Below are positions 1 through 64,000 of a stretch of DNA of 64,000 bases, piece after piece. Each line of letters opens with the position of its first letter. Within the stretch, counting starts at the first letter, position 1. Position numbers and translations under genes: made by a program. Origin of the DNA: Opitutaceae bacterium. GTDB lineage: Bacteria > Verrucomicrobiota > Verrucomicrobiia > Opitutales > Opitutaceae. The notes beneath the pieces were generated by a model, which was given only the letters and a program-made list of their open reading frames with translations, searched no databases and had not been told where the DNA came from. The DNA lies in NCBI GenBank assembly GCA_015075305.1, contig JABTUS010000003.1, positions 372,001-436,000 of the forward strand. The letters are read 5' to 3'.

Positions 1-1887
1 AACGCGGATGGCTTCAAGCTGGAGTGGATTGTTGTTTCCAATGATCGAGGGGCCGAGGTAGATCGCAGCCCCGGGTCTGCGCGCAAAGGCGTTGATGCTC
101 GCGGTGATGTCCCGGGCGGCGGCTCCGTCGACGGCGAAGCGGTTGCGGTAGCTGATTCCCTCGAAAGCGTTCTCCTCATAGAGCGCGGTCGCCGTATGAC
201 GTCCCAGCCACTTTCCCAGCGTGGGACTGACATCCTTGAAGTCGTACTTGAGGAAGCCGGTCGCCCGGTAGGTCTCGCGGTCACTGTAGTTGTTGGTCCA
301 GGTCGACTGGCCGTAGGCGACGGTGAAGGGGCGCCCGTAGTTGGGATTCATCTGGCCGGTGGGCAGCACCTTGTTGACGTCGATAAAGATGTGATTGCCG
401 TTGTTCGACGAGAAGGCCGCATTGCGCGAGCGCCTGTCGATGCGCTGGGAGTCGTAGGCGAGTTCGACGCCGATGCGGTCCTCCCATGCGCGCTGTTCGA
501 ACGCCGCATTGAAGGCATGGAAACTGTCGCTTTGCCGGGCCGTCTCGTCGATCATGTGGTTCTGAAAGTCGAAGGCGCTGTAGTCGGTGAAGCCCTGCAT
601 CTTGATGCCTGCCGGCGCGAATCCAGGTTGCTGGCCTGGCATGACAAGATTGCCGACGAAGAAGGTTCCGGGAATCTGCCCGATGTTTCTGCTGACAAGA
701 AAACGCATTTGGTCATTCGCAGTATCGCGGTTGAGCACGGCGTTGAAGGTGCCGGCTCGGACAGAGTTGGCGGCTGTACCGGTGGTAACCCGCGTCGCGC
801 TGCGGAAGACCATGTCGGGTATGGTCGCGGAAGGACTCGAATATACTGAAAGGACCTGATCATTGATTTGATCCTGGCCGATGAGCGGACCCTCGAGTGC
901 CGATCCAGCGGCCTGGGTGCGTGCGTTTGGGTTGACGGCTGGGTCATCATAGAATGTCCAGTCGTACCCCTGCCGGCCCGCGTCGATCCAGTAGCTCGAC
1001 ATGCTCTTGAACGGCAGCACCGTTATCGGCCGGTTGGCGTTTGTCCTGCCTGTTTCAAAGTTGGTGCGAAGCACGGTCGAGCGGAATGGCGAGTAGGTTA
1101 GCGCGCCGTAGACGCGTTCCTTCTTTTCGAAAGCGGGACGCTGGTTGAAGCGCTCCTCGTCGTGAAGCGCGGTCAGGCGCACGGCCAGCTTCTTCTTGAT
1201 CAGCACCCGGTTGAAATCGACGGTGTTGCGCAGGCTGCTGTTGTCGCCCACGCGGATTTCGACCTTGTTCTTGTTTTGATTGAGATTCGGACGAAGAAGG
1301 GTGCTTTCGACAACTCCCGCTGGGCTGCCCACTCCAAACAGAATGGAGTTTGGGCCGCGGTTGACCGTCACGCTTTCCACATTGTAGCCGTCGGTGGCGA
1401 TGTCGGTGTTGAAGAATCCGCGCGTGAAATTCGGGGCTCCCAAGCCGCGGGTGCGGCTGCTGCTCTGTGGATTGACGCGCGGCCCGTTGCCGTTGACCTG
1501 GGAGTCATTGATGTCGTTCGTGGCGCCTGAAAAATTGCCGATCGCGCCCGCCGCCTCCATGCTTGTTGCATAGACCAAAAGGTCGCTGGAACTTGTGGCA
1601 CCGATGTCGTCCAGAAAGTCCCTCGTGTAAATGGAGATTGAGGCGCCGATATCCTTGACTGGCGTATTCAGGCGCGTGCCTGCGAGCGTGGATGCCGCCT
1701 GGTAGCCGGTATCCTGTGAGGCGCTCACGGTAAACGGGCTCAACTTGTAGACTTCGTCGTCTTCGGCGGGTTTCTCGGAAGGCGAGTTGGTTGGGGGCGA
1801 GTTGGTTTGAGCGTGCAGCGATGCCACGAGCAACGCGGCCAGACCGAGGTGTCGGCCACGAGCGAGCAAGGTACGGTGTGTGTTCAT
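1..1887 (-). CDS. TonB-dependent receptor, 3' end missing
   Basis: Outer-membrane receptor expected to import large ligands (oligosaccharides or siderophores) using TonB energy. From the ATG at 1887 the frame stays open for 629 codons to the window edge, so the C-terminal part of the barrel lies outside. The protein has a signal peptide ending near LVASLHAQ, a TonB-box-like acidic stretch (EDDEVYKLSPFTVSAS), then a plug domain (TLAGTRLNTPVKDIG, SVTVNRGPNSILFGVGSP), then barrel sequence. This N-terminus is typical of the many Opitutaceae receptors. It lies beside carbohydrate-active genes on the same strand, which suggests glycan uptake, but the ligand cannot be read from the sequence. Confidence 0.9.
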   Translation of the reverse strand, partial: MNTHRTLLARGRHLGLAALLVASLHAQTNSPPTNSPSEKPAEDDEVYKLSPFTVSASQDTGYQAASTLAGTRLNTPVKDIGASISIYTRDFLDDIGATSSSDLLVYATSMEAAGAIGNFSGATNDINDSQVNGNGPRVNPQSSSRTRGLGAPNFTRGFFNTDIATDGYNVESVTVNRGPNSILFGVGSPAGVVESTLLRPNLNQNKNKVEIRVGDNSSLRNTVDFNRVLIKKKLAVRLTALHDEERFNQRPAFEKKERVYGALTYSPFRSTVLRTNFETGRTNANRPITVLPFKSMSSYWIDAGRQGYDWTFYDDPAVNPNARTQAAGSALEGPLIGQDQINDQVLSVYSSPSATIPDMVFRSATRVTTGTAANSVRAGTFNAVLNRDTANDQMRFLVSRNIGQIPGTFFVGNLVMPGQQPGFAPAGIKMQGFTDYSAFDFQNHMIDETARQSDSFHAFNAAFEQRAWEDRIGVELAYDSQRIDRRSRNAAFSSNNGNHIFIDVNKVLPTGQMNPNYGRPFTVAYGQSTWTNNYSDRETYRATGFLKYDFKDVSPTLGKWLGRHTATALYEENAFEGISYRNRFAVDGAAARDITASINAFARRPGAAIYLGPSIIGNNNPLQLEAIRV

Positions 1888-2142
1888 TGTGGGTTCAGGT
1901 TGGGTTGAGAGTGGGTTGGGTGAAAGGGATTGGTCGATTGCCAGTAAATCGATTTGCGGGACGCGGCATTGGCAGGCATCCGCGGGGATCGGAAGCGATG
2001 CGCCGAAAGGCTGGGCGCGGAGGTAACCATCATCGCGATTATGGTATCGGCGGCCGCGTCGACCCGCAACCCACGGAAACACGGGGAGCCAGGAACCCCC
2101 GACAACTTGAGCGAGGGATTCAGGCCCCCGGCGATGCGCCGG

Positions 2143-3597
2143 TCATTGAGCCTCGGGATCCCCCTGTGGCGAATCTGAAGTCCCCGCGGGTGCGGCAAAC
2201 TCCAGCTTGCGCGTGAATCCGCGGGTGCGCCAGGCGCCGTAGACGGCACCGACGGCCAGCCAGCAGGTTCCGATGGTCAGGCTGAGGCCGGAGAGATTCA
2301 CCCAGAGGTAGAAGCAGATGAGAAAACCGAGGATGGGTGGAATCAAATATCTCAGGCGACGGTCGCGCGCGCGGATGTAATAGTGGGTCAGGGCGGAGAG
2401 ATTCACGCCCATGAATCCGAACATCGCGCCGAAATTGAGCAGTTGCGCGCCGAGATCGTAGCCGCGCTGGTCGTAGTCGAGGGCGAACGCGCCGATGAGC
2501 GCCACCGCGCCGACGAGGATGATGTTGTTGCTCGGCACGCGTGTGCGCGGGTGCACGTAGCCGAAAAACCTTCTCGGGATGGCGTTGTCGCGCCCCATGC
2601 TGTAGAGCAGCCGGCCGGCGCTCATGTGGGCGCCCATGCCCGAGCCGATCGTCGCGATGAGCAGCGCGACGGTCACCAGGACAAACAGCCCTTTCCCCCC
2701 CACCAGGCCGGCGACATGGGCGAATGCGTTCTCAAGATTGGGAAACGCCGAGGCCGGGCGCGCCCACACGAGTTGCGCGGTGTAGACCTCGACGGAGGAA
2801 AGCACGCCGATGATCAGGCAGACCAGCACCGTGGCGAGGAGCACATTGCGCCGGGGATTGTGCACCTCCTCGGACAGCGTCGAGATGCCGTCGAACCCAA
2901 TGTACGTGAGTACGGCGAGGGCCGCTCCGCTGGAGAGGGATTTCCACGAGAACGACTCCGGGTCATAGAACGGCCGGGCCAGCGCCGCGGCGTCGAGTGA
3001 CTGGTCGCGGAGCAGGTGCCGCCAGGCTGCCGCCAGAAAAAGCAGGATCACCAGTCCGAGTCCCCCGCCGATCAGCATGTTTGTGCGTGCGCTGGACTCG
3101 ATCCCGCGGAGGTTGAGTCCGGTGAAGAGCAGGGCGTAGAAGACGAACCAGACGTGCTCGGGAATCTGATGGATGAAGCTGAGATCCAGTGCCATGCCGG
3201 ACAGGTGCAGTGTGCCGAGTCCCGCCGTGACATCGAATGTCGCCTTTCCGCACCAGATCACGCAGATCGCCGGATTGATCATGTAGTCGAACATCATGCT
3301 CCAGCCGGTCAGGTAGCCCGGCGCGGGATGAAACTCGCGGCTGACGTAGGCGTAGGCGGAACCGGCGTTGGGATAGGCGTTCGCCATGCGCCCGTAGCTC
3401 AGGGCGGTGAACAGCATGGCGACCATTCCGATCAGGATGAGCGTGATGACGTGCCCGCCGGCCTTTTCGTAGGCGACGCCGAAGAGTGGCATGGGCGCCG
3501 TGGGCTGGATAATGATAACACCGTAGAGAACGAGGGAGCCAAGTCCCAGTGAACGCTTGAGGCTCGGGGCGGCTGACGGGGCTGAGGGGGTCGACAT
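2143..3597 (-). CDS. APC-superfamily amino acid/amine permease
   Basis: Inner-membrane secondary transporter of 484 residues, the normal length for the amino acid-polyamine-organocation superfamily, with about 12 hydrophobic segments. The N-terminal LGLGSLVLYGVIIIQPTAP and the motif NAGSAYAYVSREF (around residue 75-90) are the family's first two helices. The FDGISTLSEEVHNPRR segment (around 235-250) is also characteristic. It follows a SIS-domain gene on the same strand after a gap of about 170 bases. The substrate is unknown; amino acids or amines are the family default. Confidence 0.85.
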   Translation of the reverse strand: MSTPSAPSAAPSLKRSLGLGSLVLYGVIIIQPTAPMPLFGVAYEKAGGHVITLILIGMVAMLFTALSYGRMANAYPNAGSAYAYVSREFHPAPGYLTGWSMMFDYMINPAICVIWCGKATFDVTAGLGTLHLSGMALDLSFIHQIPEHVWFVFYALLFTGLNLRGIESSARTNMLIGGGLGLVILLFLAAAWRHLLRDQSLDAAALARPFYDPESFSWKSLSSGAALAVLTYIGFDGISTLSEEVHNPRRNVLLATVLVCLIIGVLSSVEVYTAQLVWARPASAFPNLENAFAHVAGLVGGKGLFVLVTVALLIATIGSGMGAHMSAGRLLYSMGRDNAIPRRFFGYVHPRTRVPSNNIILVGAVALIGAFALDYDQRGYDLGAQLLNFGAMFGFMGVNLSALTHYYIRARDRRLRYLIPPILGFLICFYLWVNLSGLSLTIGTCWLAVGAVYGAWRTRGFTRKLEFAAPAGTSDSPQGDPEAQ

Positions 3598-3768
3598 GAG
3601 GAAGTGGTGGCGCTGTGGTGAACGCGGCGGAGGAAACGCCTGCCGGAGGAAGGCAAACGATCGGGCGGCAGGGATGCAATGCCCGCCTTGCGCCGATTGA
3701 CTGCTTTCGAGCGGACGACGCAGAAAGTTCCCCCGCGGTGCAGGCGCCGGGCGCGTGCGGAGGTGTGA

Positions 3769-4815
3769 CTAAAGGACCACGGTGACCTTGGCGGCGCGTT
3801 CGAAGTTGCCCGGCACGTGTCCCGCGAGGGCGGCCAGCGCAAGCGAGAGCAGTTGAACGGGCAGCATTTCGAGCATCGGGCGAAGCCGCTCGGGAAGAGC
3901 GGGAAGCCGGAAAGGACCGGGCGCGGCTGATTCGCCGATGACAATCGCGTGGCCGCTCATGCGGCGGATGTCGTGCGCGAGGGACTCGTTGAGGTGCACC
4001 ATCGAGGGATGGCCCGCGAAAACGAGCGCGTAGAGTCCGGGGCCTATGAGTTCGAAAAGGCCGTGGCGGAACTCCGGCGTGCTCATGCCCTCCGCCTGAA
4101 TGCGGGTGGATTCCTTCAGGATGATCGCGCCTGTTTCGACGGCCGCCAGCGAGGCGCCGCGTCCGGTGAGAAAAAGGTGCCGGAGGTTCGTGAATTCACC
4201 CGCGAGCCGGCTGACCTTGGCCTCCCAGTCGGCGTAGTAGTCCCTCACCGCATGCGCGGCCTGGCTGAGCTCGGCGAGAATCGCTTCGATGTTCTCGCCG
4301 CACAGCGCGCCGCCCAGCCACTCCAGCGCGGCGAGCGTGCACAAATAGGTCTTGCACGAGACGGAGTGCTCCGGACCCGCCCGGATCACGATGCTGGCGT
4401 CCGCACGCCGGGCGAGCGGTGAATCGGCTCCATTGGTGACGCCAATGACGACCGGCTTCGACTTGGACCGTGCGACGATGTCGAGCAGCTCCACGGTTTC
4501 CGCGCTCCGTCCGGACTGCGAGACCGCGATGACGAGCGTGCGGGAGTCGAGCAGCGCGGACTGCGCGTAGATGAGTTCGGCGGTCTCGACCACGAAGGCG
4601 GTGCGTCCGGCCTGCACCAGGTGAAGGCGCAGCGGATGAACGACGTGCAGGGATGCGCCCATGCCGGTGAGCACGATGCGCTCCGCCGCAAACGCCCCTG
4701 CGGGGAGCCGGGGAAGAGAGGACAGGGCCGGCAGCGTGCCGGCAAGCGCGGCCGGCTGTGCGAGAAGGTCGCCCAGATAGGGACCGTTGATTTTCGACGC
4801 TGGATCTTTGATCAT
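3769..4815 (-). CDS. SIS-domain sugar isomerase/deaminase-like protein
   Basis: A 348-residue protein with two sugar-isomerase (SIS) domains, as in the C-terminal half of GlmS and in AgaS/FrlB-type amino-sugar enzymes. The first domain has LTGMGASLHV and the phosphate-binding SQSGRSAETV; then GPEHSVSCKTY corresponds to the GPE-x-x-VASTKAY region of GlmS. The second domain has LFLTGRGASLAAVETG and EFRHGLFELI, matching the GlmS-like ELKHGP segment. There is no glutaminase domain, so it is probably a catabolic amino-sugar phosphate enzyme or sensor rather than a synthase. It lies directly after the start of the adjacent beta-helix gene region, with only 43 bases between them. Confidence 0.8.
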   Translation of the reverse strand: MIKDPASKINGPYLGDLLAQPAALAGTLPALSSLPRLPAGAFAAERIVLTGMGASLHVVHPLRLHLVQAGRTAFVVETAELIYAQSALLDSRTLVIAVSQSGRSAETVELLDIVARSKSKPVVIGVTNGADSPLARRADASIVIRAGPEHSVSCKTYLCTLAALEWLGGALCGENIEAILAELSQAAHAVRDYYADWEAKVSRLAGEFTNLRHLFLTGRGASLAAVETGAIILKESTRIQAEGMSTPEFRHGLFELIGPGLYALVFAGHPSMVHLNESLAHDIRRMSGHAIVIGESAAPGPFRLPALPERLRPMLEMLPVQLLSLALAALAGHVPGNFERAAKVTVVL

Positions 4816-4858
4816 GAGTGTAGTTGAAAGTCAGATACGGGTGGGCATGACATGCGGA

Positions 4859-7081
4859 TCATTGGCTGGAACGGCCCTGGTAGAGCACGAACTGGGAGTC
4901 TCCGCTGATTTTGAAGCCGCCATCCTGGACAATGAGCCAGCTGCGCGGATCGTAGCCAAGATGAAGCGCGCCGACGCCGCTGGTCGCGGCCAGTTGCGGA
5001 TAGATGCCGGCCAGGATGATGTTGGAGCAGTGGTCGAGTCGGAAGAGCGGCCATCCGGGGCGCATGGCGGCGTTGCCGCTGTAGCCAAAGAGGCGCACGC
5101 TGCGGCAATTCTCCATGGAAATGACCGTGTAGGTGCCCTCGGCCTTCATCGAGTAGATGTCCACGTTTTCGGCATCCTTCATTTCGACGATGGTCTCACC
5201 GCGGGCGTGGAGCGGATCGATGTGGTAGAAACGCAGCGGTTCGCGGGTGCCGTGAATCAGCAGATGCCGGTAGTCGGGTCCCTGCGCCCACCAGCCCAGA
5301 AGGGTCTGCGAATACCAGCGGCCGCCGCCATTGCCGTCGATGACCACCATGGGCTGGCCGATGGCAGGGGCGTTGGGATGCCAGGTCGTGCGGATCGGGT
5401 AGATGTTGCGCACAATTGAATTCCGCCCCGCCTGCCAGCGGAGCGCGTAGACCGCTGGGTTGGTCACCGGCAGCACCAGCTTGACCATGGCAAGCATTGA
5501 GCGGGCGGAGGCGTCATTGACGGTTTCCACCAATGGCTGGGGATGCGCGAGCGTGCCGAAGGCAGGCGCACCGGGCAGGGGGGTGATGACGCTGATCAGG
5601 TTGGTCACGCCGAAAAGCTTTGTGTTCGCCCGCAAGCGCAGCGGCTTCGAGATGCAGTAGGTTCCCTTTGCCAGAAAGACCGCGTCGTGGGCGTCGATGG
5701 CCCCCTGCAAGGCGGCGGTGTCGTCCTTCACCCCATCGCCCGCGGCGTGCCAGGGTGCGGAGCGGACATTGGCGACACCGGGCGAGAACCAGTCCGGCTG
5801 GCCGGGAAAACGATGACGCGACAACAGGTCCGCGGGAGGTGGTGCGGGGCTTCCGATTTCGATGAGTGGGGTTTCCTGTCGCCGGCCTTCAATCCAGAGC
5901 GGATCCCTGCGCAGATCGCCACCCAGGAAATCGGGCGCCTTGACCGCTCCGCCCCAGATGCCGCGTCTGACGTGCGTCCATCCGGCGGCGTTGCCTGCGA
6001 GCGGCGCTTGATCCGCGATGCGGGCGATCGTAGCTGCATTTTCGAACCAGGTGTTGTCCAGCACCACCGAACGCGGCGTGGCGATTGGCGGCTCCCCTTC
6101 ATGGGTGCGCACGATGCTGTCGATGACATTGATTCCGGCATCCCAGCGGGACGCGCCCAGTTTTCCGCGGATGGGCGCGCCCCGGATGTCGGCGCCGACA
6201 ACGGTCAATGGACCGCGTCCGCTGTAGAATATCGACGCCTCGGTCTGGTCGCGCAGAACGGCGTTGCTCACCAGTGGCGACGGCTGTGTGCCGGTCAGGT
6301 AGAGCCCGTAGCGTCCTCCCGTCACGCGGACCGCATGTGTGGCGCCACCCGAGCCGGGTATGCTCAGGATTCCGGCGAAGGCGCCGGCCGCCTTCACCGA
6401 GACATCCTCGATCGTGGATCCTTCGGCCCCGCGGTGGTCGATGGCCGCGGCTCCGGGGTTTCCTTCGCCGAGCTCGAAGTCGACGCTGAGGACCTTCTGG
6501 TTGAAATTGATGTTCGGCTGCGACTCGGTCGGCACCGGTTGGGGGCCGGTCTCGCGGCGCGCCCAGAAATAAATCACGGGCTTCGGCTTCCCGGCGTCCT
6601 GAAAACCGGGCGCATGGTCGGCGAGGACAATGACCGCGCGTTCACCCTCCGTGGGTCCGACGATCACGCATGGGTAGTTGAATGATGGATACGCAACCCA
6701 GGGGTCCGACTGACCCTCGTAGCACCAATGGTCCCATTTCACGGTGCCCATGACCGCCTCGATTGTGTCGGACACCAGATAGCGGCCGGCGGGGAGGTAG
6801 GTGACAAGCTGAGCGTCACGCGCGTCACTCACCGCCGACTGTATCGCCGCCGTGGAATCGCGTTTGCCTGTCGGATCGGCGAGGTAGGGCGCCTGGGTCA
6901 CGTCCAGGAAGCCCTGCGCGGCAAGCTTCGGATCGCCGTAGTTGGCGAGAATGAGGCGGGCAGCCTCGCGCACTTCGGATTCGGTGCGAATGGGCTTCTC
7001 GCGATTGTCCTTCGCGCCGAGCACGCCGGCACCGATGGCTGCAAGGATCAGAGTGGAAGAAATGGGACTGAGCAGATGCAT
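4859..7081 (-). CDS. Secreted double beta-helix protein (pectate lyase 3 / GH55-like)
   Basis: A 740-residue exported protein with an N-terminal signal sequence (LILAAIGAGVLGAKD). It has two copies of the pectate-lyase-3 start module: DSTAAIQSAVSDARDA followed by LPAGRYLVSDTI near residues 75-110, and DGVKDDTAALQGAIDAHDA followed by KGTYCISKPL near 455-490. Two tandem right-handed beta-helices are the architecture of GH55 exo-beta-1,3-glucanases and related polysaccharide lyases. The reaction cannot be decided from sequence alone. It lies in a same-strand cluster with a TonB receptor and near a sulfatase, which suggests it acts on a (sulfated) polysaccharide. Confidence 0.75.
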   Translation of the reverse strand: MHLLSPISSTLILAAIGAGVLGAKDNREKPIRTESEVREAARLILANYGDPKLAAQGFLDVTQAPYLADPTGKRDSTAAIQSAVSDARDAQLVTYLPAGRYLVSDTIEAVMGTVKWDHWCYEGQSDPWVAYPSFNYPCVIVGPTEGERAVIVLADHAPGFQDAGKPKPVIYFWARRETGPQPVPTESQPNINFNQKVLSVDFELGEGNPGAAAIDHRGAEGSTIEDVSVKAAGAFAGILSIPGSGGATHAVRVTGGRYGLYLTGTQPSPLVSNAVLRDQTEASIFYSGRGPLTVVGADIRGAPIRGKLGASRWDAGINVIDSIVRTHEGEPPIATPRSVVLDNTWFENAATIARIADQAPLAGNAAGWTHVRRGIWGGAVKAPDFLGGDLRRDPLWIEGRRQETPLIEIGSPAPPPADLLSRHRFPGQPDWFSPGVANVRSAPWHAAGDGVKDDTAALQGAIDAHDAVFLAKGTYCISKPLRLRANTKLFGVTNLISVITPLPGAPAFGTLAHPQPLVETVNDASARSMLAMVKLVLPVTNPAVYALRWQAGRNSIVRNIYPIRTTWHPNAPAIGQPMVVIDGNGGGRWYSQTLLGWWAQGPDYRHLLIHGTREPLRFYHIDPLHARGETIVEMKDAENVDIYSMKAEGTYTVISMENCRSVRLFGYSGNAAMRPGWPLFRLDHCSNIILAGIYPQLAATSGVGALHLGYDPRSWLIVQDGGFKISGDSQFVLYQGRSSQ

Positions 7082-7160
7082 GCGGATCGGTGGTGATGAT
7101 AGAGGACCTTGGTGACGGGGTTCTTTTTCGAGAGGTCGACTGGCGCTTGAGGCACTGCCT

Positions 7161-9929
7161 TCAAGAGCCGGGGGCGAGGCTGTCCGACCTGGCCACCTCG
7201 ATCAGCCGAAATGCGCCCGCAGGCACGTTTATGGGACCGATCCGGTCGAGAGGGCCGAGATTCTTTCCCGTCAGCCGATCGGTGGCAATCCAGGTGCCCG
7301 GCAAATGGGCTGAGATGCGCACGTTCCGGTCTGACGGATCGATCCAGCCGGGATCAATGAGCGAGATGAGGTGGCGGCCAGGTGAGAGCTCAATGTCCTG
7401 ATGGAGGACGCGGCCCTCGACGAGAAACGGGAGCTGAGCCGCGCCTGCAGCCAGTTCTGCGGAGATTTCGCTGCGGGCCTCGTCCAACGAACGGGCGTGA
7501 CCGTCCTTCTCGAGCGCATCGCCGTCAGTGCTCCAAATCGATTTCCACGGAGCATGCGGATCGGTTTTTCCGCCAGGAATGAGTGCGACGAAACCGTGTG
7601 GGGCGGTGATGGGAAGGTGGGTGGCGTCGCGGCGTGTGCGTCCCCAGAGGTAGGTTGAAACATCCGTGGGGGGCAGCGGTGCCATGCCCCAGTAGGCATC
7701 GAGGCGGTCGAAGGCCCATGGCTGTGAGTCCGTGGCGTCGACACCCCAGTCCTGCATCTGGTGATAGTTGCCGCCGTGCGTGACGAAACGTTTTGACGGG
7801 ACGTTCATCACCAGCGCGACGGGCGAGATGGCGCGCACCTGGTCCCGGCGCGGAGGCGTGATCGCACCGCGACCGAGCAGGTCGAGAAAGATCCCCGCTC
7901 CCTCGATGCCCGTGATCGTCCAGTCGGTGCTTCTCCGATCGCGTTCTCCATTCAGGAACATGAAGACCTTCGCCCCCATGAGCGCCTGGCTGACGAAGTA
8001 GCGGAGCGACGGGTGACCGCTCATGGGGTATTCCCACTCCCAGGCACGACTGAAGCTGTACCAGTCGGCGCTGCAGCGGCTGGCCCAGTTGTCGACCTGG
8101 CCGTCCAGCCAGAGGCCGACGCGCGCGGCGAGATTGACGTCGGGGCTGCGCGAGTTGCTGTCCTCGACGGCGGGCACGATGACGGAGCGGTAGCGGCCGT
8201 TGAAGATCATGTCGCGCACGCGGGGATTGGCGGGCCATTCCGCCCACCAGACGCCCTTGTTGCGCGGGATGAATCGTTTTCCGTGGCGGAGGCAGAGTTC
8301 GAGGATCGGACGGATGAAGTGCTCCATGTAGTAGGGCACCTGGTCGGGCTGGGAGTCCTCGGCGCTGATGAAGCCCATCAACATTTCCGGCGCGGCATCG
8401 AGCATCGCGGCGACTGTCGCCACCTCGAGGTGCGGGGAACAGGCGTGACCGACCTGCACCCAGAACGGGCATCCGGCGTCCTCGAGGGTCTTTGCCGCGG
8501 CGACGATCTGCGCGCGCGTCAGATCATGGGCGAGCCTTCGATCGCGGCTCCAGGGTTTGCCATCGGGACGCAGAAGCGGGGCGTTCTCTCCCGGCCAGAA
8601 GGCGGTCGCGAAGCGCACGCGCGGATAGGGGAATCGCTTCTGGTAGGCACGGACCTCGGCGATCCAGTTGTCGAACTTCCGCGGATTCCAGCCGTTCCAG
8701 ATCGTGTGATTGACGATCACATCGAACGGACCGTCAGCTCCCGGCAGCGGCGGACCCTTCCACTCGCGCGCGATTCCGCCGAGGTTTTTCAGCGTGACGC
8801 CGATTTGCTTCATCTCGTTCTGGCGGCCGAGCAATTCGAGCGACTTCTCCCATCCGCGTTCGAAGGTCAGACGGTAGAGGCTGTCATCGCCATTCGGACT
8901 GGATCCCAGAATGACGCTGCCAAAGGGCGCGCCGGGCAGGACGGCTGCCGCCGTGAAACCGATCGGGGCCGTCGCGCCGCCGATTTCCCGCGCAGCGCTG
9001 TCGAGCAGCCGCAAAGTTGATCCCTCGATGAGAATGAGCTCCTTTCCCGGGGAGGAGTGAACGTCCCCTTGGGCGAAAAGACGCATGGTGTAGTGTGTGG
9101 AGTAGCTCGACTGCGGAAACCGGTCGGGCAGCGCGGTGGATTTCCAGGCTCCGTTTTCAAGACGGCAGAGGGCCGGGGTGAAAATGAACTCCGCAAGACC
9201 ATCTTGGTTGAGATCGGCGGCGATGCCATTGGCCGAGCGCAGACTCAGGAGCGGATCGCCGACGTGGGTGCCGAGAGACAGGCCCGCAGCCATCGGCCCG
9301 AGCTGCGGACCTTTGAAGCACTGCACATCCTGCTTGTTGCCGCGGATCACGAGGGCCGCAATCTCGTCCGCCCCATCACCGTCGAAATCACCGGCCCGCA
9401 TCACGCGGATAAATCCGTCGACGCCTGCGGCGGCGAGTTTCGTGCCATCGGATGAAAAGGCGGTGACTTCGCGCGAAATTCCACCCGCGAGAACGACAGG
9501 GGTTTTTCCATCGAGCCGGGCGATGGCCACTTGATAGACCGGTGCGTGCAGGTCGGCGGTCCAGCGCTTCCTGCCCGCAAGGTCGAGCACGGTGACGCCG
9601 CCGTCGGCGCTGGCGGCGACAATCTCATCGCTGCCGTCGCCATCGAGGTCTCCTGATGCGAGATCGAACACGAAGCCACCAACGGGCGCATCCCAGAGGT
9701 GCCGGCCGTCGATGGAAAAGGCGCAGATCCGATTGTCGTAGGTTGAGCCGACGATCAGATCCGAATTCGATCCCGCGTTGGTATGCGCGATCGTGAGCCG
9801 GTAGATATTGCGTCCGTGGGTGGGAATGACTTCGACGCGGGCCGATGCCGCTATTGCGGCCAGCAGGAAAGCGACGGAGGCCAGTCCGCGGCGGAGGAGT
9901 CCGGCGGTAGTCGGTGACGCGGGCATCAT
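7161..9929 (-). CDS. Secreted beta-propeller (FG-GAP-like) protein with glycosidase-like C-terminal region
   Basis: About 922 residues with a signal peptide (GLASVAFLLAAIAASA). Residues 30-350 contain repeats of the FG-GAP/propeller kind: DLASGDLDGDGSDEIV, RAGDFDGDGADEIAAL and GIAADLNQDGLAEFIF, whose Asp-rich loops probably bind calcium. From about residue 400 there is a (beta/alpha)-barrel-like region with FDVIVNHTIWNGWN, GFISAEDSQ and GVWWAEWPANPR. A propeller joined to a catalytic-looking domain at about 920 residues recalls lambda-carrageenase (GH150), but I cannot confirm that relationship. Three in-frame ATGs occur (9935, 9929, 9926); a GGTAGG directly before the first favours 9929. Confidence 0.7.
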   Translation of the reverse strand: MMPASPTTAGLLRRGLASVAFLLAAIAASARVEVIPTHGRNIYRLTIAHTNAGSNSDLIVGSTYDNRICAFSIDGRHLWDAPVGGFVFDLASGDLDGDGSDEIVAASADGGVTVLDLAGRKRWTADLHAPVYQVAIARLDGKTPVVLAGGISREVTAFSSDGTKLAAAGVDGFIRVMRAGDFDGDGADEIAALVIRGNKQDVQCFKGPQLGPMAAGLSLGTHVGDPLLSLRSANGIAADLNQDGLAEFIFTPALCRLENGAWKSTALPDRFPQSSYSTHYTMRLFAQGDVHSSPGKELILIEGSTLRLLDSAAREIGGATAPIGFTAAAVLPGAPFGSVILGSSPNGDDSLYRLTFERGWEKSLELLGRQNEMKQIGVTLKNLGGIAREWKGPPLPGADGPFDVIVNHTIWNGWNPRKFDNWIAEVRAYQKRFPYPRVRFATAFWPGENAPLLRPDGKPWSRDRRLAHDLTRAQIVAAAKTLEDAGCPFWVQVGHACSPHLEVATVAAMLDAAPEMLMGFISAEDSQPDQVPYYMEHFIRPILELCLRHGKRFIPRNKGVWWAEWPANPRVRDMIFNGRYRSVIVPAVEDSNSRSPDVNLAARVGLWLDGQVDNWASRCSADWYSFSRAWEWEYPMSGHPSLRYFVSQALMGAKVFMFLNGERDRRSTDWTITGIEGAGIFLDLLGRGAITPPRRDQVRAISPVALVMNVPSKRFVTHGGNYHQMQDWGVDATDSQPWAFDRLDAYWGMAPLPPTDVSTYLWGRTRRDATHLPITAPHGFVALIPGGKTDPHAPWKSIWSTDGDALEKDGHARSLDEARSEISAELAAGAAQLPFLVEGRVLHQDIELSPGRHLISLIDPGWIDPSDRNVRISAHLPGTWIATDRLTGKNLGPLDRIGPINVPAGAFRLIEVARSDSLAPGS

Positions 9930-10050
9930 GACCATCCTACCGGCAAAGTGGTGCGGGATTCAACCCACGCGATTTCGTGGATTGCAGTTCAAGGGGTCGC
10001 ACACTAGCCTCTTGCACTCTCCCCCGTCGGCCTTTCGGAATTGGGGAACA

Positions 10051-11925
10051 ATGATTGATTCCCGACTTCTCATGGTTATGCGCATCGCCTCCCTGCTGCT
10101 TGCATCGCTCACAATGGCCACGGTCGCAATGGGTGCGCCGGACCGCCCAAACATCCTCTGGCTCACGAGCGAGGATCATGGACAGGAGATGGGCTGCTAT
10201 GGAGACAAGCTTGCGCGCACGCCAAATGTCGACGCGCTCGCGGCCAAAGGCATGCATTTCCGCTTTGCCTGGTCGAATCATCCGGTCTGTGCGCCGGCGC
10301 GCACGGCCATCATCACCGGGCTCTTCGGCGAAAGTTCCGGAGGCATAAACATGCGATCGATGGTGCCGCTTCAGCCTGGTGTCCGCCTTTTCCCGGAGTA
10401 CCTGCGGGAGGCGGGCTACTATTGCGTGAACAATTCCAAGGAGGACTACAATGTTCCGAAGACCTCGGGCACCTGGGATGTTTCATCGAAGGATGCCCAC
10501 TGGCGCAATTGTCCGGCGGGGCATCCCTTTTTCTCGGTGTTCAATTCGTTGAAGAGCCATGAGAGCCAGATACGTTCGAAGCAGGCCAGCCTGCCTGGCG
10601 GCATCATCACCGATCCGGCGAAGGTGCGCGTGCCGGCCTTTCATCCGGACACGCCCGAGGTTCGGAAGGACTGGGCGCGCTATTACGACATCGTGAGCGC
10701 GGCCGACGCCGATGCCGGAGCGCACCTGCGCGAGCTCGCGGCGGCGGGGCTGGAGGATGACACGATTGTGATCTATTTCGGAGATCACGGCAGTGGCATG
10801 CCCCGCTACAAGCGCTGGCCGGGCGACTCCGGACTGCGTGTTCCCCTGGTGGTTTACATCCCAGAGAAGTGGCGCAGCCTCGCGCCGTCGGACTATGCGC
10901 CGGGGGCGGTTTCCGACCGTCTGGTGAGCTTCGTCGACCTTGCCCCCACCATGCTGAGTCTTGCCGGTGTAAAGCCGCCCGCGTGGATGCAGGGAAGCGC
11001 CTTTGCGGGCCGGTACATCGCACCGGGCCCCAAGTATCTTTTTGGCGGACGAGACCGCATGGACGAATGCCTGGATGTCGCCCGCAGTGTGACCGACGGA
11101 CGTTATGTCTACATTCGGAACTACTATCCCTTCCTCTCCGACGGACAGCACATCGCCTATCAGTTTGAAACCCCGACCACGCGCATCTGGAGGCAGTGGT
11201 TTGATGAAGGCCGCACCAACGAGGCGCAGAGCGCGTTCTGGCGGACACCGCGTCCCGCGGAGGAGCTTTTCGATCTGACGACGGACAGGGATGAAGTGCG
11301 CAACCTTGCCGGATCGCCGGCCCACGCGGAGGAGCTGGCGCGTTTTCGCCAGGCGCTGCGTGCGCATCAGCTTGAGGTCCGTGACATCGCGATGCTGCCG
11401 GAGGGGGAGATGCGCGCCCGACTTGTCGCGCACGAGCCGGTTCCGGAACTGGAGCGAGTCATCGAGACAGCGGACCTTGCGTCGCGCGCGTCGCCGAATG
11501 AACGCAGTGAACTCATCAAGCGCCTGTACGACCCGGCTTCCGCGGTGCGCAGCTGGGCGGCGCTGGGATGTCTCATCCAGGGGCCGGCGATGGTGAAGGC
11601 GGCGGCCGGTCCGCTGTCAGTGGCGCTGGCTGACTCATCGCCCCATGTGCGCATTTCCGCGGCGCGGGCGCTGGCGCGTTATGGCACTGCGGAGGAGGTG
11701 AAATCCGCGCTGGAGACGCTGCGCGAACTCGCGCCGCCGGACGTGAACGGGTTCTTTGTCGCCTTGGAGGCGCTCAATGCAATCAACGACCTTGGCGTCC
11801 GCGCCGGAGACCTTCGCGCCTGGGCCTCCCGCCTGAGCGCCGACATCCCGTATCCAAACGAACGATACGATTCCTACCTGCCCAATGTCATTGGAAAACT
11901 CGGACAGCCGCCCGAGGGACGATAG
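10051..11925 (+). CDS. Formylglycine-dependent sulfatase with C-terminal HEAT repeats
   Basis: Predicted exported arylsulfatase-type enzyme of 624 residues that removes sulfate esters from a glycan. After a signal peptide (LLLASLTMATVAMGA) come DRPNILWLTSEDHG, whose acidic residues bind the metal, and the sulfatase signature CAPAR beginning at Cys80, the residue converted to formylglycine. Later IVIYFGDHGSG and the PGDSGLRVPLVVY segment complete the S1-family active site. From about residue 490 the protein continues with HEAT-like helical repeats (SAVRSWAALGCLIQG, SSPHVRISAARALARYG). The frame is open further upstream to 9808, but GGGGA just before ATG 10051 and the signal peptide fix this start. 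It is divergent from the propeller protein gene. Confidence 0.9.
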   Translation: MIDSRLLMVMRIASLLLASLTMATVAMGAPDRPNILWLTSEDHGQEMGCYGDKLARTPNVDALAAKGMHFRFAWSNHPVCAPARTAIITGLFGESSGGINMRSMVPLQPGVRLFPEYLREAGYYCVNNSKEDYNVPKTSGTWDVSSKDAHWRNCPAGHPFFSVFNSLKSHESQIRSKQASLPGGIITDPAKVRVPAFHPDTPEVRKDWARYYDIVSAADADAGAHLRELAAAGLEDDTIVIYFGDHGSGMPRYKRWPGDSGLRVPLVVYIPEKWRSLAPSDYAPGAVSDRLVSFVDLAPTMLSLAGVKPPAWMQGSAFAGRYIAPGPKYLFGGRDRMDECLDVARSVTDGRYVYIRNYYPFLSDGQHIAYQFETPTTRIWRQWFDEGRTNEAQSAFWRTPRPAEELFDLTTDRDEVRNLAGSPAHAEELARFRQALRAHQLEVRDIAMLPEGEMRARLVAHEPVPELERVIETADLASRASPNERSELIKRLYDPASAVRSWAALGCLIQGPAMVKAAAGPLSVALADSSPHVRISAARALARYGTAEEVKSALETLRELAPPDVNGFFVALEALNAINDLGVRAGDLRAWASRLSADIPYPNERYDSYLPNVIGKLGQPPEGR

Positions 11926-12254
11926 GGCCGGGGGCGACCGCCGACGGCCCCGATCCTGAAGGGGTCAGCCCCTAATGTTTGTGGTTGATCTTGGCGCACC
12001 TGGTATTGTCGCGGACTTTCGCAATGTGGCTTTGGGCGTTCTTGGTGGTGAGCGCGCTTGCTGCATCGCGCCATGCCAATGGGGTTGCTTAGTTTGTTAG
12101 GCCTTGATTGTCTGAGGGCTGTCGTGGGCTGGGGTAGAGGAGGGCCCCGCACCTTCAGGTGCTGACATTGCGATGCGGGGCCTGCAGGGTTGGAAATTGA
12201 GGCTTTACACCATGGGCGGGGACAGGCACTTCCTTACCTTTCAACACTCTCACC
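11926..12254. other. Gene-free stretch with a nested hairpin
   Basis: No coding frame here looks real. The clearest structure is a nested hairpin at 12143-12182: outer arms GGCCCCGCA (12143-12151) and TGCGGGGCC (12174-12182), with an inner CACC-TTCA-GGTG hairpin at 12150-12161. It has no T-tract, so it is not a standard terminator. It could be a leader structure for the small basic peptide gene that starts 72 bases downstream. Confidence 0.4.
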
Positions 12255-12356
12255 ATGGGCAATCTGAAGAAGAAGCGTCGTCTCAAGATGAACAAGCACA
12301 AGCGCCGGAAGCGCTTGAAATCGAATCGCCACAAGAAGCGCACGTGGCAGAAGTGA
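12255..12356 (+). CDS. Small basic AURKAIP1/COX24 (mS38)-like peptide
   Basis: A 33-residue peptide, more than half Lys/Arg, beginning [20 protein letters not shown] and ending RTWQK. The KKRR-x-KMNKHK-x-RKR pattern is the signature of the AURKAIP1/COX24 C-terminal domain, which in mitochondria is ribosomal protein mS38; free-standing bacterial versions of 30-40 residues occur in Verrucomicrobiota and Bacteroidota. It is probably a small-subunit ribosome-associated protein. It is followed 50 bases later by a strong intrinsic terminator, so it is likely its own transcription unit. Its composition cannot be explained by chance, so I consider the call secure despite its size. Confidence 0.85.
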
Positions 12357-12406
12357 GCGCCGGCTGCGCGATTATTTGAGGTCCGGGTGGCCTCGCCGAT
12401 TTTCGA

Positions 12407-12442
12407 CCCGCTGCATGATCGCAGCGGGTTTTTCTTTTTTTT
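12407..12442 (+). terminator. Rho-independent terminator
   Basis: Perfect 8-bp stem CCCGCTGC / GCAGCGGG around a six-base loop (ATGATC), followed directly by TTTTTC and a run of T. It ends the small basic peptide transcript and separates it from pilM. Confidence 0.9.
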
Positions 12443-12683
12443 GACAGAAGCCTCCAGGAGCTGATCCCGGATCGTTTGCACAGTTTTAGCAAAGCCGGTT
12501 AAGTTCTGGTAAATGCGGGTATTACGCAGGGGCTGAACCTCAAAATGGTTTGCCCGACGGGGTGGTGCGCCGATTCGTCGTGGAATCGAATCAACGCGTC
12601 CACTCACCATGCGACTCCGGCCAGACCAAACGACCTTAAGCTTCGCAGGACCCCGTGCCGTATAGGGGCGCGTAGCGACCGTC
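12443..12683. other. Upstream region of the pil operon, no gene seen
   Basis: About 240 bases between the terminator and pilM. No convincing coding frame, ribosome-binding site or sigma-70 promoter pair was found by eye. The pil operon promoter should lie here. Confidence 0.4.
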
Positions 12684-13727
12684 ATGCTATTTTCCACCAA
12701 ACCCAAAGGCTTCTTCATCGACTGGAACGATCATGGAACATTCGTTGCCCGCACCAGCGGCCCGATTCCGCCATTCGTAGTCGAGGAGTTGCGAGAAGTT
12801 CCGTCCGGCGAGGCCACCGCGCTTGCCGAAACGCTGAAGCAGCTTCAGCCAAAACGGAGCCAGACCGGATTTGTCCATGCCACCGTGGGCATGCATTCCG
12901 ACCAGCGTTTGCTGCGTCGCGCCACCCTTGAGGTTAAGCGCGTCAAGGAAACGGGCTATCTGGATGAAGTGCTTCAGACGCAGTTCAAGGTCGAGCCTGA
13001 CAAGTTCATTGCGGCTGTTCTCAACGCCAGTGACGGGGCGGAGTACGACATGGCCAAGGCCACCCAGAAGGATGTCCTCTTTTGCGGCGTGCCCCAGGAG
13101 GAGGTCATTACCTTTCAGGACACCGTGCTCGCCAAGGGCATTTATCCGGAGCGGGTGGAAATCGGTTCACTGGCGGTCATTGGTGCGCTCGTCGATTACC
13201 TGAGCTACACGCAGTCGAAGGTTCCGACGCTGGTGCTCGAACTCGGCTACGACACGACGCATTCCTTCATCATTTCGGCGGGCGGAGTGGACTCCTCGCG
13301 CCCGATTCCGATCGGTCTGTCCTCGATGATTCCCGTCGTTCAGAAGGAACTCGGCCTGAAGGACGAGGAATCCGCCAAGCGGCTCTTTTATTCGAACACG
13401 TTTGATTTCACCGGCATGGGCGCGCAGCTCATCCGGCGTCTGCTCACGGAACTGCAGTCCTCGATCGGCTTCTACGAGGTCCAGACGGGTCTGACCGTGG
13501 GACAGGTGGTGTGCACCCAGCTTCCGCTCAAGCTCAATTGGATCGCCGACGTGATTGCGACCCAGCTTGCGGTGAGGTCGCTCCGCCTCGATGTGGTTCC
13601 CTGGCTTCACGCCCGCAGCATCACGCTTGCGGATTCCCCCAACTCCCTGGCCGCCGATTCCCGCTGGCTCGGCGTATTCAGCCTGATGGTACAGTACCAT
13701 GCCCTCGCTTCTGAAAAGAAAGACTGA
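12684..13727 (+). CDS. pilM: Type IV pilus assembly ATPase-fold protein PilM
   Basis: Cytoplasmic actin-like protein of 347 residues that recruits PilN to the type IV pilus alignment complex. The ASKHA fold is visible as a degenerate first strand ([11 protein letters not shown]), a second phosphate-type strand [15 protein letters not shown] near residue 180, and GIGF-like C-terminal helices ([12 protein letters not shown]). It heads the operon and its last 29 bases overlap pilN. Identification rests on gene order pilMNOPQ plus this fold; a type II secretion GspL role is the alternative, made unlikely by the separate pilP and the secretin context. Confidence 0.75.
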
Positions 13728-14331
13728 GAAGGGGCAGATGCCTCTCGTGCCTTCCTGGCATCCGAACTTCCGCAATTTCGAGCGGTTGCCGGACACGAAG
13801 GCCGTGCGCACCTCGTTCTTTGTGAACGGCGTGGCGGTGGTCATCGCCATCTCGCTGCTCCTCGTTTTTGCGTACCAGGAGTACGCGCTGCATGTGCTCA
13901 AGCGCCAGGTGGGCGAGTGGGAGGCGCGCATCGATCGCGATCAGAAGCCAAGCGCCGTCGCGGTTGCCGAGTACAAGAAGTTCCAGGCTGAGGAGAAAAA
14001 CGCCGCCGAACTGGAGGCATTTGTCAGCAGTCCGGTCGTCCTTTCCTCGCTGCTGCTCGACCTCGGCCGCACACTGCCGCCCCGCATCGCGCTGCTCAAT
14101 GTCATCTATCGGCTGGACGGAGTGAATCTGCGCGGAGTCGTCCGTGGTGCGGGTGACCGCGCCAGTGGCGAGGTGGCCGCCTACGTGCAGAAGCTCAAGA
14201 AGGAGCCCGCCTTCAGCACGGTGTTTGACAACGTCTCCCAGTCCGCGCTGGGCCGCGATTCGCAGGGGGACCGGCTTTCGTTCGAGTTGTTCATGAAGTT
14301 CAAGGGCGCGTCCGCCCCGGCAAGAAAATGA
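13699..14331 (+). CDS. pilN: Type IV pilus assembly protein PilN
   Basis: A 210-residue bitopic inner-membrane protein: a cytoplasmic N-terminus with HPNFRNFERLPDTKAV (PilN uses an N-terminal segment to bind PilM), one membrane helix (FFVNGVAVVIAISLLLVFAY, about 40-60), a coiled-coil stretch and a periplasmic ferredoxin-like domain that includes LPPRIALLNVIYRLDGVNLRG. It overlaps pilM by 29 bases and pilO by 4, so the three are probably translationally coupled. Confidence 0.75.
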   Translation: MPSLLKRKTEKGQMPLVPSWHPNFRNFERLPDTKAVRTSFFVNGVAVVIAISLLLVFAYQEYALHVLKRQVGEWEARIDRDQKPSAVAVAEYKKFQAEEKNAAELEAFVSSPVVLSSLLLDLGRTLPPRIALLNVIYRLDGVNLRGVVRGAGDRASGEVAAYVQKLKKEPAFSTVFDNVSQSALGRDSQGDRLSFELFMKFKGASAPARK

Positions 14332-14894
14332 GCAAGGACAAGACATCACCCGGCTTTCTGAAAAAGCATCCGCTGAGCGTCGGCTGCGCGCTGCTGAGCG
14401 CGCTGCTCATCGCGGGGATCATTTATCGCCGGGATGCGATGCCGGCCACGGTCACGGATCTTGAGGAGAAGACGGCGAAGGGCGAAAGGCTCACGGCCAA
14501 CCTCACCAACTCCAACCAGCTCGTCGAACAGAGGGACGCGATGGCAAAGGTCAACGCCCTCGTTGCCGGCCGCCTCGTCAAGGCGTCGGAGCTCGCGAAG
14601 AACCTGCAGTATTTCTATCGCATGGAGGCCGAGACGGCGACGAAGTTCATCGAGCTTCGCCAGCAGGCGTCGCCGACGTCGGTCAAGCCGGGCAATGCGT
14701 ATCTTTCCGTGCCCTATACGATGACCGTCGAGGGCAGCTACCTGCAGCTAGTGACCCTGCTGCGGCGCCTGGAGAATGGCGTCCATTTCTGCCGGATTCT
14801 GAATGCGACGATCACCCGCGGCGCGGGTGATCCGGCCAGCACCGTGAGTCCGCTGACACTGACCATGAACCTCGAACTTCTCGGCCAGCCATGA
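14328..14894 (+). CDS. pilO: Type IV pilus assembly protein PilO-like
   Basis: A 188-residue protein with one N-terminal membrane helix (SVGCALLSALLIAGIIY), a coiled-coil region (about 40-100) and a C-terminal periplasmic domain with SVPYTMTVEGSYLQLVTLLRRL, the PilO-type small-domain segment that pairs with PilN. Its start overlaps pilN by 4 bases and its end overlaps the next gene by 4 bases. Sequence similarity across PilO proteins is low, so order and topology carry much of the weight. Confidence 0.7.
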   Translation: MSKDKTSPGFLKKHPLSVGCALLSALLIAGIIYRRDAMPATVTDLEEKTAKGERLTANLTNSNQLVEQRDAMAKVNALVAGRLVKASELAKNLQYFYRMEAETATKFIELRQQASPTSVKPGNAYLSVPYTMTVEGSYLQLVTLLRRLENGVHFCRILNATITRGAGDPASTVSPLTLTMNLELLGQP

Positions 14895-15430
14895 GCAGGC
14901 TCACGGCAGGACTTCCCTTGATTTTGCTCGCGACAGGCATTGCGGGTGGTTCGCTTGCGGCCGCGCCGGCGCGGGGCATCAAGGCGGACATCAATCCAAC
15001 GGCCGCACGCGCGGCCATGCTGGAGAAGGCGCAGAGGCTCACCCGTCAGACGGAGGTTGCCAACCTGCCGGCGACGACGGTGGATCCCTTCAACCCGGCC
15101 AGCTTCAACGCCCCTGATCCGGAGGAACTGCGACTTGCCGCCGAAGCCGCAAGACGCGCCAGACCGGTGGCAGGCCCGCGCGTGGCCTCCGATCGCGATC
15201 TGCTCATTGCGATCGCCGCACAGATCAAACCCACCGGCACAATGAGCCTTGGCGGTGAAGCGATCCTTCTCGTCGGCTCCCACAAGATTCGTGTCGGGGA
15301 AACCATTTCGGCCTCTTACGAGGAGAAACCGATCGCCGTCACGGTGACCGCGATTGATCGCAACAGCTTCAGTCTCCGCCTCAACGGCGAAGAATTTACT
15401 CGTCCAATCAAATCAGGATCAAATCCATGA
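14891..15430 (+). CDS. pilP: Type IV pilus assembly protein PilP-like
   Basis: A 179-residue exported protein (signal peptide LPLILLATGIAGGSLAAAPA) with a disordered Ala/Pro-rich middle and a C-terminal beta domain: GGEAILLVGSHKIRVGETIS and VTAIDRNSFSLRLNGEEF. This is the HR/PilP-type fold that bridges PilNO to the secretin. No lipobox cysteine is present, so unlike many PilP proteins it is probably not a lipoprotein. It overlaps its neighbours by 4 bases on both sides. Confidence 0.65.
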   Translation: MSRLTAGLPLILLATGIAGGSLAAAPARGIKADINPTAARAAMLEKAQRLTRQTEVANLPATTVDPFNPASFNAPDPEELRLAAEAARRARPVAGPRVASDRDLLIAIAAQIKPTGTMSLGGEAILLVGSHKIRVGETISASYEEKPIAVTVTAIDRNSFSLRLNGEEFTRPIKSGSNP

Positions 15431-17181
15431 GAACCCGCCTGCTGCTCCTCGCGCTGCTTTCCAATGCAGCCATGCCGCTCCTCCGTTCGCAAACGCCAGC
15501 GGCGGTGGAAAGCCCGTCCGCTCCCAATCCCGATGCGCCTGCCGCCGCTGCCGCGCCTGCACCGGCGGATCCAGCCGCAGCGCCCGCCGTGACACTTGCA
15601 CCGGTGGAGACCGCGCCTCCCGCGACCAAGACCAAGGACACGCTGTCCGTCGACTTCCCGGATGAGGAGATTCGCTCCGTCCTGCGCAATGTCGCCGACC
15701 TGTTCGAGCTGAATCTTGTCATTCCGGAGACGCTCCAGGGAAAGACCTCCGTCAAGCTGCGCGATGTCACCTGGCGCCAGATCTTCCAGGTGGTGCTGTC
15801 GCCGGTTGGCTACACCTTCGTTGAGGACGGAAACATCATCAAGATCGTCACATCGGAGTCCCTGAATCTGGAGCCCGTCACGACGGATGTGTTCATTCTC
15901 AACTACGCCAAGGCCGAGGACATCAAGAAATCCGTCGAGCCCCTGGTTGAAGCCGCCGCCGGCGGCCGAGTGATCGTGGATTCGCGCAGCAATGCGCTCG
16001 TCATCTCCGAGAGGCCGACCCGCCTGAGCCGCGTGCGCTCCATCATAGAGCGCCTCGACCGTCCCACCGAACAGGTGGTGATTGAGTCCAAGTTCGTCGA
16101 GGTCTCCGACCGCGACGTCAAGAATCTCGGCGTCAAGTGGAGCTCCCTTGCGAACTACAACATCAGCGCGGGTCCCTTCAGCCAGAACTTCTCCCGCCAG
16201 CGCACGGGTGGATACAACAACTCGAGCGACAACTCATCGTCGACAACGGGTATCACGAACAACTCGTCGTCCGCGGGCTCCAGCAGTTCGAACTCAGTCG
16301 CATCGGTCAACGGTGCCGTCACCGGCACGTCCACGACGGGCTCCAGCCTGAGCCTGAGCAATGATGGCAAAAACGGCACGAGCGACGCCTTCACCGCGCT
16401 TCAGGGGCTGGTTAGCGGCGGCAACACCTCGCGCCTGGCCACGGCTCTGTTCAGCGCCGATCAGCTCCAGGTTGTCCTGAGTGCGCTGCAGACGCTGTCC
16501 GACATCAAGGTCGTTTCCAATCCCACTGTCGTGACCCTCAACAACACGGAGTCCTCCATCAATGTGGGCGAGGAGTTCCCGATTCCGAACTACACCTACA
16601 ACCAGGAGCGCGGCACGTTCGAGGTCTCGGGCTTCCAGTACCGCCCGATTGGCATTCTTCTCAAGGTCACCCCGCAGGTGAACAGCCAGGGTTTCATCAA
16701 GCTCACGCTCGAGCCTGAGGTCAGCCAGCGCAACGGCGAGACCTCGTTCGGCGGCGCGGGTGGAGCCCAGATTCCGATCATTGCCACGCGCAAGGCCAAG
16801 ACCCAGGTGTCATTGAAGGATGGATACACGATGGGCCTTGGCGGGCTCCTGACCTCCCGCTCCGAGGATGCGTCCTCCAAGGTTCCGCTTCTGGGGAGCA
16901 TCCCGATCATCGGCCGCGCCTTCAAATCCAAGAATCGCGACCAGTCGATGACCAACCTCGTCATCTTCATCACGGCAAAAACCGTCGCCGCGGATGGCGC
17001 CCCCATCACCGAGGTCTTCGATTCGCGCAACATCCGCCGCATGAACATCAAGAAAGAGGACCTTCCCGGCTACCGCGATCCGTCCGATCCGTTCGCGCCC
17101 CTGCCCGAGCCGGAACCGGTCGCGAAGAAGTCCTTCTTCCACCGCAGCTCCTCCGCTGATCAGTCGGTCAGGAACAACTAA
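15427..17181 (+). CDS. pilQ: Secretin PilQ/GspD family outer-membrane pore
   Basis: A 584-residue secretin through which the pilus (or secreted protein) crosses the outer membrane. After a signal peptide and an Ala/Pro-rich linker comes an STN-type domain (LSVDFPDEEIRSVLRNVADL), then an N1-like domain (VFILNYAKAEDIKKSVEPLV, DSRSNALVISERPTRL) and the secretin core, with VVSNPTVVTLNNTES and the signature VPLLGSIPIIGRAFKS near residue 480. A Ser/Asn/Gly-rich insert of about 60 residues (about 260-325) interrupts the core, which is unusual in sequence. It is the last of five overlapping genes. Confidence 0.85.
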   Translation: MRTRLLLLALLSNAAMPLLRSQTPAAVESPSAPNPDAPAAAAAPAPADPAAAPAVTLAPVETAPPATKTKDTLSVDFPDEEIRSVLRNVADLFELNLVIPETLQGKTSVKLRDVTWRQIFQVVLSPVGYTFVEDGNIIKIVTSESLNLEPVTTDVFILNYAKAEDIKKSVEPLVEAAAGGRVIVDSRSNALVISERPTRLSRVRSIIERLDRPTEQVVIESKFVEVSDRDVKNLGVKWSSLANYNISAGPFSQNFSRQRTGGYNNSSDNSSSTTGITNNSSSAGSSSSNSVASVNGAVTGTSTTGSSLSLSNDGKNGTSDAFTALQGLVSGGNTSRLATALFSADQLQVVLSALQTLSDIKVVSNPTVVTLNNTESSINVGEEFPIPNYTYNQERGTFEVSGFQYRPIGILLKVTPQVNSQGFIKLTLEPEVSQRNGETSFGGAGGAQIPIIATRKAKTQVSLKDGYTMGLGGLLTSRSEDASSKVPLLGSIPIIGRAFKSKNRDQSMTNLVIFITAKTVAADGAPITEVFDSRNIRRMNIKKEDLPGYRDPSDPFAPLPEPEPVAKKSFFHRSSSADQSVRNN

Positions 17182-17235
17182 GCCGGGTGTTTTCATCCGA
17201 GCTTCACTCCAACCTCAGCCTTTGAAGGTGAGTCC

Positions 17236-20200
17236 ATGAAATTTCCAAAAAGAGCCCTCCTCGGACTGCTCGCAGCGTGGGTCGTCTCCCTGACGCACGC
17301 CCAGCAGCAGCCAGTCGTCGCCGTGCGCATCATCAATGTCGAGGTGTCGACCGGGCCGGGCGAAATCCAGTCCATCGAAGTGACGTCGGGCGGCACCGCC
17401 TATGGCGTCGCACCGGTCGTCCAGATCACGGGCGGCGGCGGCACGGGTGCCACCGCCGAGGCGGTGATCACGGGCGGCGGCGTTGTCCGGGTCAATGTCA
17501 CCAATCCCGGTTCCGGCTACTCGAGCGAACCGACGGTCACCTTCCTCGGTGGCGGTGGCGCGGGTGCCGCCGCAAAGGCGAAGATCACGCATCCTTCGGA
17601 GAACTTTCCGAATCCCAACGAGGCGTTTGGTCCCTCCGGGGAATTTGTCACGATCAGCGCGCTTGCCAAGGGCACGTTTCCCGCGGCCGGCTACACGTAC
17701 ACGTTCTACATCAACGGCACGCCTGTCGGGACATCCATCAACAACAAGAACAATCCGTCGGTTCCCGGGATGATCTCATGGACGCCGCCGGCGCCGGGAG
17801 CATACTTCTTCACCGTCACCGCCAGTGACGGCACATCCCCGCTTGTCACATCGCTGCCGGTCCGCTTTTTCGCGACCGGAGCGGTGATAACGAGTCCGCA
17901 GAATCCCACCCTGGTGCCCGCGGGCTCCTCCGTTGTCATCAAGGGCGACGCGACCACTCCCCAGGGATTTGTCCGCCAGATCGAATTCTTCGTCGATGGC
18001 GTCAGCCAGGGCGTGGACACCACCGCCCCGTATTCGATCATCTACACACCCCCGTCCGTTCCCGGCGCGCATTTCATCACGGCGGTCGCGACGGACAACA
18101 ACGAGGTGACAGTCGAGACGCCGGATGCCGTCATGATCACGACGATCCCCGCCATCGGCAGCCTGCCCGTGGTTGAGATTGCGAGCCCGACCCACGGCTC
18201 GGCCCTGCGCATCCCCGACTACTCCGTCAGCTCCAACGCCTCGATCCCTATCAACGTGATCGCGAGCGACAGCGATGGTGTCATCACCAAGATCGAGACC
18301 TACATCGACGGCGTGCTGGTCAACACGGACCAGCAGTTCCCCTACAGCTTCAACTGGCAGCCGCAGACGATCGGGACGTACCGCATCGTTTCGCTGGCTT
18401 TCGACGACAAGAACAATGTCGTCGCTTCGAATCCCAGCGTGGTCATCGTGTCCGCTCCACCGACGGTGACGATCACGCAGCCCTCCGACGGTGCCACGCT
18501 GCCCGCGGGCGCGCCCGTCACGGTTGCTGCCAACGCCAGCGACAGCGACGGTTCCGTCATGTCGGTGCAGTTCTTTGCGGACGATGTGCTCATTGGCGAC
18601 GACACCACGCCTCCGTACAATGTGACCTGGACTCCGCTGGTCACGAGTGAGGGCAAGATCGTGGAGGTCACCGCGCTTGCGACGGATAATTTCGGCATCA
18701 CCCGGCTGTCCTCGGTCGTCAGCATCCGCGTGACCGGCTCCGGCTCCGGCACGGGGTCCAACATCGGCAGTCCGCCGACGGTCCTCGTGACGAGCCCCGT
18801 GGACAATTCGAAGGTGCAGGTCAACCAGACCTACGTCCTGACTGCACGCGCCGGTGACGTTGACGGCAACGTGCAGGCGGTTCAGTTCTTCGCGAATGGC
18901 CGGAGCCTCGGTGCGGACACGTCCTTTCCCTATTCGATAGAGTGGACGCCAACCAGCTTGGGCAACTATGCGATCCAGGCAAAGGCCCTCGACGACAAAG
19001 GCAATGTCGCCACGTCCGAGGTAACGGTTACCGTCGTCGCCAACAGCAGCGGTCAACCGACTGTGTCGCTCATCTCGCCGCGCAATGACAGCCTTGCGAC
19101 GGTAGGCTCACCGGTTGTGGTCGCGGCGCAGGCCGCCGACTCCGACGGCAGCATTGTCTCCGTCGACCTGATTGTTGATGGTGAGGTTGTGGGAAGTTCC
19201 AACGCCTTCCCATATGCTGTGGCTTGGGTCCCCAGCAGGCCCGGTACCTTCAAGGTCAGTGCCGCTGCGACCGACGATGGTGGAAACCGTGTGACGGCAG
19301 GCAGCGCAACGGTGACGGTGCAGCCCGCCGTGGGCAACCTGCCGCTGGCGGCGCTCTATTTCAACAATCCCTCGCAGGATTCAAAGGCGGCCGCCTCGGC
19401 CATGCCATCTCTCTCACCCGTCAAGGTGAGCTACAATTCCAAGCTGATCCTGGGCGCCATAGCCGTGGATGAAGGCGGGACGATCGCCAATGTGCGCTTC
19501 TATCTCAACGGGCGCCTCGTCGACGCCGTTTCGACGGAGCCGTTCTACACGACCACGACGCTGGACACGCTGCAGGACGCGATTCTCACGGCGGTCGTCA
19601 CCGACAATTCTGGAAATGTCACCTATGCGAATCCGATTGCGATCGATACGATCCCGGCGGTGAACACGGCGGCGCTGCAGGTGGCCCTGACGAGCCCCGG
19701 CAATGGAGGCACCTATGGAACCGGAAGCCAGATCGTCTTCTCGGCCTCCCACAATGCCGGCGGAACGCCGGAGCCCCAGGTCGATTTCTATGTCAACGGC
19801 CAGATCTTCCAGACCGTTTCCAAGGCTCCCTACTCGTATGCAGTCGGACTGACGCAGCCTGGCAGCTACGTGGTGCATGCGGTGCTCAGGTCGGGAGACC
19901 GCACGACGGTCTCGGGCAAGTCGACGATCACGGTTGTTCAAGGAGCCGCGCCGACGGTTGCGATAACGAGCCCCGTGAGCGGTGGAACGGTGAACGTTGG
20001 CAGCGGGCTGACGCTCACAGCCAGTGCCACCGACGCCGACGGCACGATATCAAGCGTGCAGTTCTTTGCGAACGGCATACCTGTCGGCACGGACGCTTCG
20101 TCACCGTACACGATGACATTCACGCCGACGTCTGAAGGCGTCTATCGATTCACCGCGCTCGCGACGGATTCCAGCAATCAGACGACGATGTCGTCGACGG

Positions 20201-21615
20201 TATCAGTGCTTGCGCTGTCCCAGACGTCCACCGCGACGAGCAACTCCGTGTATTCGGGCACGTATTTTGCCGGCAAGGAAAGCGGCAGGATCACGCTGAT
20301 CAAGACCGGCGCGCAATCGGCGGTCGCCATCGCGCATTCGACGCTGGGCGCGCCAAAGATCTACTACTACGGCGCGCTCTCAGTGGATGCCGGGAATGGG
20401 TTTTCGTCGGGCGCTTCGGTCAGCGGCAACTTCTCCGACACCGGTGCATCGGGCTCCTTCGATGGTGGCCGGGCGATGTTCATAGCTCCGGCCGCCCTGG
20501 GTGGCGCCGCGGGTTCGGTTCCCACCGGGCTCTATTCCGGAAGCATCACCGGCCGCCAGGGAAGCGCGTTTGCCGGCATCGTGGGTTCCAATGGAACGAT
20601 CGCTGTCTACCTGAAGGATGGCGGATCCGAGGACGCGGGAACGGGCTTTGTCAGCTCGAATGGCGCCTTCTCCTTCTCGCTTTCCTCCGGCGGGCGGATC
20701 GCGGGCACGATCAATCCGACCTCGCGTTTCCTCACGGCCACCGTGACCGGTGGACCGACTCCGGGTTCCGTGACTGCGGCGGCCTCCACGGGGGCCAACT
20801 TCAGCGACGGCGTGCTGCGCAATCTTTCGGCGCGCGGTGCGGTCGGAGCGGGCGACAAGAGCCTCATTGCCGGATTCCATGTGGTCGGTACTTCACCCAA
20901 GCAGGTGCTGATCCGCGCGATCGGTCCGTCCCTGTCCCAGTATGGTGTCAGCGGCGCGCTTTCCAATCCCGCGCTTCAGCTCTACAGCGGATCGAGTCTG
21001 GTCGAGACGAACGACAACTGGGGCGGTTCGGCGAGTGTCGCCGCAGCCGCGGGCCAGGTGGGAGCGTTCGCCCTCGGTGGCGAAAGCCAGGATGCCACGC
21101 TGCTGATGACGCTGAATCCGGGCCTTTACACGGCGGTTGTCACGGGTGTTGGCGGCGATACCGGAGTGGCGATGGTTGAGGTCTACGATGTGGATGCGAG
21201 CGATCCGTTCACAGCGCAGAAGGTGGTCAATCTTTCCAGCCGTGGTGAAGTCGGCACCGGCGATCGCCTCCTGATTGCGGGATTTGTGATCAACGGCAAC
21301 TCGCCCAAGAAGGTGCTGGTCCGCGCGGTCGGTCCGACGCTGGCGTCATTCGGTGTGACGGGAACGCTCGCGGATCCCGTGCTCCGAATCGTACAGGGCT
21401 CCACGGTTGTCCGTGAGAACGACAACTGGGAGACTGGCAATGCGGCGTCGCTGGTTGCCGAGGCGTCCGCCCGTTCCGGTGCGTTCGCGCTTCCGGAAGG
21501 CAGCAAGGATGCGGCCATCCTGCTGACGCTGCCTCCGGGCAGCTACACCGCCCAGGTCTCCGGAGCCGGGGACACGACCGGTGTGGCTATCGTGGAAGTC
21601 TACGAGGTGCCGTAG
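17236..21615 (+). CDS. Giant exported Ig-repeat protein with duplicated C-terminal module
   Basis: A 1459-residue exported protein (signal KRALLGLLAAWVVSLTHAQ); an AAGGTGAG ribosome site precedes ATG 17236. Residues 30-115 hold two copies of a Gly-rich strand motif (GGTAYGVAPVVQITGGGG and GSGYSSEPTVTFLGGGG). Then come about eight bacterial Ig-like domains, each with a core such as DSDGSVMSVQFFADDVLIG followed by PYNVTWTP. The C-terminus has two homologous modules beginning NLSARGAVGAGDKSLIAGF (residue 1196) and NLSSRGEVGTGDRLLIAGF (1332), each ending in GVAxVEVYxV. It is probably a surface adhesin. It lies 54 bases after pilQ, so it may be pilus-associated or secretin-exported; this is inference. 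Confidence 0.8.
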   Translation: MKFPKRALLGLLAAWVVSLTHAQQQPVVAVRIINVEVSTGPGEIQSIEVTSGGTAYGVAPVVQITGGGGTGATAEAVITGGGVVRVNVTNPGSGYSSEPTVTFLGGGGAGAAAKAKITHPSENFPNPNEAFGPSGEFVTISALAKGTFPAAGYTYTFYINGTPVGTSINNKNNPSVPGMISWTPPAPGAYFFTVTASDGTSPLVTSLPVRFFATGAVITSPQNPTLVPAGSSVVIKGDATTPQGFVRQIEFFVDGVSQGVDTTAPYSIIYTPPSVPGAHFITAVATDNNEVTVETPDAVMITTIPAIGSLPVVEIASPTHGSALRIPDYSVSSNASIPINVIASDSDGVITKIETYIDGVLVNTDQQFPYSFNWQPQTIGTYRIVSLAFDDKNNVVASNPSVVIVSAPPTVTITQPSDGATLPAGAPVTVAANASDSDGSVMSVQFFADDVLIGDDTTPPYNVTWTPLVTSEGKIVEVTALATDNFGITRLSSVVSIRVTGSGSGTGSNIGSPPTVLVTSPVDNSKVQVNQTYVLTARAGDVDGNVQAVQFFANGRSLGADTSFPYSIEWTPTSLGNYAIQAKALDDKGNVATSEVTVTVVANSSGQPTVSLISPRNDSLATVGSPVVVAAQAADSDGSIVSVDLIVDGEVVGSSNAFPYAVAWVPSRPGTFKVSAAATDDGGNRVTAGSATVTVQPAVGNLPLAALYFNNPSQDSKAAASAMPSLSPVKVSYNSKLILGAIAVDEGGTIANVRFYLNGRLVDAVSTEPFYTTTTLDTLQDAILTAVVTDNSGNVTYANPIAIDTIPAVNTAALQVALTSPGNGGTYGTGSQIVFSASHNAGGTPEPQVDFYVNGQIFQTVSKAPYSYAVGLTQPGSYVVHAVLRSGDRTTVSGKSTITVVQGAAPTVAITSPVSGGTVNVGSGLTLTASATDADGTISSVQFFANGIPVGTDASSPYTMTFTPTSEGVYRFTALATDSSNQTTMSSTVSVLALSQTSTATSNSVYSGTYFAGKESGRITLIKTGAQSAVAIAHSTLGAPKIYYYGALSVDAGNGFSSGASVSGNFSDTGASGSFDGGRAMFIAPAALGGAAGSVPTGLYSGSITGRQGSAFAGIVGSNGTIAVYLKDGGSEDAGTGFVSSNGAFSFSLSSGGRIAGTINPTSRFLTATVTGGPTPGSVTAAASTGANFSDGVLRNLSARGAVGAGDKSLIAGFHVVGTSPKQVLIRAIGPSLSQYGVSGALSNPALQLYSGSSLVETNDNWGGSASVAAAAGQVGAFALGGESQDATLLMTLNPGLYTAVVTGVGGDTGVAMVEVYDVDASDPFTAQKVVNLSSRGEVGTGDRLLIAGFVINGNSPKKVLVRAVGPTLASFGVTGTLADPVLRIVQGSTVVRENDNWETGNAASLVAEASARSGAFALPEGSKDAAILLTLPPGSYTAQVSGAGDTTGVAIVEVYEVP

Positions 21616-21667
21616 GAACCGCTGAAACATGACGCGCCAGCCCGCGTCACAACTTTCAAGTTGAGTA

Positions 21668-21699
21668 CAAGGCCGCGCAGCCCCCGCTGCGCGGCCTTG
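21668..21699 (+). terminator. Hairpin terminator after the Ig-repeat gene
   Basis: A 13-bp perfect stem (CAAGGCCGCGCAG / CTGCGCGGCCTTG) with a short C-rich loop, 52 bases after the stop codon. The T-rich tail is weak (TTGTTGTG), so it may need help from Rho or act in both directions. Confidence 0.65.
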
Positions 21700-22603
21700 T
21701 TGTGATCTGAATGTTGTTGTGACCTTGTTGGAGAGAATCGAGAAGTCTGAAAACCAGCAGGTTGGCAGATCATGCTCACTCAGGAATGGTTGTGCCTGAC
21801 TTTGGAAGGCATGAACGAGGCAGACAGAAATGAAGCGCTCATTTACCGGGGACGTTCGAAGCAGTTGACGATGAGGGAAGGTGCAGGGGATGATGGAGGG
21901 GCACGCTCTGTCGTGACCTGGGGACGTACGTGGCGAAACAGCGCCGGAATTTTTCACGCGGACCGGCGATTGTGCCGTTCCTTGACGTCACCATGTTGCA
22001 GATGACGCAAGAGGGTGGTTCATGGGCTGCGGGGCGCGCTTATTTCAGCGTGGCCTGAAGCGCCGCTTGCAGGCGGCCAGCGCGGCGACTGTGGCTGGCT
22101 CGCGGCTTTTCCAGTCGAGGTTGTTGCGCGCAAAAATGTCGCCGAACTGGTGGGACTTCAGGAACTGGTCGATGACCGGAGCGAAGTCGAATAGGGCGCC
22201 TTTGACCGGCGATCCCGCATGCGATTGAACGACTCCAGTAAACGCTTGGGAAGTTCACAAGAAATTCAATCGGAGGTTTCGCAGGCTTCGCCAGAACGCG
22301 AAGTCCTGGCTCATACGGGCCGACGTGTCGGAATCGGAGGTGCGTGATATCATCGGCCATGAGTTCGAATTGGCAGGCGGCCTCAGCCACCTTGCCTGCG
22401 CGGTCTGCCAGCGGCAGCAACCGCTTATGGGGACGGCCGGCGCGTTTATCGCAGCGGATGCCGTGGCGTTTGCAGGACCGCCGGAAATTGAGGGCTGCAT
22501 GGCGTCATGCACGTGACGCCTTTATGCACGTAAATCGTTCCGTAGCGACCGGGCGTATTGCAGGCTCGCCTGCCATGCGAGTCCGGGCGCAGGATGGCCG
22601 TGC
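21700..22603. other. Gene-poor stretch with a decayed gene
   Basis: About 900 bases without an intact gene. Open frames exist on both strands but are short and carry no recognisable domain, apart from the carboxymuconolactone-decarboxylase remnant listed separately. It appears to be degenerate DNA between the pil region and the oxidoreductase gene. Confidence 0.5.
22040..22254 (-). pseudogene. Remnant of a carboxymuconolactone decarboxylase-family gene
   Basis: Reading the minus strand from 22254 gives a fragment containing DFAPVIDQFLKSHQFGDIF then ARNNLDWKSREPATVAALAA. This closely resembles the core of carboxymuconolactone decarboxylase (AhpD-like) proteins, where FLKxHLFGDIF and SREIATxAALAA recur. 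The frame then runs into CKRRFRPR and a stop at 22045, while a different frame continues LQAALQATLK, matching the family's next segment (LQAHL), so a frameshift near 22070 is likely. There is no start codon and a stop lies just upstream at 22255-22257. It is a broken partial gene. Confidence 0.6.
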
Positions 22604-23647
22604 ATGATCTCGAAACTTGCGTGGGGCATTCTTTCCACCGGGCGAATTGCCGGTACTTTTGCCCGCGGGGTGAATCGATCGCGGCTGGGGCGGTTGGCTG
22701 CTGTGGCGAGCCGGGGCTCCGAGAAGGCGGAGGCGTTTGCAGTGAAGCATGGGATTCCGGCTTCACACGGTTCCTATGAAGCGCTTCTCGAGGATTCCTC
22801 GGTGGATGCCGTCTATATTGCGACGCCGCATCCCTTTCATGTGGAGTGGGTCATCCGGGCGGCGAAGGCGGGCAAACATGTCCTTTGCGAGAAACCGCTG
22901 GGCATGAACCGGGTCGAGGCGGTGACCGCGGTCGAGGCGTGTCGCCAGGCGGGTGTGATGCTGATGGAGGCCTACATGTACCGGTGTCACCCGCAGACCA
23001 GGCGCATTGTTGAGCTCGTGAAGAGCGGTGCGATCGGCCGCGTGTGTTCGATCCGCGCGGCGTTCAGTTTTCACACCGAGTTCCAGCCGGTGTCGCGAAC
23101 CTGGTCCAGGGCGCTCGGTGGCGGCGGCATTCTGGATGTCGGCGGCTATCCGGCTTCCTTTGCGCGATTGATCGCCGGTGCCGCGAGCGGGCTGCCCTTT
23201 GCCGAGCCGGTCAGTTTTTCCGCTGCGGCGGTCATGCACCCGCGGGGCGGCGTCGACGCCCATGCGGCGGCCTTGATGACTTTCCCGGGCGACATTCTCG
23301 CCCAGGTTTCATGTGGCGTCGGATTGCAGCAGGACAATGCGGCGTGGATTTACGGGAGCGACGGCTGGCTCGAAGTGCCGGTCCCGTGGATTCCCAATCG
23401 TGAAGGCGGCAACTCGCTCATCCTACTGCAAAAGCGGGGTGAACCGAAGCCGGAGGAGATTGTTGTGAACACGGTGGAATACCTTTACGGCATGGAGGCG
23501 GATGCTTTTGCGACCGCGGTGGCGGCAGGTCTTCAAGATGTGCCTGAGGTGACAACGGATGATACACTGGGCACGATGGCCGTCCTGGATCAGTGGCGCG
23601 CGGCCGTTGGTTTGCGTTACGACTGCGAAGCGGGCGCACACCCGTAG
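22604..23647 (+). CDS. Gfo/Idh/MocA family NAD(P)-dependent oxidoreductase
   Basis: A 347-residue dehydrogenase of the glucose-fructose/inositol dehydrogenase family. The Rossmann start is WGILSTGRIAGTFARGV (the second Gly of GxGxxG is replaced, as in the diol/xylose dehydrogenase branch). DAVYIATPHPFHVEWVIRA and the signature GKHVLCEKPLGMN place the catalytic Lys near residue 97; YMYRCHPQ lies in the C-terminal domain. The closest branch by eye is the trans-1,2-dihydrobenzenediol/D-xylose dehydrogenase group. The substrate is unknown. It stands alone, about 75 bases before the next gene. Confidence 0.85.
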   Translation: MISKLAWGILSTGRIAGTFARGVNRSRLGRLAAVASRGSEKAEAFAVKHGIPASHGSYEALLEDSSVDAVYIATPHPFHVEWVIRAAKAGKHVLCEKPLGMNRVEAVTAVEACRQAGVMLMEAYMYRCHPQTRRIVELVKSGAIGRVCSIRAAFSFHTEFQPVSRTWSRALGGGGILDVGGYPASFARLIAGAASGLPFAEPVSFSAAAVMHPRGGVDAHAAALMTFPGDILAQVSCGVGLQQDNAAWIYGSDGWLEVPVPWIPNREGGNSLILLQKRGEPKPEEIVVNTVEYLYGMEADAFATAVAAGLQDVPEVTTDDTLGTMAVLDQWRAAVGLRYDCEAGAHP

Positions 23648-23722
23648 AATCGGGAGTGGCATGAGCCCGATGCCAAGGCTTTACCTTTTTGGCGTGCTCG
23701 GCTTTGCTGGGTGTCGACGCAT

Positions 23723-24931
23723 ATGCTCAAACGAATCGCCCCGATCTGCCTCGTGCTTGGATTGATGGCTGTCCTGGCCATGCCGTTGCTGGCGGCGACC
23801 AAACAGGCGCCACCCGCCAGGGACAACTCTCCGTCCGCAGCCATCAGCGCCGCGCTCGCAACTGTGACGGGCATTGCCATTTCTCCCCTGCTTGGAACGG
23901 GCGCCTACGGCGCCTATCGGTGGGTGACGACTGACGAATCCCAGCGCGATTCGCTTCCCTGGTTTGCGAAGGCCGGATTCTGGATACCGGCGCTTTTGAT
24001 CGCGGGCGCGTGTGCATTCAAGGACACCCTGGGCACCGTTCTGCCGCCCGGTTTCAAGAAGCCGCTTGATGTGCTGGAAACGATTGAGAACAAGTGTTCC
24101 GGCCTGGTCGCGGCGGGCGCCGTGGTGCCATTCACGATCGATGCCGTTTCGAAGATGCTCCTGTCGGGCGCTCCGCAGGGCGCCTTCGTGATGCCCACGG
24201 GGTTTGCGATGATCGGTCTGGGCACGATCGATTTTTCATGGGCGCTGAACCTGCTGACCGTTCCGTTCGGGATCGCGGTTTTCTGCGTGGTGTGGATGGC
24301 ATCCCATGCGATCAACGCGCTGATTCTGCTGAGTCCCTGGGGCGCGATCGACATGGCCCTCAAGGCGGCGCGGACCTCGCTCCTGGGGCTCATAACCCTG
24401 AGCACGACGCTCGATCCCTGGGTGAGCGCCACGCTCTCGATAGCGGTGATCATCGTGTCCTGGCTGATCGCGGGCTGGGCGTTCCGACTGACGGTTTTTG
24501 GCTCGGTGTTCTGCTGGGATTTTCTCACCCTGCGGAAGCATCGCTACAAGCTGAAGCCGGATGGAAACAAGGTTTTCTCGAGCAACCGGCTCTGCGCCCG
24601 CGGCGTCCCGACCCGCACGTATGGGCGCTGGATCAATGAACCGCAGAATGGCCGCTGGCGCTTTGTCTACCGTCCCTGGCTCGTCCTGGCGGAGCGTTCG
24701 GTGGAGGTTCCCGCCACCCAGCCGCATGTCGGCAAGGGGCTTTTCATATCGAGCGTTCAGGATGGCGATGGAACACTGCTTGTCCTTCCCCCGCGGTACA
24801 GGGGGCATGAGGACGAAGTCGCCCGGTCATATGGTGTTGAAGGAGGCGTGAAGGACGCCGGCCTGCTGAAGGCCTGGAGCGTCGTGCGCGAACTTTTCGG
24901 CGGCGCCTCCTCGCGGGCGCAGGTGGTGTGA
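23723..24931 (+). CDS. Integral membrane protein of unknown function
   Basis: About 402 residues. It starts with a signal or first membrane helix (CLVLGLMAVLAMPLLAA) and has about six more hydrophobic segments between residues 35 and 270 (for example FGIAVFCVVWMASHAINAL and LSIAVIIVSWLIAGWAF), followed by a soluble C-terminal region of about 130 residues (KHRYKLKPDGNKVFSSNRL onward). I do not recognise the family. An in-frame GTG at 23711 is an alternative start; ATG 23723 gives the cleaner signal sequence. Confidence 0.65.
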   Translation: MLKRIAPICLVLGLMAVLAMPLLAATKQAPPARDNSPSAAISAALATVTGIAISPLLGTGAYGAYRWVTTDESQRDSLPWFAKAGFWIPALLIAGACAFKDTLGTVLPPGFKKPLDVLETIENKCSGLVAAGAVVPFTIDAVSKMLLSGAPQGAFVMPTGFAMIGLGTIDFSWALNLLTVPFGIAVFCVVWMASHAINALILLSPWGAIDMALKAARTSLLGLITLSTTLDPWVSATLSIAVIIVSWLIAGWAFRLTVFGSVFCWDFLTLRKHRYKLKPDGNKVFSSNRLCARGVPTRTYGRWINEPQNGRWRFVYRPWLVLAERSVEVPATQPHVGKGLFISSVQDGDGTLLVLPPRYRGHEDEVARSYGVEGGVKDAGLLKAWSVVRELFGGASSRAQVV

Positions 24932-25050
24932 CTGGCCGGCGGACCGTGGCATTTCCCGCTTCCAGGGTCATTCGGAGCGTGATCTTTGGGGGAGCGCCCG
25001 CATTATCGCCTCCACATGAGACGCAGGTGTAGGGACGGACTGGATACCGA

Positions 25051-26916
25051 GTGAGCGACGAACAACCGACACCGCCCTTCCTGAATCGCGCCAAACGGAT
25101 GCTCGCCGAGCCGCTGAATCTCGGCTCCACGCATGTCATGCCGGTCCTCGGGCGGCTGTATGCCGTCAGCCACAAGAGGCTGCTTCAACTGCTGAAGTGG
25201 CGGGTCTGGATCCAGGAGAAGCTTCAGCCGAGCGAATGGCAGATCACATTGATTTGGGCTGCGGTGGCCGGGTTCCTGGGGGCGCTCGCGGCGATTCTTT
25301 TCACCCTGCTGACGGAGGGCGTGCACAAGCTGTTCACGGGCTCCAATGCGGGAGTCGTCGAATCGATGCGACAACTGCCCTGGTGGTGGGTGCTGGCGAT
25401 TCCAGCGCTTGGCGGCCTGCTCGGCGGGATTGTGCTGAGACTCGGGCGTCGCATTGCGCCGGGGAAAAGTTCGACCGACTACATGGAGGCGATCGTGATC
25501 GGCTCGGGGCGGCTGCCGATGCGGGCCAGCCTGGTGAAGAGTGCGGCCGCGCTCTTTTCGATCGGCTCGGGTGGCTCGATCGGGCGGGAGGGTCCTCTTG
25601 TGCATCTCGCCGCGCTGATGGCGTCGACAATCGGGCGCTGGCGACGTTTCAGTCCGCCGCAGCAGCGGCTGCTGGTCGCCTGCGGTGCCGCCGCGGGAAT
25701 TGCGTCGGCCTATCACGCGCCGATTGCGGGGTCGTTTTTCGTCGCGGAGATCATCCTCGGCACGATTGCGATGGAATGCCTGGGCCCCCTGGTTGTGTCC
25801 GCGGTCGCGGCGACACTGACCATGCGCGGCCTGATGCACGCGGAGCGGCTCTATCACGTGCCGGAGTTCGAGATGAATTCGGTCTGGGAGATGGGCCTCT
25901 ATGTCGTGCTTGGATTGATGGCGGGCACCCTGGCGCCGTGGTTCCTGCGTTCGCTGAAGGCTGCGGAGAAGGTGTTTCTTGGCATGCGGATTCCGCTTGC
26001 GGCGCGCCTTGCGGCCGGCGGCCTGCTGGTTGGCGGGCTTGCCGTCTATGTGCCCGAGGTGTGTGGCAACGGTTACAGCGTCATTGTCAGCATCCTCAAT
26101 GCGGAGTTTCCGTGGATCTGGCTGCTGCTCATCTTCGCGTGCAAGTGGGCTGCCACCGCGTCTTCATTCGGGTCAGGCGCCCCCGGCGGTGTGTTCACGC
26201 CATCGCTGTTCATGGGTGCCTGCCTTGGATTCCTGGTGGCATCCGCGCTGCTGGCCTACTTTCCACGCTTTCCGGTGGATCCTCGGGCGTTCGCGATGGT
26301 CGGCATGGGCGCGTTTTTGTCGGCGGTGACGCACGCACCGCTGATGGCGATCATCATGATCTTCGAGATGACGCTGAGTTATGACATCATTCTGCCCTTG
26401 ATGCTGTGCAGCGTGATCGCCTACTTCACCGCGCGCAGCATCGAGGGCATCTCGCTCTACAATGTCTCCCTCAAGCGCAAGGCGGCCGAGCAGTTGATCG
26501 ACGGGAAGCTCGATTCGGAGTTGGTTGGCGACCTCATGAAGCCGGATCCGCCCTCGATCGCCGAGTCCGCGGACTTTGCCGAGATCGCGCGCACGTTTCT
26601 TTCGCTGCGGAGAAACAACCTCTATGTCGTCAATGCCGAGAAGCGCTATGTCGGATCTGTCTCGCTCCACGACATCAAGACCTTCCTTCAGGATCCGGCG
26701 CTGGCGGAGATCGTGATCGCCCGCGACATTCTGCGGGAGGATCTTCCGGTGCTCACGCCGGACATGTCATTTTCGGTTGCGCTGGGAAAGTTTCTCGGGG
26801 TTGAGGCGGAGCGCCTGCCGGTCGTGAGCGAGGATCGCAGGCTGATGGGCAACCTCGCCAAGGGGGATCTCCTCCTCGCGCTCGTTGAAAAGCAGCAGAA
26901 GAAGACCATGACCTGA
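25051..26916 (+). CDS. CLC-family chloride channel/transporter with C-terminal CBS domains
   Basis: A 621-residue membrane protein for Cl- transport. It has the CLC signature GSGGSIGREGP (172-182), where Glu180 is the gating glutamate, and GSGAPGGVFTPSLFMGA near residue 375. The usual first motif GSGIP is replaced by GKSSTDY near 138, and the position of the internal proton glutamate (E203 in E. coli ClcA) appears to be Ile by my alignment of IAGSFFVAEII, so channel or uncoupled transport is possible. Residues 490-620 form a CBS pair (VGDLMKPDPPSI; ILREDLPVLTPD). The start is GTG at 25051. Divergence of the first motif is worth checking. Confidence 0.88.
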   Translation: MSDEQPTPPFLNRAKRMLAEPLNLGSTHVMPVLGRLYAVSHKRLLQLLKWRVWIQEKLQPSEWQITLIWAAVAGFLGALAAILFTLLTEGVHKLFTGSNAGVVESMRQLPWWWVLAIPALGGLLGGIVLRLGRRIAPGKSSTDYMEAIVIGSGRLPMRASLVKSAAALFSIGSGGSIGREGPLVHLAALMASTIGRWRRFSPPQQRLLVACGAAAGIASAYHAPIAGSFFVAEIILGTIAMECLGPLVVSAVAATLTMRGLMHAERLYHVPEFEMNSVWEMGLYVVLGLMAGTLAPWFLRSLKAAEKVFLGMRIPLAARLAAGGLLVGGLAVYVPEVCGNGYSVIVSILNAEFPWIWLLLIFACKWAATASSFGSGAPGGVFTPSLFMGACLGFLVASALLAYFPRFPVDPRAFAMVGMGAFLSAVTHAPLMAIIMIFEMTLSYDIILPLMLCSVIAYFTARSIEGISLYNVSLKRKAAEQLIDGKLDSELVGDLMKPDPPSIAESADFAEIARTFLSLRRNNLYVVNAEKRYVGSVSLHDIKTFLQDPALAEIVIARDILREDLPVLTPDMSFSVALGKFLGVEAERLPVVSEDRRLMGNLAKGDLLLALVEKQQKKTMT

Positions 26917-26969
26917 GCCGTGGAAAACGAAGCGTTTGTGCCCACGGATTGCGCGGATGCGATCCGGAT

Positions 26970-29900
26970 TCAAGCCGGCTGGCGCGGGCGTCCCGTGCGG
27001 CGCGACTCCATCATGAAGTAGAGCGTGGGAACAGCGAATCGGCTGATGAGGAGGGATGCGATTTCGCCGGCGATCAGGGAAAGTGCGAGACCCTGGAAGA
27101 TGGGATCAGCCAGGATCACGCTTGCGCCAACGACGACGGCGAGGGCGGTGAGCAGCATGGGGCGGAAGCGGATCGCGCCGGCCTCGACCACCGCCTCGGC
27201 GAGGGGCAGGCCGTGGGATCGCCGGAGTTCGATGAAGTCGACGAGGATTATGGAATTTCGCACGATGATGCCCGCTCCGGCCATGAATCCGATCATCGAG
27301 GTGGCGGTGAAAAACGCACCGGTCACGGCATGGGCCGGGAGAATGCCAATGAGCGAGAGCGGGATGACGATCATGATGACGAAGGGTGTCATGTAGCTCT
27401 TGAACCAGCCGACCATGAGCATGTAGATGAGGATGCACACGGCGGCGAAGGCCAGCCCCAGATCGCGGAAAACCTCCAGTGTCACGTGCCATTCACCGTC
27501 CCATTTGATGACGGGCTCCAGCTCGGAATCGGGCTGATGCAGGTGATAGAGCTCGATGGAGGACTTTGTACCGCCAAAGTTCCGGCCATCGAGCCTGCCG
27601 ATGGCGCGGTTCATTTCAAAAAGCGCATAGGCGGGACTGGCGATCGCTCCGGCGACATCACCCGTCACGTACACGACGGGACGAAGGTTCTTTCGGTAGA
27701 GATAACGCTCTCCGACGGTGTGCTCGATGGAAACCAGTTCGCTGAGCGGGATGCTTGTGCGCTGTTCCAGGGGCAGGGTCGCCTGGTTGTCGGGAACAAC
27801 CTGGAGCGAGAGCAGATCCTCCGCACGGCCGCGCCGGAAGCGCGGGAGCTCGACACGCAGTTCAATGTCCTCGCGCTCGAGCGGGCGGTGCAGCAGATCC
27901 ACCGCCGCGCCGCTCGTGGCGGTGCGCAGGGTGCGCGTGATGGATTCGGGCGTGACATTGAGCTGGGCGGCCTTGAGTCGGTCGATCCGGAAGAAGGCGG
28001 TGGGCTGCTGCTCCTCGACGTACCAGTCGACATCGACGACGCCGTCGGTCTTCTGGAAGATCCCCTTGATTTCCCTCGCGAGGGCCAGTCGGGATTCCTC
28101 GCCGGGACCGTACACCTCGGCGACCAGGGTCTGAAGCACCGGGGGGCCGGGGGGCACTTCGGCGATTGCGACGGCGGCGCCGTGTTTCGCGGCGATCCCG
28201 GCAAGACGGGGGCGGACGCGCATGGCGATGTCGTGGCTCTGGTCGGATCGTTCGCCCTTGGGAAGGAGATTGACCTGGATGTCGGCGACATTTGGGCCGC
28301 GTCGCTGGAAGTAGTGTCGCACGAGACCGTTGAAGTTGAACGGTGACGCTGTGCCTGCGTAGACCTGGTAGTCGCTGACCTCGGGTTCGACGCGAACGGC
28401 GGCCGCCATCTCCCTCGCCACACGGGTGGTTTCCTCGAGGGTGGAGCCTTCGGGCATGTCGAGGATGACCTGGAACTCGGACTTGTTGTCGAACGGGAGC
28501 ATCTTGACCTTCACGATGCCAAGGGGCACGAGGGCGGCTGCTGCCAGAAGGAGTGTGGCGATGAGCGCGAGAAACGCCCAGCGCCAGCGCGCCTGCGCAA
28601 TGATCGGATCCATCACCTTGTGGTAGATGCGCGTGAAGAAGTCATCCGGCGCATGGTCGTCGTCGGAGGCTGCCGCGGCGGAGGCTCCGGCCTTCGAGAA
28701 CCGCCGGCGCAGCACCCGGACCGCCGCCCAGGGAGTGACGGTGAAGGCCACGATGAGCGAGAACACCATGGCGGCGCTGGCGCCGATTGGAATGGGCCGC
28801 ATGTACGGGCCCATCAGTCCGCCGACAAAGGCCATTGGCAGGACGGCGGCAATGACGGCCCACGTTGCGAGGACCGTGGGATTGCCGACCTCGCGAACCG
28901 CCTCGATGGCGATTTCCGTGAGCGGCCGGCCTGCGGAGGATGGCAGTCGCTGATGCCGGACGATGTTCTCAACAACAACAATCGCGTCGTCCACGAGGAT
29001 GCCGATCGAGAATATGAGCGCGAAAAGCGTAATCCGATTCAGCGTGTATCCATAGAGGAAGAACACCAGCAGCGTCAGGCCCAGAGTGACCGGGATGGCC
29101 AGCAGGACGATGAGCGATTCGCGCCACCCGAGGAAGGCGCGAATGAGGATGGCGACGCCAAACACGGCGATGCCCATGTGGAAGAGGAGTTCGTTGGATT
29201 TTTCCGCCGCGGTGGCGCCGTAGTTGCGCGTGACGGTGACGGTGACATCCGGCGGCAGAAGCGATCCCTGGAGGCGGTGCACGGCTCCCTCGATCTCCCG
29301 CACGATGCGAATGGCGTTTGCTCCCGGGCGCTTGGCGATGGCCAGCGTGACGGCGGCCTCCTCCGGAGCGGTGGGGCTGCCGAAGAGAACATAGTCGGCC
29401 GGTTCGGCGGGGGATTCGATGACGTTTGCGACGTCACGCAGAAAAATGGGTTTGCCGCCAGCCGTGCCGAGGACGACAGCGGCGGCGTCCGAGGCGTCGC
29501 GCAGGTAGCCGCCGACGTCCACGAGGATCTCGCGGTTGGCGGTGGACAGCGAGCCCGCCTGGGTCCTGGCGTTCGCCGCGCGCAGGGAGTGTGAGACGTC
29601 ATCCAGCGTGAGCCCCCGCGACGCCAGCCTCGCGGGATCGACCTGGACACGCAACTGACTGCGAAGTCCGCCGATGATTGTGGTTTCGGCAATCTCCGGC
29701 AGGGCCTTGATGGCGTCGTCAAGCTGCGCGGCCAGACGCCTCAAGGCATGATGATCCTGGGTTGCGCTGTGAAGGGTGAGTGCGGCGACAGGCACGTCAT
29801 CTATCGTGCGCGGTTTGACCAGGGGCGGTGAGGCTCCCGGCGGGATTTGGTCGGCGTGCGCGTCGAGCTGCTTGTGGAGCCGGACCAAGGCGGTCTCGAG

Positions 29901-30236
29901 GTCGGAGCCGACCTTGAAGCGGACAATGACCATCGCCTGTCCGGGGCGCGACGTCGAGTAGAGGTACTCGACGCCGGGAATCTCCCAGAGAAACTTCTCC
30001 AGCGGTCGGGTGACGCGGTTCTCAATCTCATGCGCCGTAACACCCGGCATGGCCACAAGCACATCGATCATGGGCACCTTGATCTGCGGTTCCTCCTCGC
30101 GCGGGAGCATGATCACGGCGAAGGTGCCCAGCAGCAGCGAGGCCACGATCGCAAGCGGCGTCAGCCGCGATGCGGTGAATGCAGTGGCCAGGCGGCCGGC
30201 AAGAGTGTCGCGCGCTGGCGGAGCGGGCAGGCTCAT
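26970..30236 (-). CDS. RND efflux pump inner-membrane subunit
   Basis: A 1088-residue resistance-nodulation-division transporter (AcrB/MexB-like length) driven by protons. There is one N-terminal helix ([20 protein letters not shown]), porter domains ([24 protein letters not shown]), the RND core with [17 protein letters not shown] near residue 405 whose Asp pair relays protons, and the second half with [18 protein letters not shown] near 1000. Its start overlaps the stop of the membrane-fusion gene by 4 bases (ATGA). Substrate not determinable; it resembles HAE1-like pumps of Gram-negative bacteria. No TolC-type gene is adjacent. Confidence 0.92.
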
Positions 30237-31243
30237 GGCTCGGTTGTGACGGGTGAGCCGTCGCGAAGTGCCGCAGGCGGATTGAGGATGACGCTTTCGC
30301 CCGCCGAGAGGCCGGAGAGAATTTCGACCCGTTCGCCGATTGTCCTGCCGACCTTGACGAGGCGGAGGACGGCGTGTTGTCCAACGACAACGAAAATGCG
30401 TTCCATCTGGCCGAAGGAGGTGACGGCACTGGCAGGGACGACGATGGCCGTGTCTGATGCGCTTGGAATGAGCAGCCGCGCAAACTGACCGGAGAAAGCC
30501 TCGGGTGTCGAGAAGGACAGTTTTGCGAAGCGTGTGTGGGTCAGCGGGTCAGCCGAGGCGATCTCCTCTATGCGCCCGGTCACCGGCGGTGCCTTGCGAT
30601 CGAGCTGGACGCCGAGCTCCGTTCCGACAGCGAAAGAGGCCGAGAACTCCTCGGGAAGAGAGCCTTCCGCGCGGAGGTCCTGCGTGGATTCCATGACAAG
30701 CAGCGATGCGCCCGGTGTGGCAAGGTCGCCGGAGAGTTTGAACTGCGTTGTGACCCGGCCTGCGAATGGTGCGGCGATCCGGGTGTGGGCGACGAGTGCC
30801 TCAGCCGCGGTGACGCCCGCCCGGGCGATGCGGAGTGCATCGGTGGCTGCGCGCAGCGCTTCGGGAGGGCTGACGCGGCGCTCCACCAGGTCGGTTTCAC
30901 GCGCGACGGCGCGCTCCGCCTCGGCGAACTGGGCGCGGGCGAGGCCGAGCCGGGCGTCCGCGTCGGGCGACGAGAGGCGCACGAGTGGATCACCGGCGGA
31001 CGCCTTTTGCCCCAGCAGAGCGATTTCAACGATGGCGCCCGTAATCTGGGAGGAAATGTCCGCGCGCAGGGCGGGGCGCACCACAGCGGGAACCTCGACG
31101 AAAGCGGGGATGACTTCGGCGGCGGCGCGCGTGGTTTTCACCGCAATGGCAGCCTGGTCCCGCGCGTCATGCGCCGGCGGCGACTTGTGGCAGGCCGCAA
31201 GTGCCAGGACTGCGAGCAGGGAAGGGAATGCCCGGGTGCGCAT
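30233..31243 (-). CDS. RND efflux periplasmic adaptor (membrane-fusion) lipoprotein
   Basis: A 336-residue adaptor joining the RND pump to an outer-membrane channel. It starts [18 protein letters not shown] with an LAAC lipobox, which fixes the start at 31243 although the frame is open further upstream. It shows the split biotinyl/lipoyl halves ([43 protein letters not shown]), an alpha-hairpin between them, and a beta-barrel with [20 protein letters not shown]. It is coupled to the RND gene by a 4-base overlap and follows a DUF2892 gene by 8 bases. Confidence 0.9.
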
Positions 31244-31251
31244 GTTGGTCT

Positions 31252-31473
31252 TCAGGCGCGGGGACGGCGGATGCAGCTCGTGGTCGGATCGATCCATCCC
31301 AGTTTCTTCAGGATCAGCAGCGGTGGACAGAAACCGGTGAAGGCCGACTGGATCAGATTGAAGCCCACGAAGGTGGGGAGGAGGAGCCAGCGGAAGTCCA
31401 CGAAGACGGTGAGGGCGCATCCCACCAGGACAACTGAACCGGCAAGAACGCGGATGAAGGATTCGGTTTTCAT
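31252..31473 (-). CDS. DUF2892 (YgaP-like) small membrane protein
   Basis: A 73-residue protein with two hydrophobic helices, ending GFNLIQSAFTGFCPPLLILKKLG, the hallmark of the DUF2892/YgaP transmembrane domain (conserved GFCP). Start ATG 31473 is preferred over the longer frame to 31518. First gene of the efflux operon and divergent from an ArsR regulator. The pairing of an ArsR regulator with this domain parallels YgaV-YgaP and BigR systems, which deal with sulfide/persulfide. No rhodanese domain is present here. Confidence 0.8.
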   Translation of the reverse strand: MKTESFIRVLAGSVVLVGCALTVFVDFRWLLLPTFVGFNLIQSAFTGFCPPLLILKKLGWIDPTTSCIRRPRA

Positions 31474-31502
31474 GAAGTTATGTATGAGCAAACAATCAAA
31501 TA

Positions 31503-31519
31503 CTTGAGTTATAGTCAAG
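31503..31519. promoter_or_regulatory. Candidate ArsR operator
   Basis: Inverted repeat CTTGA-N7-TCAAG, just 7 bases upstream of the regulator start and in the 53-base gap shared with the divergent efflux operon. Position and symmetry fit autoregulation by the ArsR-type protein; no binding data can be inferred beyond that. Confidence 0.5.
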
Positions 31520-31526
31520 ACCTGAT

Positions 31527-31868
31527 ATGGTCTGGGAAATGAGCAGGCACTCCCTTTTCTCCGACGAGGCCCTTGAACTTGTCGCCCGTCGTTTTGCGGT
31601 GCTGGCGGAGCCGATGCGGCTGCGCATCATCCAGTCCCTCTTCGACGGCGAAAGAAATGTCTCCGAGCTGGCGGCGGCCACGGGCGGCACCCAGGCGAAC
31701 GTGTCGCGCCACCTGCAGACGCTGACCACCGCCGGCGTGCTGGGCCGGCGGAAGGAGGGGCTGCAGGTGTTCTATCGGATAACCGATCCGACGATCCCCA
31801 AGCTGTGCGACCTGGTCTGCGGCAGCCTGGAGAAGTCGCTCAGCCGCCAGATGGCGAGTCTGGGTTGA
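31527..31868 (+). CDS. ArsR-family transcriptional regulator
   Basis: A 113-residue winged-helix repressor: RRFAVLAEPMRLRIIQSLFDGE, the recognition helix GTQANVSRHLQTLTTAGVLG and the wing RKEGLQVFYRI. It lacks the cysteine normally found in the alpha-2/3 region of BigR/SqrR (here IIQSL) but has Cys94 and Cys98 (KLCDLVC) near the C-terminus, so a sensing mechanism based on this local pair is possible. Divergent from DUF2892-MFP-RND, which it presumably represses. ATG 31539 is an alternative start. Confidence 0.87.
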   Translation: MVWEMSRHSLFSDEALELVARRFAVLAEPMRLRIIQSLFDGERNVSELAAATGGTQANVSRHLQTLTTAGVLGRRKEGLQVFYRITDPTIPKLCDLVCGSLEKSLSRQMASLG

Positions 31869-31946
31869 GAAACCCGGGGGCCCGGGCTTCCCGGCTGGCC
31901 ACAGCGGGCACTTTACGTCCGGACTGCGGGCGTCTATCGATCGTTC

Positions 31947-33089
31947 ATGCGTCCTCTGGAAGGAATCCTTGTCCTCGATTTTTCGCAGTTTCTTGCCGGC
32001 CCCATGGCCTCGCTGAAGCTCGCCGATCTGGGGGCGCGCGTCGTCAAGATTGAGCGGCCCGGCACGGGGGACCTGTGCCGTCAGCTTTTCATTTCGAATC
32101 TCGAGCTCGATGGGGACAGCACGCTTTTCCACACCATCAACCGCAACAAGGAGAGCTATGCGGCGGACCTGAAGAACCCGGTTCATTTCTCCGCCGTGAA
32201 GCGGCTCATTGCACGGGCCGATGTGATGATCGAGAACTTCCGCCCGGGCGTCATGCAGAAGCTCGGGTTCGGCTGGGATGCGATGCGCGAATTGAATCCG
32301 CGGCTCATCTACGGCTCGGTGACGGGCTATGGGAGCAGTGGTCCGTGGGTGGACAAGCCGGGCCAGGATCTGCTTGCACAGTCGCTTTCCGGTGTCACCT
32401 GGCTCAGTGGCGACGCCACCCAGGGACCCGTCCCCATGGGTCTCGCTGTTGCCGACATGATGGCGGGCAATCATCTCATGCAGGGCATCCTTGCTTGCCT
32501 CGTGCGCCGGGGAGTCACGGGCGAGGGCGGCCGTGTGGAGGTGAGCCTGCTTGAGTCCGTCATTGATTTCCAATTCGAGGTGCTCACCACGTACCTCAAC
32601 GATGGCGGGCGCGCGCCGCGGCGCAGTTCGGTCAACAATGCCCACGCCTATCTCGGCGCGCCCTATGGGATCTACGCCACGGCGGACGGCTTCATCGCGA
32701 TTGCGATGGGATCCGTGCCGGTGCTCGGCAGGCTCCTGGGCTGCGCGCCCCTGCTGGCGTACGAGGACCGAAAAAGCTGGTTCACGGAGCGCGACACGAT
32801 CAAGGCCGCGCTTGCGGCGCACCTGTTCGCGCAAGGCACGGCGCACTGGCTCGCGATTCTCGAGCCGGCGGACATCTGGTGCGCCGATGTGCTCACCTGG
32901 GAACGGCTGTTTGCGCATGAAGGCTTTCGCGCGGCTGACATGGTGCAGGAAGTCACCCGCGCCAATGGCGCACGATTCCGCACGACGCGCTGTCCCATCC
33001 GCATTGACGGCGAGGTGCTGAAGTCGCCTGCCGGCGCCCCAAGGGTGGGCGAGCACAATGCCGCGCTTGCGGAGGAGTTCCTGACCTGA
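31947..33089 (+). CDS. CaiB/BaiF family (type III) CoA-transferase
   Basis: A 380-residue enzyme that moves CoA between carboxylic acids. It has the family N-terminus [65 protein letters not shown] and [13 protein letters not shown]; the Asp in that last segment is the family's catalytic carboxylate. The C-terminal part ([19 protein letters not shown]) is also typical. It lies 53 bases before a MaoC-like gene on the same strand, suggesting a joint role in an acyl-CoA pathway. Confidence 0.9.
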
Positions 33090-33142
33090 AGGGTGGGCGT
33101 CCGCAATGGCTCGCGCGGTTCGCGCAACGATTCTCAAGAACC

Positions 33143-33658
33143 ATGAAAAATCCGAATCCCGATCCGACGAAGCATGCTGAGATTCCAGTTTGGAATGCCG
33201 AGAACTGGTTTTACGAGGACATCGTCATTGGCAGGAAGATCCGTTCGATCCGGCGCACGATCAGCGAAGGAGAGAGCATGCAGTTCAATGCGCTTGTCCT
33301 CGACATGCATCCCTATGTGGCGGATGAGCTGTTTGCGAGCAAGGAGGGCCTGTTTGGCCGGCGTCTTGTAGCCGGCGCCTTTGTGTTTTCCGCCGGCCTG
33401 GGGCTTGTCGCGACGAATTGCGTCAACGCCTTCAGTTACGGCTACGACAAGCTCCGCTTCATCAAGCCGGTCTTCATCGGCGACACGATCTACGCCATCA
33501 AGACGGATCTGGAGAAGACGCCCAAGTATCCGGAGATGGGCCTCTGCCGCGCGGCCTATGAGATCTTCAAGAATGACGGGGAGCTCGTCCTCTACTGCGA
33601 GCATTTGCAGACGGTGAAGTATCGCAATGCGCCGGGCTGCGCTGGGACGAAGGAGTGA
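33143..33658 (+). CDS. MaoC-like hot-dog hydratase
   Basis: A 171-residue hot-dog-fold protein. It begins with the MaoC lead [23 protein letters not shown], then a central helix region ending [16 protein letters not shown], and [20 protein letters not shown] in the sheet. Enoyl-CoA hydratases of this type use an Asp/His pair; here the equivalent segment reads [13 protein letters not shown], with Asp and His. It follows the CoA-transferase gene, so a 2-enoyl-CoA or mesaconyl-type hydration is plausible. Substrate not known. Confidence 0.85.
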
Positions 33659-33863
33659 TGCGGGTGGGACATTGCGAGAATGAGACCTGGCGACACGGGA
33701 GTGAAATGCGTGGAAGGGAATATGCACCGGCGTTGTGGCGCGACGCGCGATCCCTGGGCATGCATGCCGGCCCATCGGTCGGGGTGCGGCGCTTTCTGGC
33801 TTTTCCAGGCGCGAAGGCGGGGCTTTTCCTGACCCGCCGCAAGGCATGGCGCTGCCGCCTGCG

Positions 33864-35252
33864 CTACAGTGCGTGAATGGCGCTCTTTGAGACGGCGAGG
33901 CCTGCTTCCTTCAATGCCTCGCTCATCGTGGGATGGGCGTGGATCGTGCGGCCGAGGTCTTCGGCGCTTCCACCGTATTCCATGTGGGCCACGATCTCGG
34001 AGATCAGCTCGCCGGCATTGGCCCCGAGAATCTGGGCGCCGAGAATCCGGTCGGTCTTTGAATCCGCGATGATCTTCACAAAGCCGTCGGTAGCCCCGGC
34101 GGCGATTGCGCGGCCATTGGCCGCGAAGTTGAACTTGCCGACTGTTACTGAAAGGCCCTGTGCCTTGGCCGCATCCTCGCCGAGCCCGACGGAAGCAACC
34201 TCCGGAGCCGTGTAGACGACGCCCGGCACAAGGTCCCAGTTGATGTGGCCCGCCTTTCCGGCGATCCATTCGGCGACGGCGGCACCGTCCTCCTCGGCCT
34301 TGTGCGCGAGCATGGGGCCGGCGACGACGTCGCCGATCGCCCAGATGCCGGGCGCGCTGGTTTTCAGGCGGGCGTCGACCTTGATGCGCTTTTTCTCGTC
34401 AAGAATGACTCCGGCCTTTTCAAGGCCGAGTTCATCGGCAAAGGGTCGCCGGCCCACGGCCACGAGCACCTTGTCGGCGGGAAACTCGAGCGGCTTGCCA
34501 TCGCGTTCGGCGGTGAGGACGCCCTTGGAATATCCGGTGACCTTTGCTCCAACCTCGATCTTCAGGCCCTGCTTCTGCAGGATGCGTGTGAAGCTGCGGA
34601 TGACATCGTCGTCAAAGGTCGCGATGATCTTTGGAAGAAACTCGACCACCGTCACCTCGCTGCCCAGGCGCGACCAGACCGAGCCCAGTTCGAGTCCGAT
34701 GACGCCTCCACCAACGACAACGAGCTTCTTTGGAACCTCCTTGAAGGCGATGGCGTCGTCGCTGGAAACCACGGTTTTCCCATCGAACCTGAGGAAGGGA
34801 AGCTCCACCGGCACGGAGCCTGTGGCGATCACAATGTTTTTGCCGGAAATTTCGGTGACCGCGCCGCCTGGGGCGGTTATGTTCACTGTGGATGCGGAAG
34901 CAAAGGCTGCTGCGCCGGTGAAGACCGAGACCTTCCTGCCCTTTGCCAACTGGGAGACGCCGCCGACAAGTTTGCCCACGACGGCGTCCTTGCGTTTCAT
35001 CATGGCCGCGAGATCAAAGTCGACCGCTCCCAGCTTGATGCCGTGCTCGGCGGCGTGCTGGCGGGCGAAGACAAGGTGCTCGCTCGAATGCAGCAGGGCC
35101 TTGCTCGGAATGCAGCCCACGTTGAGGCAGGTTCCCCCGAGCGTCGCCCGCTTTTCGATCAACGCCACCTTGAGGCCGAGTTGAGACGCGCGAAACGCGC
35201 AGACGTAGCCGCCGGGTCCGGCGCCGATGACGATGAGATCGAAGGATTCCAT
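33864..35252 (-). CDS. lpd: Dihydrolipoyl dehydrogenase (E3)
   Basis: A 462-residue flavoprotein that reoxidises dihydrolipoyl groups of the 2-oxoglutarate dehydrogenase complex using NAD+. FAD site DLIVIGAGPGGYVCAFRASQ, redox disulfide GGTCLNVGCIPSK (about residues 37-49), NAD site VVVGGGVIGLELGSVW, ATGSVP, and the C-terminal His-Glu pair in IHAHPTMSEALKE. The frame is open to 35402 upstream, but the start at 35252 gives the normal N-terminus. It is the last gene of the sucA-sucB-lpd cluster. Confidence 0.95.
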   Translation of the reverse strand: MESFDLIVIGAGPGGYVCAFRASQLGLKVALIEKRATLGGTCLNVGCIPSKALLHSSEHLVFARQHAAEHGIKLGAVDFDLAAMMKRKDAVVGKLVGGVSQLAKGRKVSVFTGAAAFASASTVNITAPGGAVTEISGKNIVIATGSVPVELPFLRFDGKTVVSSDDAIAFKEVPKKLVVVGGGVIGLELGSVWSRLGSEVTVVEFLPKIIATFDDDVIRSFTRILQKQGLKIEVGAKVTGYSKGVLTAERDGKPLEFPADKVLVAVGRRPFADELGLEKAGVILDEKKRIKVDARLKTSAPGIWAIGDVVAGPMLAHKAEEDGAAVAEWIAGKAGHINWDLVPGVVYTAPEVASVGLGEDAAKAQGLSVTVGKFNFAANGRAIAAGATDGFVKIIADSKTDRILGAQILGANAGELISEIVAHMEYGGSAEDLGRTIHAHPTMSEALKEAGLAVSKSAIHAL

Positions 35253-35322
35253 GGCAGAAAGACTGGTGGACAGGCGCGACGACAGCGGCCGTCGCGGGGT
35301 CCGGACAAGGGTGGATGCGCGC

Positions 35323-36549
35323 CTAGATGGACAGCAGCAGGCGGGTGGGATCCTCGATCGCCTGCTTGACCTTGACGAGGAAAGTGACGGCTTCCCTGCC
35401 ATCGACGAGCCTGTGGTCGTAGCTCAGCGCAAGATACATCATCGGGCGAATGACGACCTGGCCGTTGATGGCGACGGGGCGTTCGTTGATGGCATGCAGG
35501 CCGAGGATGCCGCTCTGTGGGGCGTTGAGTATCGGCGTCGAAAGCATCGAGCCGAAAATGCCGCCATTGGTGATGGTGAACACGCCGCCTTCGAGGTCGG
35601 CGAGCGTGATCTTGTTGTCGCGGGCCTTTTTCGCCGCCTCACCAATCGCCTTCTCGATATCCGCCATGCCCAGCCTGTCGGCATCGCGGATGACCGGCAC
35701 CATCAGGCCCTTTTCGGTCGAGACGGCGACTCCGATGTCGAAGTAATGATTCTGGATGATCTCGTCGTCCGCGAACTGGGCGTTGATGGCGGGCACCTCC
35801 TTCAGCGCGTGAACGACCGCCTTTGTGAAGAAGGACATGAAGCCGAGCTTGATGCCGTTCTTCTTCACGAAGTCGTCCTGGTATTTTGCGCGCAGGGCCA
35901 TGACGGCGGACATGTCGACCTCGTTGAACGTTGTGAGCATGGCGGCCTCGTGTTGCGCCTGCACCAATCGTTCGGCGATGCGTTTCCGGAGCGGGGAAAG
36001 CTTTCTGCGGGACTGCCTGGCCGCCGGTGATGCGATGGCAACCGCGGCAGGCGCTACGGGAACCACCTCGGCGGAGCTTCTGGCTGGGGCGGACATTTCG
36101 CGCGGCGCGGATTCGGCGGCGGCGAGGACGTCACCCTTTGTGACGCGTCCGCCCTTCCCCGATCCGGCAAGGCCGGACGGATCGATGCCGGTCTCCTCCG
36201 CCACGCGCCGCACGGCTGGCGACAGCGGGAGGGATGCGCCCTTCGCCGCGGAGGGCACGGGTGCGGTCTTGCTTTCGCCGGCCTGTGCGGCAGGCGCCGC
36301 GGGGGCGGCGGCATCGGTGTCGATTGTGGCTACGACCTCGCCGATCTTGACCTCCGTTCCAACCGCGACCTTGAGCGCAATCCGGCCGGCGGCCTCCGCG
36401 GTCCCTTCGGACGTTATCTTGTCGGTTTCGAGTTCGAAGAGAGGCTGATCCCTCTTGACGGTGGCGCCGTCGGCGACATGCCACTTTGCGAGCACGCCGG
36501 AATTTATGGATTCGCCGAGGGGGGGGATCTTGACTTCGAGAAGAGGCAT
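35323..36549 (-). CDS. sucB: Dihydrolipoamide succinyltransferase (E2 of 2-oxoglutarate dehydrogenase)
   Basis: A 408-residue E2 enzyme. It has one lipoyl domain ([20 protein letters not shown], with lipoylated Lys in ETDKITSE near residue 43), a linker, a peripheral-subunit binding domain ([33 protein letters not shown]) and the catalytic domain ending [19 protein letters not shown], where His and Asp form the active site. Between sucA and lpd on the same strand, with 39 bases to sucA. Confidence 0.95.
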
Positions 36550-36588
36550 GAGGAGTTCGGTTGAGAGTGCGCGCGGCGGAGAGGGCCG

Positions 36589-39360
<2,772 letters not shown>

Positions 39361-39547
39361 GGAAAGTGATGAGAATCAGGGTGGAGGGAGGTGAGGGTGG
39401 ATCGGAAAATGCAGGTTGCGGAAACACAATGGAGGCTCTCATTCAAGCTTCTGACGGTTCGAGAGGCAAGCGGGTGAAGGCCGGGGAGCCTGATTGAAAA
39501 CTCGCTTAACGAACTTAGCATGAACATTAGAAACGGGTTTCTCGACC

Positions 39548-39799
39548 ATGGAACAAGCGATCAAAGATTCACTAATGGAGTTGATGGAGGGCATCAAGCA
39601 ATCTGATGCCGAACGGATTGCTTTGGGATTGAAGCGTTTGGATGAACTGATGGAGGCCTCCCGGGATGAACTTCATCCGCAACTCATTCACTACCTCGAA
39701 GGACGCAGCTATGCGAAGGCGATGGCTTTCCTTGGCGGCGAAGGTGGGATCCCGGCGGGAATCTGCAGGGGACCCGGAAGAAACCCGCGGTCATCATGA
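39548..39799 (+). CDS. Small helical protein of unknown function
   Basis: An 83-residue protein, mostly charged helix (SLMELMEGIKQSDAERIALG, KRLDELMEASRDELHPQLIH), then a short basic tail. I do not recognise a family. Its stop overlaps the start of the SUI1-type gene by 4 bases (ATGA), and that gene in turn overlaps a CobW gene the same way, so the three form one translationally coupled operon. Start ATG 39548 is the only good one. Confidence 0.65.
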   Translation: MEQAIKDSLMELMEGIKQSDAERIALGLKRLDELMEASRDELHPQLIHYLEGRSYAKAMAFLGGEGGIPAGICRGPGRNPRSS

Positions 39800-40200
39800 G
39801 TGCGCCAAGGAAAGTTTCAACTTCCGGCGGCGACGCCTTGGGGCAGAATCCGTTTGCGGCGCTGGATACGGTTCGAAGCGACCTTCCGCCTGCCCGGGCT
39901 TCAAGCCCGGATTCAAGTCGGGGGAATGGCGATGAAGGCGGTGGAGCACGAAAGAACCGCGGTCGTGTGGATATTCGCCGGACAACGGCGGGACGCGGAG
40001 GCAAGACCGTGACGGTGATCGATGGCTTTGTCGGAATTGGCGTCGCGGAGAAGGAAAGTCTGGCCAAGACAATGCAGAAACGCTGCGGCTGCGGCGGCAC
40101 CGTGAAGGATGGCCGGATCGAAATCCAAGGGGACAAGCGGGAAGCGGTTGCACAGGTGCTCGAGGCCGCTGGGTTTCGCCCGGTGTTCGCGGGAGGATGA
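39796..40200 (+). CDS. SUI1/YciH-type translation factor homologue
   Basis: A 134-residue protein. The C-terminal 75 residues form an eIF1/SUI1 domain: RRTTAGRGGKTVTVIDGFVG, LAKTMQKRCGCGGTVKDGRI and EIQGDKREAVAQVLEAAGF, the classic GCGG-T-KDG-IE-QGD order of bacterial YciH and archaeal/eukaryotic eIF1. The N-terminal 60 residues are low-complexity Ser/Gly/Arg-rich. In eukaryotes and archaea SUI1 checks start-codon choice; the bacterial role is less clear. Middle gene of a 4-base-overlap operon. Confidence 0.85.
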   Translation: MSAPRKVSTSGGDALGQNPFAALDTVRSDLPPARASSPDSSRGNGDEGGGARKNRGRVDIRRTTAGRGGKTVTVIDGFVGIGVAEKESLAKTMQKRCGCGGTVKDGRIEIQGDKREAVAQVLEAAGFRPVFAGG

Positions 40201-41426
40201 GCGTGAGCGCGAATGTTCCGCCGGTCACCGTGCTCTGCGGGTTTCTCGGAGCAGGGAAGACGACGGTGCTGAATCATCTTCTCCCACAGAGTGAGGGCCG
40301 GCGCTGGGCGCTCGTGGTCAATGATGTCGGATCGATCAATATCGACGCCCGCCTCATTGCGCAGCGGACGGTTGAACTTTCCGGAGGTGCGGGTCGAGGG
40401 CAGCCTGTGATCGAACTCGGCAACGGGTGTGTCTGCTGTTCGATCAAGGACGAACTTGCGGAGTCGCTCGCGGAACTGGCCATGACGGGCCGCCCGGGCG
40501 GACCCCCGGGCGATCCCTATGATCACATCATCGTTGAGGCGACGGGCGTGGCTGAACCGAGGGGCGTGGCGCAGTTGTTCATTCAACGGAATCCCTTCGG
40601 CCGATCGCTCGCCGACCTCGCCGCTCTGCGCTCGCTCGTCACCGTGGTTGATGCGTCCCATTTTCTCGGGCTTTGGAATGCCCGTGTGACAACCCGCCCG
40701 CGGGGAGAAATCGCCGGCGCCGGGGAAACCGCCAGGGACCTCTTCGATCTGATGCTCGACCAGGTGGAGACGGCGGATCTGATCGTCGTGAACAAGTGCG
40801 ATCTGGTGTCGGAGGATCAGCGCATGATGCTGAGCGCCGCCATTGAGGGCGTGAATCCGAGGGCGGAGCTGCAATTCGTGGAGCACGGGCGGGTCTCGCG
40901 CGATGTTCTGCTGGACCACCAGCGATTTGAGCCCCGCACGACACTGTCCGGCGCGCGCTGGCTTCAGAGTCTCAACGCCGTTGCGCCGCAACTCCGCGGA
41001 GCTGCGGGCGCATCGGTTGTCAAGCCGCGCGCAGCGGCGCCTTCCTACGCGTTGAAATACGGCCTCTCCAGTTTTGTCTACCAGGCGCGCCGTCCGTTTT
41101 CGCGGGCGCGCTTTGAGGCGCGGATTCTCGGGGGCTTTCCCGGATTGGTGCGGGCGAAGGGATTCTGCTGGTGGGCGGAGTCGCCTGACGAGATGGGATT
41201 CCTGTCCGTCGCGGGGAGTCGTGCAAAACTGGATACGCTGAATTTCTGGTGGGCGTCGCTGATTGAGCATGGGCGCGCATCTCCCGGGGACAGGCCTGAG
41301 ATGATTCGGGCGCTCTGGGTCGAGCCCCATGGAGACCGCCGGCAGGAACTCGTGTTTATCGGGCAGTCCATGGATGAAGCGGCGATTCGTTCGGCGCTGG
41401 ATCAATGTCTGGTGGACGGCTCTTGA
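40197..41426 (+). CDS. CobW/COG0523 family metal-chaperone GTPase
   Basis: A 409-residue G3E GTPase. It has the P-loop GFLGAGKTTVLNHLL (about residues 16-30), the CXCC metal motif as GNGCVCCSIKDEL, VEATGVAEPRGV (switch region), VNKCDLVS (guanine specificity) and a CobW C-terminal domain with GFLSVAGSRAKLDTLNFWW. Such proteins insert Zn, Co or Fe into partner enzymes; the metal is not evident here. Coupled to the SUI1-type gene by a 4-base overlap, an unusual pairing. Confidence 0.9.
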   Translation: MSVSANVPPVTVLCGFLGAGKTTVLNHLLPQSEGRRWALVVNDVGSINIDARLIAQRTVELSGGAGRGQPVIELGNGCVCCSIKDELAESLAELAMTGRPGGPPGDPYDHIIVEATGVAEPRGVAQLFIQRNPFGRSLADLAALRSLVTVVDASHFLGLWNARVTTRPRGEIAGAGETARDLFDLMLDQVETADLIVVNKCDLVSEDQRMMLSAAIEGVNPRAELQFVEHGRVSRDVLLDHQRFEPRTTLSGARWLQSLNAVAPQLRGAAGASVVKPRAAAPSYALKYGLSSFVYQARRPFSRARFEARILGGFPGLVRAKGFCWWAESPDEMGFLSVAGSRAKLDTLNFWWASLIEHGRASPGDRPEMIRALWVEPHGDRRQELVFIGQSMDEAAIRSALDQCLVDGS

Positions 41427-41652
41427 ATGACCGTGAGGGCTGCAGTCTCGTCGGACTCCTGACAACGCATCGATTTCCGGGAAGGGAGGGATAAGTTGTT
41501 TGTGATTAGGAAAGTGGCGTTCGGACAAGCGGGGTGTGGGCTCAACCGCGTCGAATTGGCTTACACTCGCACGAAAGCGCAAACACGAGACGTTTTGGAA
41601 AAAACTTGAGGGGTTCTGAGAGTAACCAATTCAGATATAGCCACATATATCT

Positions 41653-41686
41653 ACGTAGATTTGCAGCTGGTAGAAACACGTAGATT
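41653..41686. repeat. Direct repeats upstream of the small CTERM-like gene
   Basis: ACGTAGATT occurs at 41653-41661 and 41678-41686, 25 bases apart, ending 32 bases before the start of the next gene. The stretch 41427-41718 around it is AT-richer than its surroundings and has no gene. A regulator binding to both copies is possible. Confidence 0.45.
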
Positions 41687-41718
41687 GGAATGCGACGTGC
41701 TAAGGATGCGCCGTTCCC

Positions 41719-41919
41719 ATGTTGTTCTCACCAAATCGAGTCCATCAGTTGTCCGCTGTTTCAGGCAGTGCGTTGTTGTTGGTGGTGCCCATGCGCCTTG
41801 GCGCGCAGACGGTGCCCACGGCGCAGGTGAGTGAAGGTGGCTACACGCTGTTTTTTCTCGGACTCGGGCTGGTGGCGCTTGCCGTATACAATCTGCGCAA
41901 GCGGAAGTCGCGGGAATAG
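41719..41919 (+). CDS. 66-residue exported protein with a PEP/VPDSG-CTERM-like tail
   Basis: A very short protein made of a signal peptide (SALLLVVPMRLGAQ) and, after only about ten residues, a C-terminal sorting-like tail: VSEGGYTLFFLGLGLVALAV followed by basic NLRKRKSRE. A small conserved cue, one membrane helix and a basic end is the layout of PEP-CTERM and VPDSG-CTERM tails common in Verrucomicrobiota; here the usual VP-(D/E)-(S/G)-G is VSEGG. There is almost no mature protein in between. It may be a stand-alone membrane peptide instead. Confidence 0.55.
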   Translation: MLFSPNRVHQLSAVSGSALLLVVPMRLGAQTVPTAQVSEGGYTLFFLGLGLVALAVYNLRKRKSRE

Positions 41920-42010
41920 CGCGGTCGCACCAGCGCGGTTGTGAACGCCAGCGGGTGACGCAGCCACAACGCGCACTTGCATTGCCGCGACCTCGTCGCG
42001 ACCGTGAAGC

Positions 42011-43258
42011 ATGGATACCCCTTCGCGGCTTCCGGTGAGACGTCGGGAGATTTTCGGGTGGTGCTGCTTCGATTTCGCGAATTCGTCGTTCACGACGATC
42101 ATCATCACGGTCGTCTACGCGACGTACTTCAGCAAGGCCGTGGCGCTCGGCGATCCGGCTGCCTCGAGCTGGTGGGGAAGGGCGCTGTCGTTGTCGCAGG
42201 TCATCGTGATTCTCTTCTCTCCGTGGATAGGCGCAGTGGCGGATTTTACGGCCAGGAAGAAGCGGTTTCTCATGTGGTCGGCGGGTGTGTGTTCGATCGC
42301 GACGGCATGCCTCTATTTCACCGGGTCGAACGACGTGCTGCTCGCGCTCTCGATCGTCGTGGTGGCCAACATTGCGTTTTCCGTGGGCGACAACCTGTGC
42401 GCGAGTTTTCTCCCGGAGATCAGCACACCGGAGAACGTCGGTCGCATCTCGGGGTTCGGCTGGGGTTTCGGATATGTCGGCGGACTGCTGAGCCTGGGGC
42501 TGGCGCTTGTCATCATCGAGGGACTGAAGGCCTCGGCGAGATGGACGTTCCTGATGACGGGCCTGTTCTTCCTGCTTGCGAGCCTGCCCACGCAGATCCT
42601 GCTTCGCGAGCGCGCGGTGCCGAAGCCGCTGCCTGCGGGCGCGAGTCATTTCTCCGTGGGGTGGGGTGCGATTGCGAGGACCCTGCGCGAGCTTCCGGCG
42701 CATCGCACGCTGGCGATATTCTTTCTTTCCTTCACGGCGTTCATGTCGGGGCTGATGGCGGTCATTGTCTTCGCGTCACTTTTCGGCCAGAATGTCCTTC
42801 ATCTGACGCAGTCGGAGAACATCATGCTTTTCGCCGCGCTGCAGATCACGAGCACGCTGGGCGCGCTTGGCTTCGGCCTCCTCCAGGATCGTGTGGGGGC
42901 CAAGCCGTCCCTCGTCATGTCGCTCCTGATGTGGCTGATCGTTTCGGTCTGGGCGGCGTATTGCCGGACCAAGATGGAGTTCTTTCTGATCGGCGGCATC
43001 GCGGGCTTTGCGATGGGTTCGCTGCAGGCGACGAGCCGCGCGGTGGTGGCGTCGCTGACACCGCCCGGAAGAAGCGGGGAGTTTTTCGGATTCTGGGGAC
43101 TTTTCGGCAAGCTCGGCGCGGTGATCGGCCCCCTGGCGATGGGCGAACTGGCCACCCTGCTTGGCTACCGCACGGCGGTGCTTCTCAACGGGATTTTCTT
43201 CCTTTTGGGTTTGATGATCGTCCTTCCGCTCTCGCTGGCGAGGCCATCGAGGCGGTAG
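42011..43258 (+). CDS. UMF1-family MFS transporter
   Basis: A 415-residue, 12-helix major facilitator. The N-terminus FGWCCFDFANSSFTTIIITV carries the (W/Y)xxYDxANS motif of the unknown major facilitator family 1 (related to yeast Atg22). Other features are PWIGAVADFTARKKRFLMWS, the MFS loop motif, and TSRAVVASLTPPGRSGEFFG in the second half. Substrate unknown, possibly amino acids by analogy with Atg22. It is monocistronic, convergent with the PAP2 gene downstream. Confidence 0.88.
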   Translation: MDTPSRLPVRRREIFGWCCFDFANSSFTTIIITVVYATYFSKAVALGDPAASSWWGRALSLSQVIVILFSPWIGAVADFTARKKRFLMWSAGVCSIATACLYFTGSNDVLLALSIVVVANIAFSVGDNLCASFLPEISTPENVGRISGFGWGFGYVGGLLSLGLALVIIEGLKASARWTFLMTGLFFLLASLPTQILLRERAVPKPLPAGASHFSVGWGAIARTLRELPAHRTLAIFFLSFTAFMSGLMAVIVFASLFGQNVLHLTQSENIMLFAALQITSTLGALGFGLLQDRVGAKPSLVMSLLMWLIVSVWAAYCRTKMEFFLIGGIAGFAMGSLQATSRAVVASLTPPGRSGEFFGFWGLFGKLGAVIGPLAMGELATLLGYRTAVLLNGIFFLLGLMIVLPLSLARPSRR

Positions 43259-43286
43259 CGCCGCGCGGGCGTTTGGGAGAGCAGCC

Positions 43287-44006
43287 TCACGGACGCGTCT
43301 GACCGATCGCTGCGGGTGTGGTGACGCGAAGGATCCGCCTCCACACCAGGAACAGGATCCAGGCAATGAGAGCCGTCACCACCGTGTGGCTGAGAAAATG
43401 CGCACCTTTCGCCATTTGATAAAACCCCATGATGCAGCCTGCGGCGAGTCCCGGGACGATCGTCAGGACGCGTGCACGCCGGGAGCTGGCGAGACCCACG
43501 AGGCCCAGCAGCGCGAAACCGCCGCTGGCGTGACCCGCCGGAAAGCAGTGTCCGCACCGGGTGGGCCTGTCTGAATCGGAATGGCGCTCGAGAACCCGGA
43601 CGTAGGGTTGGTCCCCTCCATAGGCGCGTATTTCAGACGGGCAGAAAACATTCGTGACCGACTTCAATTCCCCGATGAAGGCGGGAACCGTTCCGAGGGT
43701 TAGGAAGGCGACGAGCAGATTTCTTCGGACCGGCTCCGGAACGTGAAGACGGTTCCGCCAGGATTGCGGTCCGACAACGAGCGCGATGAGCGCGACCCCC
43801 ATCGTGATGAGCACCAGCTTGGGACCGGTGTAGAACAATGCCCGCGGCACTGCGGCATGGGCATCGATCAGCCAGCGCCTTGCCGCGAAGTCATACAGAT
43901 GATTCTGGACGAGCAGATCGAGAGGCGTGACCTCGAACAGCAGGAATGTCAGCGCCAGTGTGCCGACGGCTGGCCACAGTGTCCGGTCAATTCCTGTTCG
44001 CGACAT
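43287..44006 (-). CDS. PAP2-family membrane phosphatase
   Basis: A 239-residue membrane protein with the acid-phosphatase signature split as KSVTNVFCP, GHCFPAGHASGGFALLGLV (catalytic His region) and KGAHFLSHTVVTALIAW (second His, with Ser-His). The KxxxxxxRP first part is altered (KSVTNVFCP in place of a typical Arg-Pro), as in lipid A 1-phosphatase-like members. Its start overlaps the sulfatase-fold gene by 20 bases, so both are co-transcribed; together they suggest lipid A or other lipid headgroup modification. Confidence 0.85.
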   Translation of the reverse strand: MSRTGIDRTLWPAVGTLALTFLLFEVTPLDLLVQNHLYDFAARRWLIDAHAAVPRALFYTGPKLVLITMGVALIALVVGPQSWRNRLHVPEPVRRNLLVAFLTLGTVPAFIGELKSVTNVFCPSEIRAYGGDQPYVRVLERHSDSDRPTRCGHCFPAGHASGGFALLGLVGLASSRRARVLTIVPGLAAGCIMGFYQMAKGAHFLSHTVVTALIAWILFLVWRRILRVTTPAAIGQTRP

Positions 44007-46020
44007 GCTGCATGCTCTCCGAACTCTGGATTGCGCCCTGGCCGCCGTGCGCGAACAGCCAGCTCGCCGATTGATAGTACGCGATGGCATCGTCGACCAG
44101 CGAGGGGTCCGTCGGCTGGGGCGTGCCTGACTGCCGCATCTCGTCGTACTTGAACGCGAGTGACTGCCGGACAGGTTTGAGCACGGTCAGCGTGCCGTCC
44201 TTGAAGTATCCAAGCTTCTGGTAGTTTCCCAGCAGGGCCCGCCCGGAAAATCCGTCGGGCTGGTCGATCACATTCCATCCGTAGAACCGGCTCGGGTATG
44301 TCCACCCGAGCAGAGCCAGAAGCGTGGGAGCGACGTCGATCTGACTCGTGATGGTCTTCACGACACCCGGCTTGATCTGTCCGCCGGGCGCATAAATCAG
44401 CAGCGGGATGTGATAGTTCTGCAGTGGCAGCTCGGATTTGCCCGCGCTTGAGGCGCAATGATCGGCGACGATGATGAACACGGTGTTCTTGTACCAGGGC
44501 TTTGACTCGCAGTCGTGAAGGAGCTTCGCAATCGCGTAGTCCGTGTATTTCACCGCTCCCAGCCTTCCGGAAATCTTGGAAGGCAGGTCGATGCGCCCGG
44601 CCGGATACGTGTAGGGGCGGTGATTGGACGTGGTCATGACGAATTGAAAGAACGGCTTGTGCTCCTGATCGCTGCGATCGGCGCTTGCTATCGCCCAGCG
44701 GAACAAGTCCTCGTCGCACGCGCCCCAGACGTTCGCGAAGGTGACTTCGCTCCCGGGCACGGCGTTTCGGTCGATGATCTCGTAGCCGTTGCCGCCGAAA
44801 AAGTGGTTCATGTTGTCGAAGTAGCCGAATCCCCCGTAGATGAACTGCGTGCTGTAGCCGCGACTTCGAAAAACCGACCCGAGGGTGAACAGATTTTCGT
44901 TTCCGGGCCTCTTGATCAATGAGCGGCCAGGGGTGGGCGGGACGGAGAGCGTCAGCGCCTCCATGCCGCGGTCGGTCCGGTTTCCGGTCGCATAGAACGC
45001 ATCGAACACCAGGGCGTGAGGCACCAGTGCGTCCAGGTTGGGGGTCACGTTGTCCCGGCTGCCGTAGCGTGCCATGAAGCTGGCGCTCAGGCTTTCAACC
45101 GTGATCTGGATGACATTGAGGTGTTTCTCCGGCCCGTGATTTGAGACCAGGCGCAGCAGGTTGTCCTCGGCGCCGCCAAGGAAGCTGGAATGATCGCCCG
45201 CGGTGATGCCGCGCACCCGATGAAATGCGGCCTCCGTCGGCAGTGTCGGATAGAAGCGATCGTAGTCGATCTCGTTGGCGCGAAATGCGGCAAACAGGGA
45301 CCACAATCCGTTCCTGGCCAGTTCGCGGTTGTAGTTGTTCGAGAAATTGGGAATCGCCCCCTCGCTGAGCGCCAAACCAAGGGTGAGGCAGAACAGGCAT
45401 GCGAGCGCTGCGGTTCTCCAGCGGCGGCCCGCGGGTTCATCGGCATTGTCCAGCCAGAGCGACAGCCATCCGAGATTTCGGACAGCCAGATACATCGCCG
45501 CCGCGCCCACCGCGATTCCGGAAAGTATCAGCGGCATCGGATAGGATTCCCGGATGTTTCCAATGACCTCGGTTGTATAGACAAGATAGTCGACGGCTAT
45601 GAAGTTGAAGCGAACGCCGAATTCGTCCCAGAACACCCATTCGGCAACGGCGCCAAAGAGCAGCGCATAGGAGATGACAAACACGAACAGGTGGACTCCA
45701 AGGCGCGCCCAGGCGGAGGAGAAAAAGCGGCGCGGGAGGGCGGCGAGGATGAGCATGAGCGGGATGCAATACCATGCCGCGCTGCCGAGGTCGAAAAATT
45801 CGCCCAGGGCAAAGGCGCCCAGCAGGCTGCCGTTCCAGGACACCTCTCCAGCGGACTTGACGAGAAGGGCGATGCGCACCGCCAGACTGACGGTGAGCGC
45901 GAGAAGGGCGACCAAGAACGCCAGACCGCAGCGCTGCTTCAGGCCCGCCTTGGCGACGCTCACGATGTTTGTTCGAGTCGTGTGTGCTTGCACGCCTTGT
46001 AGGAGCGGCGTTCGCGGCAA
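43987..46020 (-). CDS. LTA synthase-like / phosphoethanolamine transferase-like membrane enzyme
   Basis: A 677-residue protein with five N-terminal membrane helices (to about residue 215) and a periplasmic sulfatase-fold domain. Metal/active-site segments: NVIQITVESLSASFM, YATGNRTDRGMEALTL (nucleophile Thr349), FFQFVMTTSNHRPY and FIIVADHCASSAGKS. Enzymes of this type move phosphoglycerol or phosphoethanolamine onto envelope lipids or glycans. With the overlapping PAP2 gene and a divergent two-component system, it looks like an envelope-modification locus like eptA/lpxE-type systems. Substrate not determinable. Confidence 0.85.
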   Translation of the reverse strand: MPRTPLLQGVQAHTTRTNIVSVAKAGLKQRCGLAFLVALLALTVSLAVRIALLVKSAGEVSWNGSLLGAFALGEFFDLGSAAWYCIPLMLILAALPRRFFSSAWARLGVHLFVFVISYALLFGAVAEWVFWDEFGVRFNFIAVDYLVYTTEVIGNIRESYPMPLILSGIAVGAAAMYLAVRNLGWLSLWLDNADEPAGRRWRTAALACLFCLTLGLALSEGAIPNFSNNYNRELARNGLWSLFAAFRANEIDYDRFYPTLPTEAAFHRVRGITAGDHSSFLGGAEDNLLRLVSNHGPEKHLNVIQITVESLSASFMARYGSRDNVTPNLDALVPHALVFDAFYATGNRTDRGMEALTLSVPPTPGRSLIKRPGNENLFTLGSVFRSRGYSTQFIYGGFGYFDNMNHFFGGNGYEIIDRNAVPGSEVTFANVWGACDEDLFRWAIASADRSDQEHKPFFQFVMTTSNHRPYTYPAGRIDLPSKISGRLGAVKYTDYAIAKLLHDCESKPWYKNTVFIIVADHCASSAGKSELPLQNYHIPLLIYAPGGQIKPGVVKTITSQIDVAPTLLALLGWTYPSRFYGWNVIDQPDGFSGRALLGNYQKLGYFKDGTLTVLKPVRQSLAFKYDEMRQSGTPQPTDPSLVDDAIAYYQSASWLFAHGGQGAIQSSESMQHVANRN

Positions 46021-46031
46021 ATGTTAGAAAG

Positions 46032-46069
46032 ATTACGCGATCGTAATGTTTTCGACATGCTCCCGTAAT
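46032..46069. promoter_or_regulatory. Candidate operator between LTA-synthase-like gene and response regulator
   Basis: Inverted repeat ATTACG-CGAT-CGTAAT at 46032-46047, with a third copy of CGTAAT at 46064-46069, in the gap shared by two divergent transcription units. OmpR-type regulators usually bind repeated half-sites, so this may be the binding site of the adjacent response regulator. Confidence 0.4.
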
Positions 46070-46229
46070 CCTCTCCCAGAGATCGTCGGAGCGGCGTTGA
46101 ATGCAATGAGCATGCGGCATGGGAGAGGCCCCCGCTTTCATGTCGCTCTGCATCGGGATTGCCAGCTGGCGGAGCTTCCTTTCTATCGACCGTGGCGTCG
46201 CGCAAGCGTCATTGTCGCGACCCGTACCC

Positions 46230-46904
46230 ATGCGCATCCTGGTGGTTGAGGACGAAAGGAAGGTGGCGGCCATGATCAAGGCCGGTCTGGAGGAGCGCGG
46301 ATACGCTGCGGAAGTGTGTCATGATGGCGAATCGGCGATGGCGCGGGTCCTCGGCGAAAACTTCGATGCCATGATACTCGACGTCATGATTCCCGGCCGG
46401 GACGGCCTCAGTGTCCTGCGGAAACTGCGGGATGACGGCTGCGTGGTCTCGATCGTGCTTCTCACCGCGAGAGGGGAGCTCAACGAGCGCATTGAGGGCC
46501 TTGATCTCGGGGCCGATGACTATCTGTCGAAGCCGTTCTCGATGACCGAGCTCTTCGCGCGACTGAATGCGGTGCTGAGGAGGCGCACGGGCGTCGGGCT
46601 CAACATTCACCGCTATGCGAATCTGACGCTGAACCTGGCGACGCGCGAGGTGCGGCGCGGCGACCAGGAGATCGAGCTCACGATGAGGGAGTTCGCGCTT
46701 CTCGAATGCCTCCTTCGCACGCCGGGCAAGGTTGTCAGCCGCGTCGAGCTGAGCCAGAACGTCTGGGGACACCAGTTTGATCCGGGCACCAATTTCGTCG
46801 ATGTGGCGATGCAGCGCCTGCGCCGGAAGGTGGACGATCCATTTCCGGAGAAGCTTCTCCAGACCCATCGGGGAGTGGGCTACGCGATTCGCTCTGAGTC
46901 ATGA
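46230..46904 (+). CDS. OmpR-family response regulator
   Basis: A 224-residue two-component regulator. Receiver: MRILVVEDERKVAAMIKAGL, phosphorylation site Asp51 in MILDVMIPGRDG, Thr in VLLTARGE and Lys in DYLSKPF. The C-terminal winged helix (LTMREFALLECLLRTPGKVV; VDVAMQRLRRKVDDPF; HRGVGYAIR) binds DNA. The start is chosen at 46230 because this gives the canonical N-terminus, though the frame is open to 46119. It overlaps the histidine kinase by 4 bases and is divergent from the LTA-synthase-like/PAP2 pair, its likely targets. Confidence 0.92.
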   Translation: MRILVVEDERKVAAMIKAGLEERGYAAEVCHDGESAMARVLGENFDAMILDVMIPGRDGLSVLRKLRDDGCVVSIVLLTARGELNERIEGLDLGADDYLSKPFSMTELFARLNAVLRRRTGVGLNIHRYANLTLNLATREVRRGDQEIELTMREFALLECLLRTPGKVVSRVELSQNVWGHQFDPGTNFVDVAMQRLRRKVDDPFPEKLLQTHRGVGYAIRSES

Positions 46905-48268
46905 AGCCGCTCCCCATCCGCTGGAGGTTTGCCGTCTGGACGTCGGGCATGACGACCTTCATTCTGCTCATCTATTCCGGATTCACGCTGCTCAACTTCT
47001 TTCAGGAGCAGATCGAGGCGGTCGATCTGGAGATAGCGGCGGAGGGAAACCGCCTGCTTGGCATGAAGGACCTCGCCGAAATGGAAGAGGAGGCGAGGGA
47101 GGTTGAATTGTATGCCCCCTGGCTCGGGCATGCGGTGCTCGATGACATTGGATCGGTGAACTTCCGCAGCGCCCGGCTGACGGACAGGCTGGTGCGGGCC
47201 GCGCACGAGACGGGCGTGCCGCGAACGTTTCAGGAAGGCGGGGACAGCTGGAGGATCGCGGTGTTTTCCCGTTCGGGGATGTCGGTTCTCATTGCCTACA
47301 ACCTGGACGAGGTTTGGAGCACCCTGGAGGACCTCGTGATGGCGTATGCGTTTTCGCTGGCAATCGTGGTGGGCATCACGGCCGCATGCGGCTGGTGGAT
47401 TTCCGGACGACTGCTTCGGCCGCTTGGGGAACTCACTGCGGCGGTGGAGCGGGTCGAAACGGAGAAACTTGGCGAACGCATGTCTGTTCCGGCTGCGCGG
47501 GACGAACTTCAGCGCCTCACCATCGTTTTCAATGCGATGCTTGCGCGGCTGCAGGAGAGCTTCGAACAGGCGCAGCGATTTGCCGCCGACGCATCCCACG
47601 AGCTGCGGACACCGCTCACGATCATGCGGGGTGAGGTGGACGGCTTGATGCGCGCGCAGGACATTACCCCGGAGCACCAGAAAAGGCTGGTGAGCGTCCA
47701 GGAGGAGATTGCGCGCCTGCACCATATCACGGACAATCTGCTGTCGCTGGCCCGGTTCGACACGGGATCAGTGCAGATTCCCATGCAGGAATTGGATCTA
47801 TCCGCGCTCGTTGCGGAGGCCTGTGACGATGCTGAGCTTCTCGGGGAGAGCCGGCATGTCCGGATCGAGCGAGATTTGAACGGGCCGCAGAGGGTCGCCG
47901 GAGACAAATCTCACATCCGCCGCGTGGTGCTCAATCTGCTCGACAATGCGATCAAGTTCAACGTGCCCGGCGGGGTCGTACGCTGCTCGCTTGCCGCCGA
48001 GCGCACGGGAGCCGTGCTTCGAGTCGGAAACTCCGGGCCAGGCATCCCGTCCGAGATGAGGCCCCGGCTCTTTCAGCGTTTTTTTCGCGCGGATCTAAGC
48101 CGGGGTGACACTGATCGGGGGCATGGTCTCGGCCTGAGCCTCAGCCGCGAAATCGCGCGGGCGCACGGTGGCGACCTGCGGTTGTCGGACTCCACGACGG
48201 CCGATTGGACGGAGTTCGAGTTCACGATGCCCCCGGCGTTTGGAATCCCGGGATCCATGCGATCGTGA
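46901..48268 (+). CDS. Membrane sensor histidine kinase
   Basis: A 455-residue kinase with two membrane helices (about 12-32 and 148-168) enclosing a 115-residue periplasmic sensor, a HAMP domain (ISGRLLRPLGELTAAVERV), HisKA with His233 in ADASHELRTPLT, and a HATPase: N-box VVLNLLDNAIKFNV, G-boxes GNSGPGIP and DRGHGLGLSLSREI. Coupled to the response regulator by a 4-base overlap. The signal is unknown; an acidic periplasmic patch (EEEAREVELY) could sense cations or cationic peptides as in PmrB/PhoQ, which is speculation. Confidence 0.92.
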   Translation: MKPLPIRWRFAVWTSGMTTFILLIYSGFTLLNFFQEQIEAVDLEIAAEGNRLLGMKDLAEMEEEAREVELYAPWLGHAVLDDIGSVNFRSARLTDRLVRAAHETGVPRTFQEGGDSWRIAVFSRSGMSVLIAYNLDEVWSTLEDLVMAYAFSLAIVVGITAACGWWISGRLLRPLGELTAAVERVETEKLGERMSVPAARDELQRLTIVFNAMLARLQESFEQAQRFAADASHELRTPLTIMRGEVDGLMRAQDITPEHQKRLVSVQEEIARLHHITDNLLSLARFDTGSVQIPMQELDLSALVAEACDDAELLGESRHVRIERDLNGPQRVAGDKSHIRRVVLNLLDNAIKFNVPGGVVRCSLAAERTGAVLRVGNSGPGIPSEMRPRLFQRFFRADLSRGDTDRGHGLGLSLSREIARAHGGDLRLSDSTTADWTEFEFTMPPAFGIPGSMRS

Positions 48269-48324
48269 ATGCCGGATCGAGCGCGAGCCATTGACGCAAC
48301 CACGGGACAACCTAGCTTGGGCGG

Positions 48325-50448
48325 GTGCGTCTTGATGAACTTTCCAGCTTGCAGCAGTTGGTGCTGCCGGACCGGTGGCAGGCGGAGGCCATTCAGGCGC
48401 TGCGGGCGGGAAAGGATGTGATCGTCGACGCACCGACGGGGGCGGGGAAAACCTATGTTTTCGAGCGGTGGGCGGAGCAGACCAATTTTTCTAGGCGCGC
48501 GCTTTTCACCGTGCCGACGCGCGCGCTCGCCAACGACAAGTACGCCGAGTGGCGCGAGCGCGGCTGGCGGGTCGGCATCACGACCGGCGATCTCACCATC
48601 GACTCCCAGGCCCCCCTGGTTGTCGCCACGCTCGAGGCGGTGCAGCACCGGGTTGCGGCTCCGCGACACGAGTCGGGCGGCGATACGCCGCCGGAGTTCC
48701 GGCTGCTCGTTGTCGACGAATACCAGTGGCTCGCGGATGAGCACCGCGGCTCCCATTACGAGGGAGTTCTGCTTTCCGCCGCGCGAGGCCTGCAGTTGCT
48801 GCTGCTCTCCGGCGCGGTCGGGAATCCGGAGGATGTCGCAGCCTGGCTGAGGCGGCTCGGTCGCGACGTTGTCGTTGTTCAAACACGGCGGCGTCCCGTG
48901 CCGCTCGAGGAAGTCGAGGCTGATGATCTTGTGCGCGGTCTCCCGCGAACGGTGGAGGGATTCTGGTCGCGGCGCGTGGCGGGGGCGCTGCGCGAGGGGC
49001 TCGGGCCCGTGCTTGTCTTTGCTCCGCACCGCTCCGAGGTGGAGCGTCTGGCGCGACAGTTTGCGCGTGAGCTTCCCCTGCCGGATCCCCTGACATTGTC
49101 GCAGGAACAGGAGAGCGTCTGCGGACCTGGGCTGGCGAAGCTGCTGAAGGCGCGGGTGGCGTTTCACCACAGCGGTCTGACCTATGCGCAGCGCGCGGGT
49201 GTGATCGAACCGCTTGCGAAGGCCGGGCAGCTGCGCGCCGTCGTGGCGACGCTTGGTCTGAGCGCGGGCATCAATTTTTCCCTGCGCTCCGTCATGATCA
49301 CGGCGGGAAGCTATCGCCACGGCCAGCGCGAGCACGAGATCGAGCCGCATGAACTCCTGCAGATGGCGGGACGCGCGGGACGCCGGGGCCTCGATGAGAT
49401 GGGATACGTGCTCGTCAGCAGCTCGACGCCGCGGCTGCGGCGCGCGGCGCAGATGCGTTTGAAGCGTGCAGGGCCGCTGCCGTGGGCCTTCATGCTCCGG
49501 CAGCTCCGCGCCGGGGAAAACGTGCGCGCTGTGACGGCCGCCGCCGCGCATCGTTTTTTCACCGAGCAGCCGATGGTGCTTGGTGCGGAGCAGACAGGTC
49601 GGCGGCGATCCGGCGGTCTGCCGTGCGACCAGCGCACGGACACGGGACGCGCGAGACTCGTTCGACGGGAAAGGAACCCCTTCCCGGCGTGCCGCACCTG
49701 CGCGCATCGCGCGGAGTGCCTGGCACTTTCGCCGCAGCCCACGCTGCTCTGGCAGCTTCAGCGCGTGGGCGTGCTGGACCAGGAGCTCAGGCTCACGGCG
49801 CGCGGGGAGATTGTATCCAATTTTCTAGGACCGGAGGGGCTTGCGATCGCGGCGGCGCTGGAGGATCGTGCCTATCCCCTGGATGCGATCGTCTTTGACA
49901 TCGCGAACATCACGTCCGGCGAACGGTTTTCCGGAACCAACCCGCGCGTGCTCGGACGGCTCTCAGCGGTCTGTGAGAGGACCTATCGACGCCAGACAAT
50001 CGAGGGGTATCTCGAGAACGGCATTCCACCGCAGTATGGATTCGGTGCCGCGGACGTTGTGAAGGCGCGCGTTGAAGGCGAGCGCCTTCGCGCGCTTGTC
50101 GATGCGCAGGAGACCGCCGGTCGTGGGGACATTGATCGATTGATGACGGAGTGGCGCTCGCTGCTGAAACAGATCGCATCGGCTTCGCCGATCAGCGAAA
50201 CGGCGGTCTCTCACGGTTCCTGCTCACGACAACCCGGTGGAGAAGCGGCTGCGATTCGACTCATGGAACGGTGGGACAACCTTCGCTCACTCGCGCATGC
50301 TCACCTGAGTGAACTGCGCCCTGGGAGCCTGCCGGAACTGCCCGCGCTTCTGGCTGAGCAGCGGCGTCCGATCAATCATCGCTTCCACTCGCGAACGCAT
50401 GCGCAGACAATGAATCCCCTGGCGCGAAGGCCTGCGGTTTCCGCCTGA
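48325..50448 (+). CDS. Ski2-like superfamily 2 helicase with a four-cysteine motif
   Basis: A 707-residue helicase starting at GTG 48325. Motifs: Q-like LPDRWQAEAIQALRAG, Walker A DAPTGAGKT (35-43), Ia VPTRALANDK, DExH-box as DEYQ (131-134), SGAVGN (motif III), FAPHRSEVERLARQ, VVATLGLSAGINF and the motif VI QMAGRAGRRGLDEMGYV. That set is Ski2/Hel308/Mtr4-like, although the winged-helix/ratchet parts are short. An insert at 434-465 has Cys434, 456, 459, 465 in the spacing C-X21-C-X2-C-X5-C, as in AddB/Cas4 iron-sulfur domains. Function unknown: DNA repair or RNA metabolism. Confidence 0.85.
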   Translation: MRLDELSSLQQLVLPDRWQAEAIQALRAGKDVIVDAPTGAGKTYVFERWAEQTNFSRRALFTVPTRALANDKYAEWRERGWRVGITTGDLTIDSQAPLVVATLEAVQHRVAAPRHESGGDTPPEFRLLVVDEYQWLADEHRGSHYEGVLLSAARGLQLLLLSGAVGNPEDVAAWLRRLGRDVVVVQTRRRPVPLEEVEADDLVRGLPRTVEGFWSRRVAGALREGLGPVLVFAPHRSEVERLARQFARELPLPDPLTLSQEQESVCGPGLAKLLKARVAFHHSGLTYAQRAGVIEPLAKAGQLRAVVATLGLSAGINFSLRSVMITAGSYRHGQREHEIEPHELLQMAGRAGRRGLDEMGYVLVSSSTPRLRRAAQMRLKRAGPLPWAFMLRQLRAGENVRAVTAAAAHRFFTEQPMVLGAEQTGRRRSGGLPCDQRTDTGRARLVRRERNPFPACRTCAHRAECLALSPQPTLLWQLQRVGVLDQELRLTARGEIVSNFLGPEGLAIAAALEDRAYPLDAIVFDIANITSGERFSGTNPRVLGRLSAVCERTYRRQTIEGYLENGIPPQYGFGAADVVKARVEGERLRALVDAQETAGRGDIDRLMTEWRSLLKQIASASPISETAVSHGSCSRQPGGEAAAIRLMERWDNLRSLAHAHLSELRPGSLPELPALLAEQRRPINHRFHSRTHAQTMNPLARRPAVSA

Positions 50449-50528
50449 GCGGAGCGGCGGATCGCAGCGTGAAGAAGCTGGAAGCTCGTGCCGGGTTGCC
50501 AGCGGGGCGTGTGCATCAGCCGGTTTTC

Positions 50529-51389
50529 TCAGGACCAGCCGGACGCGAAGAGAAACCACCGGTCATGGGCGGCGGCGATTGAACTGCCGGTCTCCGCCGA
50601 TTGGAATGGCAGCGTTTCGAACCGGGGAAAATGCCCTGACAGGAGGCGTTCGAGTTCGATGCGCGCCGAGGTTCCGGAATTTTTCCCGCTCAGCATGAGA
50701 CCCTCCGTGGCGAGGCGCTTGAGCTCCGGCATCCAGGGCTCAAGTTCCGCGGGCGTGGTGTCGAGTGCGAGCGCGAACTTGAATCCTCCGGAACGGTAGG
50801 GTGTCGAGAAGTTCCGCGGCCGCGCGTGGGGCAGGCCCATCGCCGCGAGAAACTCGCAGGCTTCAGGACGGCCCTCGATGCCATGCCAGTGAATTCCGGA
50901 CAGGCAGAGGCTGCGCCCCACGTCACCGCGTCCACAGTTGAGCTCAACGATGCGATCCGCCGGTGAATGCAGGCTGCGTTTGATCAGCCGGGCCAGCGCC
51001 GGATAGGCGGGGTGACGCTGGTGTCCGGGCGACGGCGGGTGCGGCGGCTCGGCGGAGGCTGCGAATGCGATTGAGCGGTCGAGTGTGCCGACCAACTTTT
51101 CGCCGAGGAAGAAACGGAGTTCGACCGCGACTTGAGGCCGGGCTGGTATTGCCGGTGGAAACAGTCCGAGCGCGAACCCAGGTCTGATTGTCCCTGGCAG
51201 TGAAAGTGCGGCTGTCACGTCCTCCCGTGGAAACCAATGCAGCGTTCGTGCGGCGCATCGTCCATCGATCCATGCCTCGACTGAACTGAGCTGGGTGGGC
51301 GATTCCGGACCGACCGCCCAGCCTTCGAGCAGGACTCCACTGAGATTGCAGGTGGTCTGCGTGGTTGGTGCATCCAGACAGGCGCGCAT
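50529..51389 (-). CDS. Methyltransferase-like protein with an N-terminal beta domain
   Basis: A 286-residue protein. Residues 10-130 are beta-rich with no family I recognise (SGVLLEGWAVGPESP). Residues 155-260 resemble a class I SAM methyltransferase: RIVELNCGRGDVGRSL could be motif I (E-x-N-C-G-R-G in place of E-x-G-x-G-x-G), followed by WHGIEGRPEACEFLAAMGLP. Motifs IV-VI are weak, so the enzyme may be inactive or belong elsewhere. Borders the mobile element on its left. Confidence 0.5.
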   Translation of the reverse strand: MRACLDAPTTQTTCNLSGVLLEGWAVGPESPTQLSSVEAWIDGRCAARTLHWFPREDVTAALSLPGTIRPGFALGLFPPAIPARPQVAVELRFFLGEKLVGTLDRSIAFAASAEPPHPPSPGHQRHPAYPALARLIKRSLHSPADRIVELNCGRGDVGRSLCLSGIHWHGIEGRPEACEFLAAMGLPHARPRNFSTPYRSGGFKFALALDTTPAELEPWMPELKRLATEGLMLSGKNSGTSARIELERLLSGHFPRFETLPFQSAETGSSIAAAHDRWFLFASGWS

Positions 51390-51602
51390 GCCTTGATTGA
51401 CAGTTCAAACAAGACAGACGCCGAGAGGAAAGTGAGCCGGAAATTTCGATTGCGTGTGAAGAACTCGCGGACGTGGAAAGGCCGAGGGGCGTCGTAAGAA
51501 ATTCGCAATGAAATATCGTTGTTTTATATCTTATTTAATACCAGTATATAACAATAATAGTTCAATAGGCGAAATCGAGTGAAATTGCGGAAACCAGCGT
51601 GC
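51390..51602. other. AT-rich flank of the mobile element, no gene seen
   Basis: About 210 bases with no gene; from about 51510 it is strongly AT-rich (TTTTATATCTTATTTAATA), unlike the GC-rich chromosome. It probably contains the promoter of the upstream minus-strand gene. Confidence 0.4.
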
Positions 51603-51608
51603 TGTACG

Positions 51609-51643
51609 TTGACGTTGATCTTGTCACATTTTAAGGTGGGACA
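51609..51643. repeat. Left-end transposase-binding site (L1)
   Basis: Terminal inverted repeat core plus the rest of the site, ending TTAAGGTGGGACA. The 28 bases 51616-51643 recur exactly at 62331-62358. It is the only such site visible at the left end. Confidence 0.75.
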
Positions 51644-51716
51644 TGTCCAAAACATCCGGGCAGCAGAAAGCACCGGGCTTGAGGGCTCGGCGCTAAAGAA
51701 AAGGAACTGCGGAAAA

Positions 51717-53255
51717 TCAGACCGTCAGTGTTTCTGCCAACGATCGATTCTGGTGAATTCTGGTATCAGGAAAAGTGGGTGCAGATGCCGTGCATCGGTG
51801 TTGCAAAGGCTGCTTTGTGTCGCGCTTCAGGGGCGCCTCGTGAGATTGAGGCACGCGTATTTCTGGAGCATGCTTTTGCGCCAGTGATCCTCGTTTCCGC
51901 CCCGAGGATTTCGGCTGCGGCAAGGACCTTTGGATTCCGTTTGAGGTCGAAATACTGTACCCCAACGCTTGCTTCACGACGTCGATATTTATTTGAGGCT
52001 CCTTGGAACGATTCTGGGCGTCCCGGATCTCCAGGACAGCGCGGCGAAGCCGAGCAAATGGGAGGTCGCCTGATGCGGCGAAACTGACGAGAAGCTCTAG
52101 AATCTCATTGGAGGCGTAGGGAAATTCAAGCTGAGCAACGGCCGCGATATCCGCTCTATTTGGCGCTGGATTCAACCTTGCCCACTTCATGATCCTTCCG
52201 CGAAACTGATTGGTGTTGAATCCGGTTGTCCTCTCCATCTCTTGGATTCGTCCGGTAAACTGTGGGGTGACAACCAGGACGACTGGGATGCCGCGATTCA
52301 CAAATTCGGTGCGGATGTATTCCAATCGCTTCATTGATGCGCGTTGCGATAGCCCGAAAAGACAGTGGGCTTCATCGAAAATCAACATGAGGTCACGGCT
52401 TTGGGTCGCTGCGCGAATCTGTAGCCGCAGTTCGCCGGTATCGCCCTTGTTGGATTCGCCACAACCGATGGCTTTCCAAATCTCCTGGTAGAACTGCTGG
52501 TCGTTGGTTCCCGCCGTGAGGTCGATCAGCCGTGCGCAATCGGAATTACACTCCTGCCAAAGGCGAACTCCCATTGATTTCCCCAATCGTTCAGCTCCCT
52601 CAATTACGCCGAGCGTTTTTGATTGATGGCAGAAACGGAGGACGTCCGCCACATGCGAGGTGATAGATGTCTGTGCGACGCGATCGCGCGCCGATTGCCT
52701 GCGGGCCTCAATGGCGGTCCAAAGCACATCCATGACTCCTTCAAAATAGGGAAAGTGAATCTTCCTGCCAGGCGACAAACAGAAATCATGAAGCACGCGC
52801 GGCAAGAGAAGGACGCGTTCACGGCATATCTTGATCAACTCCGCTCCTGTGGCTTTTCGATTTCGCGGATTAAGGTCCGCACTTAATTTTGAATAGTCCC
52901 TATCGTTCCAAGCCATTTCCATCTTGATTGCATCTATTGAGCGATGGTCGTGGTGGTCGATCTCTCCGCAAATCGCCTCATAGACTTCTCCACTGTAGAT
53001 ACTTTGCAGGCTGACGCCTGCGGCGCGAAGAGACGGCGTTCCAAGCTTGTCGGGTACGACCCGCTTCAGCATTTCAAAAGCCAACTGAACGAGACCGCCC
53101 TCCTGATGAGAGATCGCGTGAAGCAACCACGCGAGACGGCGGGATTCCGAATTCGCAATGCTCTCGACCGCCGTTGCAACTTTCTGGGCAGGGAGCGGCG
53201 GCTGCGAATGGTCCGCGCGCAGTTCAGAGAGTTCGATTGGTGCAGTTGGACTCAT
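51717..53255 (-). CDS. MuB/TnsC-like AAA+ transposition ATPase
   Basis: A 512-residue ATPase that should load the transposase onto target DNA and govern target choice and immunity. Walker A is GAERLGKS (220-227), slightly degenerate, and Walker B is LMLIFDEAH with Asp294 and Glu295; sensor-like VVLVVTPQFT follows. The N-terminal 200 residues have no family I recognise and are larger than in MuB (312 residues in total), so a DNA- or partner-binding role is likely. The C-terminus is a basic disordered tail. Last gene of the operon; it overlaps the transposase gene by 4 bases. The 327-base gap up to 51389 holds the left end. Confidence 0.75.
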   Translation of the reverse strand: MSPTAPIELSELRADHSQPPLPAQKVATAVESIANSESRRLAWLLHAISHQEGGLVQLAFEMLKRVVPDKLGTPSLRAAGVSLQSIYSGEVYEAICGEIDHHDHRSIDAIKMEMAWNDRDYSKLSADLNPRNRKATGAELIKICRERVLLLPRVLHDFCLSPGRKIHFPYFEGVMDVLWTAIEARRQSARDRVAQTSITSHVADVLRFCHQSKTLGVIEGAERLGKSMGVRLWQECNSDCARLIDLTAGTNDQQFYQEIWKAIGCGESNKGDTGELRLQIRAATQSRDLMLIFDEAHCLFGLSQRASMKRLEYIRTEFVNRGIPVVLVVTPQFTGRIQEMERTTGFNTNQFRGRIMKWARLNPAPNRADIAAVAQLEFPYASNEILELLVSFAASGDLPFARLRRAVLEIRDAQNRSKEPQINIDVVKQALGYSISTSNGIQRSLPQPKSSGRKRGSLAQKHAPEIRVPQSHEAPLKRDTKQPLQHRCTASAPTFPDTRIHQNRSLAETLTV

Positions 53256-55711
53256 CCCTCGTATGGATTGATTTCCTTCACGCCCAAACGGGCAAGGTGC
53301 TCGAGACTTGCGGTGAGTTCCGGCGTGATGGACGAACTCCGCACTGTGGTGCCGACAGATTGAGCGGCTCTCGTAGCGCGATTCGCGAGGCGGTTTTGCT
53401 GTTGCATGGATGCGTGCATCTCCGCCTGCTGACTTTCCATCTGAACGCCGAGCCGTGATGTCGGAGGATCGGCCAGGATAAGATTGCGGCGCACACGAAG
53501 GAACTCCTCGGGGAAGTTTTTCTTCAGATGGCCAAATAGCGTGCGCGCATGTTTCGTGTGCGCGTGATTTTCTCGCTGCGCCTGGGAGATCTGCTCGGCG
53601 GAGGCATTGTACGCGTCAACCTTGGTTGACCGTTGAACGGTAAACGGATTCCGGCTGTCGAGATCGGTGATGCAGATTGAGTTGGGATCCTCGGGATTGA
53701 ACCATGCAAGGACCTTCTCTCCCTGCTTTGCGCCCGTGAACTCGTTCTTGTAGGTAAATTTTCGACGACCGATGGAGATCGTGACACCGTTGGCTTTCAC
53801 ACGTGTTTCGACCCGACTGCGACTCAAAAGGAATCGATATTCGGATCCCAGTCTTACGGGTGGATCACGACGAAGGGTGACAAATGCGGACTCAGGGGAT
53901 TGCCCGTTCAGCAGCTTCCCTTCCTGCCGTTCAGTGTTGTAGACGTTGCAGATGGATTCCAGTTCCGTCATCCATTCCGGCATGGAAAAGAAGAATTCCG
54001 CCGGGTGTGCTCTTCCTGCCAGGACTGCCTGCAATGCGCGCTTGGTTTCCTCCGGGCAGTCAACCCGCTCATCGCGGCCGCAGTAGCCTCGCAAACGGTT
54101 CATCTTGTCCTGGAGCGCCCCGAGAACACGCTCGACGATCTTGGCGCGGGGGGTATGCGCATGACGCACGTTCACCCCGAGCGCCGAAAGGCCGTGCGTG
54201 AAATCTTTCCACGGAGTGCGTGTGTGCCGCGAGCCGTCGATCAGCTTGGATTCCCAGATGCCTCGCTCGAAATACAAGGTTTCCGGGAGACCGTACTCAT
54301 CATGAAGGCGTGCAATCCCTCGGACGATCTCGATCGAATCGTAGGTCTTTTCGGGAATGAGCTGAAACGTGACAATGTAGGTGGTGCGCGTATCAATCCA
54401 CGGCAGGAACTGACCTCTGGTGAGAATGGGCTGCCCCTTCTCGTTCAAGCGCGGGCGGCCGCAGGCGTCAGGCTCCCAGAAGTAAACAGGCAGGGTGCAA
54501 TCGTCGCTTTGGAATTCCAGCCCGGATGCCATGTTCCCATAGTCGCGCTCGATGTATGGCCCTTGGAGCTTCGCGTGGTGCGGGCCGATGACGTGCGGCC
54601 TCAGCCGTTGCACTTCCGGGCCGAGCGATCGCCGAATCGAATGCGGGACGTGTGATTTGCGCGCAGACAATACGTCATAGGTGGCGCACACAGAGTCAGG
54701 CATCCATCCTTCACTGGCGGCTTCACGCCATGCCTGGGCGAGGCCCCCGGCACTGTGCATTGCGCGAGCGACAAGCTTCTCTCTAAACCGGCCGGGAATC
54801 TCGGAGGCGCGGCAACGCCCGTTGGCGATGCGACCGTCGGTCAACGCAACCAAGCGGCGGCCTCCGGCGCGCCATTTCGCGATGACCCGTGAGATTTTTC
54901 GTTCCAAGGCGCGTCCTCGCGCCGGAATGAACGGCACTTTGTTTTCAATCACTCGGCGAAGGTCCCGCAAGGCCTTCGTCTCTGAAACTCCTTCACAGGT
55001 CGCTTCATGCAGGCAGGAGCAGGCGGAGTCCCAGAACGTTGAAAGAGCCTTGTCGTCAATTTGGCCCTCCTTCATCAGAAGGACCGAGGTGTGAAGCATC
55101 CCGTGCCAGCGCTCATCTGAACCAACGATGATTGTGGAAGTCTTTTTGCGGCTGAGACGGTCGGGAAGATAAATTTCCAATCTGTCCCATGCTTCGGCGC
55201 CGCGATCGCGGGATAGCGTGCGATCAATGAGCCGATCAAAGTGGCGGCGAGAGACCGTTGAACCAAACGTCGACGCATACGCTCTGAGGCCGGCATCGAT
55301 GACCTGCTCACGATCGATTGCGGAGAGGCTCAGTTTTTCAAGGATCGATCCAAGGACACTTTGAAGTCGCTGCGCATGCTGCAGTGTTGCGGCTGGAAGT
55401 TCCGCGAGAGGGATGGATGGCTCCCAATTTCCTGGAGGATGAAGCAGGAGGCGCTCAGTCGAATTGTATCCCCGGCGGGTAGCTTCCTCTTCGAGGCGTT
55501 TCTGAAGGTCAATCGGCAGCGAACAAAACAACCAGGCTGCGGTTCTCTGACCGTTCACCAATGCAACGCCGTCCGGGGTGACCTCAAAAAGCGCGCGACG
55601 TACGCTCCGCGGTGGCCGGGACAAGGCGTCAGCGATCGCAACGGCCGTGTACATTCCGGCGGTGGGCATCACTGGATATTGTGGCAGGATTTGTTGTAGG
55701 AGACTCGACAT
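53252..55711 (-). CDS. Mu-type DDE transposase
   Basis: An 819-residue transposase, larger than MuA (663). N-terminal 190 residues look like DNA-binding helices (YTAVAIADALSRPPRSVRRA). The integrase core has the first acidic residues in FQSDDCTLPVYF (Asp403/404), a second position at LYFERGIWES (Glu482) where relatives carry Asp (LYFDNG), and Glu527 in AKIVERVLGAL. The Mu C-terminal beta-barrel follows (ISIGRRKFTYKN, KVLAWFNPEDPNSICITDLD). A Glu at the second site would be unusual. It is coupled to the ATPase by a 4-base overlap. Confidence 0.85.
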   Translation of the reverse strand: MSSLLQQILPQYPVMPTAGMYTAVAIADALSRPPRSVRRALFEVTPDGVALVNGQRTAAWLFCSLPIDLQKRLEEEATRRGYNSTERLLLHPPGNWEPSIPLAELPAATLQHAQRLQSVLGSILEKLSLSAIDREQVIDAGLRAYASTFGSTVSRRHFDRLIDRTLSRDRGAEAWDRLEIYLPDRLSRKKTSTIIVGSDERWHGMLHTSVLLMKEGQIDDKALSTFWDSACSCLHEATCEGVSETKALRDLRRVIENKVPFIPARGRALERKISRVIAKWRAGGRRLVALTDGRIANGRCRASEIPGRFREKLVARAMHSAGGLAQAWREAASEGWMPDSVCATYDVLSARKSHVPHSIRRSLGPEVQRLRPHVIGPHHAKLQGPYIERDYGNMASGLEFQSDDCTLPVYFWEPDACGRPRLNEKGQPILTRGQFLPWIDTRTTYIVTFQLIPEKTYDSIEIVRGIARLHDEYGLPETLYFERGIWESKLIDGSRHTRTPWKDFTHGLSALGVNVRHAHTPRAKIVERVLGALQDKMNRLRGYCGRDERVDCPEETKRALQAVLAGRAHPAEFFFSMPEWMTELESICNVYNTERQEGKLLNGQSPESAFVTLRRDPPVRLGSEYRFLLSRSRVETRVKANGVTISIGRRKFTYKNEFTGAKQGEKVLAWFNPEDPNSICITDLDSRNPFTVQRSTKVDAYNASAEQISQAQRENHAHTKHARTLFGHLKKNFPEEFLRVRRNLILADPPTSRLGVQMESQQAEMHASMQQQNRLANRATRAAQSVGTTVRSSSITPELTASLEHLARLGVKEINPYEG

Positions 55712-55722
55712 CCCGAAAGCAA

Positions 55723-56064
55723 TCAGGCTGGTTGCCCGATATTGGAAAAGGTCCCTGCCGCGGGGCCGGCTACGCAGATTTGTAGCTCGTTTGATTCACT
55801 CATTCTGACCGTGATATTCAGGAGCACCCGTCCATTTGCGGTCTCAGCGTCCTTTTGATTTTTTGCCGCCCACATGCGCGGCTCGCACACGCGTTGCCAG
55901 AAGGCAGACAGAGCGCCATTGCCAACCTGCAATCCAAACTGAGCGAGAATTCGGCGGCGCGCTTCTGCATAGGTCACCCGCTCTTGCGTCAGCCACATGA
56001 ACAGGCTGTCCTGGTAGTTCGATGGAAGCTGCAGAAGCACGGGAATTTTTGCTGGTTTAGGCAT
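55723..56064 (-). CDS. Small element protein, paralogue of the 117-residue protein
   Basis: A 113-residue protein whose middle (YAEARRRILAQFGLQVGNGALSAFW, given here with a break: YAEARRRILAQF, then GLQVGNGALSAFW) matches the product of 57378-57731 (YQSATNRILKEF, then GVKISVGALQCAY). Both look like small HTH-type proteins, reminiscent of Mu gp27 (DUF3486), but I cannot confirm that. It overlaps the previous gene by 8 bases and lies 11 bases before the transposase. Confidence 0.6.
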   Translation of the reverse strand: MPKPAKIPVLLQLPSNYQDSLFMWLTQERVTYAEARRRILAQFGLQVGNGALSAFWQRVCEPRMWAAKNQKDAETANGRVLLNITVRMSESNELQICVAGPAAGTFSNIGQPA

Positions 56065-56509
56065 GGCGGGTGGATTGCCGCAGTCGGAGGGTTGATCGCA
56101 GATGGCGCTTGCCGCGGACCGCAGGCCGTTTCAGCGCATCGCGCTTTTCCACTAAATCGAAAGCCTCGCTCACAAGACGTGAAGTTTCGTTCTCAAACCA
56201 CCGGATCACACTGGAACGCCTGATGCCGGTGCCGGCGGCTGCCTTATGTTTTGGCCCACATTCCAGGAGGCACGCCAATGCGCGGCCCAAGTGAAGCGAC
56301 TCAAACACAAGCTCATCGATCTTCGTTTGGAGACTTTCGACAGTAAGATTGCGAATGCGTGTGGTAGACTTGCCATAGAATCCAATTCCTGGGCATTTTG
56401 ACCCGCACCCGCGGTGTTGGTATGGATTTGTCGGGAAAGTCTCTGCAAGGGCAGTTGCAAGCGCTGCAAGGAGGCAATGCGCCGGTTCAATCAGCATCAT
56501 GGCGCGCAT
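56057..56509 (-). CDS. Element protein of unknown function
   Basis: A 150-residue protein with helical segments (LTVESLQTKIDELVFESLHL; SEAFDLVEKRDALKRP) and a basic, Arg-rich C-terminus. It starts directly after the stop of the preceding 69-residue gene and overlaps the next gene by 8 bases. No recognisable family. Confidence 0.5.
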   Translation of the reverse strand: MRAMMLIEPAHCLLAALATALAETFPTNPYQHRGCGSKCPGIGFYGKSTTRIRNLTVESLQTKIDELVFESLHLGRALACLLECGPKHKAAAGTGIRRSSVIRWFENETSRLVSEAFDLVEKRDALKRPAVRGKRHLRSTLRLRQSTRHA

Positions 56510-56719
56510 CTATTGGGAAAGCGGCTGCTTTTCCACTTCCGCCGTATCCTCGGCAACGAAATCCTCAACATATCGCATCGCGATTTCTTTTGCCGACTTT
56601 CTCGTGGCAGGATCGTTGAGGTCGCTGAGGTGTAGGTTTGAAAGCACACCGTTGAGCGCGGCTGCTTTGTAGAGTTGTCGTACCGAAAAGGAAGGCGATC
56701 GACGCTTGTATTGGTTCAT
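56510..56719 (-). CDS. Small element protein of unknown function
   Basis: A 69-residue protein, basic at the N-terminus (MNQYKRRSPSFSVRQLYKAA) and acidic at the end (RYVEDFVAEDTAEVEK). No known family. Its place inside a run of closely packed same-strand genes supports it as real. It ends at the base before the next gene starts. Confidence 0.5.
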   Translation of the reverse strand: MNQYKRRSPSFSVRQLYKAAALNGVLSNLHLSDLNDPATRKSAKEIAMRYVEDFVAEDTAEVEKQPLSQ

Positions 56720-56799
56720 GAGAAATTTTGCTGGCCCCTTGTGCTGAGTATCCGCTGGGCCGACGTGATGTTCGAGGTCATGGGCGGGAGGCGGCGGAG

Positions 56800-57381
56800 T
56801 TATGCGCTGGTGCGAGTTTGGCCTTCGAGCGGGCGTGTCCTATCCCCTTTGGCGAAACGACTCTTTGCGGGCTCTTTCGGACGTCTCTCAACCTTTAACG
56901 CGGCGAGCGTTTGGCCGTTTGAAGCTTCATACTGGCGATTGCGGATCCGGAAAAGAAACTGCTCGAATCTCTGATTGAACCTCGTCACCTCAGCATAGGC
57001 TTCTCCGAATGTGATGTCGCTGCCTTCTGGTGCCTTTCCTGGCATCGAACCCAATAGTTCGATCTGCACATCGAGAGGTTGCTCATCCAGGCGGTCCAGA
57101 AGGTAGGTGAACGCTGGCAGCTCCCCGTCATACGGACACATTTCTTGAAGCTTCAATCGAAGCGCCGCCGCATATCTCCCAACGGTTTGAGCGGCATCGA
57201 AGAACTCGTCGGCCAGACGATGGCACTCCTCGCAGATTTCCGGCTCATACCAGAGGAGTGCAGCAGACTTGAGAATATTCGCCCGCTTGAAAACTGGTTC
57301 TGAGCGGCTCGTGTCCAGCGTGAAGTACAGGAGATTGGCCGGGCCATTTTCATTTTCGCTGAAAGGCATTTTCGAATTCAT
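56800..57381 (-). CDS. Element protein of unknown function
   Basis: A 193-residue, mostly helical, acidic protein (SAALLWYEPEICEECHRLAD; EAYAEVTRFNQRFEQFLFRI). It overlaps the 117-residue gene upstream by 4 bases. No domain recognised. A Cys pair (CEEC) near residue 50 could bind metal, but two cysteines alone are weak evidence. Confidence 0.55.
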   Translation of the reverse strand: MNSKMPFSENENGPANLLYFTLDTSRSEPVFKRANILKSAALLWYEPEICEECHRLADEFFDAAQTVGRYAAALRLKLQEMCPYDGELPAFTYLLDRLDEQPLDVQIELLGSMPGKAPEGSDITFGEAYAEVTRFNQRFEQFLFRIRNRQYEASNGQTLAALKVERRPKEPAKSRFAKGDRTRPLEGQTRTSA

Positions 57382-57731
57382 TTTTGGAGATTGAGGGTGA
57401 GGTTGATGGAGATGCTTTTGTTGTCGGAGCTGGCATCCACGGTAACTTCAGGATGGCGCTTCAGGGGCAGGCGGCGGGACAAACGGGTATAGGCGCATTG
57501 CAGCGCGCCCACGCTGATTTTTACGCCGAACTCCTTCAGGATTCTGTTCGTCGCCGATTGGTAGGAGATGCCCCGACCCAATGATCCGCCTGTCGTCAGC
57601 CAGCCGAATACGAGCTGCTTTTGATCGAGCGTGAGACGGTCGAAAGTCGAAACATGACTTGGATTCAGTTTGCGGAGCGTGTACATCTTGAATCGATTTG
57701 TTGTCCCGAACCCCTCCGCTCGGGACCACAC
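57378..57731 (-). CDS. Small element protein, paralogue of the 113-residue protein
   Basis: A 117-residue protein from a GTG at 57731 preceded by AGGA; ATG 57686 is an alternative start. The segment YQSATNRILKEFGVKISVGA is homologous to YAEARRRILAQFGLQVGNGA in the product of 55723-56064. Two diverged copies in one small element suggest a working pair, for example subunits of one DNA-binding complex. Its stop overlaps the next gene by 4 bases. Confidence 0.6.
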   Translation of the reverse strand: MWSRAEGFGTTNRFKMYTLRKLNPSHVSTFDRLTLDQKQLVFGWLTTGGSLGRGISYQSATNRILKEFGVKISVGALQCAYTRLSRRLPLKRHPEVTVDASSDNKSISINLTLNLQK

Positions 57732-57774
57732 GGATGGTCTTCCTGATCACATGCGTGTCAGGAGTCGGGAATTG

Positions 57775-58596
57775 TTAGGCCTGCGGCTCTTGATTCGCAG
57801 GAACTTCAACAGGCGCGCCAGAGGCAGCGCCGAGCGATTGACCTGCGATCTGCTCGTCTGATGCGCGATCATTGGGATCGGTGGGGTCATTGGGAACGCG
57901 CTGCGCTGAATTCTCGCGAGGCGGAAATTTCAATGGAGCCACAACGCGGCCTGCCGACATCGGTTCCCCTGTCGGATTGAAGGGGCTGCGTGTGGGCAGG
58001 AAACGCATCCAGTCCGGCACCTTTTTCGCCGCCTCAATGAGAACGGTTTCGATTGCCTCGGCGGCGACGAGCAGACTGGACCTCTCTTGGTATCCGGGAA
58101 ATTCCTCGAAAGGCTGATTCACGTAGGCCGAGTCCATACCCAGAAACCGAAAGACGGCGATCTGGCCGTCGGCATAGCAATGAGTGCGCCTTGCGGCCTC
58201 CTCAGCTGACTGTTGATCAGCGTAGAAAGGTTGCAGCGCGGCGACAATCGTTTCGAGCCTGTTTGCGAGTACAACAGAGAGTATTTTCGCAATCAGCTCA
58301 CCCGCGGGGCGAATCATCTCCCGAAGCGACTTGCACGCCTCAAGCATGGCCATTTTGCGGACCTCTTGTGCCTTGCGGCAGACATCGAGACGCACCTGCA
58401 TCTCTGTCGCCCGGCGGATTGCTTTGTCGTTGGTGTAGTCAATGTCGCCCGCGGCAGCGATGGCCTTGACAAATTTTTCCTCGTCTTCGATCGCGGTGAG
58501 CCAGGCCGTCCGCATGCGGGCGACAGTTTGAAGAGAATCTTGGATCTTCACCAAGAAACCCTTCGCAGTATCTATTCTTTCGGGATCAATATTCAT
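57775..58596 (-). CDS. Helical element protein of unknown function
   Basis: A 273-residue protein. Residues 1-130 form long amphipathic helices (IDTAKGFLVKIQDSLQTVAR; RRATEMQVRLDVCRKAQEVR), and the last 60 residues are Pro/Ala-rich and probably disordered. It follows the portal gene by 20 bases. In Mu the gene after the portal encodes a head-morphogenesis protein, but I see no similarity to it. Confidence 0.55.
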   Translation of the reverse strand: MNIDPERIDTAKGFLVKIQDSLQTVARMRTAWLTAIEDEEKFVKAIAAAGDIDYTNDKAIRRATEMQVRLDVCRKAQEVRKMAMLEACKSLREMIRPAGELIAKILSVVLANRLETIVAALQPFYADQQSAEEAARRTHCYADGQIAVFRFLGMDSAYVNQPFEEFPGYQERSSLLVAAEAIETVLIEAAKKVPDWMRFLPTRSPFNPTGEPMSAGRVVAPLKFPPRENSAQRVPNDPTDPNDRASDEQIAGQSLGAASGAPVEVPANQEPQA

Positions 58597-58616
58597 AGCA
58601 TTCTTGAAAGCAGTTG

Positions 58617-60008
58617 TTACCGATTGCGGAGAACGGACAGGAGCATCGGGAGTCCATACCCGACAGCAAATTTCGAGCTGCCTGGCTTCGGCGCGTCCGG
58701 CAAATCCTTGACCGTATCGCGCATGCGCGCTTCAGGCTCTGGGAGTAATTGCAGAAATTGTTCCAGAGCGGTCCGCTCGGCGGCGCGGTTCCTCGCGAGG
58801 GATATCGAACGACTCAACGAGGAGGGAATCGATGTGGGGTATCGTATCGCGGGCATTGGCTCAACGGCCGCGAGCTTCAGGCCGGTTTTTTCACTCAGCT
58901 CCGCAGGGTTCACCCGGAAGCCGGCGGCTGCGGCTTTCACCGCGTGTTCCAAAATCGCACCTGCATCCCGCTTGGTTCTTGGAGCTAGCTGGAAGTATGC
59001 GAGAGCCGGTTGATCGTCGGACAAACCCAGGATGGCACGGTCAAATTGACGCTGGAAGATTTCAGATATCTCCACGGCCTCCGCTTGCGCGAGGATTTCG
59101 AAAGTGTTCTGGTGCGCAGCGCTCAGGCCGGTCCCGAGGCCGGTGGGCACCGCCAGCATCGTGAGTTTGCCAGCTGTGCCGGCGAGAACGAGCTGCTCAT
59201 CCTGGTAGCTCAAGTGATCGCGGAATGGATTGATCCCGCGCGCACCGTCGCCCGCCGTTTGGATCTTCGCCCCCGAGGGAAGCGTGCCGCGCATGTCGCC
59301 GATCACAGCCTCGGCCATGGCCTGGTATTCGGCCTCCTTCCCCTGCGGAGTATTGGCGGGCATCTCGACGAATGCCGGCGGCACACCGTACACCTCGACG
59401 AATCCATCCCAGTCCTTCTGGGAAAGGTTCTTGCGCAGGAAGCAAACGAGCCCGATCTCATTGATCGGCGACTTCACTTCGCGTAGCAGGAAGTGCTTTG
59501 AATCAATTGCCTGTCCGCAAGAGGCCCGATCGCTGGCATCCGCGTGATAGCGCCACTCCCCGGTTTGAGGATCCCGCGACCAGTGCCATTGCTCCACGGG
59601 TTCGAGCCGGATCACATCTGAATGAGATGCCGCTCCTTCATAGTGCTTTTCCAAGTGGGAATACCCCCGGAATTCCGCAAGGGCAAGAAACGCAATCGCC
59701 TCACGCAGATTGGAAATTTTTTCGTATGCATCGCGGAGAATCCTCGCCTGGGTGTCCGCCTTCAGGGACTCGGCGCCGCTCACCTGCTTGATGTCCCAAT
59801 CAAGTTTCTGGATCGCTCCAATGCGAAGCCGAAGCAAGCCGCGGAGGGTTGCGTCCCGCTTCTCAATGAATCGATAGGTCCATTGCAAGTCTGCAAACCT
59901 TCCGCGTTCTCCCTCCTCGAGAAATGCGACTGCCCGTCCAAGCGTGATCCCGCGGAGTGGGTTGTACTGGGCGCGCCAGCCAGCAGATGCAATTTTCCCC
60001 AGGCTCAT
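58617..60008 (-). CDS. DUF935 portal protein (Mu gp29-like)
   Basis: A 463-residue protein with the DUF935 portal pattern: EEGERGRFADLQWTYRFIEK, then IQKLDWDIKQV, and DWDGFVEVYGVPPAFVEMPA, matching Mu gp29 FAEFLEIYGLPMRVG. The following GTLPSGAKIQTAG and QFDRAILG are also as in gp29. A portal forms the ring through which phage DNA enters a capsid. The start at 60008 is preferred (long upstream extension has no similarity). It lies 2 bases after an HTH gene, with no terminase or capsid neighbour. Confidence 0.85.
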   Translation of the reverse strand: MSLGKIASAGWRAQYNPLRGITLGRAVAFLEEGERGRFADLQWTYRFIEKRDATLRGLLRLRIGAIQKLDWDIKQVSGAESLKADTQARILRDAYEKISNLREAIAFLALAEFRGYSHLEKHYEGAASHSDVIRLEPVEQWHWSRDPQTGEWRYHADASDRASCGQAIDSKHFLLREVKSPINEIGLVCFLRKNLSQKDWDGFVEVYGVPPAFVEMPANTPQGKEAEYQAMAEAVIGDMRGTLPSGAKIQTAGDGARGINPFRDHLSYQDEQLVLAGTAGKLTMLAVPTGLGTGLSAAHQNTFEILAQAEAVEISEIFQRQFDRAILGLSDDQPALAYFQLAPRTKRDAGAILEHAVKAAAAGFRVNPAELSEKTGLKLAAVEPMPAIRYPTSIPSSLSRSISLARNRAAERTALEQFLQLLPEPEARMRDTVKDLPDAPKPGSSKFAVGYGLPMLLSVLRNR

Positions 60009-60010
60009 GT

Positions 60011-60328
60011 TCAAACGACCCGTCGTTCGAGAATTCGCGCGATGTCCGAGGCGATTCCCTGGAGGGTTTCTTGGGGCATCGCTTCCAGATGCTGGTTGCG
60101 ACTGGTGCTGCTCACGCGGCAAAGCATGAATCGATGGAACTCCTCCACTGAAACACGCAGCGTCTGACGCGTGTTGATGGAGCGGCCGAGATGGAAGGCT
60201 CCCAGAGTCCCGTCATGAATCAGGTTTGTGACGTGGTCTGGTGACACCCTGAGAACCCGCGCGATTTCACCGACGGTGAGTGTCTTCCGCCCAGGGAAAC
60301 TGAGAATGCAATCGACGTTTTCGCTCAT
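60011..60328 (-). CDS. Excisionase-like HTH DNA-binding protein
   Basis: A 105-residue protein with a MerR/excisionase-type helix-turn-helix: LTVGEIARVLRVSPDHVTNL followed by IHDGTLGAFHLG and RVSVEEFHRFM, as in DNA-binding excisionase-family proteins that read their target with one short HTH domain. It overlaps the next upstream gene by 4 bases. It may control the operon or assist transposition. Confidence 0.75.
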   Translation of the reverse strand: MSENVDCILSFPGRKTLTVGEIARVLRVSPDHVTNLIHDGTLGAFHLGRSINTRQTLRVSVEEFHRFMLCRVSSTSRNQHLEAMPQETLQGIASDIARILERRVV

Positions 60329-60561
60329 GGGGATTCCGGGGTCTGCCTGTGCATGGCGGCCATGGCGAAGACCGCATCCTGCTTGGTCGTTCGCATCAGC
60401 CCTTCGAGAGCCGAGATCCGCCCGGCGAGCTCGGCACGCTGGGCACGGCTCTTGGCGGTCGAGCCTATGATCGCATCGCCGTCATCCATGAGCTGGAGAA
60501 TCTGATGCAGGACAACCAGGTTAGCTTTGACCCTCTTGAGTGAAACCTGCAGTGTGTTCAT
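60325..60561 (-). CDS. Small helical element protein
   Basis: A 78-residue protein (MNTLQVSLKRVKANLVVLHQ onward) with heptad-like helix SRAQRAELAGRISALEGLMR. The frame runs up to 60777, but the start at 60561 overlaps the neighbouring stop by 4 bases, in line with every other junction here. No known family. Confidence 0.6.
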   Translation of the reverse strand: MNTLQVSLKRVKANLVVLHQILQLMDDGDAIIGSTAKSRAQRAELAGRISALEGLMRTTKQDAVFAMAAMHRQTPESP

Positions 60562-60749
60562 GCGACGTGCTGCAGCGGCGCTGCAGGGACAAAGAAACCG
60601 TGTTTCTCGAGGGTTTGCCGGCTGATGGTCGAGCCCTCGGGATGCCCCGGAATGTTCGCCGTGAGGTTCCACAGTTCGATCGAAGGGAAGACGCCAAAGC
60701 CGTCTTGGATGCCGTGGAAAACGGCGGGAGCGATGGGGCGCAAGTTCAT
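60558..60749 (-). CDS. Small element protein of unknown function
   Basis: A 63-residue protein (LRPIAPAVFHGIQDGFGVFP, then SIELWNLTANIPGHPEGSTI). It overlaps both neighbours by 4 bases. The pattern of ISRQTLEKHGFFVP could be a short HTH. No known family. Confidence 0.55.
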   Translation of the reverse strand: MNLRPIAPAVFHGIQDGFGVFPSIELWNLTANIPGHPEGSTISRQTLEKHGFFVPAAPLQHVA

Positions 60750-61021
60750 GCCTCGCCCTCCGTTTCATGTGTTTCAAGAGAGCGGGGCTTGCACCAGTTG
60801 ATAGTTGCGCCCAAGGCGATCTCGACCTTCGTTCTACCGCGCTTGGACTTATTTCCCCCGCAAGCGATGTTGTACACCGTGCGAATATTGAGTCCCGTGA
60901 GGCTTGCGAGGTCTTCGAATCGAAGGCCTCGGGACAAGAGCACCCGATGCAAAGGGGTGATCGAAAGTTCTCGTGCGCGGGCCGGGGCTTTTGCGATTGA
61001 AAGCTTTACACGAGAACTCAT
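60746..61021 (-). CDS. Ner/XRE-like HTH protein, first gene of the element operon
   Basis: A 91-residue protein with a helix-turn-helix: PLHRVLLSRGLRFEDLASLT followed by GLNIRTVYNIACGG. In Mu the matching place, divergent from the repressor, is held by Ner, which shuts down early transcription; this protein could have the same role. It opens a run of overlapping genes that ends with the ATPase. Confidence 0.65.
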   Translation of the reverse strand: MSSRVKLSIAKAPARARELSITPLHRVLLSRGLRFEDLASLTGLNIRTVYNIACGGNKSKRGRTKVEIALGATINWCKPRSLETHETEGEA

Positions 61022-61045
61022 ATTCTGGTGTTAACCACTACACAT

Positions 61046-61077
61046 AAAAGATAGTGAATCAACACAAAAAAGATAGT
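61046..61077. promoter_or_regulatory. Candidate operator: direct repeats at the repressor start
   Basis: AAAAGATAGT occurs at 61046-61055 and 61068-61077, exactly 22 bases apart (about two helical turns), spanning the repressor start codon. A near-palindrome GGTGTTAACCAC lies at 61027-61038 in the same divergent gap. Both suit binding by the repressor or the Ner-like protein. Confidence 0.5.
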
Positions 61078-61557
61078 TTGTCTCGAACATTTGCGCGTTC
61101 GCTTCGAGCGGCCAGAGGGGAAAGATCCCAAGCAGAATTTGCTAGGTATTTGGGAATCAAACACCAACAAACGTATCAACGATACGAAAATGGCCTAATT
61201 CCTGGAGGCGATACCCTACACGAAATCGCTCTCCGTATCGGTGTCACAATTGATGCGCTTTTGAGCGGCGCACAACCAAAGGAGCTTGATCAGATGCCAC
61301 CCGCTGGACGATTCGACTCCTATGACATTTATACGCTAGGGTCTGTTGAAGTGATCCGTGTGTTTTGCCGACGAATGACAGCGGATCAGTTGTATCTAGT
61401 TTCGGAGGACGTGCTAAAGGATGAGACGTTGACGGATTCTTCGCGATGCTTTTGGGTAAAAATATTGATGCCCGAACTGTTGAAAGCCATCAAAGATGAG
61501 CTTGGTATTCCTAAAAGCGAGCAGGCCAAAGATACGTCAAAGGAGCAGAGTTCCTGA
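61054..61557 (+). CDS. XRE-family repressor of the element
   Basis: A 167-residue regulator starting at GTG 61054, with an HTH at residues 10-60 (SLRAARGERSQAEFARYLGI, then KHQQTYQRYENGLIPGGDTL) and a C-terminal region that has no peptidase (LexA/CI) signature. It is the only plus-strand gene in the element and is divergent from the long operon with just 32 bases between, the layout of the Mu c repressor. Its coding sequence is AT-richer than the host genes. Confidence 0.8.
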   Translation: MNQHKKDSLSRTFARSLRAARGERSQAEFARYLGIKHQQTYQRYENGLIPGGDTLHEIALRIGVTIDALLSGAQPKELDQMPPAGRFDSYDIYTLGSVEVIRVFCRRMTADQLYLVSEDVLKDETLTDSSRCFWVKILMPELLKAIKDELGIPKSEQAKDTSKEQSS

Positions 61558-61721
61558 GCACCGGAAGCCTTGACGAAAGCGACAAAGAAGGGCACCCCGT
61601 GAGGAGTGCCCTCTTGCCACCCGGTGCCTGGATGCCGAAGCCCCCTGGCCGAACGTCCGAAACGCGGCTGATGCGCAGTTCGAAACCAACATCTTTGAAG
61701 AATGCCCGCAAGCCGATTTGG

Positions 61722-61747
61722 TCCTCCTCTATTATAATAGAGGAGGA
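61722..61747. repeat. Perfect 26-bp palindrome
   Basis: TCCTCCTCTATTA followed at once by its exact reverse complement TAATAGAGGAGGA. It would form a 13-bp stem with almost no loop in DNA, so it is more likely a binding site for a dimer than an RNA hairpin, or a cruciform. Confidence 0.8.
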
Positions 61748-61798
61748 ATTCCGGGACTCGGACCTTGCGATCGCCGTGCGGGTCGATTGCATCGCGTC

Positions 61799-61853
61799 GG
61801 CCATCGCGGCCGTCCCGGACGTTAGCCTTAGGGGAGGAGCAATCCTCATCTTT
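61799..61853 (+). repeat. 55-bp direct repeat, copy 1
   Basis: Identical to 62052-62106 except for two neighbouring bases (CC versus TT). It begins GGCCATCGCGGCCGTC and includes the inverted repeat GAGGA-GCAA-TCCTC (61834-61847), which can form a hairpin. Confidence 0.85.
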
Positions 61854-62051
61854 TGACGCGGTGGCCATTTCTCTTTTGCACGGATGAAACTCGTCAGCGT
61901 CAGGGCCTCGCAATTTTCGTTGCCGGGAGTTTCGCTTGGAATGGCAGCGAGCTTGAAGAATTCTGAAACACTGGGTCTCCTTCGGGGTTGATTGGAGATG
62001 AAGCTACACGGCGGGCTTGCAGATTGAGGCGGGAGCGATTGTATCGGCTTG

Positions 62052-62106
62052 GCCATCGCGGCCGTCTTGGACGTTAGCCTTAGGGGAGGAGCAATCCTCA
62101 TCTTTG
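62052..62106 (+). repeat. 55-bp direct repeat, copy 2
   Basis: Second copy, 253 bases after the first, with the same internal GAGGA-GCAA-TCCTC hairpin. The sequence around both copies is related but diverged, so a longer duplication probably produced them. Confidence 0.85.
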
Positions 62107-62330
62107 ACCGCGGTGACCACTTTGTCTTCGAGAGGATGATTTTTTGCGAGTGTCAGATTTTTCTCCGCCAAGGGAATGACGCTGCAAGGTGACTTCGATC
62201 AACCTGCAATTTTCGGCTTCTGACGGCGTCATCGATACGCCGGGGCGGACCATCTCGGGAAAGACCTGAGAGATGTAATTGCCTATGACTATCGATTGAA
62301 AGTGTCCCACGTCCCACCTTTTGTTTACGA

Positions 62331-62472
62331 TGATCTTGTCACATTTTAAGGTGGGACACTTCTGTGAATATCAGCATTACCTGCTGCTAATTAGTTAGAT
62401 ACGCCGATCAGAAGTTTGTGAACATGTCCTACCTTAAAGTGGACAAGATCAAAAAAGGTGGGACAAGATCAA
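62331..62472. repeat. Right-end internal transposase-binding sites
   Basis: Three copies of the end site. 62331-62358 is identical to the left end (51616-51643) in the same orientation. 62421-62452 is an inverted, slightly changed copy that contains ACATGTCCTACCTTAAAGTG. 62457-62472 is an inverted partial copy (GGTGGGACAAGATCAA). A further inverted GGTGGGAC lies at 62301-62320. Confidence 0.75.
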
Positions 62473-62556
62473 CCTGAGAAGTGGCATTTAGATTGTCGCC
62501 TAAGTCGTTGATCCATGGGACAGTTCAGGATAATCCATGCTGGTGCGCTGATTTTC

Positions 62557-62581
62557 TGAAATGTGACAAAATCAACGTCAA
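62557..62581. repeat. Right terminal inverted repeat
   Basis: TGAAATGTGACAAAATCAAC followed by GTCAA; the reverse complement matches 51609-51633 at 23 of 25 bases. The presumed element end is the CA at 62586-62587. Confidence 0.8.
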
Positions 62582-62656
62582 TCCTCAGCTGTGAATAACT
62601 TGTTGGTAAAAAACCCGTAAACGCAGCTCTCTTTCCTTGACCGAAGTGGCATAAAA

Positions 62657-62681
62657 TGGGGAAATATGTGGCGAAGTGGAG
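62657..62681 (+). promoter_or_regulatory. Possible MraZ-box-like repeats upstream of mraZ
   Basis: TGGGG (62657), TGGCG (62669) and TGGAG (62677) are spaced 12 and 8 bases apart upstream of mraZ. MraZ proteins bind repeated TGGGN or GTGG-type boxes about one turn apart, so this may be the autoregulatory site. TTGACC at 62637 could be a -35, but no good -10 follows at the usual distance. Confidence 0.35.
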
Positions 62682-62699
62682 GACGGTCGCCACTCCCCT

Positions 62700-63152
62700 A
62701 TGTCCACCATTGGCACAACGTTTTACACCGGCCTGTTCAGGCATTCCCTCGACGAGAAGAATCGCGTTACGATTCCATCGCCGTGGAGAGCTGCGCATGC
62801 CGATGGGGACCAGTTCCTGGCGACGTGTCATCCGAATGGTTACATTGCGGTTCTGCCTCCGGCTGAAGTTGAAAAGCTTCGCGAGCGGGTTTCGGAGATT
62901 CGTCTCTCCGATACATCCGGCCAGGACTTTCTGGCGCGGTTCTTTTCGAAAACCCAGGCGGTCTCTTTCGATTCCCAGGGACGTGTGATGTTCAATGCCG
63001 ATCTGCTCCGGCATGCCGGCATTGGCAGGGAGGCCGTGCTTACGGGCACGATGAACAAGTTTTTTGTGTACAGTCCGGAACGCTGGGCCCAGGTCGCGGA
63101 GCGCACGGGTGGCGAGTCCGAGCTCGATGTCATGCGCCGGGTGGGAATCTAG
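62700..63152 (+). CDS. mraZ: Division/cell wall cluster transcriptional repressor MraZ
   Basis: A 150-residue protein (family about 145-150) that binds upstream of the dcw cluster. Two SpoVT-AbrB repeats: FRHSLDEKNRVTIPSPWRAA and KTQAVSFDSQGRVMFNADLL, each with the MraZ D-x-K/Q-x-R core. ATG 62700 is preferred; an in-frame GTG at 62676 would add 8 residues. It is followed 63 bases later by rsmH. The mobile element lies about 110 bases upstream, in its promoter region. Confidence 0.9.
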   Translation: MSTIGTTFYTGLFRHSLDEKNRVTIPSPWRAAHADGDQFLATCHPNGYIAVLPPAEVEKLRERVSEIRLSDTSGQDFLARFFSKTQAVSFDSQGRVMFNADLLRHAGIGREAVLTGTMNKFFVYSPERWAQVAERTGGESELDVMRRVGI

Positions 63153-63215
63153 TCATGGCCCGCGACAATTTCAAATCCCTCCACCTCCTGCTGCAGGCAA
63201 CGCAGCGGCCCGCCC

Positions 63216-64000
63216 ATGCACAGCTTGCCGGCTGAACTGGACATCGAGCCGATGGCAAACGGTCACACGCCCGTCCTTCTCGCCGAGGTGCTGGACTTGC
63301 TCAGACCCCGCGCCGGCGGTCGCTACCTCGACTGCACGTTTGGTGGAGGAGGGCATGCGGCGGCGATACTCGACGCGGCGAAGGATGCCGCGGTCGTGGC
63401 GTTCGACCGCGATCCCTCCGCGCTGCCGCGGGCGCAGGAACTGGCGTCGCGCCATCCCGGGCGCCTGACATTCATCAACGACGACTTCGGATCGCTCACC
63501 GATCTGCGGCAGGCGGGTTTCGACGGGGCGCTCTTCGATCTCGGTGTGTCGTCGTATCAGCTCGACGATGCGGAGCGCGGATTTTCCTTTCGCACGGACG
63601 CACCGGCGGACATGCGCATGGACACGCGCAGCGGCGTTCCCGCGCACCGCTGGCTGGAAACGGCGACCGAGGAGATGCTTGTCCGCGCCGTGCGCGACCT
63701 TGGGGAGGAGGCGAACTGGCGCCGCGTCGTTCGCGCGCTGCTCGCCGCGCGCGGCACCGGACGTCTGGCGCGGACCGCGAGCCTCGCCGCGGTGATAGCG
63801 GAGGCGATTCCCGCACGGGAGCGCTTCGCGTCGCGCATCAACCCCGCGACCCGGACATTCCAGGGCATCCGCATCGCCGTGAACGACGAGCTTGGGGCGC
63901 TTGAACGCGCGCTGCCGGCGGCGTTTGAGCGGCTCGCGGCGGGCGGCGTGCTTGCGGTGATTTCCTTCCACTCCCTCGAGGACCGTCCGGTGAAGCGCTA
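63216..64000 (+). CDS. rsmH: 16S rRNA m4C1402 methyltransferase RsmH, 3' end missing
   Basis: SAM-dependent N4-methyltransferase acting on C1402 of 16S rRNA; gene also called mraW. Seen: [13 protein letters not shown], motif I region [46 protein letters not shown] and DMRMDTRSG, then [19 protein letters not shown] and [13 protein letters not shown]. The window ends after about 261 codons, shortly before the C-terminus of a typical 300-residue protein. ATG 63252 is an alternative start giving the usual [11 protein letters not shown]-terminus. Confidence 0.93.

Follow-up and report, generated by a model that had tools for sequence, protein, structure and literature searches.

Among helicases, iron-sulfur clusters occur in the Rad3-type members of SF2 and in SF1 enzymes of the Dna2 type; to our knowledge, none is known in the Ski2/Mtr4/Hel308 class. 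A cysteine triad spaced as CX2CX5C, combined with one remote cysteine, makes up the [4Fe-4S] staples of AddB, Cas4 and Dna2 and the cluster tail of Nth and MutY, whereas zinc sites usually consist of two pairs of ligands. In AddB and Cas4 the remote cysteine comes first and the CX2CX5C triad follows, with a domain between them, and this arrangement binds a 4Fe-4S cluster (PMC3466216). A zinc ion has been described in the same arrangement of cysteines in DUF3799 (PMC3466216). The Ski2-related helicases Mtr4 and FRH have an arch that protrudes from their winged-helix domain (PMC5931499). We found no paper reporting an iron-sulfur Ski2-like helicase or describing the family presented here, in a literature search that did not extend to work on archaeal ASH-Ski2 proteins.

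The helicase gene studied here is chromosomal and single-copy, and lies in the window, i.e. the whole 64-kb stretch of DNA that was analysed; its features are collected in Table 1. The DEAD and Helicase_C domains of the protein exceed the Pfam cut-offs, and several Ski2-like NCBIfam models match it, all of them over the core only. Two RecA domains with Ski2-type motifs I, II, V and VI are present, and the motif residues are invariant or nearly so among 65 aligned sequences. The Suv3-type DEXQ model of Pfam also hits the region of motif II. Towards the C-terminus, DSHCT (PF08148) scored 12.3 bits where the cut-off is 22.7, and the same region aligns by fold.

Table 1. Positions in the window of the helicase gene and of the elements it encodes (residue numbers refer to the translation).
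Feature	Position	Strand	Details and basis
Ski2/Mtr4-like SF2 helicase gene	48325..50448	+	707 aa; GTG start; frame open
Helicase motif I (Walker A), APTGAGKT, residues 36-43	48430..48453	+	Near-invariant in the 65-sequence alignment
Helicase motif II (Walker B), DEYQ, residues 131-134	48715..48726	+	D131, E132 and Y133 invariant
Helicase motif VI, QMAGRAGRRG, residues 346-355	49360..49389	+	Sequence and 65-sequence alignment
Module of four cysteines, C434-X21-C456-X2-C459-X5-C465, within the winged helix where Ski2/Mtr4 have the arch inserted	49624..49719	+	Sequence, homologue alignments and Ski2 alignment
Basic loop between C434 and C456, RARLVRR, residues 442-448	49648..49668	+	Homologue alignment
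Second half of the winged helix, 3' of the cysteine module, residues about 472-496	49738..49812	+	Model and fold alignment; position by sequence inspection
C-terminal helical bundle, counterpart of the ratchet/DSHCT domain, residues 564-663	50014..50313	+	Model and fold alignment

A structure model was built from an alignment of 65 relatives and had a mean pLDDT of 89.1 and a pTM of 0.88, with values of about 83-94 for residues 420-470, which contain the cysteine module. Residues 11-672 of the model superpose on MTR4 and SKI2 with an rmsd of 3.4-3.5 over 558-563 residues, and comparison with these two structures revealed both a winged helix and a helical ratchet bundle that closes the ring. 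Since MTR4, FRH and SKI2 were ranked first by both Foldseek and VIA-align, over 552-563 residues, we conclude that the helicase has a full Ski2-type ring. The assignment to the Ski2 class, put forward in the original prediction, is thus borne out by profile searches as well as by fold comparison.

The original prediction had also proposed a repair helicase with an iron-sulfur pin. A DNA-repair enzyme of the Hel308/HELQ kind, whose cysteine module would be an iron-sulfur element comparable to those in XPD, FANCJ or DinG, would agree with the observations that Hel308 has the next-closest fold and shares a compact core without an arch, and that NCBIfam models of Hel308 hit the core at 117-131 bits. 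The exosome-type helicases, however, outscored Hel308 both when the profile of the 65 relatives was compared with solved structures (SKI2, 189 bits; MTR4, 183; Hel308, 162) and in the VIA-align Z scores of the model (MTR4, 32.4 over 558 residues; FRH, 32.2; SKI2, 30.8; Hel308, 27.8), and the 1200-bit cut-off of the NCBIfam Hel308 equivalog was missed by a wide margin (117 bits). Judged from the model, the fold is therefore closer to the RNA-exosome helicases than to the DNA-repair helicase Hel308, by a modest margin. In addition, no cysteine site of the XPD/DinG (Rad3) type is present between motif I (residues 36-43) and motif II (residues 131-134); the cysteines are found at residues 434-465, where they follow motif VI and belong to the winged helix, at the position of the arch, so that the idea of a pin as in XPD is not supported. 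We consider a Hel308-like repair enzyme unlikely, and any involvement in DNA repair is conjectural.

The translation contains cysteines at residues 266, 434, 456, 459, 465, 550 and 633, and the predicted spacing C-X21-C-X2-C-X5-C, starting at residue 434, is exact; it has the AddB/Cas4-type form of one remote cysteine plus CX2CX5C. When the protein sequence was shuffled 200,000 times, CX2CX5C appeared in 78 shuffles (0.04%). In the DNA, the corresponding arrangement of cysteine codons is common, with 5 occurrences in the window against 3.8 expected, and conservation must therefore carry the claim on the cysteines. The position of the module follows from the alignment with Ski2. The profile alignment stops at about Ski2 residue 836, which corresponds to residue 415 of the helicase and lies shortly before C434. 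We take about residue 836 to be the place where the insertion of Ski2 begins, and because the match ends there and cysteines 434-465 come next, the module is located at the arch site. The arch itself is absent from the compact form, which has about 77 residues between 415 and 492 in place of coiled-coil arms and a KOW domain, and no KOW domain was detected by Pfam. Sequence searches with the cysteine module alone gave no match among solved structures.

Relatives were gathered by a scan of species genomes, by genome searches at the level of close relatives, phylum and class, and from additional fetched regions, and 173 distinct sequences from Verrucomicrobiota were aligned. The original prediction was to be abandoned if the cysteines were not conserved in homologues. 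In fact, all four cysteines and the exact CX2CX5C spacing are kept in 118 of the 173, of which 67 are compact and 51 carry an insert. The pattern holds in both of these architectures and in sequences with identities as low as about 45-50%. The module has no cysteines at all in 50 sequences, all of them insert-bearing, and two members of otherwise Cys-less lineages have a single stray cysteine; the site is thus missing altogether in 52. Cysteine loss is essentially all-or-none, as was already the case in the first set of 104 sequences (63 with four cysteines, 41 with none, no intermediates). The remaining three sequences (L190, L195 and L196), from one family (f31), have Cys-Cys-Cys-Asp, a natural ligand swap at the fourth cysteine that is useful for discriminating between a cluster and zinc.

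The two architectures are the compact form of the window protein and a form with an insert of about 185 residues between the first cysteine and the triad. While the triad itself is constant across the forms, its distance to the first cysteine varies, being 21 residues in the window protein, 184-186 in five insert-bearing forms and 256 in one relative (L101). The L101 insert (residues about 556-670) is predicted to be beta-rich in a model of middling confidence (pLDDT 73.5). Pfam found no KOW domain in the insert, and weak WCX matches in 9 of 29 members. In the compact form, the span between C434 and C456 contains the sequence TDTGRARLVRR, of which R442, R444, R447 and R448 are shared by all 57 compact homologues that were compared; conservation of these loop arginines suggests contact with nucleic acid. 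Both architectures share the context of the cysteines (PCG..TD..RAR before, C..C.....C after), from which it is most likely that all four were already present in the ancestor of the two. The Cys-less sequences would then reflect joint loss in a few lineages. A tree of 97 sequences, with the module columns excluded, requires at least two changes of cysteine state and at least one of the insert; a tree of 70 sequences from the first set gave three and one, respectively. A root was tried with a Ski2-like paralogue, but with branch lengths of 5 changes per column this proved too remote, so that gain versus loss is not set by the root.

The four cysteines very likely bind one metal centre, because they are strictly spaced and are lost together. 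Cysteines that are incidental and bind nothing would account for the 50 of 173 distinct relatives that do without them; the all-or-none pattern, and the maintenance of strict spacing in 118 sequences of both architectures, render this explanation extremely improbable. The existence of the relatives that lack the site does indicate that the helicase fold can do without the centre. As to its identity, the cysteine spacing leads us to favour [4Fe-4S] over zinc: provided that a metal is bound, we rate an iron-sulfur cluster as somewhat more probable than any other occupant. The alternative is that the four cysteines hold a structural Zn2+ ion; the Ski2-type helicase would then bear a small zinc module devoid of any redox or iron function. 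Zinc has been reported for the AddB-type Cys4 arrangement of DUF3799 (PMC3466216), and the CCCD variant and the loss of the cysteines as a set would be accounted for just as well by zinc, whereas the pattern of CX2CX5C plus one remote cysteine is that of known [4Fe-4S] staples rather than the paired ligands usual for zinc. We regard zinc as quite possible, though less likely than a cluster.

Members of the helicase family were found in 69 of the 137 sampled genera of the host class, and in no other class of the phylum as far as sampled. One member (L074) is in a contig labelled Blastochloris sp. (Alphaproteobacteria), which is probably mis-binned. No neighbouring gene is conserved beyond close relatives, and the neighbourhood contains no pointer to RNA or DNA. 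In the window, a response regulator and a histidine kinase gene lie immediately upstream of the helicase gene, with 57 bases between the end of the kinase gene and the helicase start, and the upstream region 43287-48268 contains ORFs assigned by eye alone to PAP2-like phosphatases and to sulfatase-like proteins of the LTA/lipid A modifying type. On the other side, the helicase gene is adjoined by the remnant of a Mu-like transposable prophage (51717-60122, minus strand) with an AAA ATPase ORF (MuB/TniB-like), an 819-aa ORF that resembles MuA/TniA-type transposases but matches nothing in Pfam, and an ORF for a portal protein of the Mu type (PF06074, 4e-37); mraZ is located beyond the remnant, at 62676. 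The same genome encodes a second Ski2-like helicase of 905 aa (L141; G000:C13:3000-9500, ORF 1397-4114, minus strand), which is about 31% identical over the core and has no cysteine cluster.

PADLOC models of HamB and BrxHI hit the core (1e-22 to 1e-12), which could point to an anti-phage defence helicase of either kind. These proteins are themselves Ski2-like, however, and the matches are limited to the shared core; moreover, the helicase has no partner genes, its neighbours are not conserved, its wide occurrence in the class is by descent, and searches of plasmid and phage collections returned no copy of it. A defence system was accordingly rejected as very improbable. A housekeeping helicase fits better, because the gene stands alone, is broadly distributed in the class, has no plasmid or phage copies and is accompanied by a second Ski2-like helicase without cysteines.

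On balance we favour, with some confidence, the interpretation that the protein is a Ski2/Mtr4-type helicase of an unnamed Verrucomicrobiota family, in which four cysteines at the arch site hold one metal centre that staples a basic loop or insert. In such an enzyme, the ring formed by RecA1, RecA2, the winged helix and the helical bundle would use ATP to draw a single strand of RNA (or DNA) through its channel. At the position of the arch in Ski2 and Mtr4, the four cysteines would bind the centre, most likely [4Fe-4S] and otherwise Zn, and the centre would fasten the strongly basic loop, or in relatives the insert, to the winged helix like a staple. If the arch is taken as a guide, the stapled loop may constitute a rigid basic element at the place where a duplex or a partner enters. 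We hold the chances to be even that this family is the first of the Ski2/Mtr4 type to carry a [4Fe-4S] cluster, which would staple the base of the arch site around either a 21-residue basic loop or an arch-like insert of about 185 residues. If true, the staple could couple RNA or DNA surveillance to the iron or redox state. With members in about half of the sampled genera of the class, in which the staple is kept, lost or filled with a domain, the family offers a ready set of enzymes for studying the role of the cluster in a helicase; the same natural set of relatives allows one to ask how the arch site evolves.

With AddB, Cas4 and Dna2 the helicase shares one remote cysteine plus CX2CX5C at a variable distance, but the folds are unlike and only 21 residues separate the two parts in the compact form. 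Because no RecB-type nuclease domain separates the first cysteine from the triad (Pfam detected no nuclease family), the helicase is unrelated to AddB or Cas4 and resembles them in topology alone. XPD, FANCJ and DinG are likewise SF2 helicases with four clustered cysteines, but have their cluster between motifs I and II. Hel308 and HELQ have a similarly compact, Ski2-like ring without an arch; they differ in their lower scores and in the cysteine module that the present helicase has in its winged helix. The family is itself a variant of the Ski2-like kind. It differs from Ski2, Mtr4 and FRH in its DSHCT score below the cut-off and in having DEYQ as motif II; its extra module occupies the arch insertion point of these proteins, and where they carry arch and KOW, the compact helicase has a four-cysteine module.

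Follow-up and report, generated by a model that had tools for sequence, protein, structure and literature searches.

MITEs and Rickettsia palindromic elements are short, palindromic sequences found in many copies per genome, in mobile or intergenic DNA. The cassette described here is likewise short and palindromic, lies in mobile or intergenic DNA, and keeps an open frame in one of its two genomes (contig L010), but it occurs in two copies per genome, not many, with no dispersed copies found and no target duplication seen. With the structured RNAs of phages and transposons collected in Rfam it has in common predicted hairpins with a GNRA loop and conserved linkers, but it matches no Rfam family. 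The element carrying it in the window resembles Mu-like and Tn7-like elements in its MuA-like transposase, AAA partner, left-end repressor, multiple end repeats and 5-bp flanking repeat, and is unlike them in being only ~11 kb long and in having, in two genera, a single insertion position upstream of mraZ, which heads the cell-division cluster.

The window is a 64,000-nt stretch of an Opitutaceae genome (contig JABTUS010000003.1, positions 372,001 to 436,000). In it the initial annotation had marked a duplicated 55-nt block, its copies 253 bases apart and different at two neighbouring positions only, with a GAGGA-GCAA-TCCTC hairpin inside. Both copies are there, and they match at 53/55 positions, the two mismatches being adjacent (61815-61816, CC versus TT); the true offset is 252, the earlier end coordinate having been off by one. 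The hairpin is also present, though as one among four predicted helices. The longest exact word common to the two blocks is 37 nt, which is not chance, because 500 mononucleotide shuffles of 61500-62700 gave at most 16. Weaker similarity around the blocks runs to 104 nt at 82% and ends at both sides, with background identity beyond. Searching the genome itself for the block elsewhere, as had been proposed, returned one place only, the one that holds the pair. Feature coordinates are collected in Table 1.

Table 1. Features of the putative carrier element and its cassettes (window positions, except for the last row)
Feature	Position	Strand	Basis or remark
55-nt block, copy 1	61799..61853	+	copy-to-copy comparison
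55-nt block, copy 2	62051..62105	+	offset 252 from copy 1
Predicted cassette, copy 1 (hairpin 1, spacer, large hairpin)	61760..61882	+	four-copy alignment; 83% over 126 nt to L010 1110-1234
Predicted cassette, copy 2	62012..62134	+	four-copy alignment; 92% over 63 nt to L010 1668-1730 and 1127-1189
Predicted large hairpin, copy 1	61799..61866	+	10-bp outer stem, GGCCATCGCG with CGCGGTGGCC
Predicted inner hairpin GAGGA-GCAA-TCCTC, copy 1	61834..61847	+	four-copy alignment and pairing analysis
Putative Mu/Tn7-like transposable element, carries the cassettes	51606..62587	.	inverted ends, flanks, mraZ spacing, empty sites
Flanking repeat GCTGT	51601-51605 and 62588-62592		five bases each
MuB/TnsC-like AAA protein	51717..53255	-	AAA_22 E 7.6e-12; phrog_296 DNA transposition protein
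MuA-like transposase	53252..55711	-	phrog_310, E 3.8e-24; Mu-transpos_C only below its cut-off
Mu-type portal protein	58617..60122	-	Portal_Mu E 4.3e-37; phrog_113
HTH_3 repressor-like protein	61054..61557	+	last gene ahead of the cassettes
Left-end repeats (candidate transposase sites)	62296..62581	.	including terminal inverted repeat 62559-62581
Right-end repeats	51608..51652	.	including terminal inverted repeat 51609-51631
G155 element	L062 10068 to L063 745		AATTGTG on both sides

By alignment and predicted pairing, the repeated block is the core of a two-hairpin cassette of ~125 nt. Four copies are known in total, two in the window (w1 and w2) and two in L010 (La and Lb). Aligned, they give the order small hairpin (TGCAATC...GATTGCA), spacer, large hairpin; the spacer length differs by 5 nt between the two genomes and the large hairpin is free of indels. 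Inside the 10-bp outer stem of the large hairpin lie a CGTC-nnn-GACG hairpin, a linker and a GAGGA-GNRA-TCCTC hairpin. The linker is 12 nt long, unpaired and nearly invariant across the four copies, and the inner tetraloop is GNRA throughout (GCAA in three copies, GAAA in the fourth). In the proposed structure 98.1% of cells pair, versus 22-59% in slid-partner controls. Just upstream of cassette copy 1, at 61722-61747, the window also has a perfect 26-nt palindrome, TCCTCCTCTATTATAATAGAGGAGGA.

The cassette was found in 2/252 genomes of the family, the window's own and that of a second species of the same genus (G008), with two direct copies in each and the pair lying in mobile DNA in both. 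Scanning genome contigs for an exact 36-mer returned one record, L010 (JAGOJU010000016.1), from a metagenome-assembled Opitutaceae genome; L010 1-3300 and G008:C13:1-3300 match at 100%, and because the positions agree we treat L010 and contig 13 of G008 as the same. An order-level sample of 372 genomes gave three with a match: the window's own and two (G460 and G507, 35.6 bits) whose 24- and 38-nt matches were taken as chance. RNA-model matches in eight other family genomes (24-28 bits, E 0.001-0.008 per genome) were also set aside, as a few are expected by chance with 252 searched; most of them keep the outer stem only, with the core deleted or gapped. Chance was likewise the reading adopted for a 22-nt likeness to the gene that follows the portal (58478-58499; local score 33, copy 2 without clear extension). 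Exact-pattern scans of viral contigs with three patterns returned nothing, and by blastn a phage collection gave no cassette match and plasmids only two 28-nt matches.

What the initial annotation had missed is the context of the block, which lies in a mobile element whose insertion site is upstream of mraZ. The carrier qualifies as a Mu/Tn7-like element on its predicted transposase and AAA partner, its inverted ends and its 5-base flanking repeat, and its bounds were taken from the presence of GCTGT on both sides. The terminal inverted repeats are 96% identical over 23 nt, with additional copies within the left end. The cassette pair is placed between the repressor and the left end of this 11-kb element, a stretch that would be its cargo. 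No Pfam match to a TniQ/TnsD-type protein was obtained among the element proteins scanned, several of which had no match of any kind.

The insertion lies 112 bp upstream of mraZ. Among same-genus mraZ loci, the mraZ-side homology resumes at 62588-62591 in all 9/9 examined; in three of these nine the right-flank region is directly upstream of mraZ, and they are therefore empty sites. Relatives of the transposase occur in 12/252 family genomes. Five other contigs with such relatives were fetched. One of them, G155, is from another genus and encodes a transposase 56% identical; its 10.7-kb element has its own end repeats and stands 114 bp upstream of mraZ. The other four have no mraZ in the fetched stretches. 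The end-repeat sequences of the G155 and window elements differ. Neither a cassette nor a Mu-type portal gene was found in the G155 element, and the cassette, being absent from this relative, does not belong to the element's core. Among the literature matches listed, no paper announces by its title a transposon or prophage element at the mraZ site, and passage searches of PMC10293859 and of PMC8649781 gave no mention of mraZ.

In the second genome the cassettes are part of a duplication. L010 959-1504 and 1500-2045 are tandem copies, 94.7% identical, which match at 172/174 positions before the cassette, 95/120 within it and 250/252 after it. A 113-nt island, the hairpin cassette, holds 25/29 of the differences (P=8e-14 under uniform scatter, for an interval chosen post hoc), with ~99% identity outside. 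At five sites w1 sides with La, as w2 does with Lb; at five others the grouping is by genome. Replacement of one L010 cassette by a diverged donor would explain this pattern best, and the tandem duplication could be partly an assembly product, the genome being metagenome-assembled. A variable repeat of a diversity-generating retroelement was considered and rejected: an A in either copy is seen at only 7/25 of the differing sites, so the differences are not adenine-directed. The cassette segment is absent from two close relatives, G005 and G007, in which both flanking genes are kept. In L010 the segment abuts an end of a ~2-kb dispersed insertion sequence, for which G007 has an open transposase frame. 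Insertion-sequence ends flank the insertion in which the two cassettes lie. The stretch L010 809-992 is a deletion remnant of the ~2-kb insertion sequence, with ends CCCGAYTTCGCCAACTGGAG; full copies are present in G007, and G000, G005, G007 and G008 have additional matches to the ends.

The initial annotation had read stronger conservation of the block than of its flanks as a sign of selection, for instance on a small RNA or binding motif, and had set equally conserved flanks, as after a simple recent duplication, against this. Flanks are not equally conserved. The following Fisher p-values are generous, since the core limits were set with the alignment in view and sequences recur among the six comparisons: core against near flank is 54/60 versus 34/62 for w1-w2 (p=1.5e-5), 59/60 versus 45/62 for w1-La (4.8e-5), 52/60 versus 42/62 for w1-Lb (0.017), 55/60 versus 34/62 for w2-La (4.2e-6), 55/60 versus 35/62 for w2-Lb (9.3e-6) and 53/60 versus 51/67 for La-Lb (0.11). 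Five of the six bear out the higher conservation of the core, and between window copy 1 and the better-matching L010 copy there is no match beyond the near flanks. The observation behind the selection reading therefore stands, while direct RNA evidence is weak and an exchange unit fits equally. The same pattern also follows if the cassette is a unit that is moved or exchanged, an alternative supported by the clustering of differences in the L010 tandem duplication.

With slightly better than even confidence we favour the reading of a ~125-nt two-hairpin cassette, with the block as its conserved core, that mobile DNA carries along as cargo. Recombination between mobile elements would copy or replace the cassette as a unit, and its action would be that of a folded nucleic acid (with the + strand the likelier one to be transcribed) and not that of coding sequence. 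A bolder version makes the cassette a new small structured RNA, or a hairpin module of DNA, that mobile elements of Opitutaceae carry as paired diverged subtypes and swap as a unit; we regard it as unlikely.

Several other readings compete with mobile cargo. The element might make one or two small structured RNAs from the + strand, folded into three hairpins and having a GNRA loop, which could for example regulate transposition or the repressor; we hold this only tentatively, as a possibility on the doubtful side. The outer stem and both inner hairpins are kept in all four copies, and the constancy of tetraloop and linker is as such an RNA would have it. One stem pair passes from A-U to G-C in concert, a change on both sides that 410/500 shuffles equal, there being four sequences only. 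Five pair positions have G-U on the + strand and one has A-C, counts that lean to the + strand, although five against one are too few to fix it. The L010 copies fold with z -3.7 on the + strand relative to shuffles, but equally well on the reverse strand (-3.8 and -4.8), and the window copies give -1.2 and -0.6 on the + strand and -0.8 and -1.7 on the - strand. Rfam returned no match up to E 1 across window 58000-64000, and for the blocks themselves unrelated matches only, far below gathering scores. No promoter-like site for the cassette was found, and terminator-like matches were no more frequent than in shuffles. A packaging-type or protein-binding DNA site, retained twice close to the element's left end, would account for the location between repressor and left-end repeats and for strong conservation at unpaired and paired positions alike. 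The related G155 element lacks the cassette, and the second genome (G008) has no transposase match of this type at all, and we think this account distinctly improbable.

A decaying coding relic, that is, a fragment of a phage or regulator gene duplicated along with the element, also seems improbable. It draws on L010, where the cassette takes up a frame of 44 codons that has ATGA overlaps at either end and adjoins a gene start resembling phage morphogenesis genes, and a peptide from this frame is possible; in addition, a + strand frame resembles 'VSLREGEILI' of an AraC-type regulator. Substitution patterns speak against it. Across the six frames of the indel-free core there are 6-11 synonymous versus 27-35 non-synonymous codon pairs, the changes are spread across all codon positions with no codon-like pattern in any frame, and the single frame that leans to third positions is riddled with stop codons. 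The 5-nt gap between copies breaks the reading frames, peptide matches beyond the two genomes are weak (best E 0.003), and the ORFs tested had no match in Pfam or PHROG. The specific idea of an AraC-regulator relic (L033), to which the RNA model and peptide searches had pointed, was dropped, as equally weak matches fell in unrelated genes or antisense frames. The phage-like ORF of L010 has weak relatives in seven other family genomes and none among viral contigs. The cassette might, again with distinctly low probability, be a MITE whose ends are the 10-bp outer stem; it is short, has palindromic ends and occurs in a mobile-DNA context, but each genome has only two copies, always paired and none dispersed, and in the alignment the stem ends show no target duplication.

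Taken alone, the cassette is a small repeat of modest interest. It would matter more if the paired subtypes were shown to be transcribed and to regulate a transposable element, or if a dedicated mechanism lay behind the exchange within a fresh duplication. Of wider interest is its carrier, apparently a compact Mu/Tn7-like element found in two genera at one and the same site upstream of mraZ.

Two further observations concern the surroundings of the cassettes. A Mu-type portal gene lies between the repressor and transposase genes of the element, which is too small for a whole Mu-like phage, and no late phage genes were recognised in it besides the portal. The neighbours on its right side, at window 46119-50448, are three + strand genes, which encode a protein with weak DUF4263-type matches, a phrog_857 protein and a DEAD-type helicase resembling HamB/BrxH models; judged by these matches, the three genes are possibly a defence cluster.
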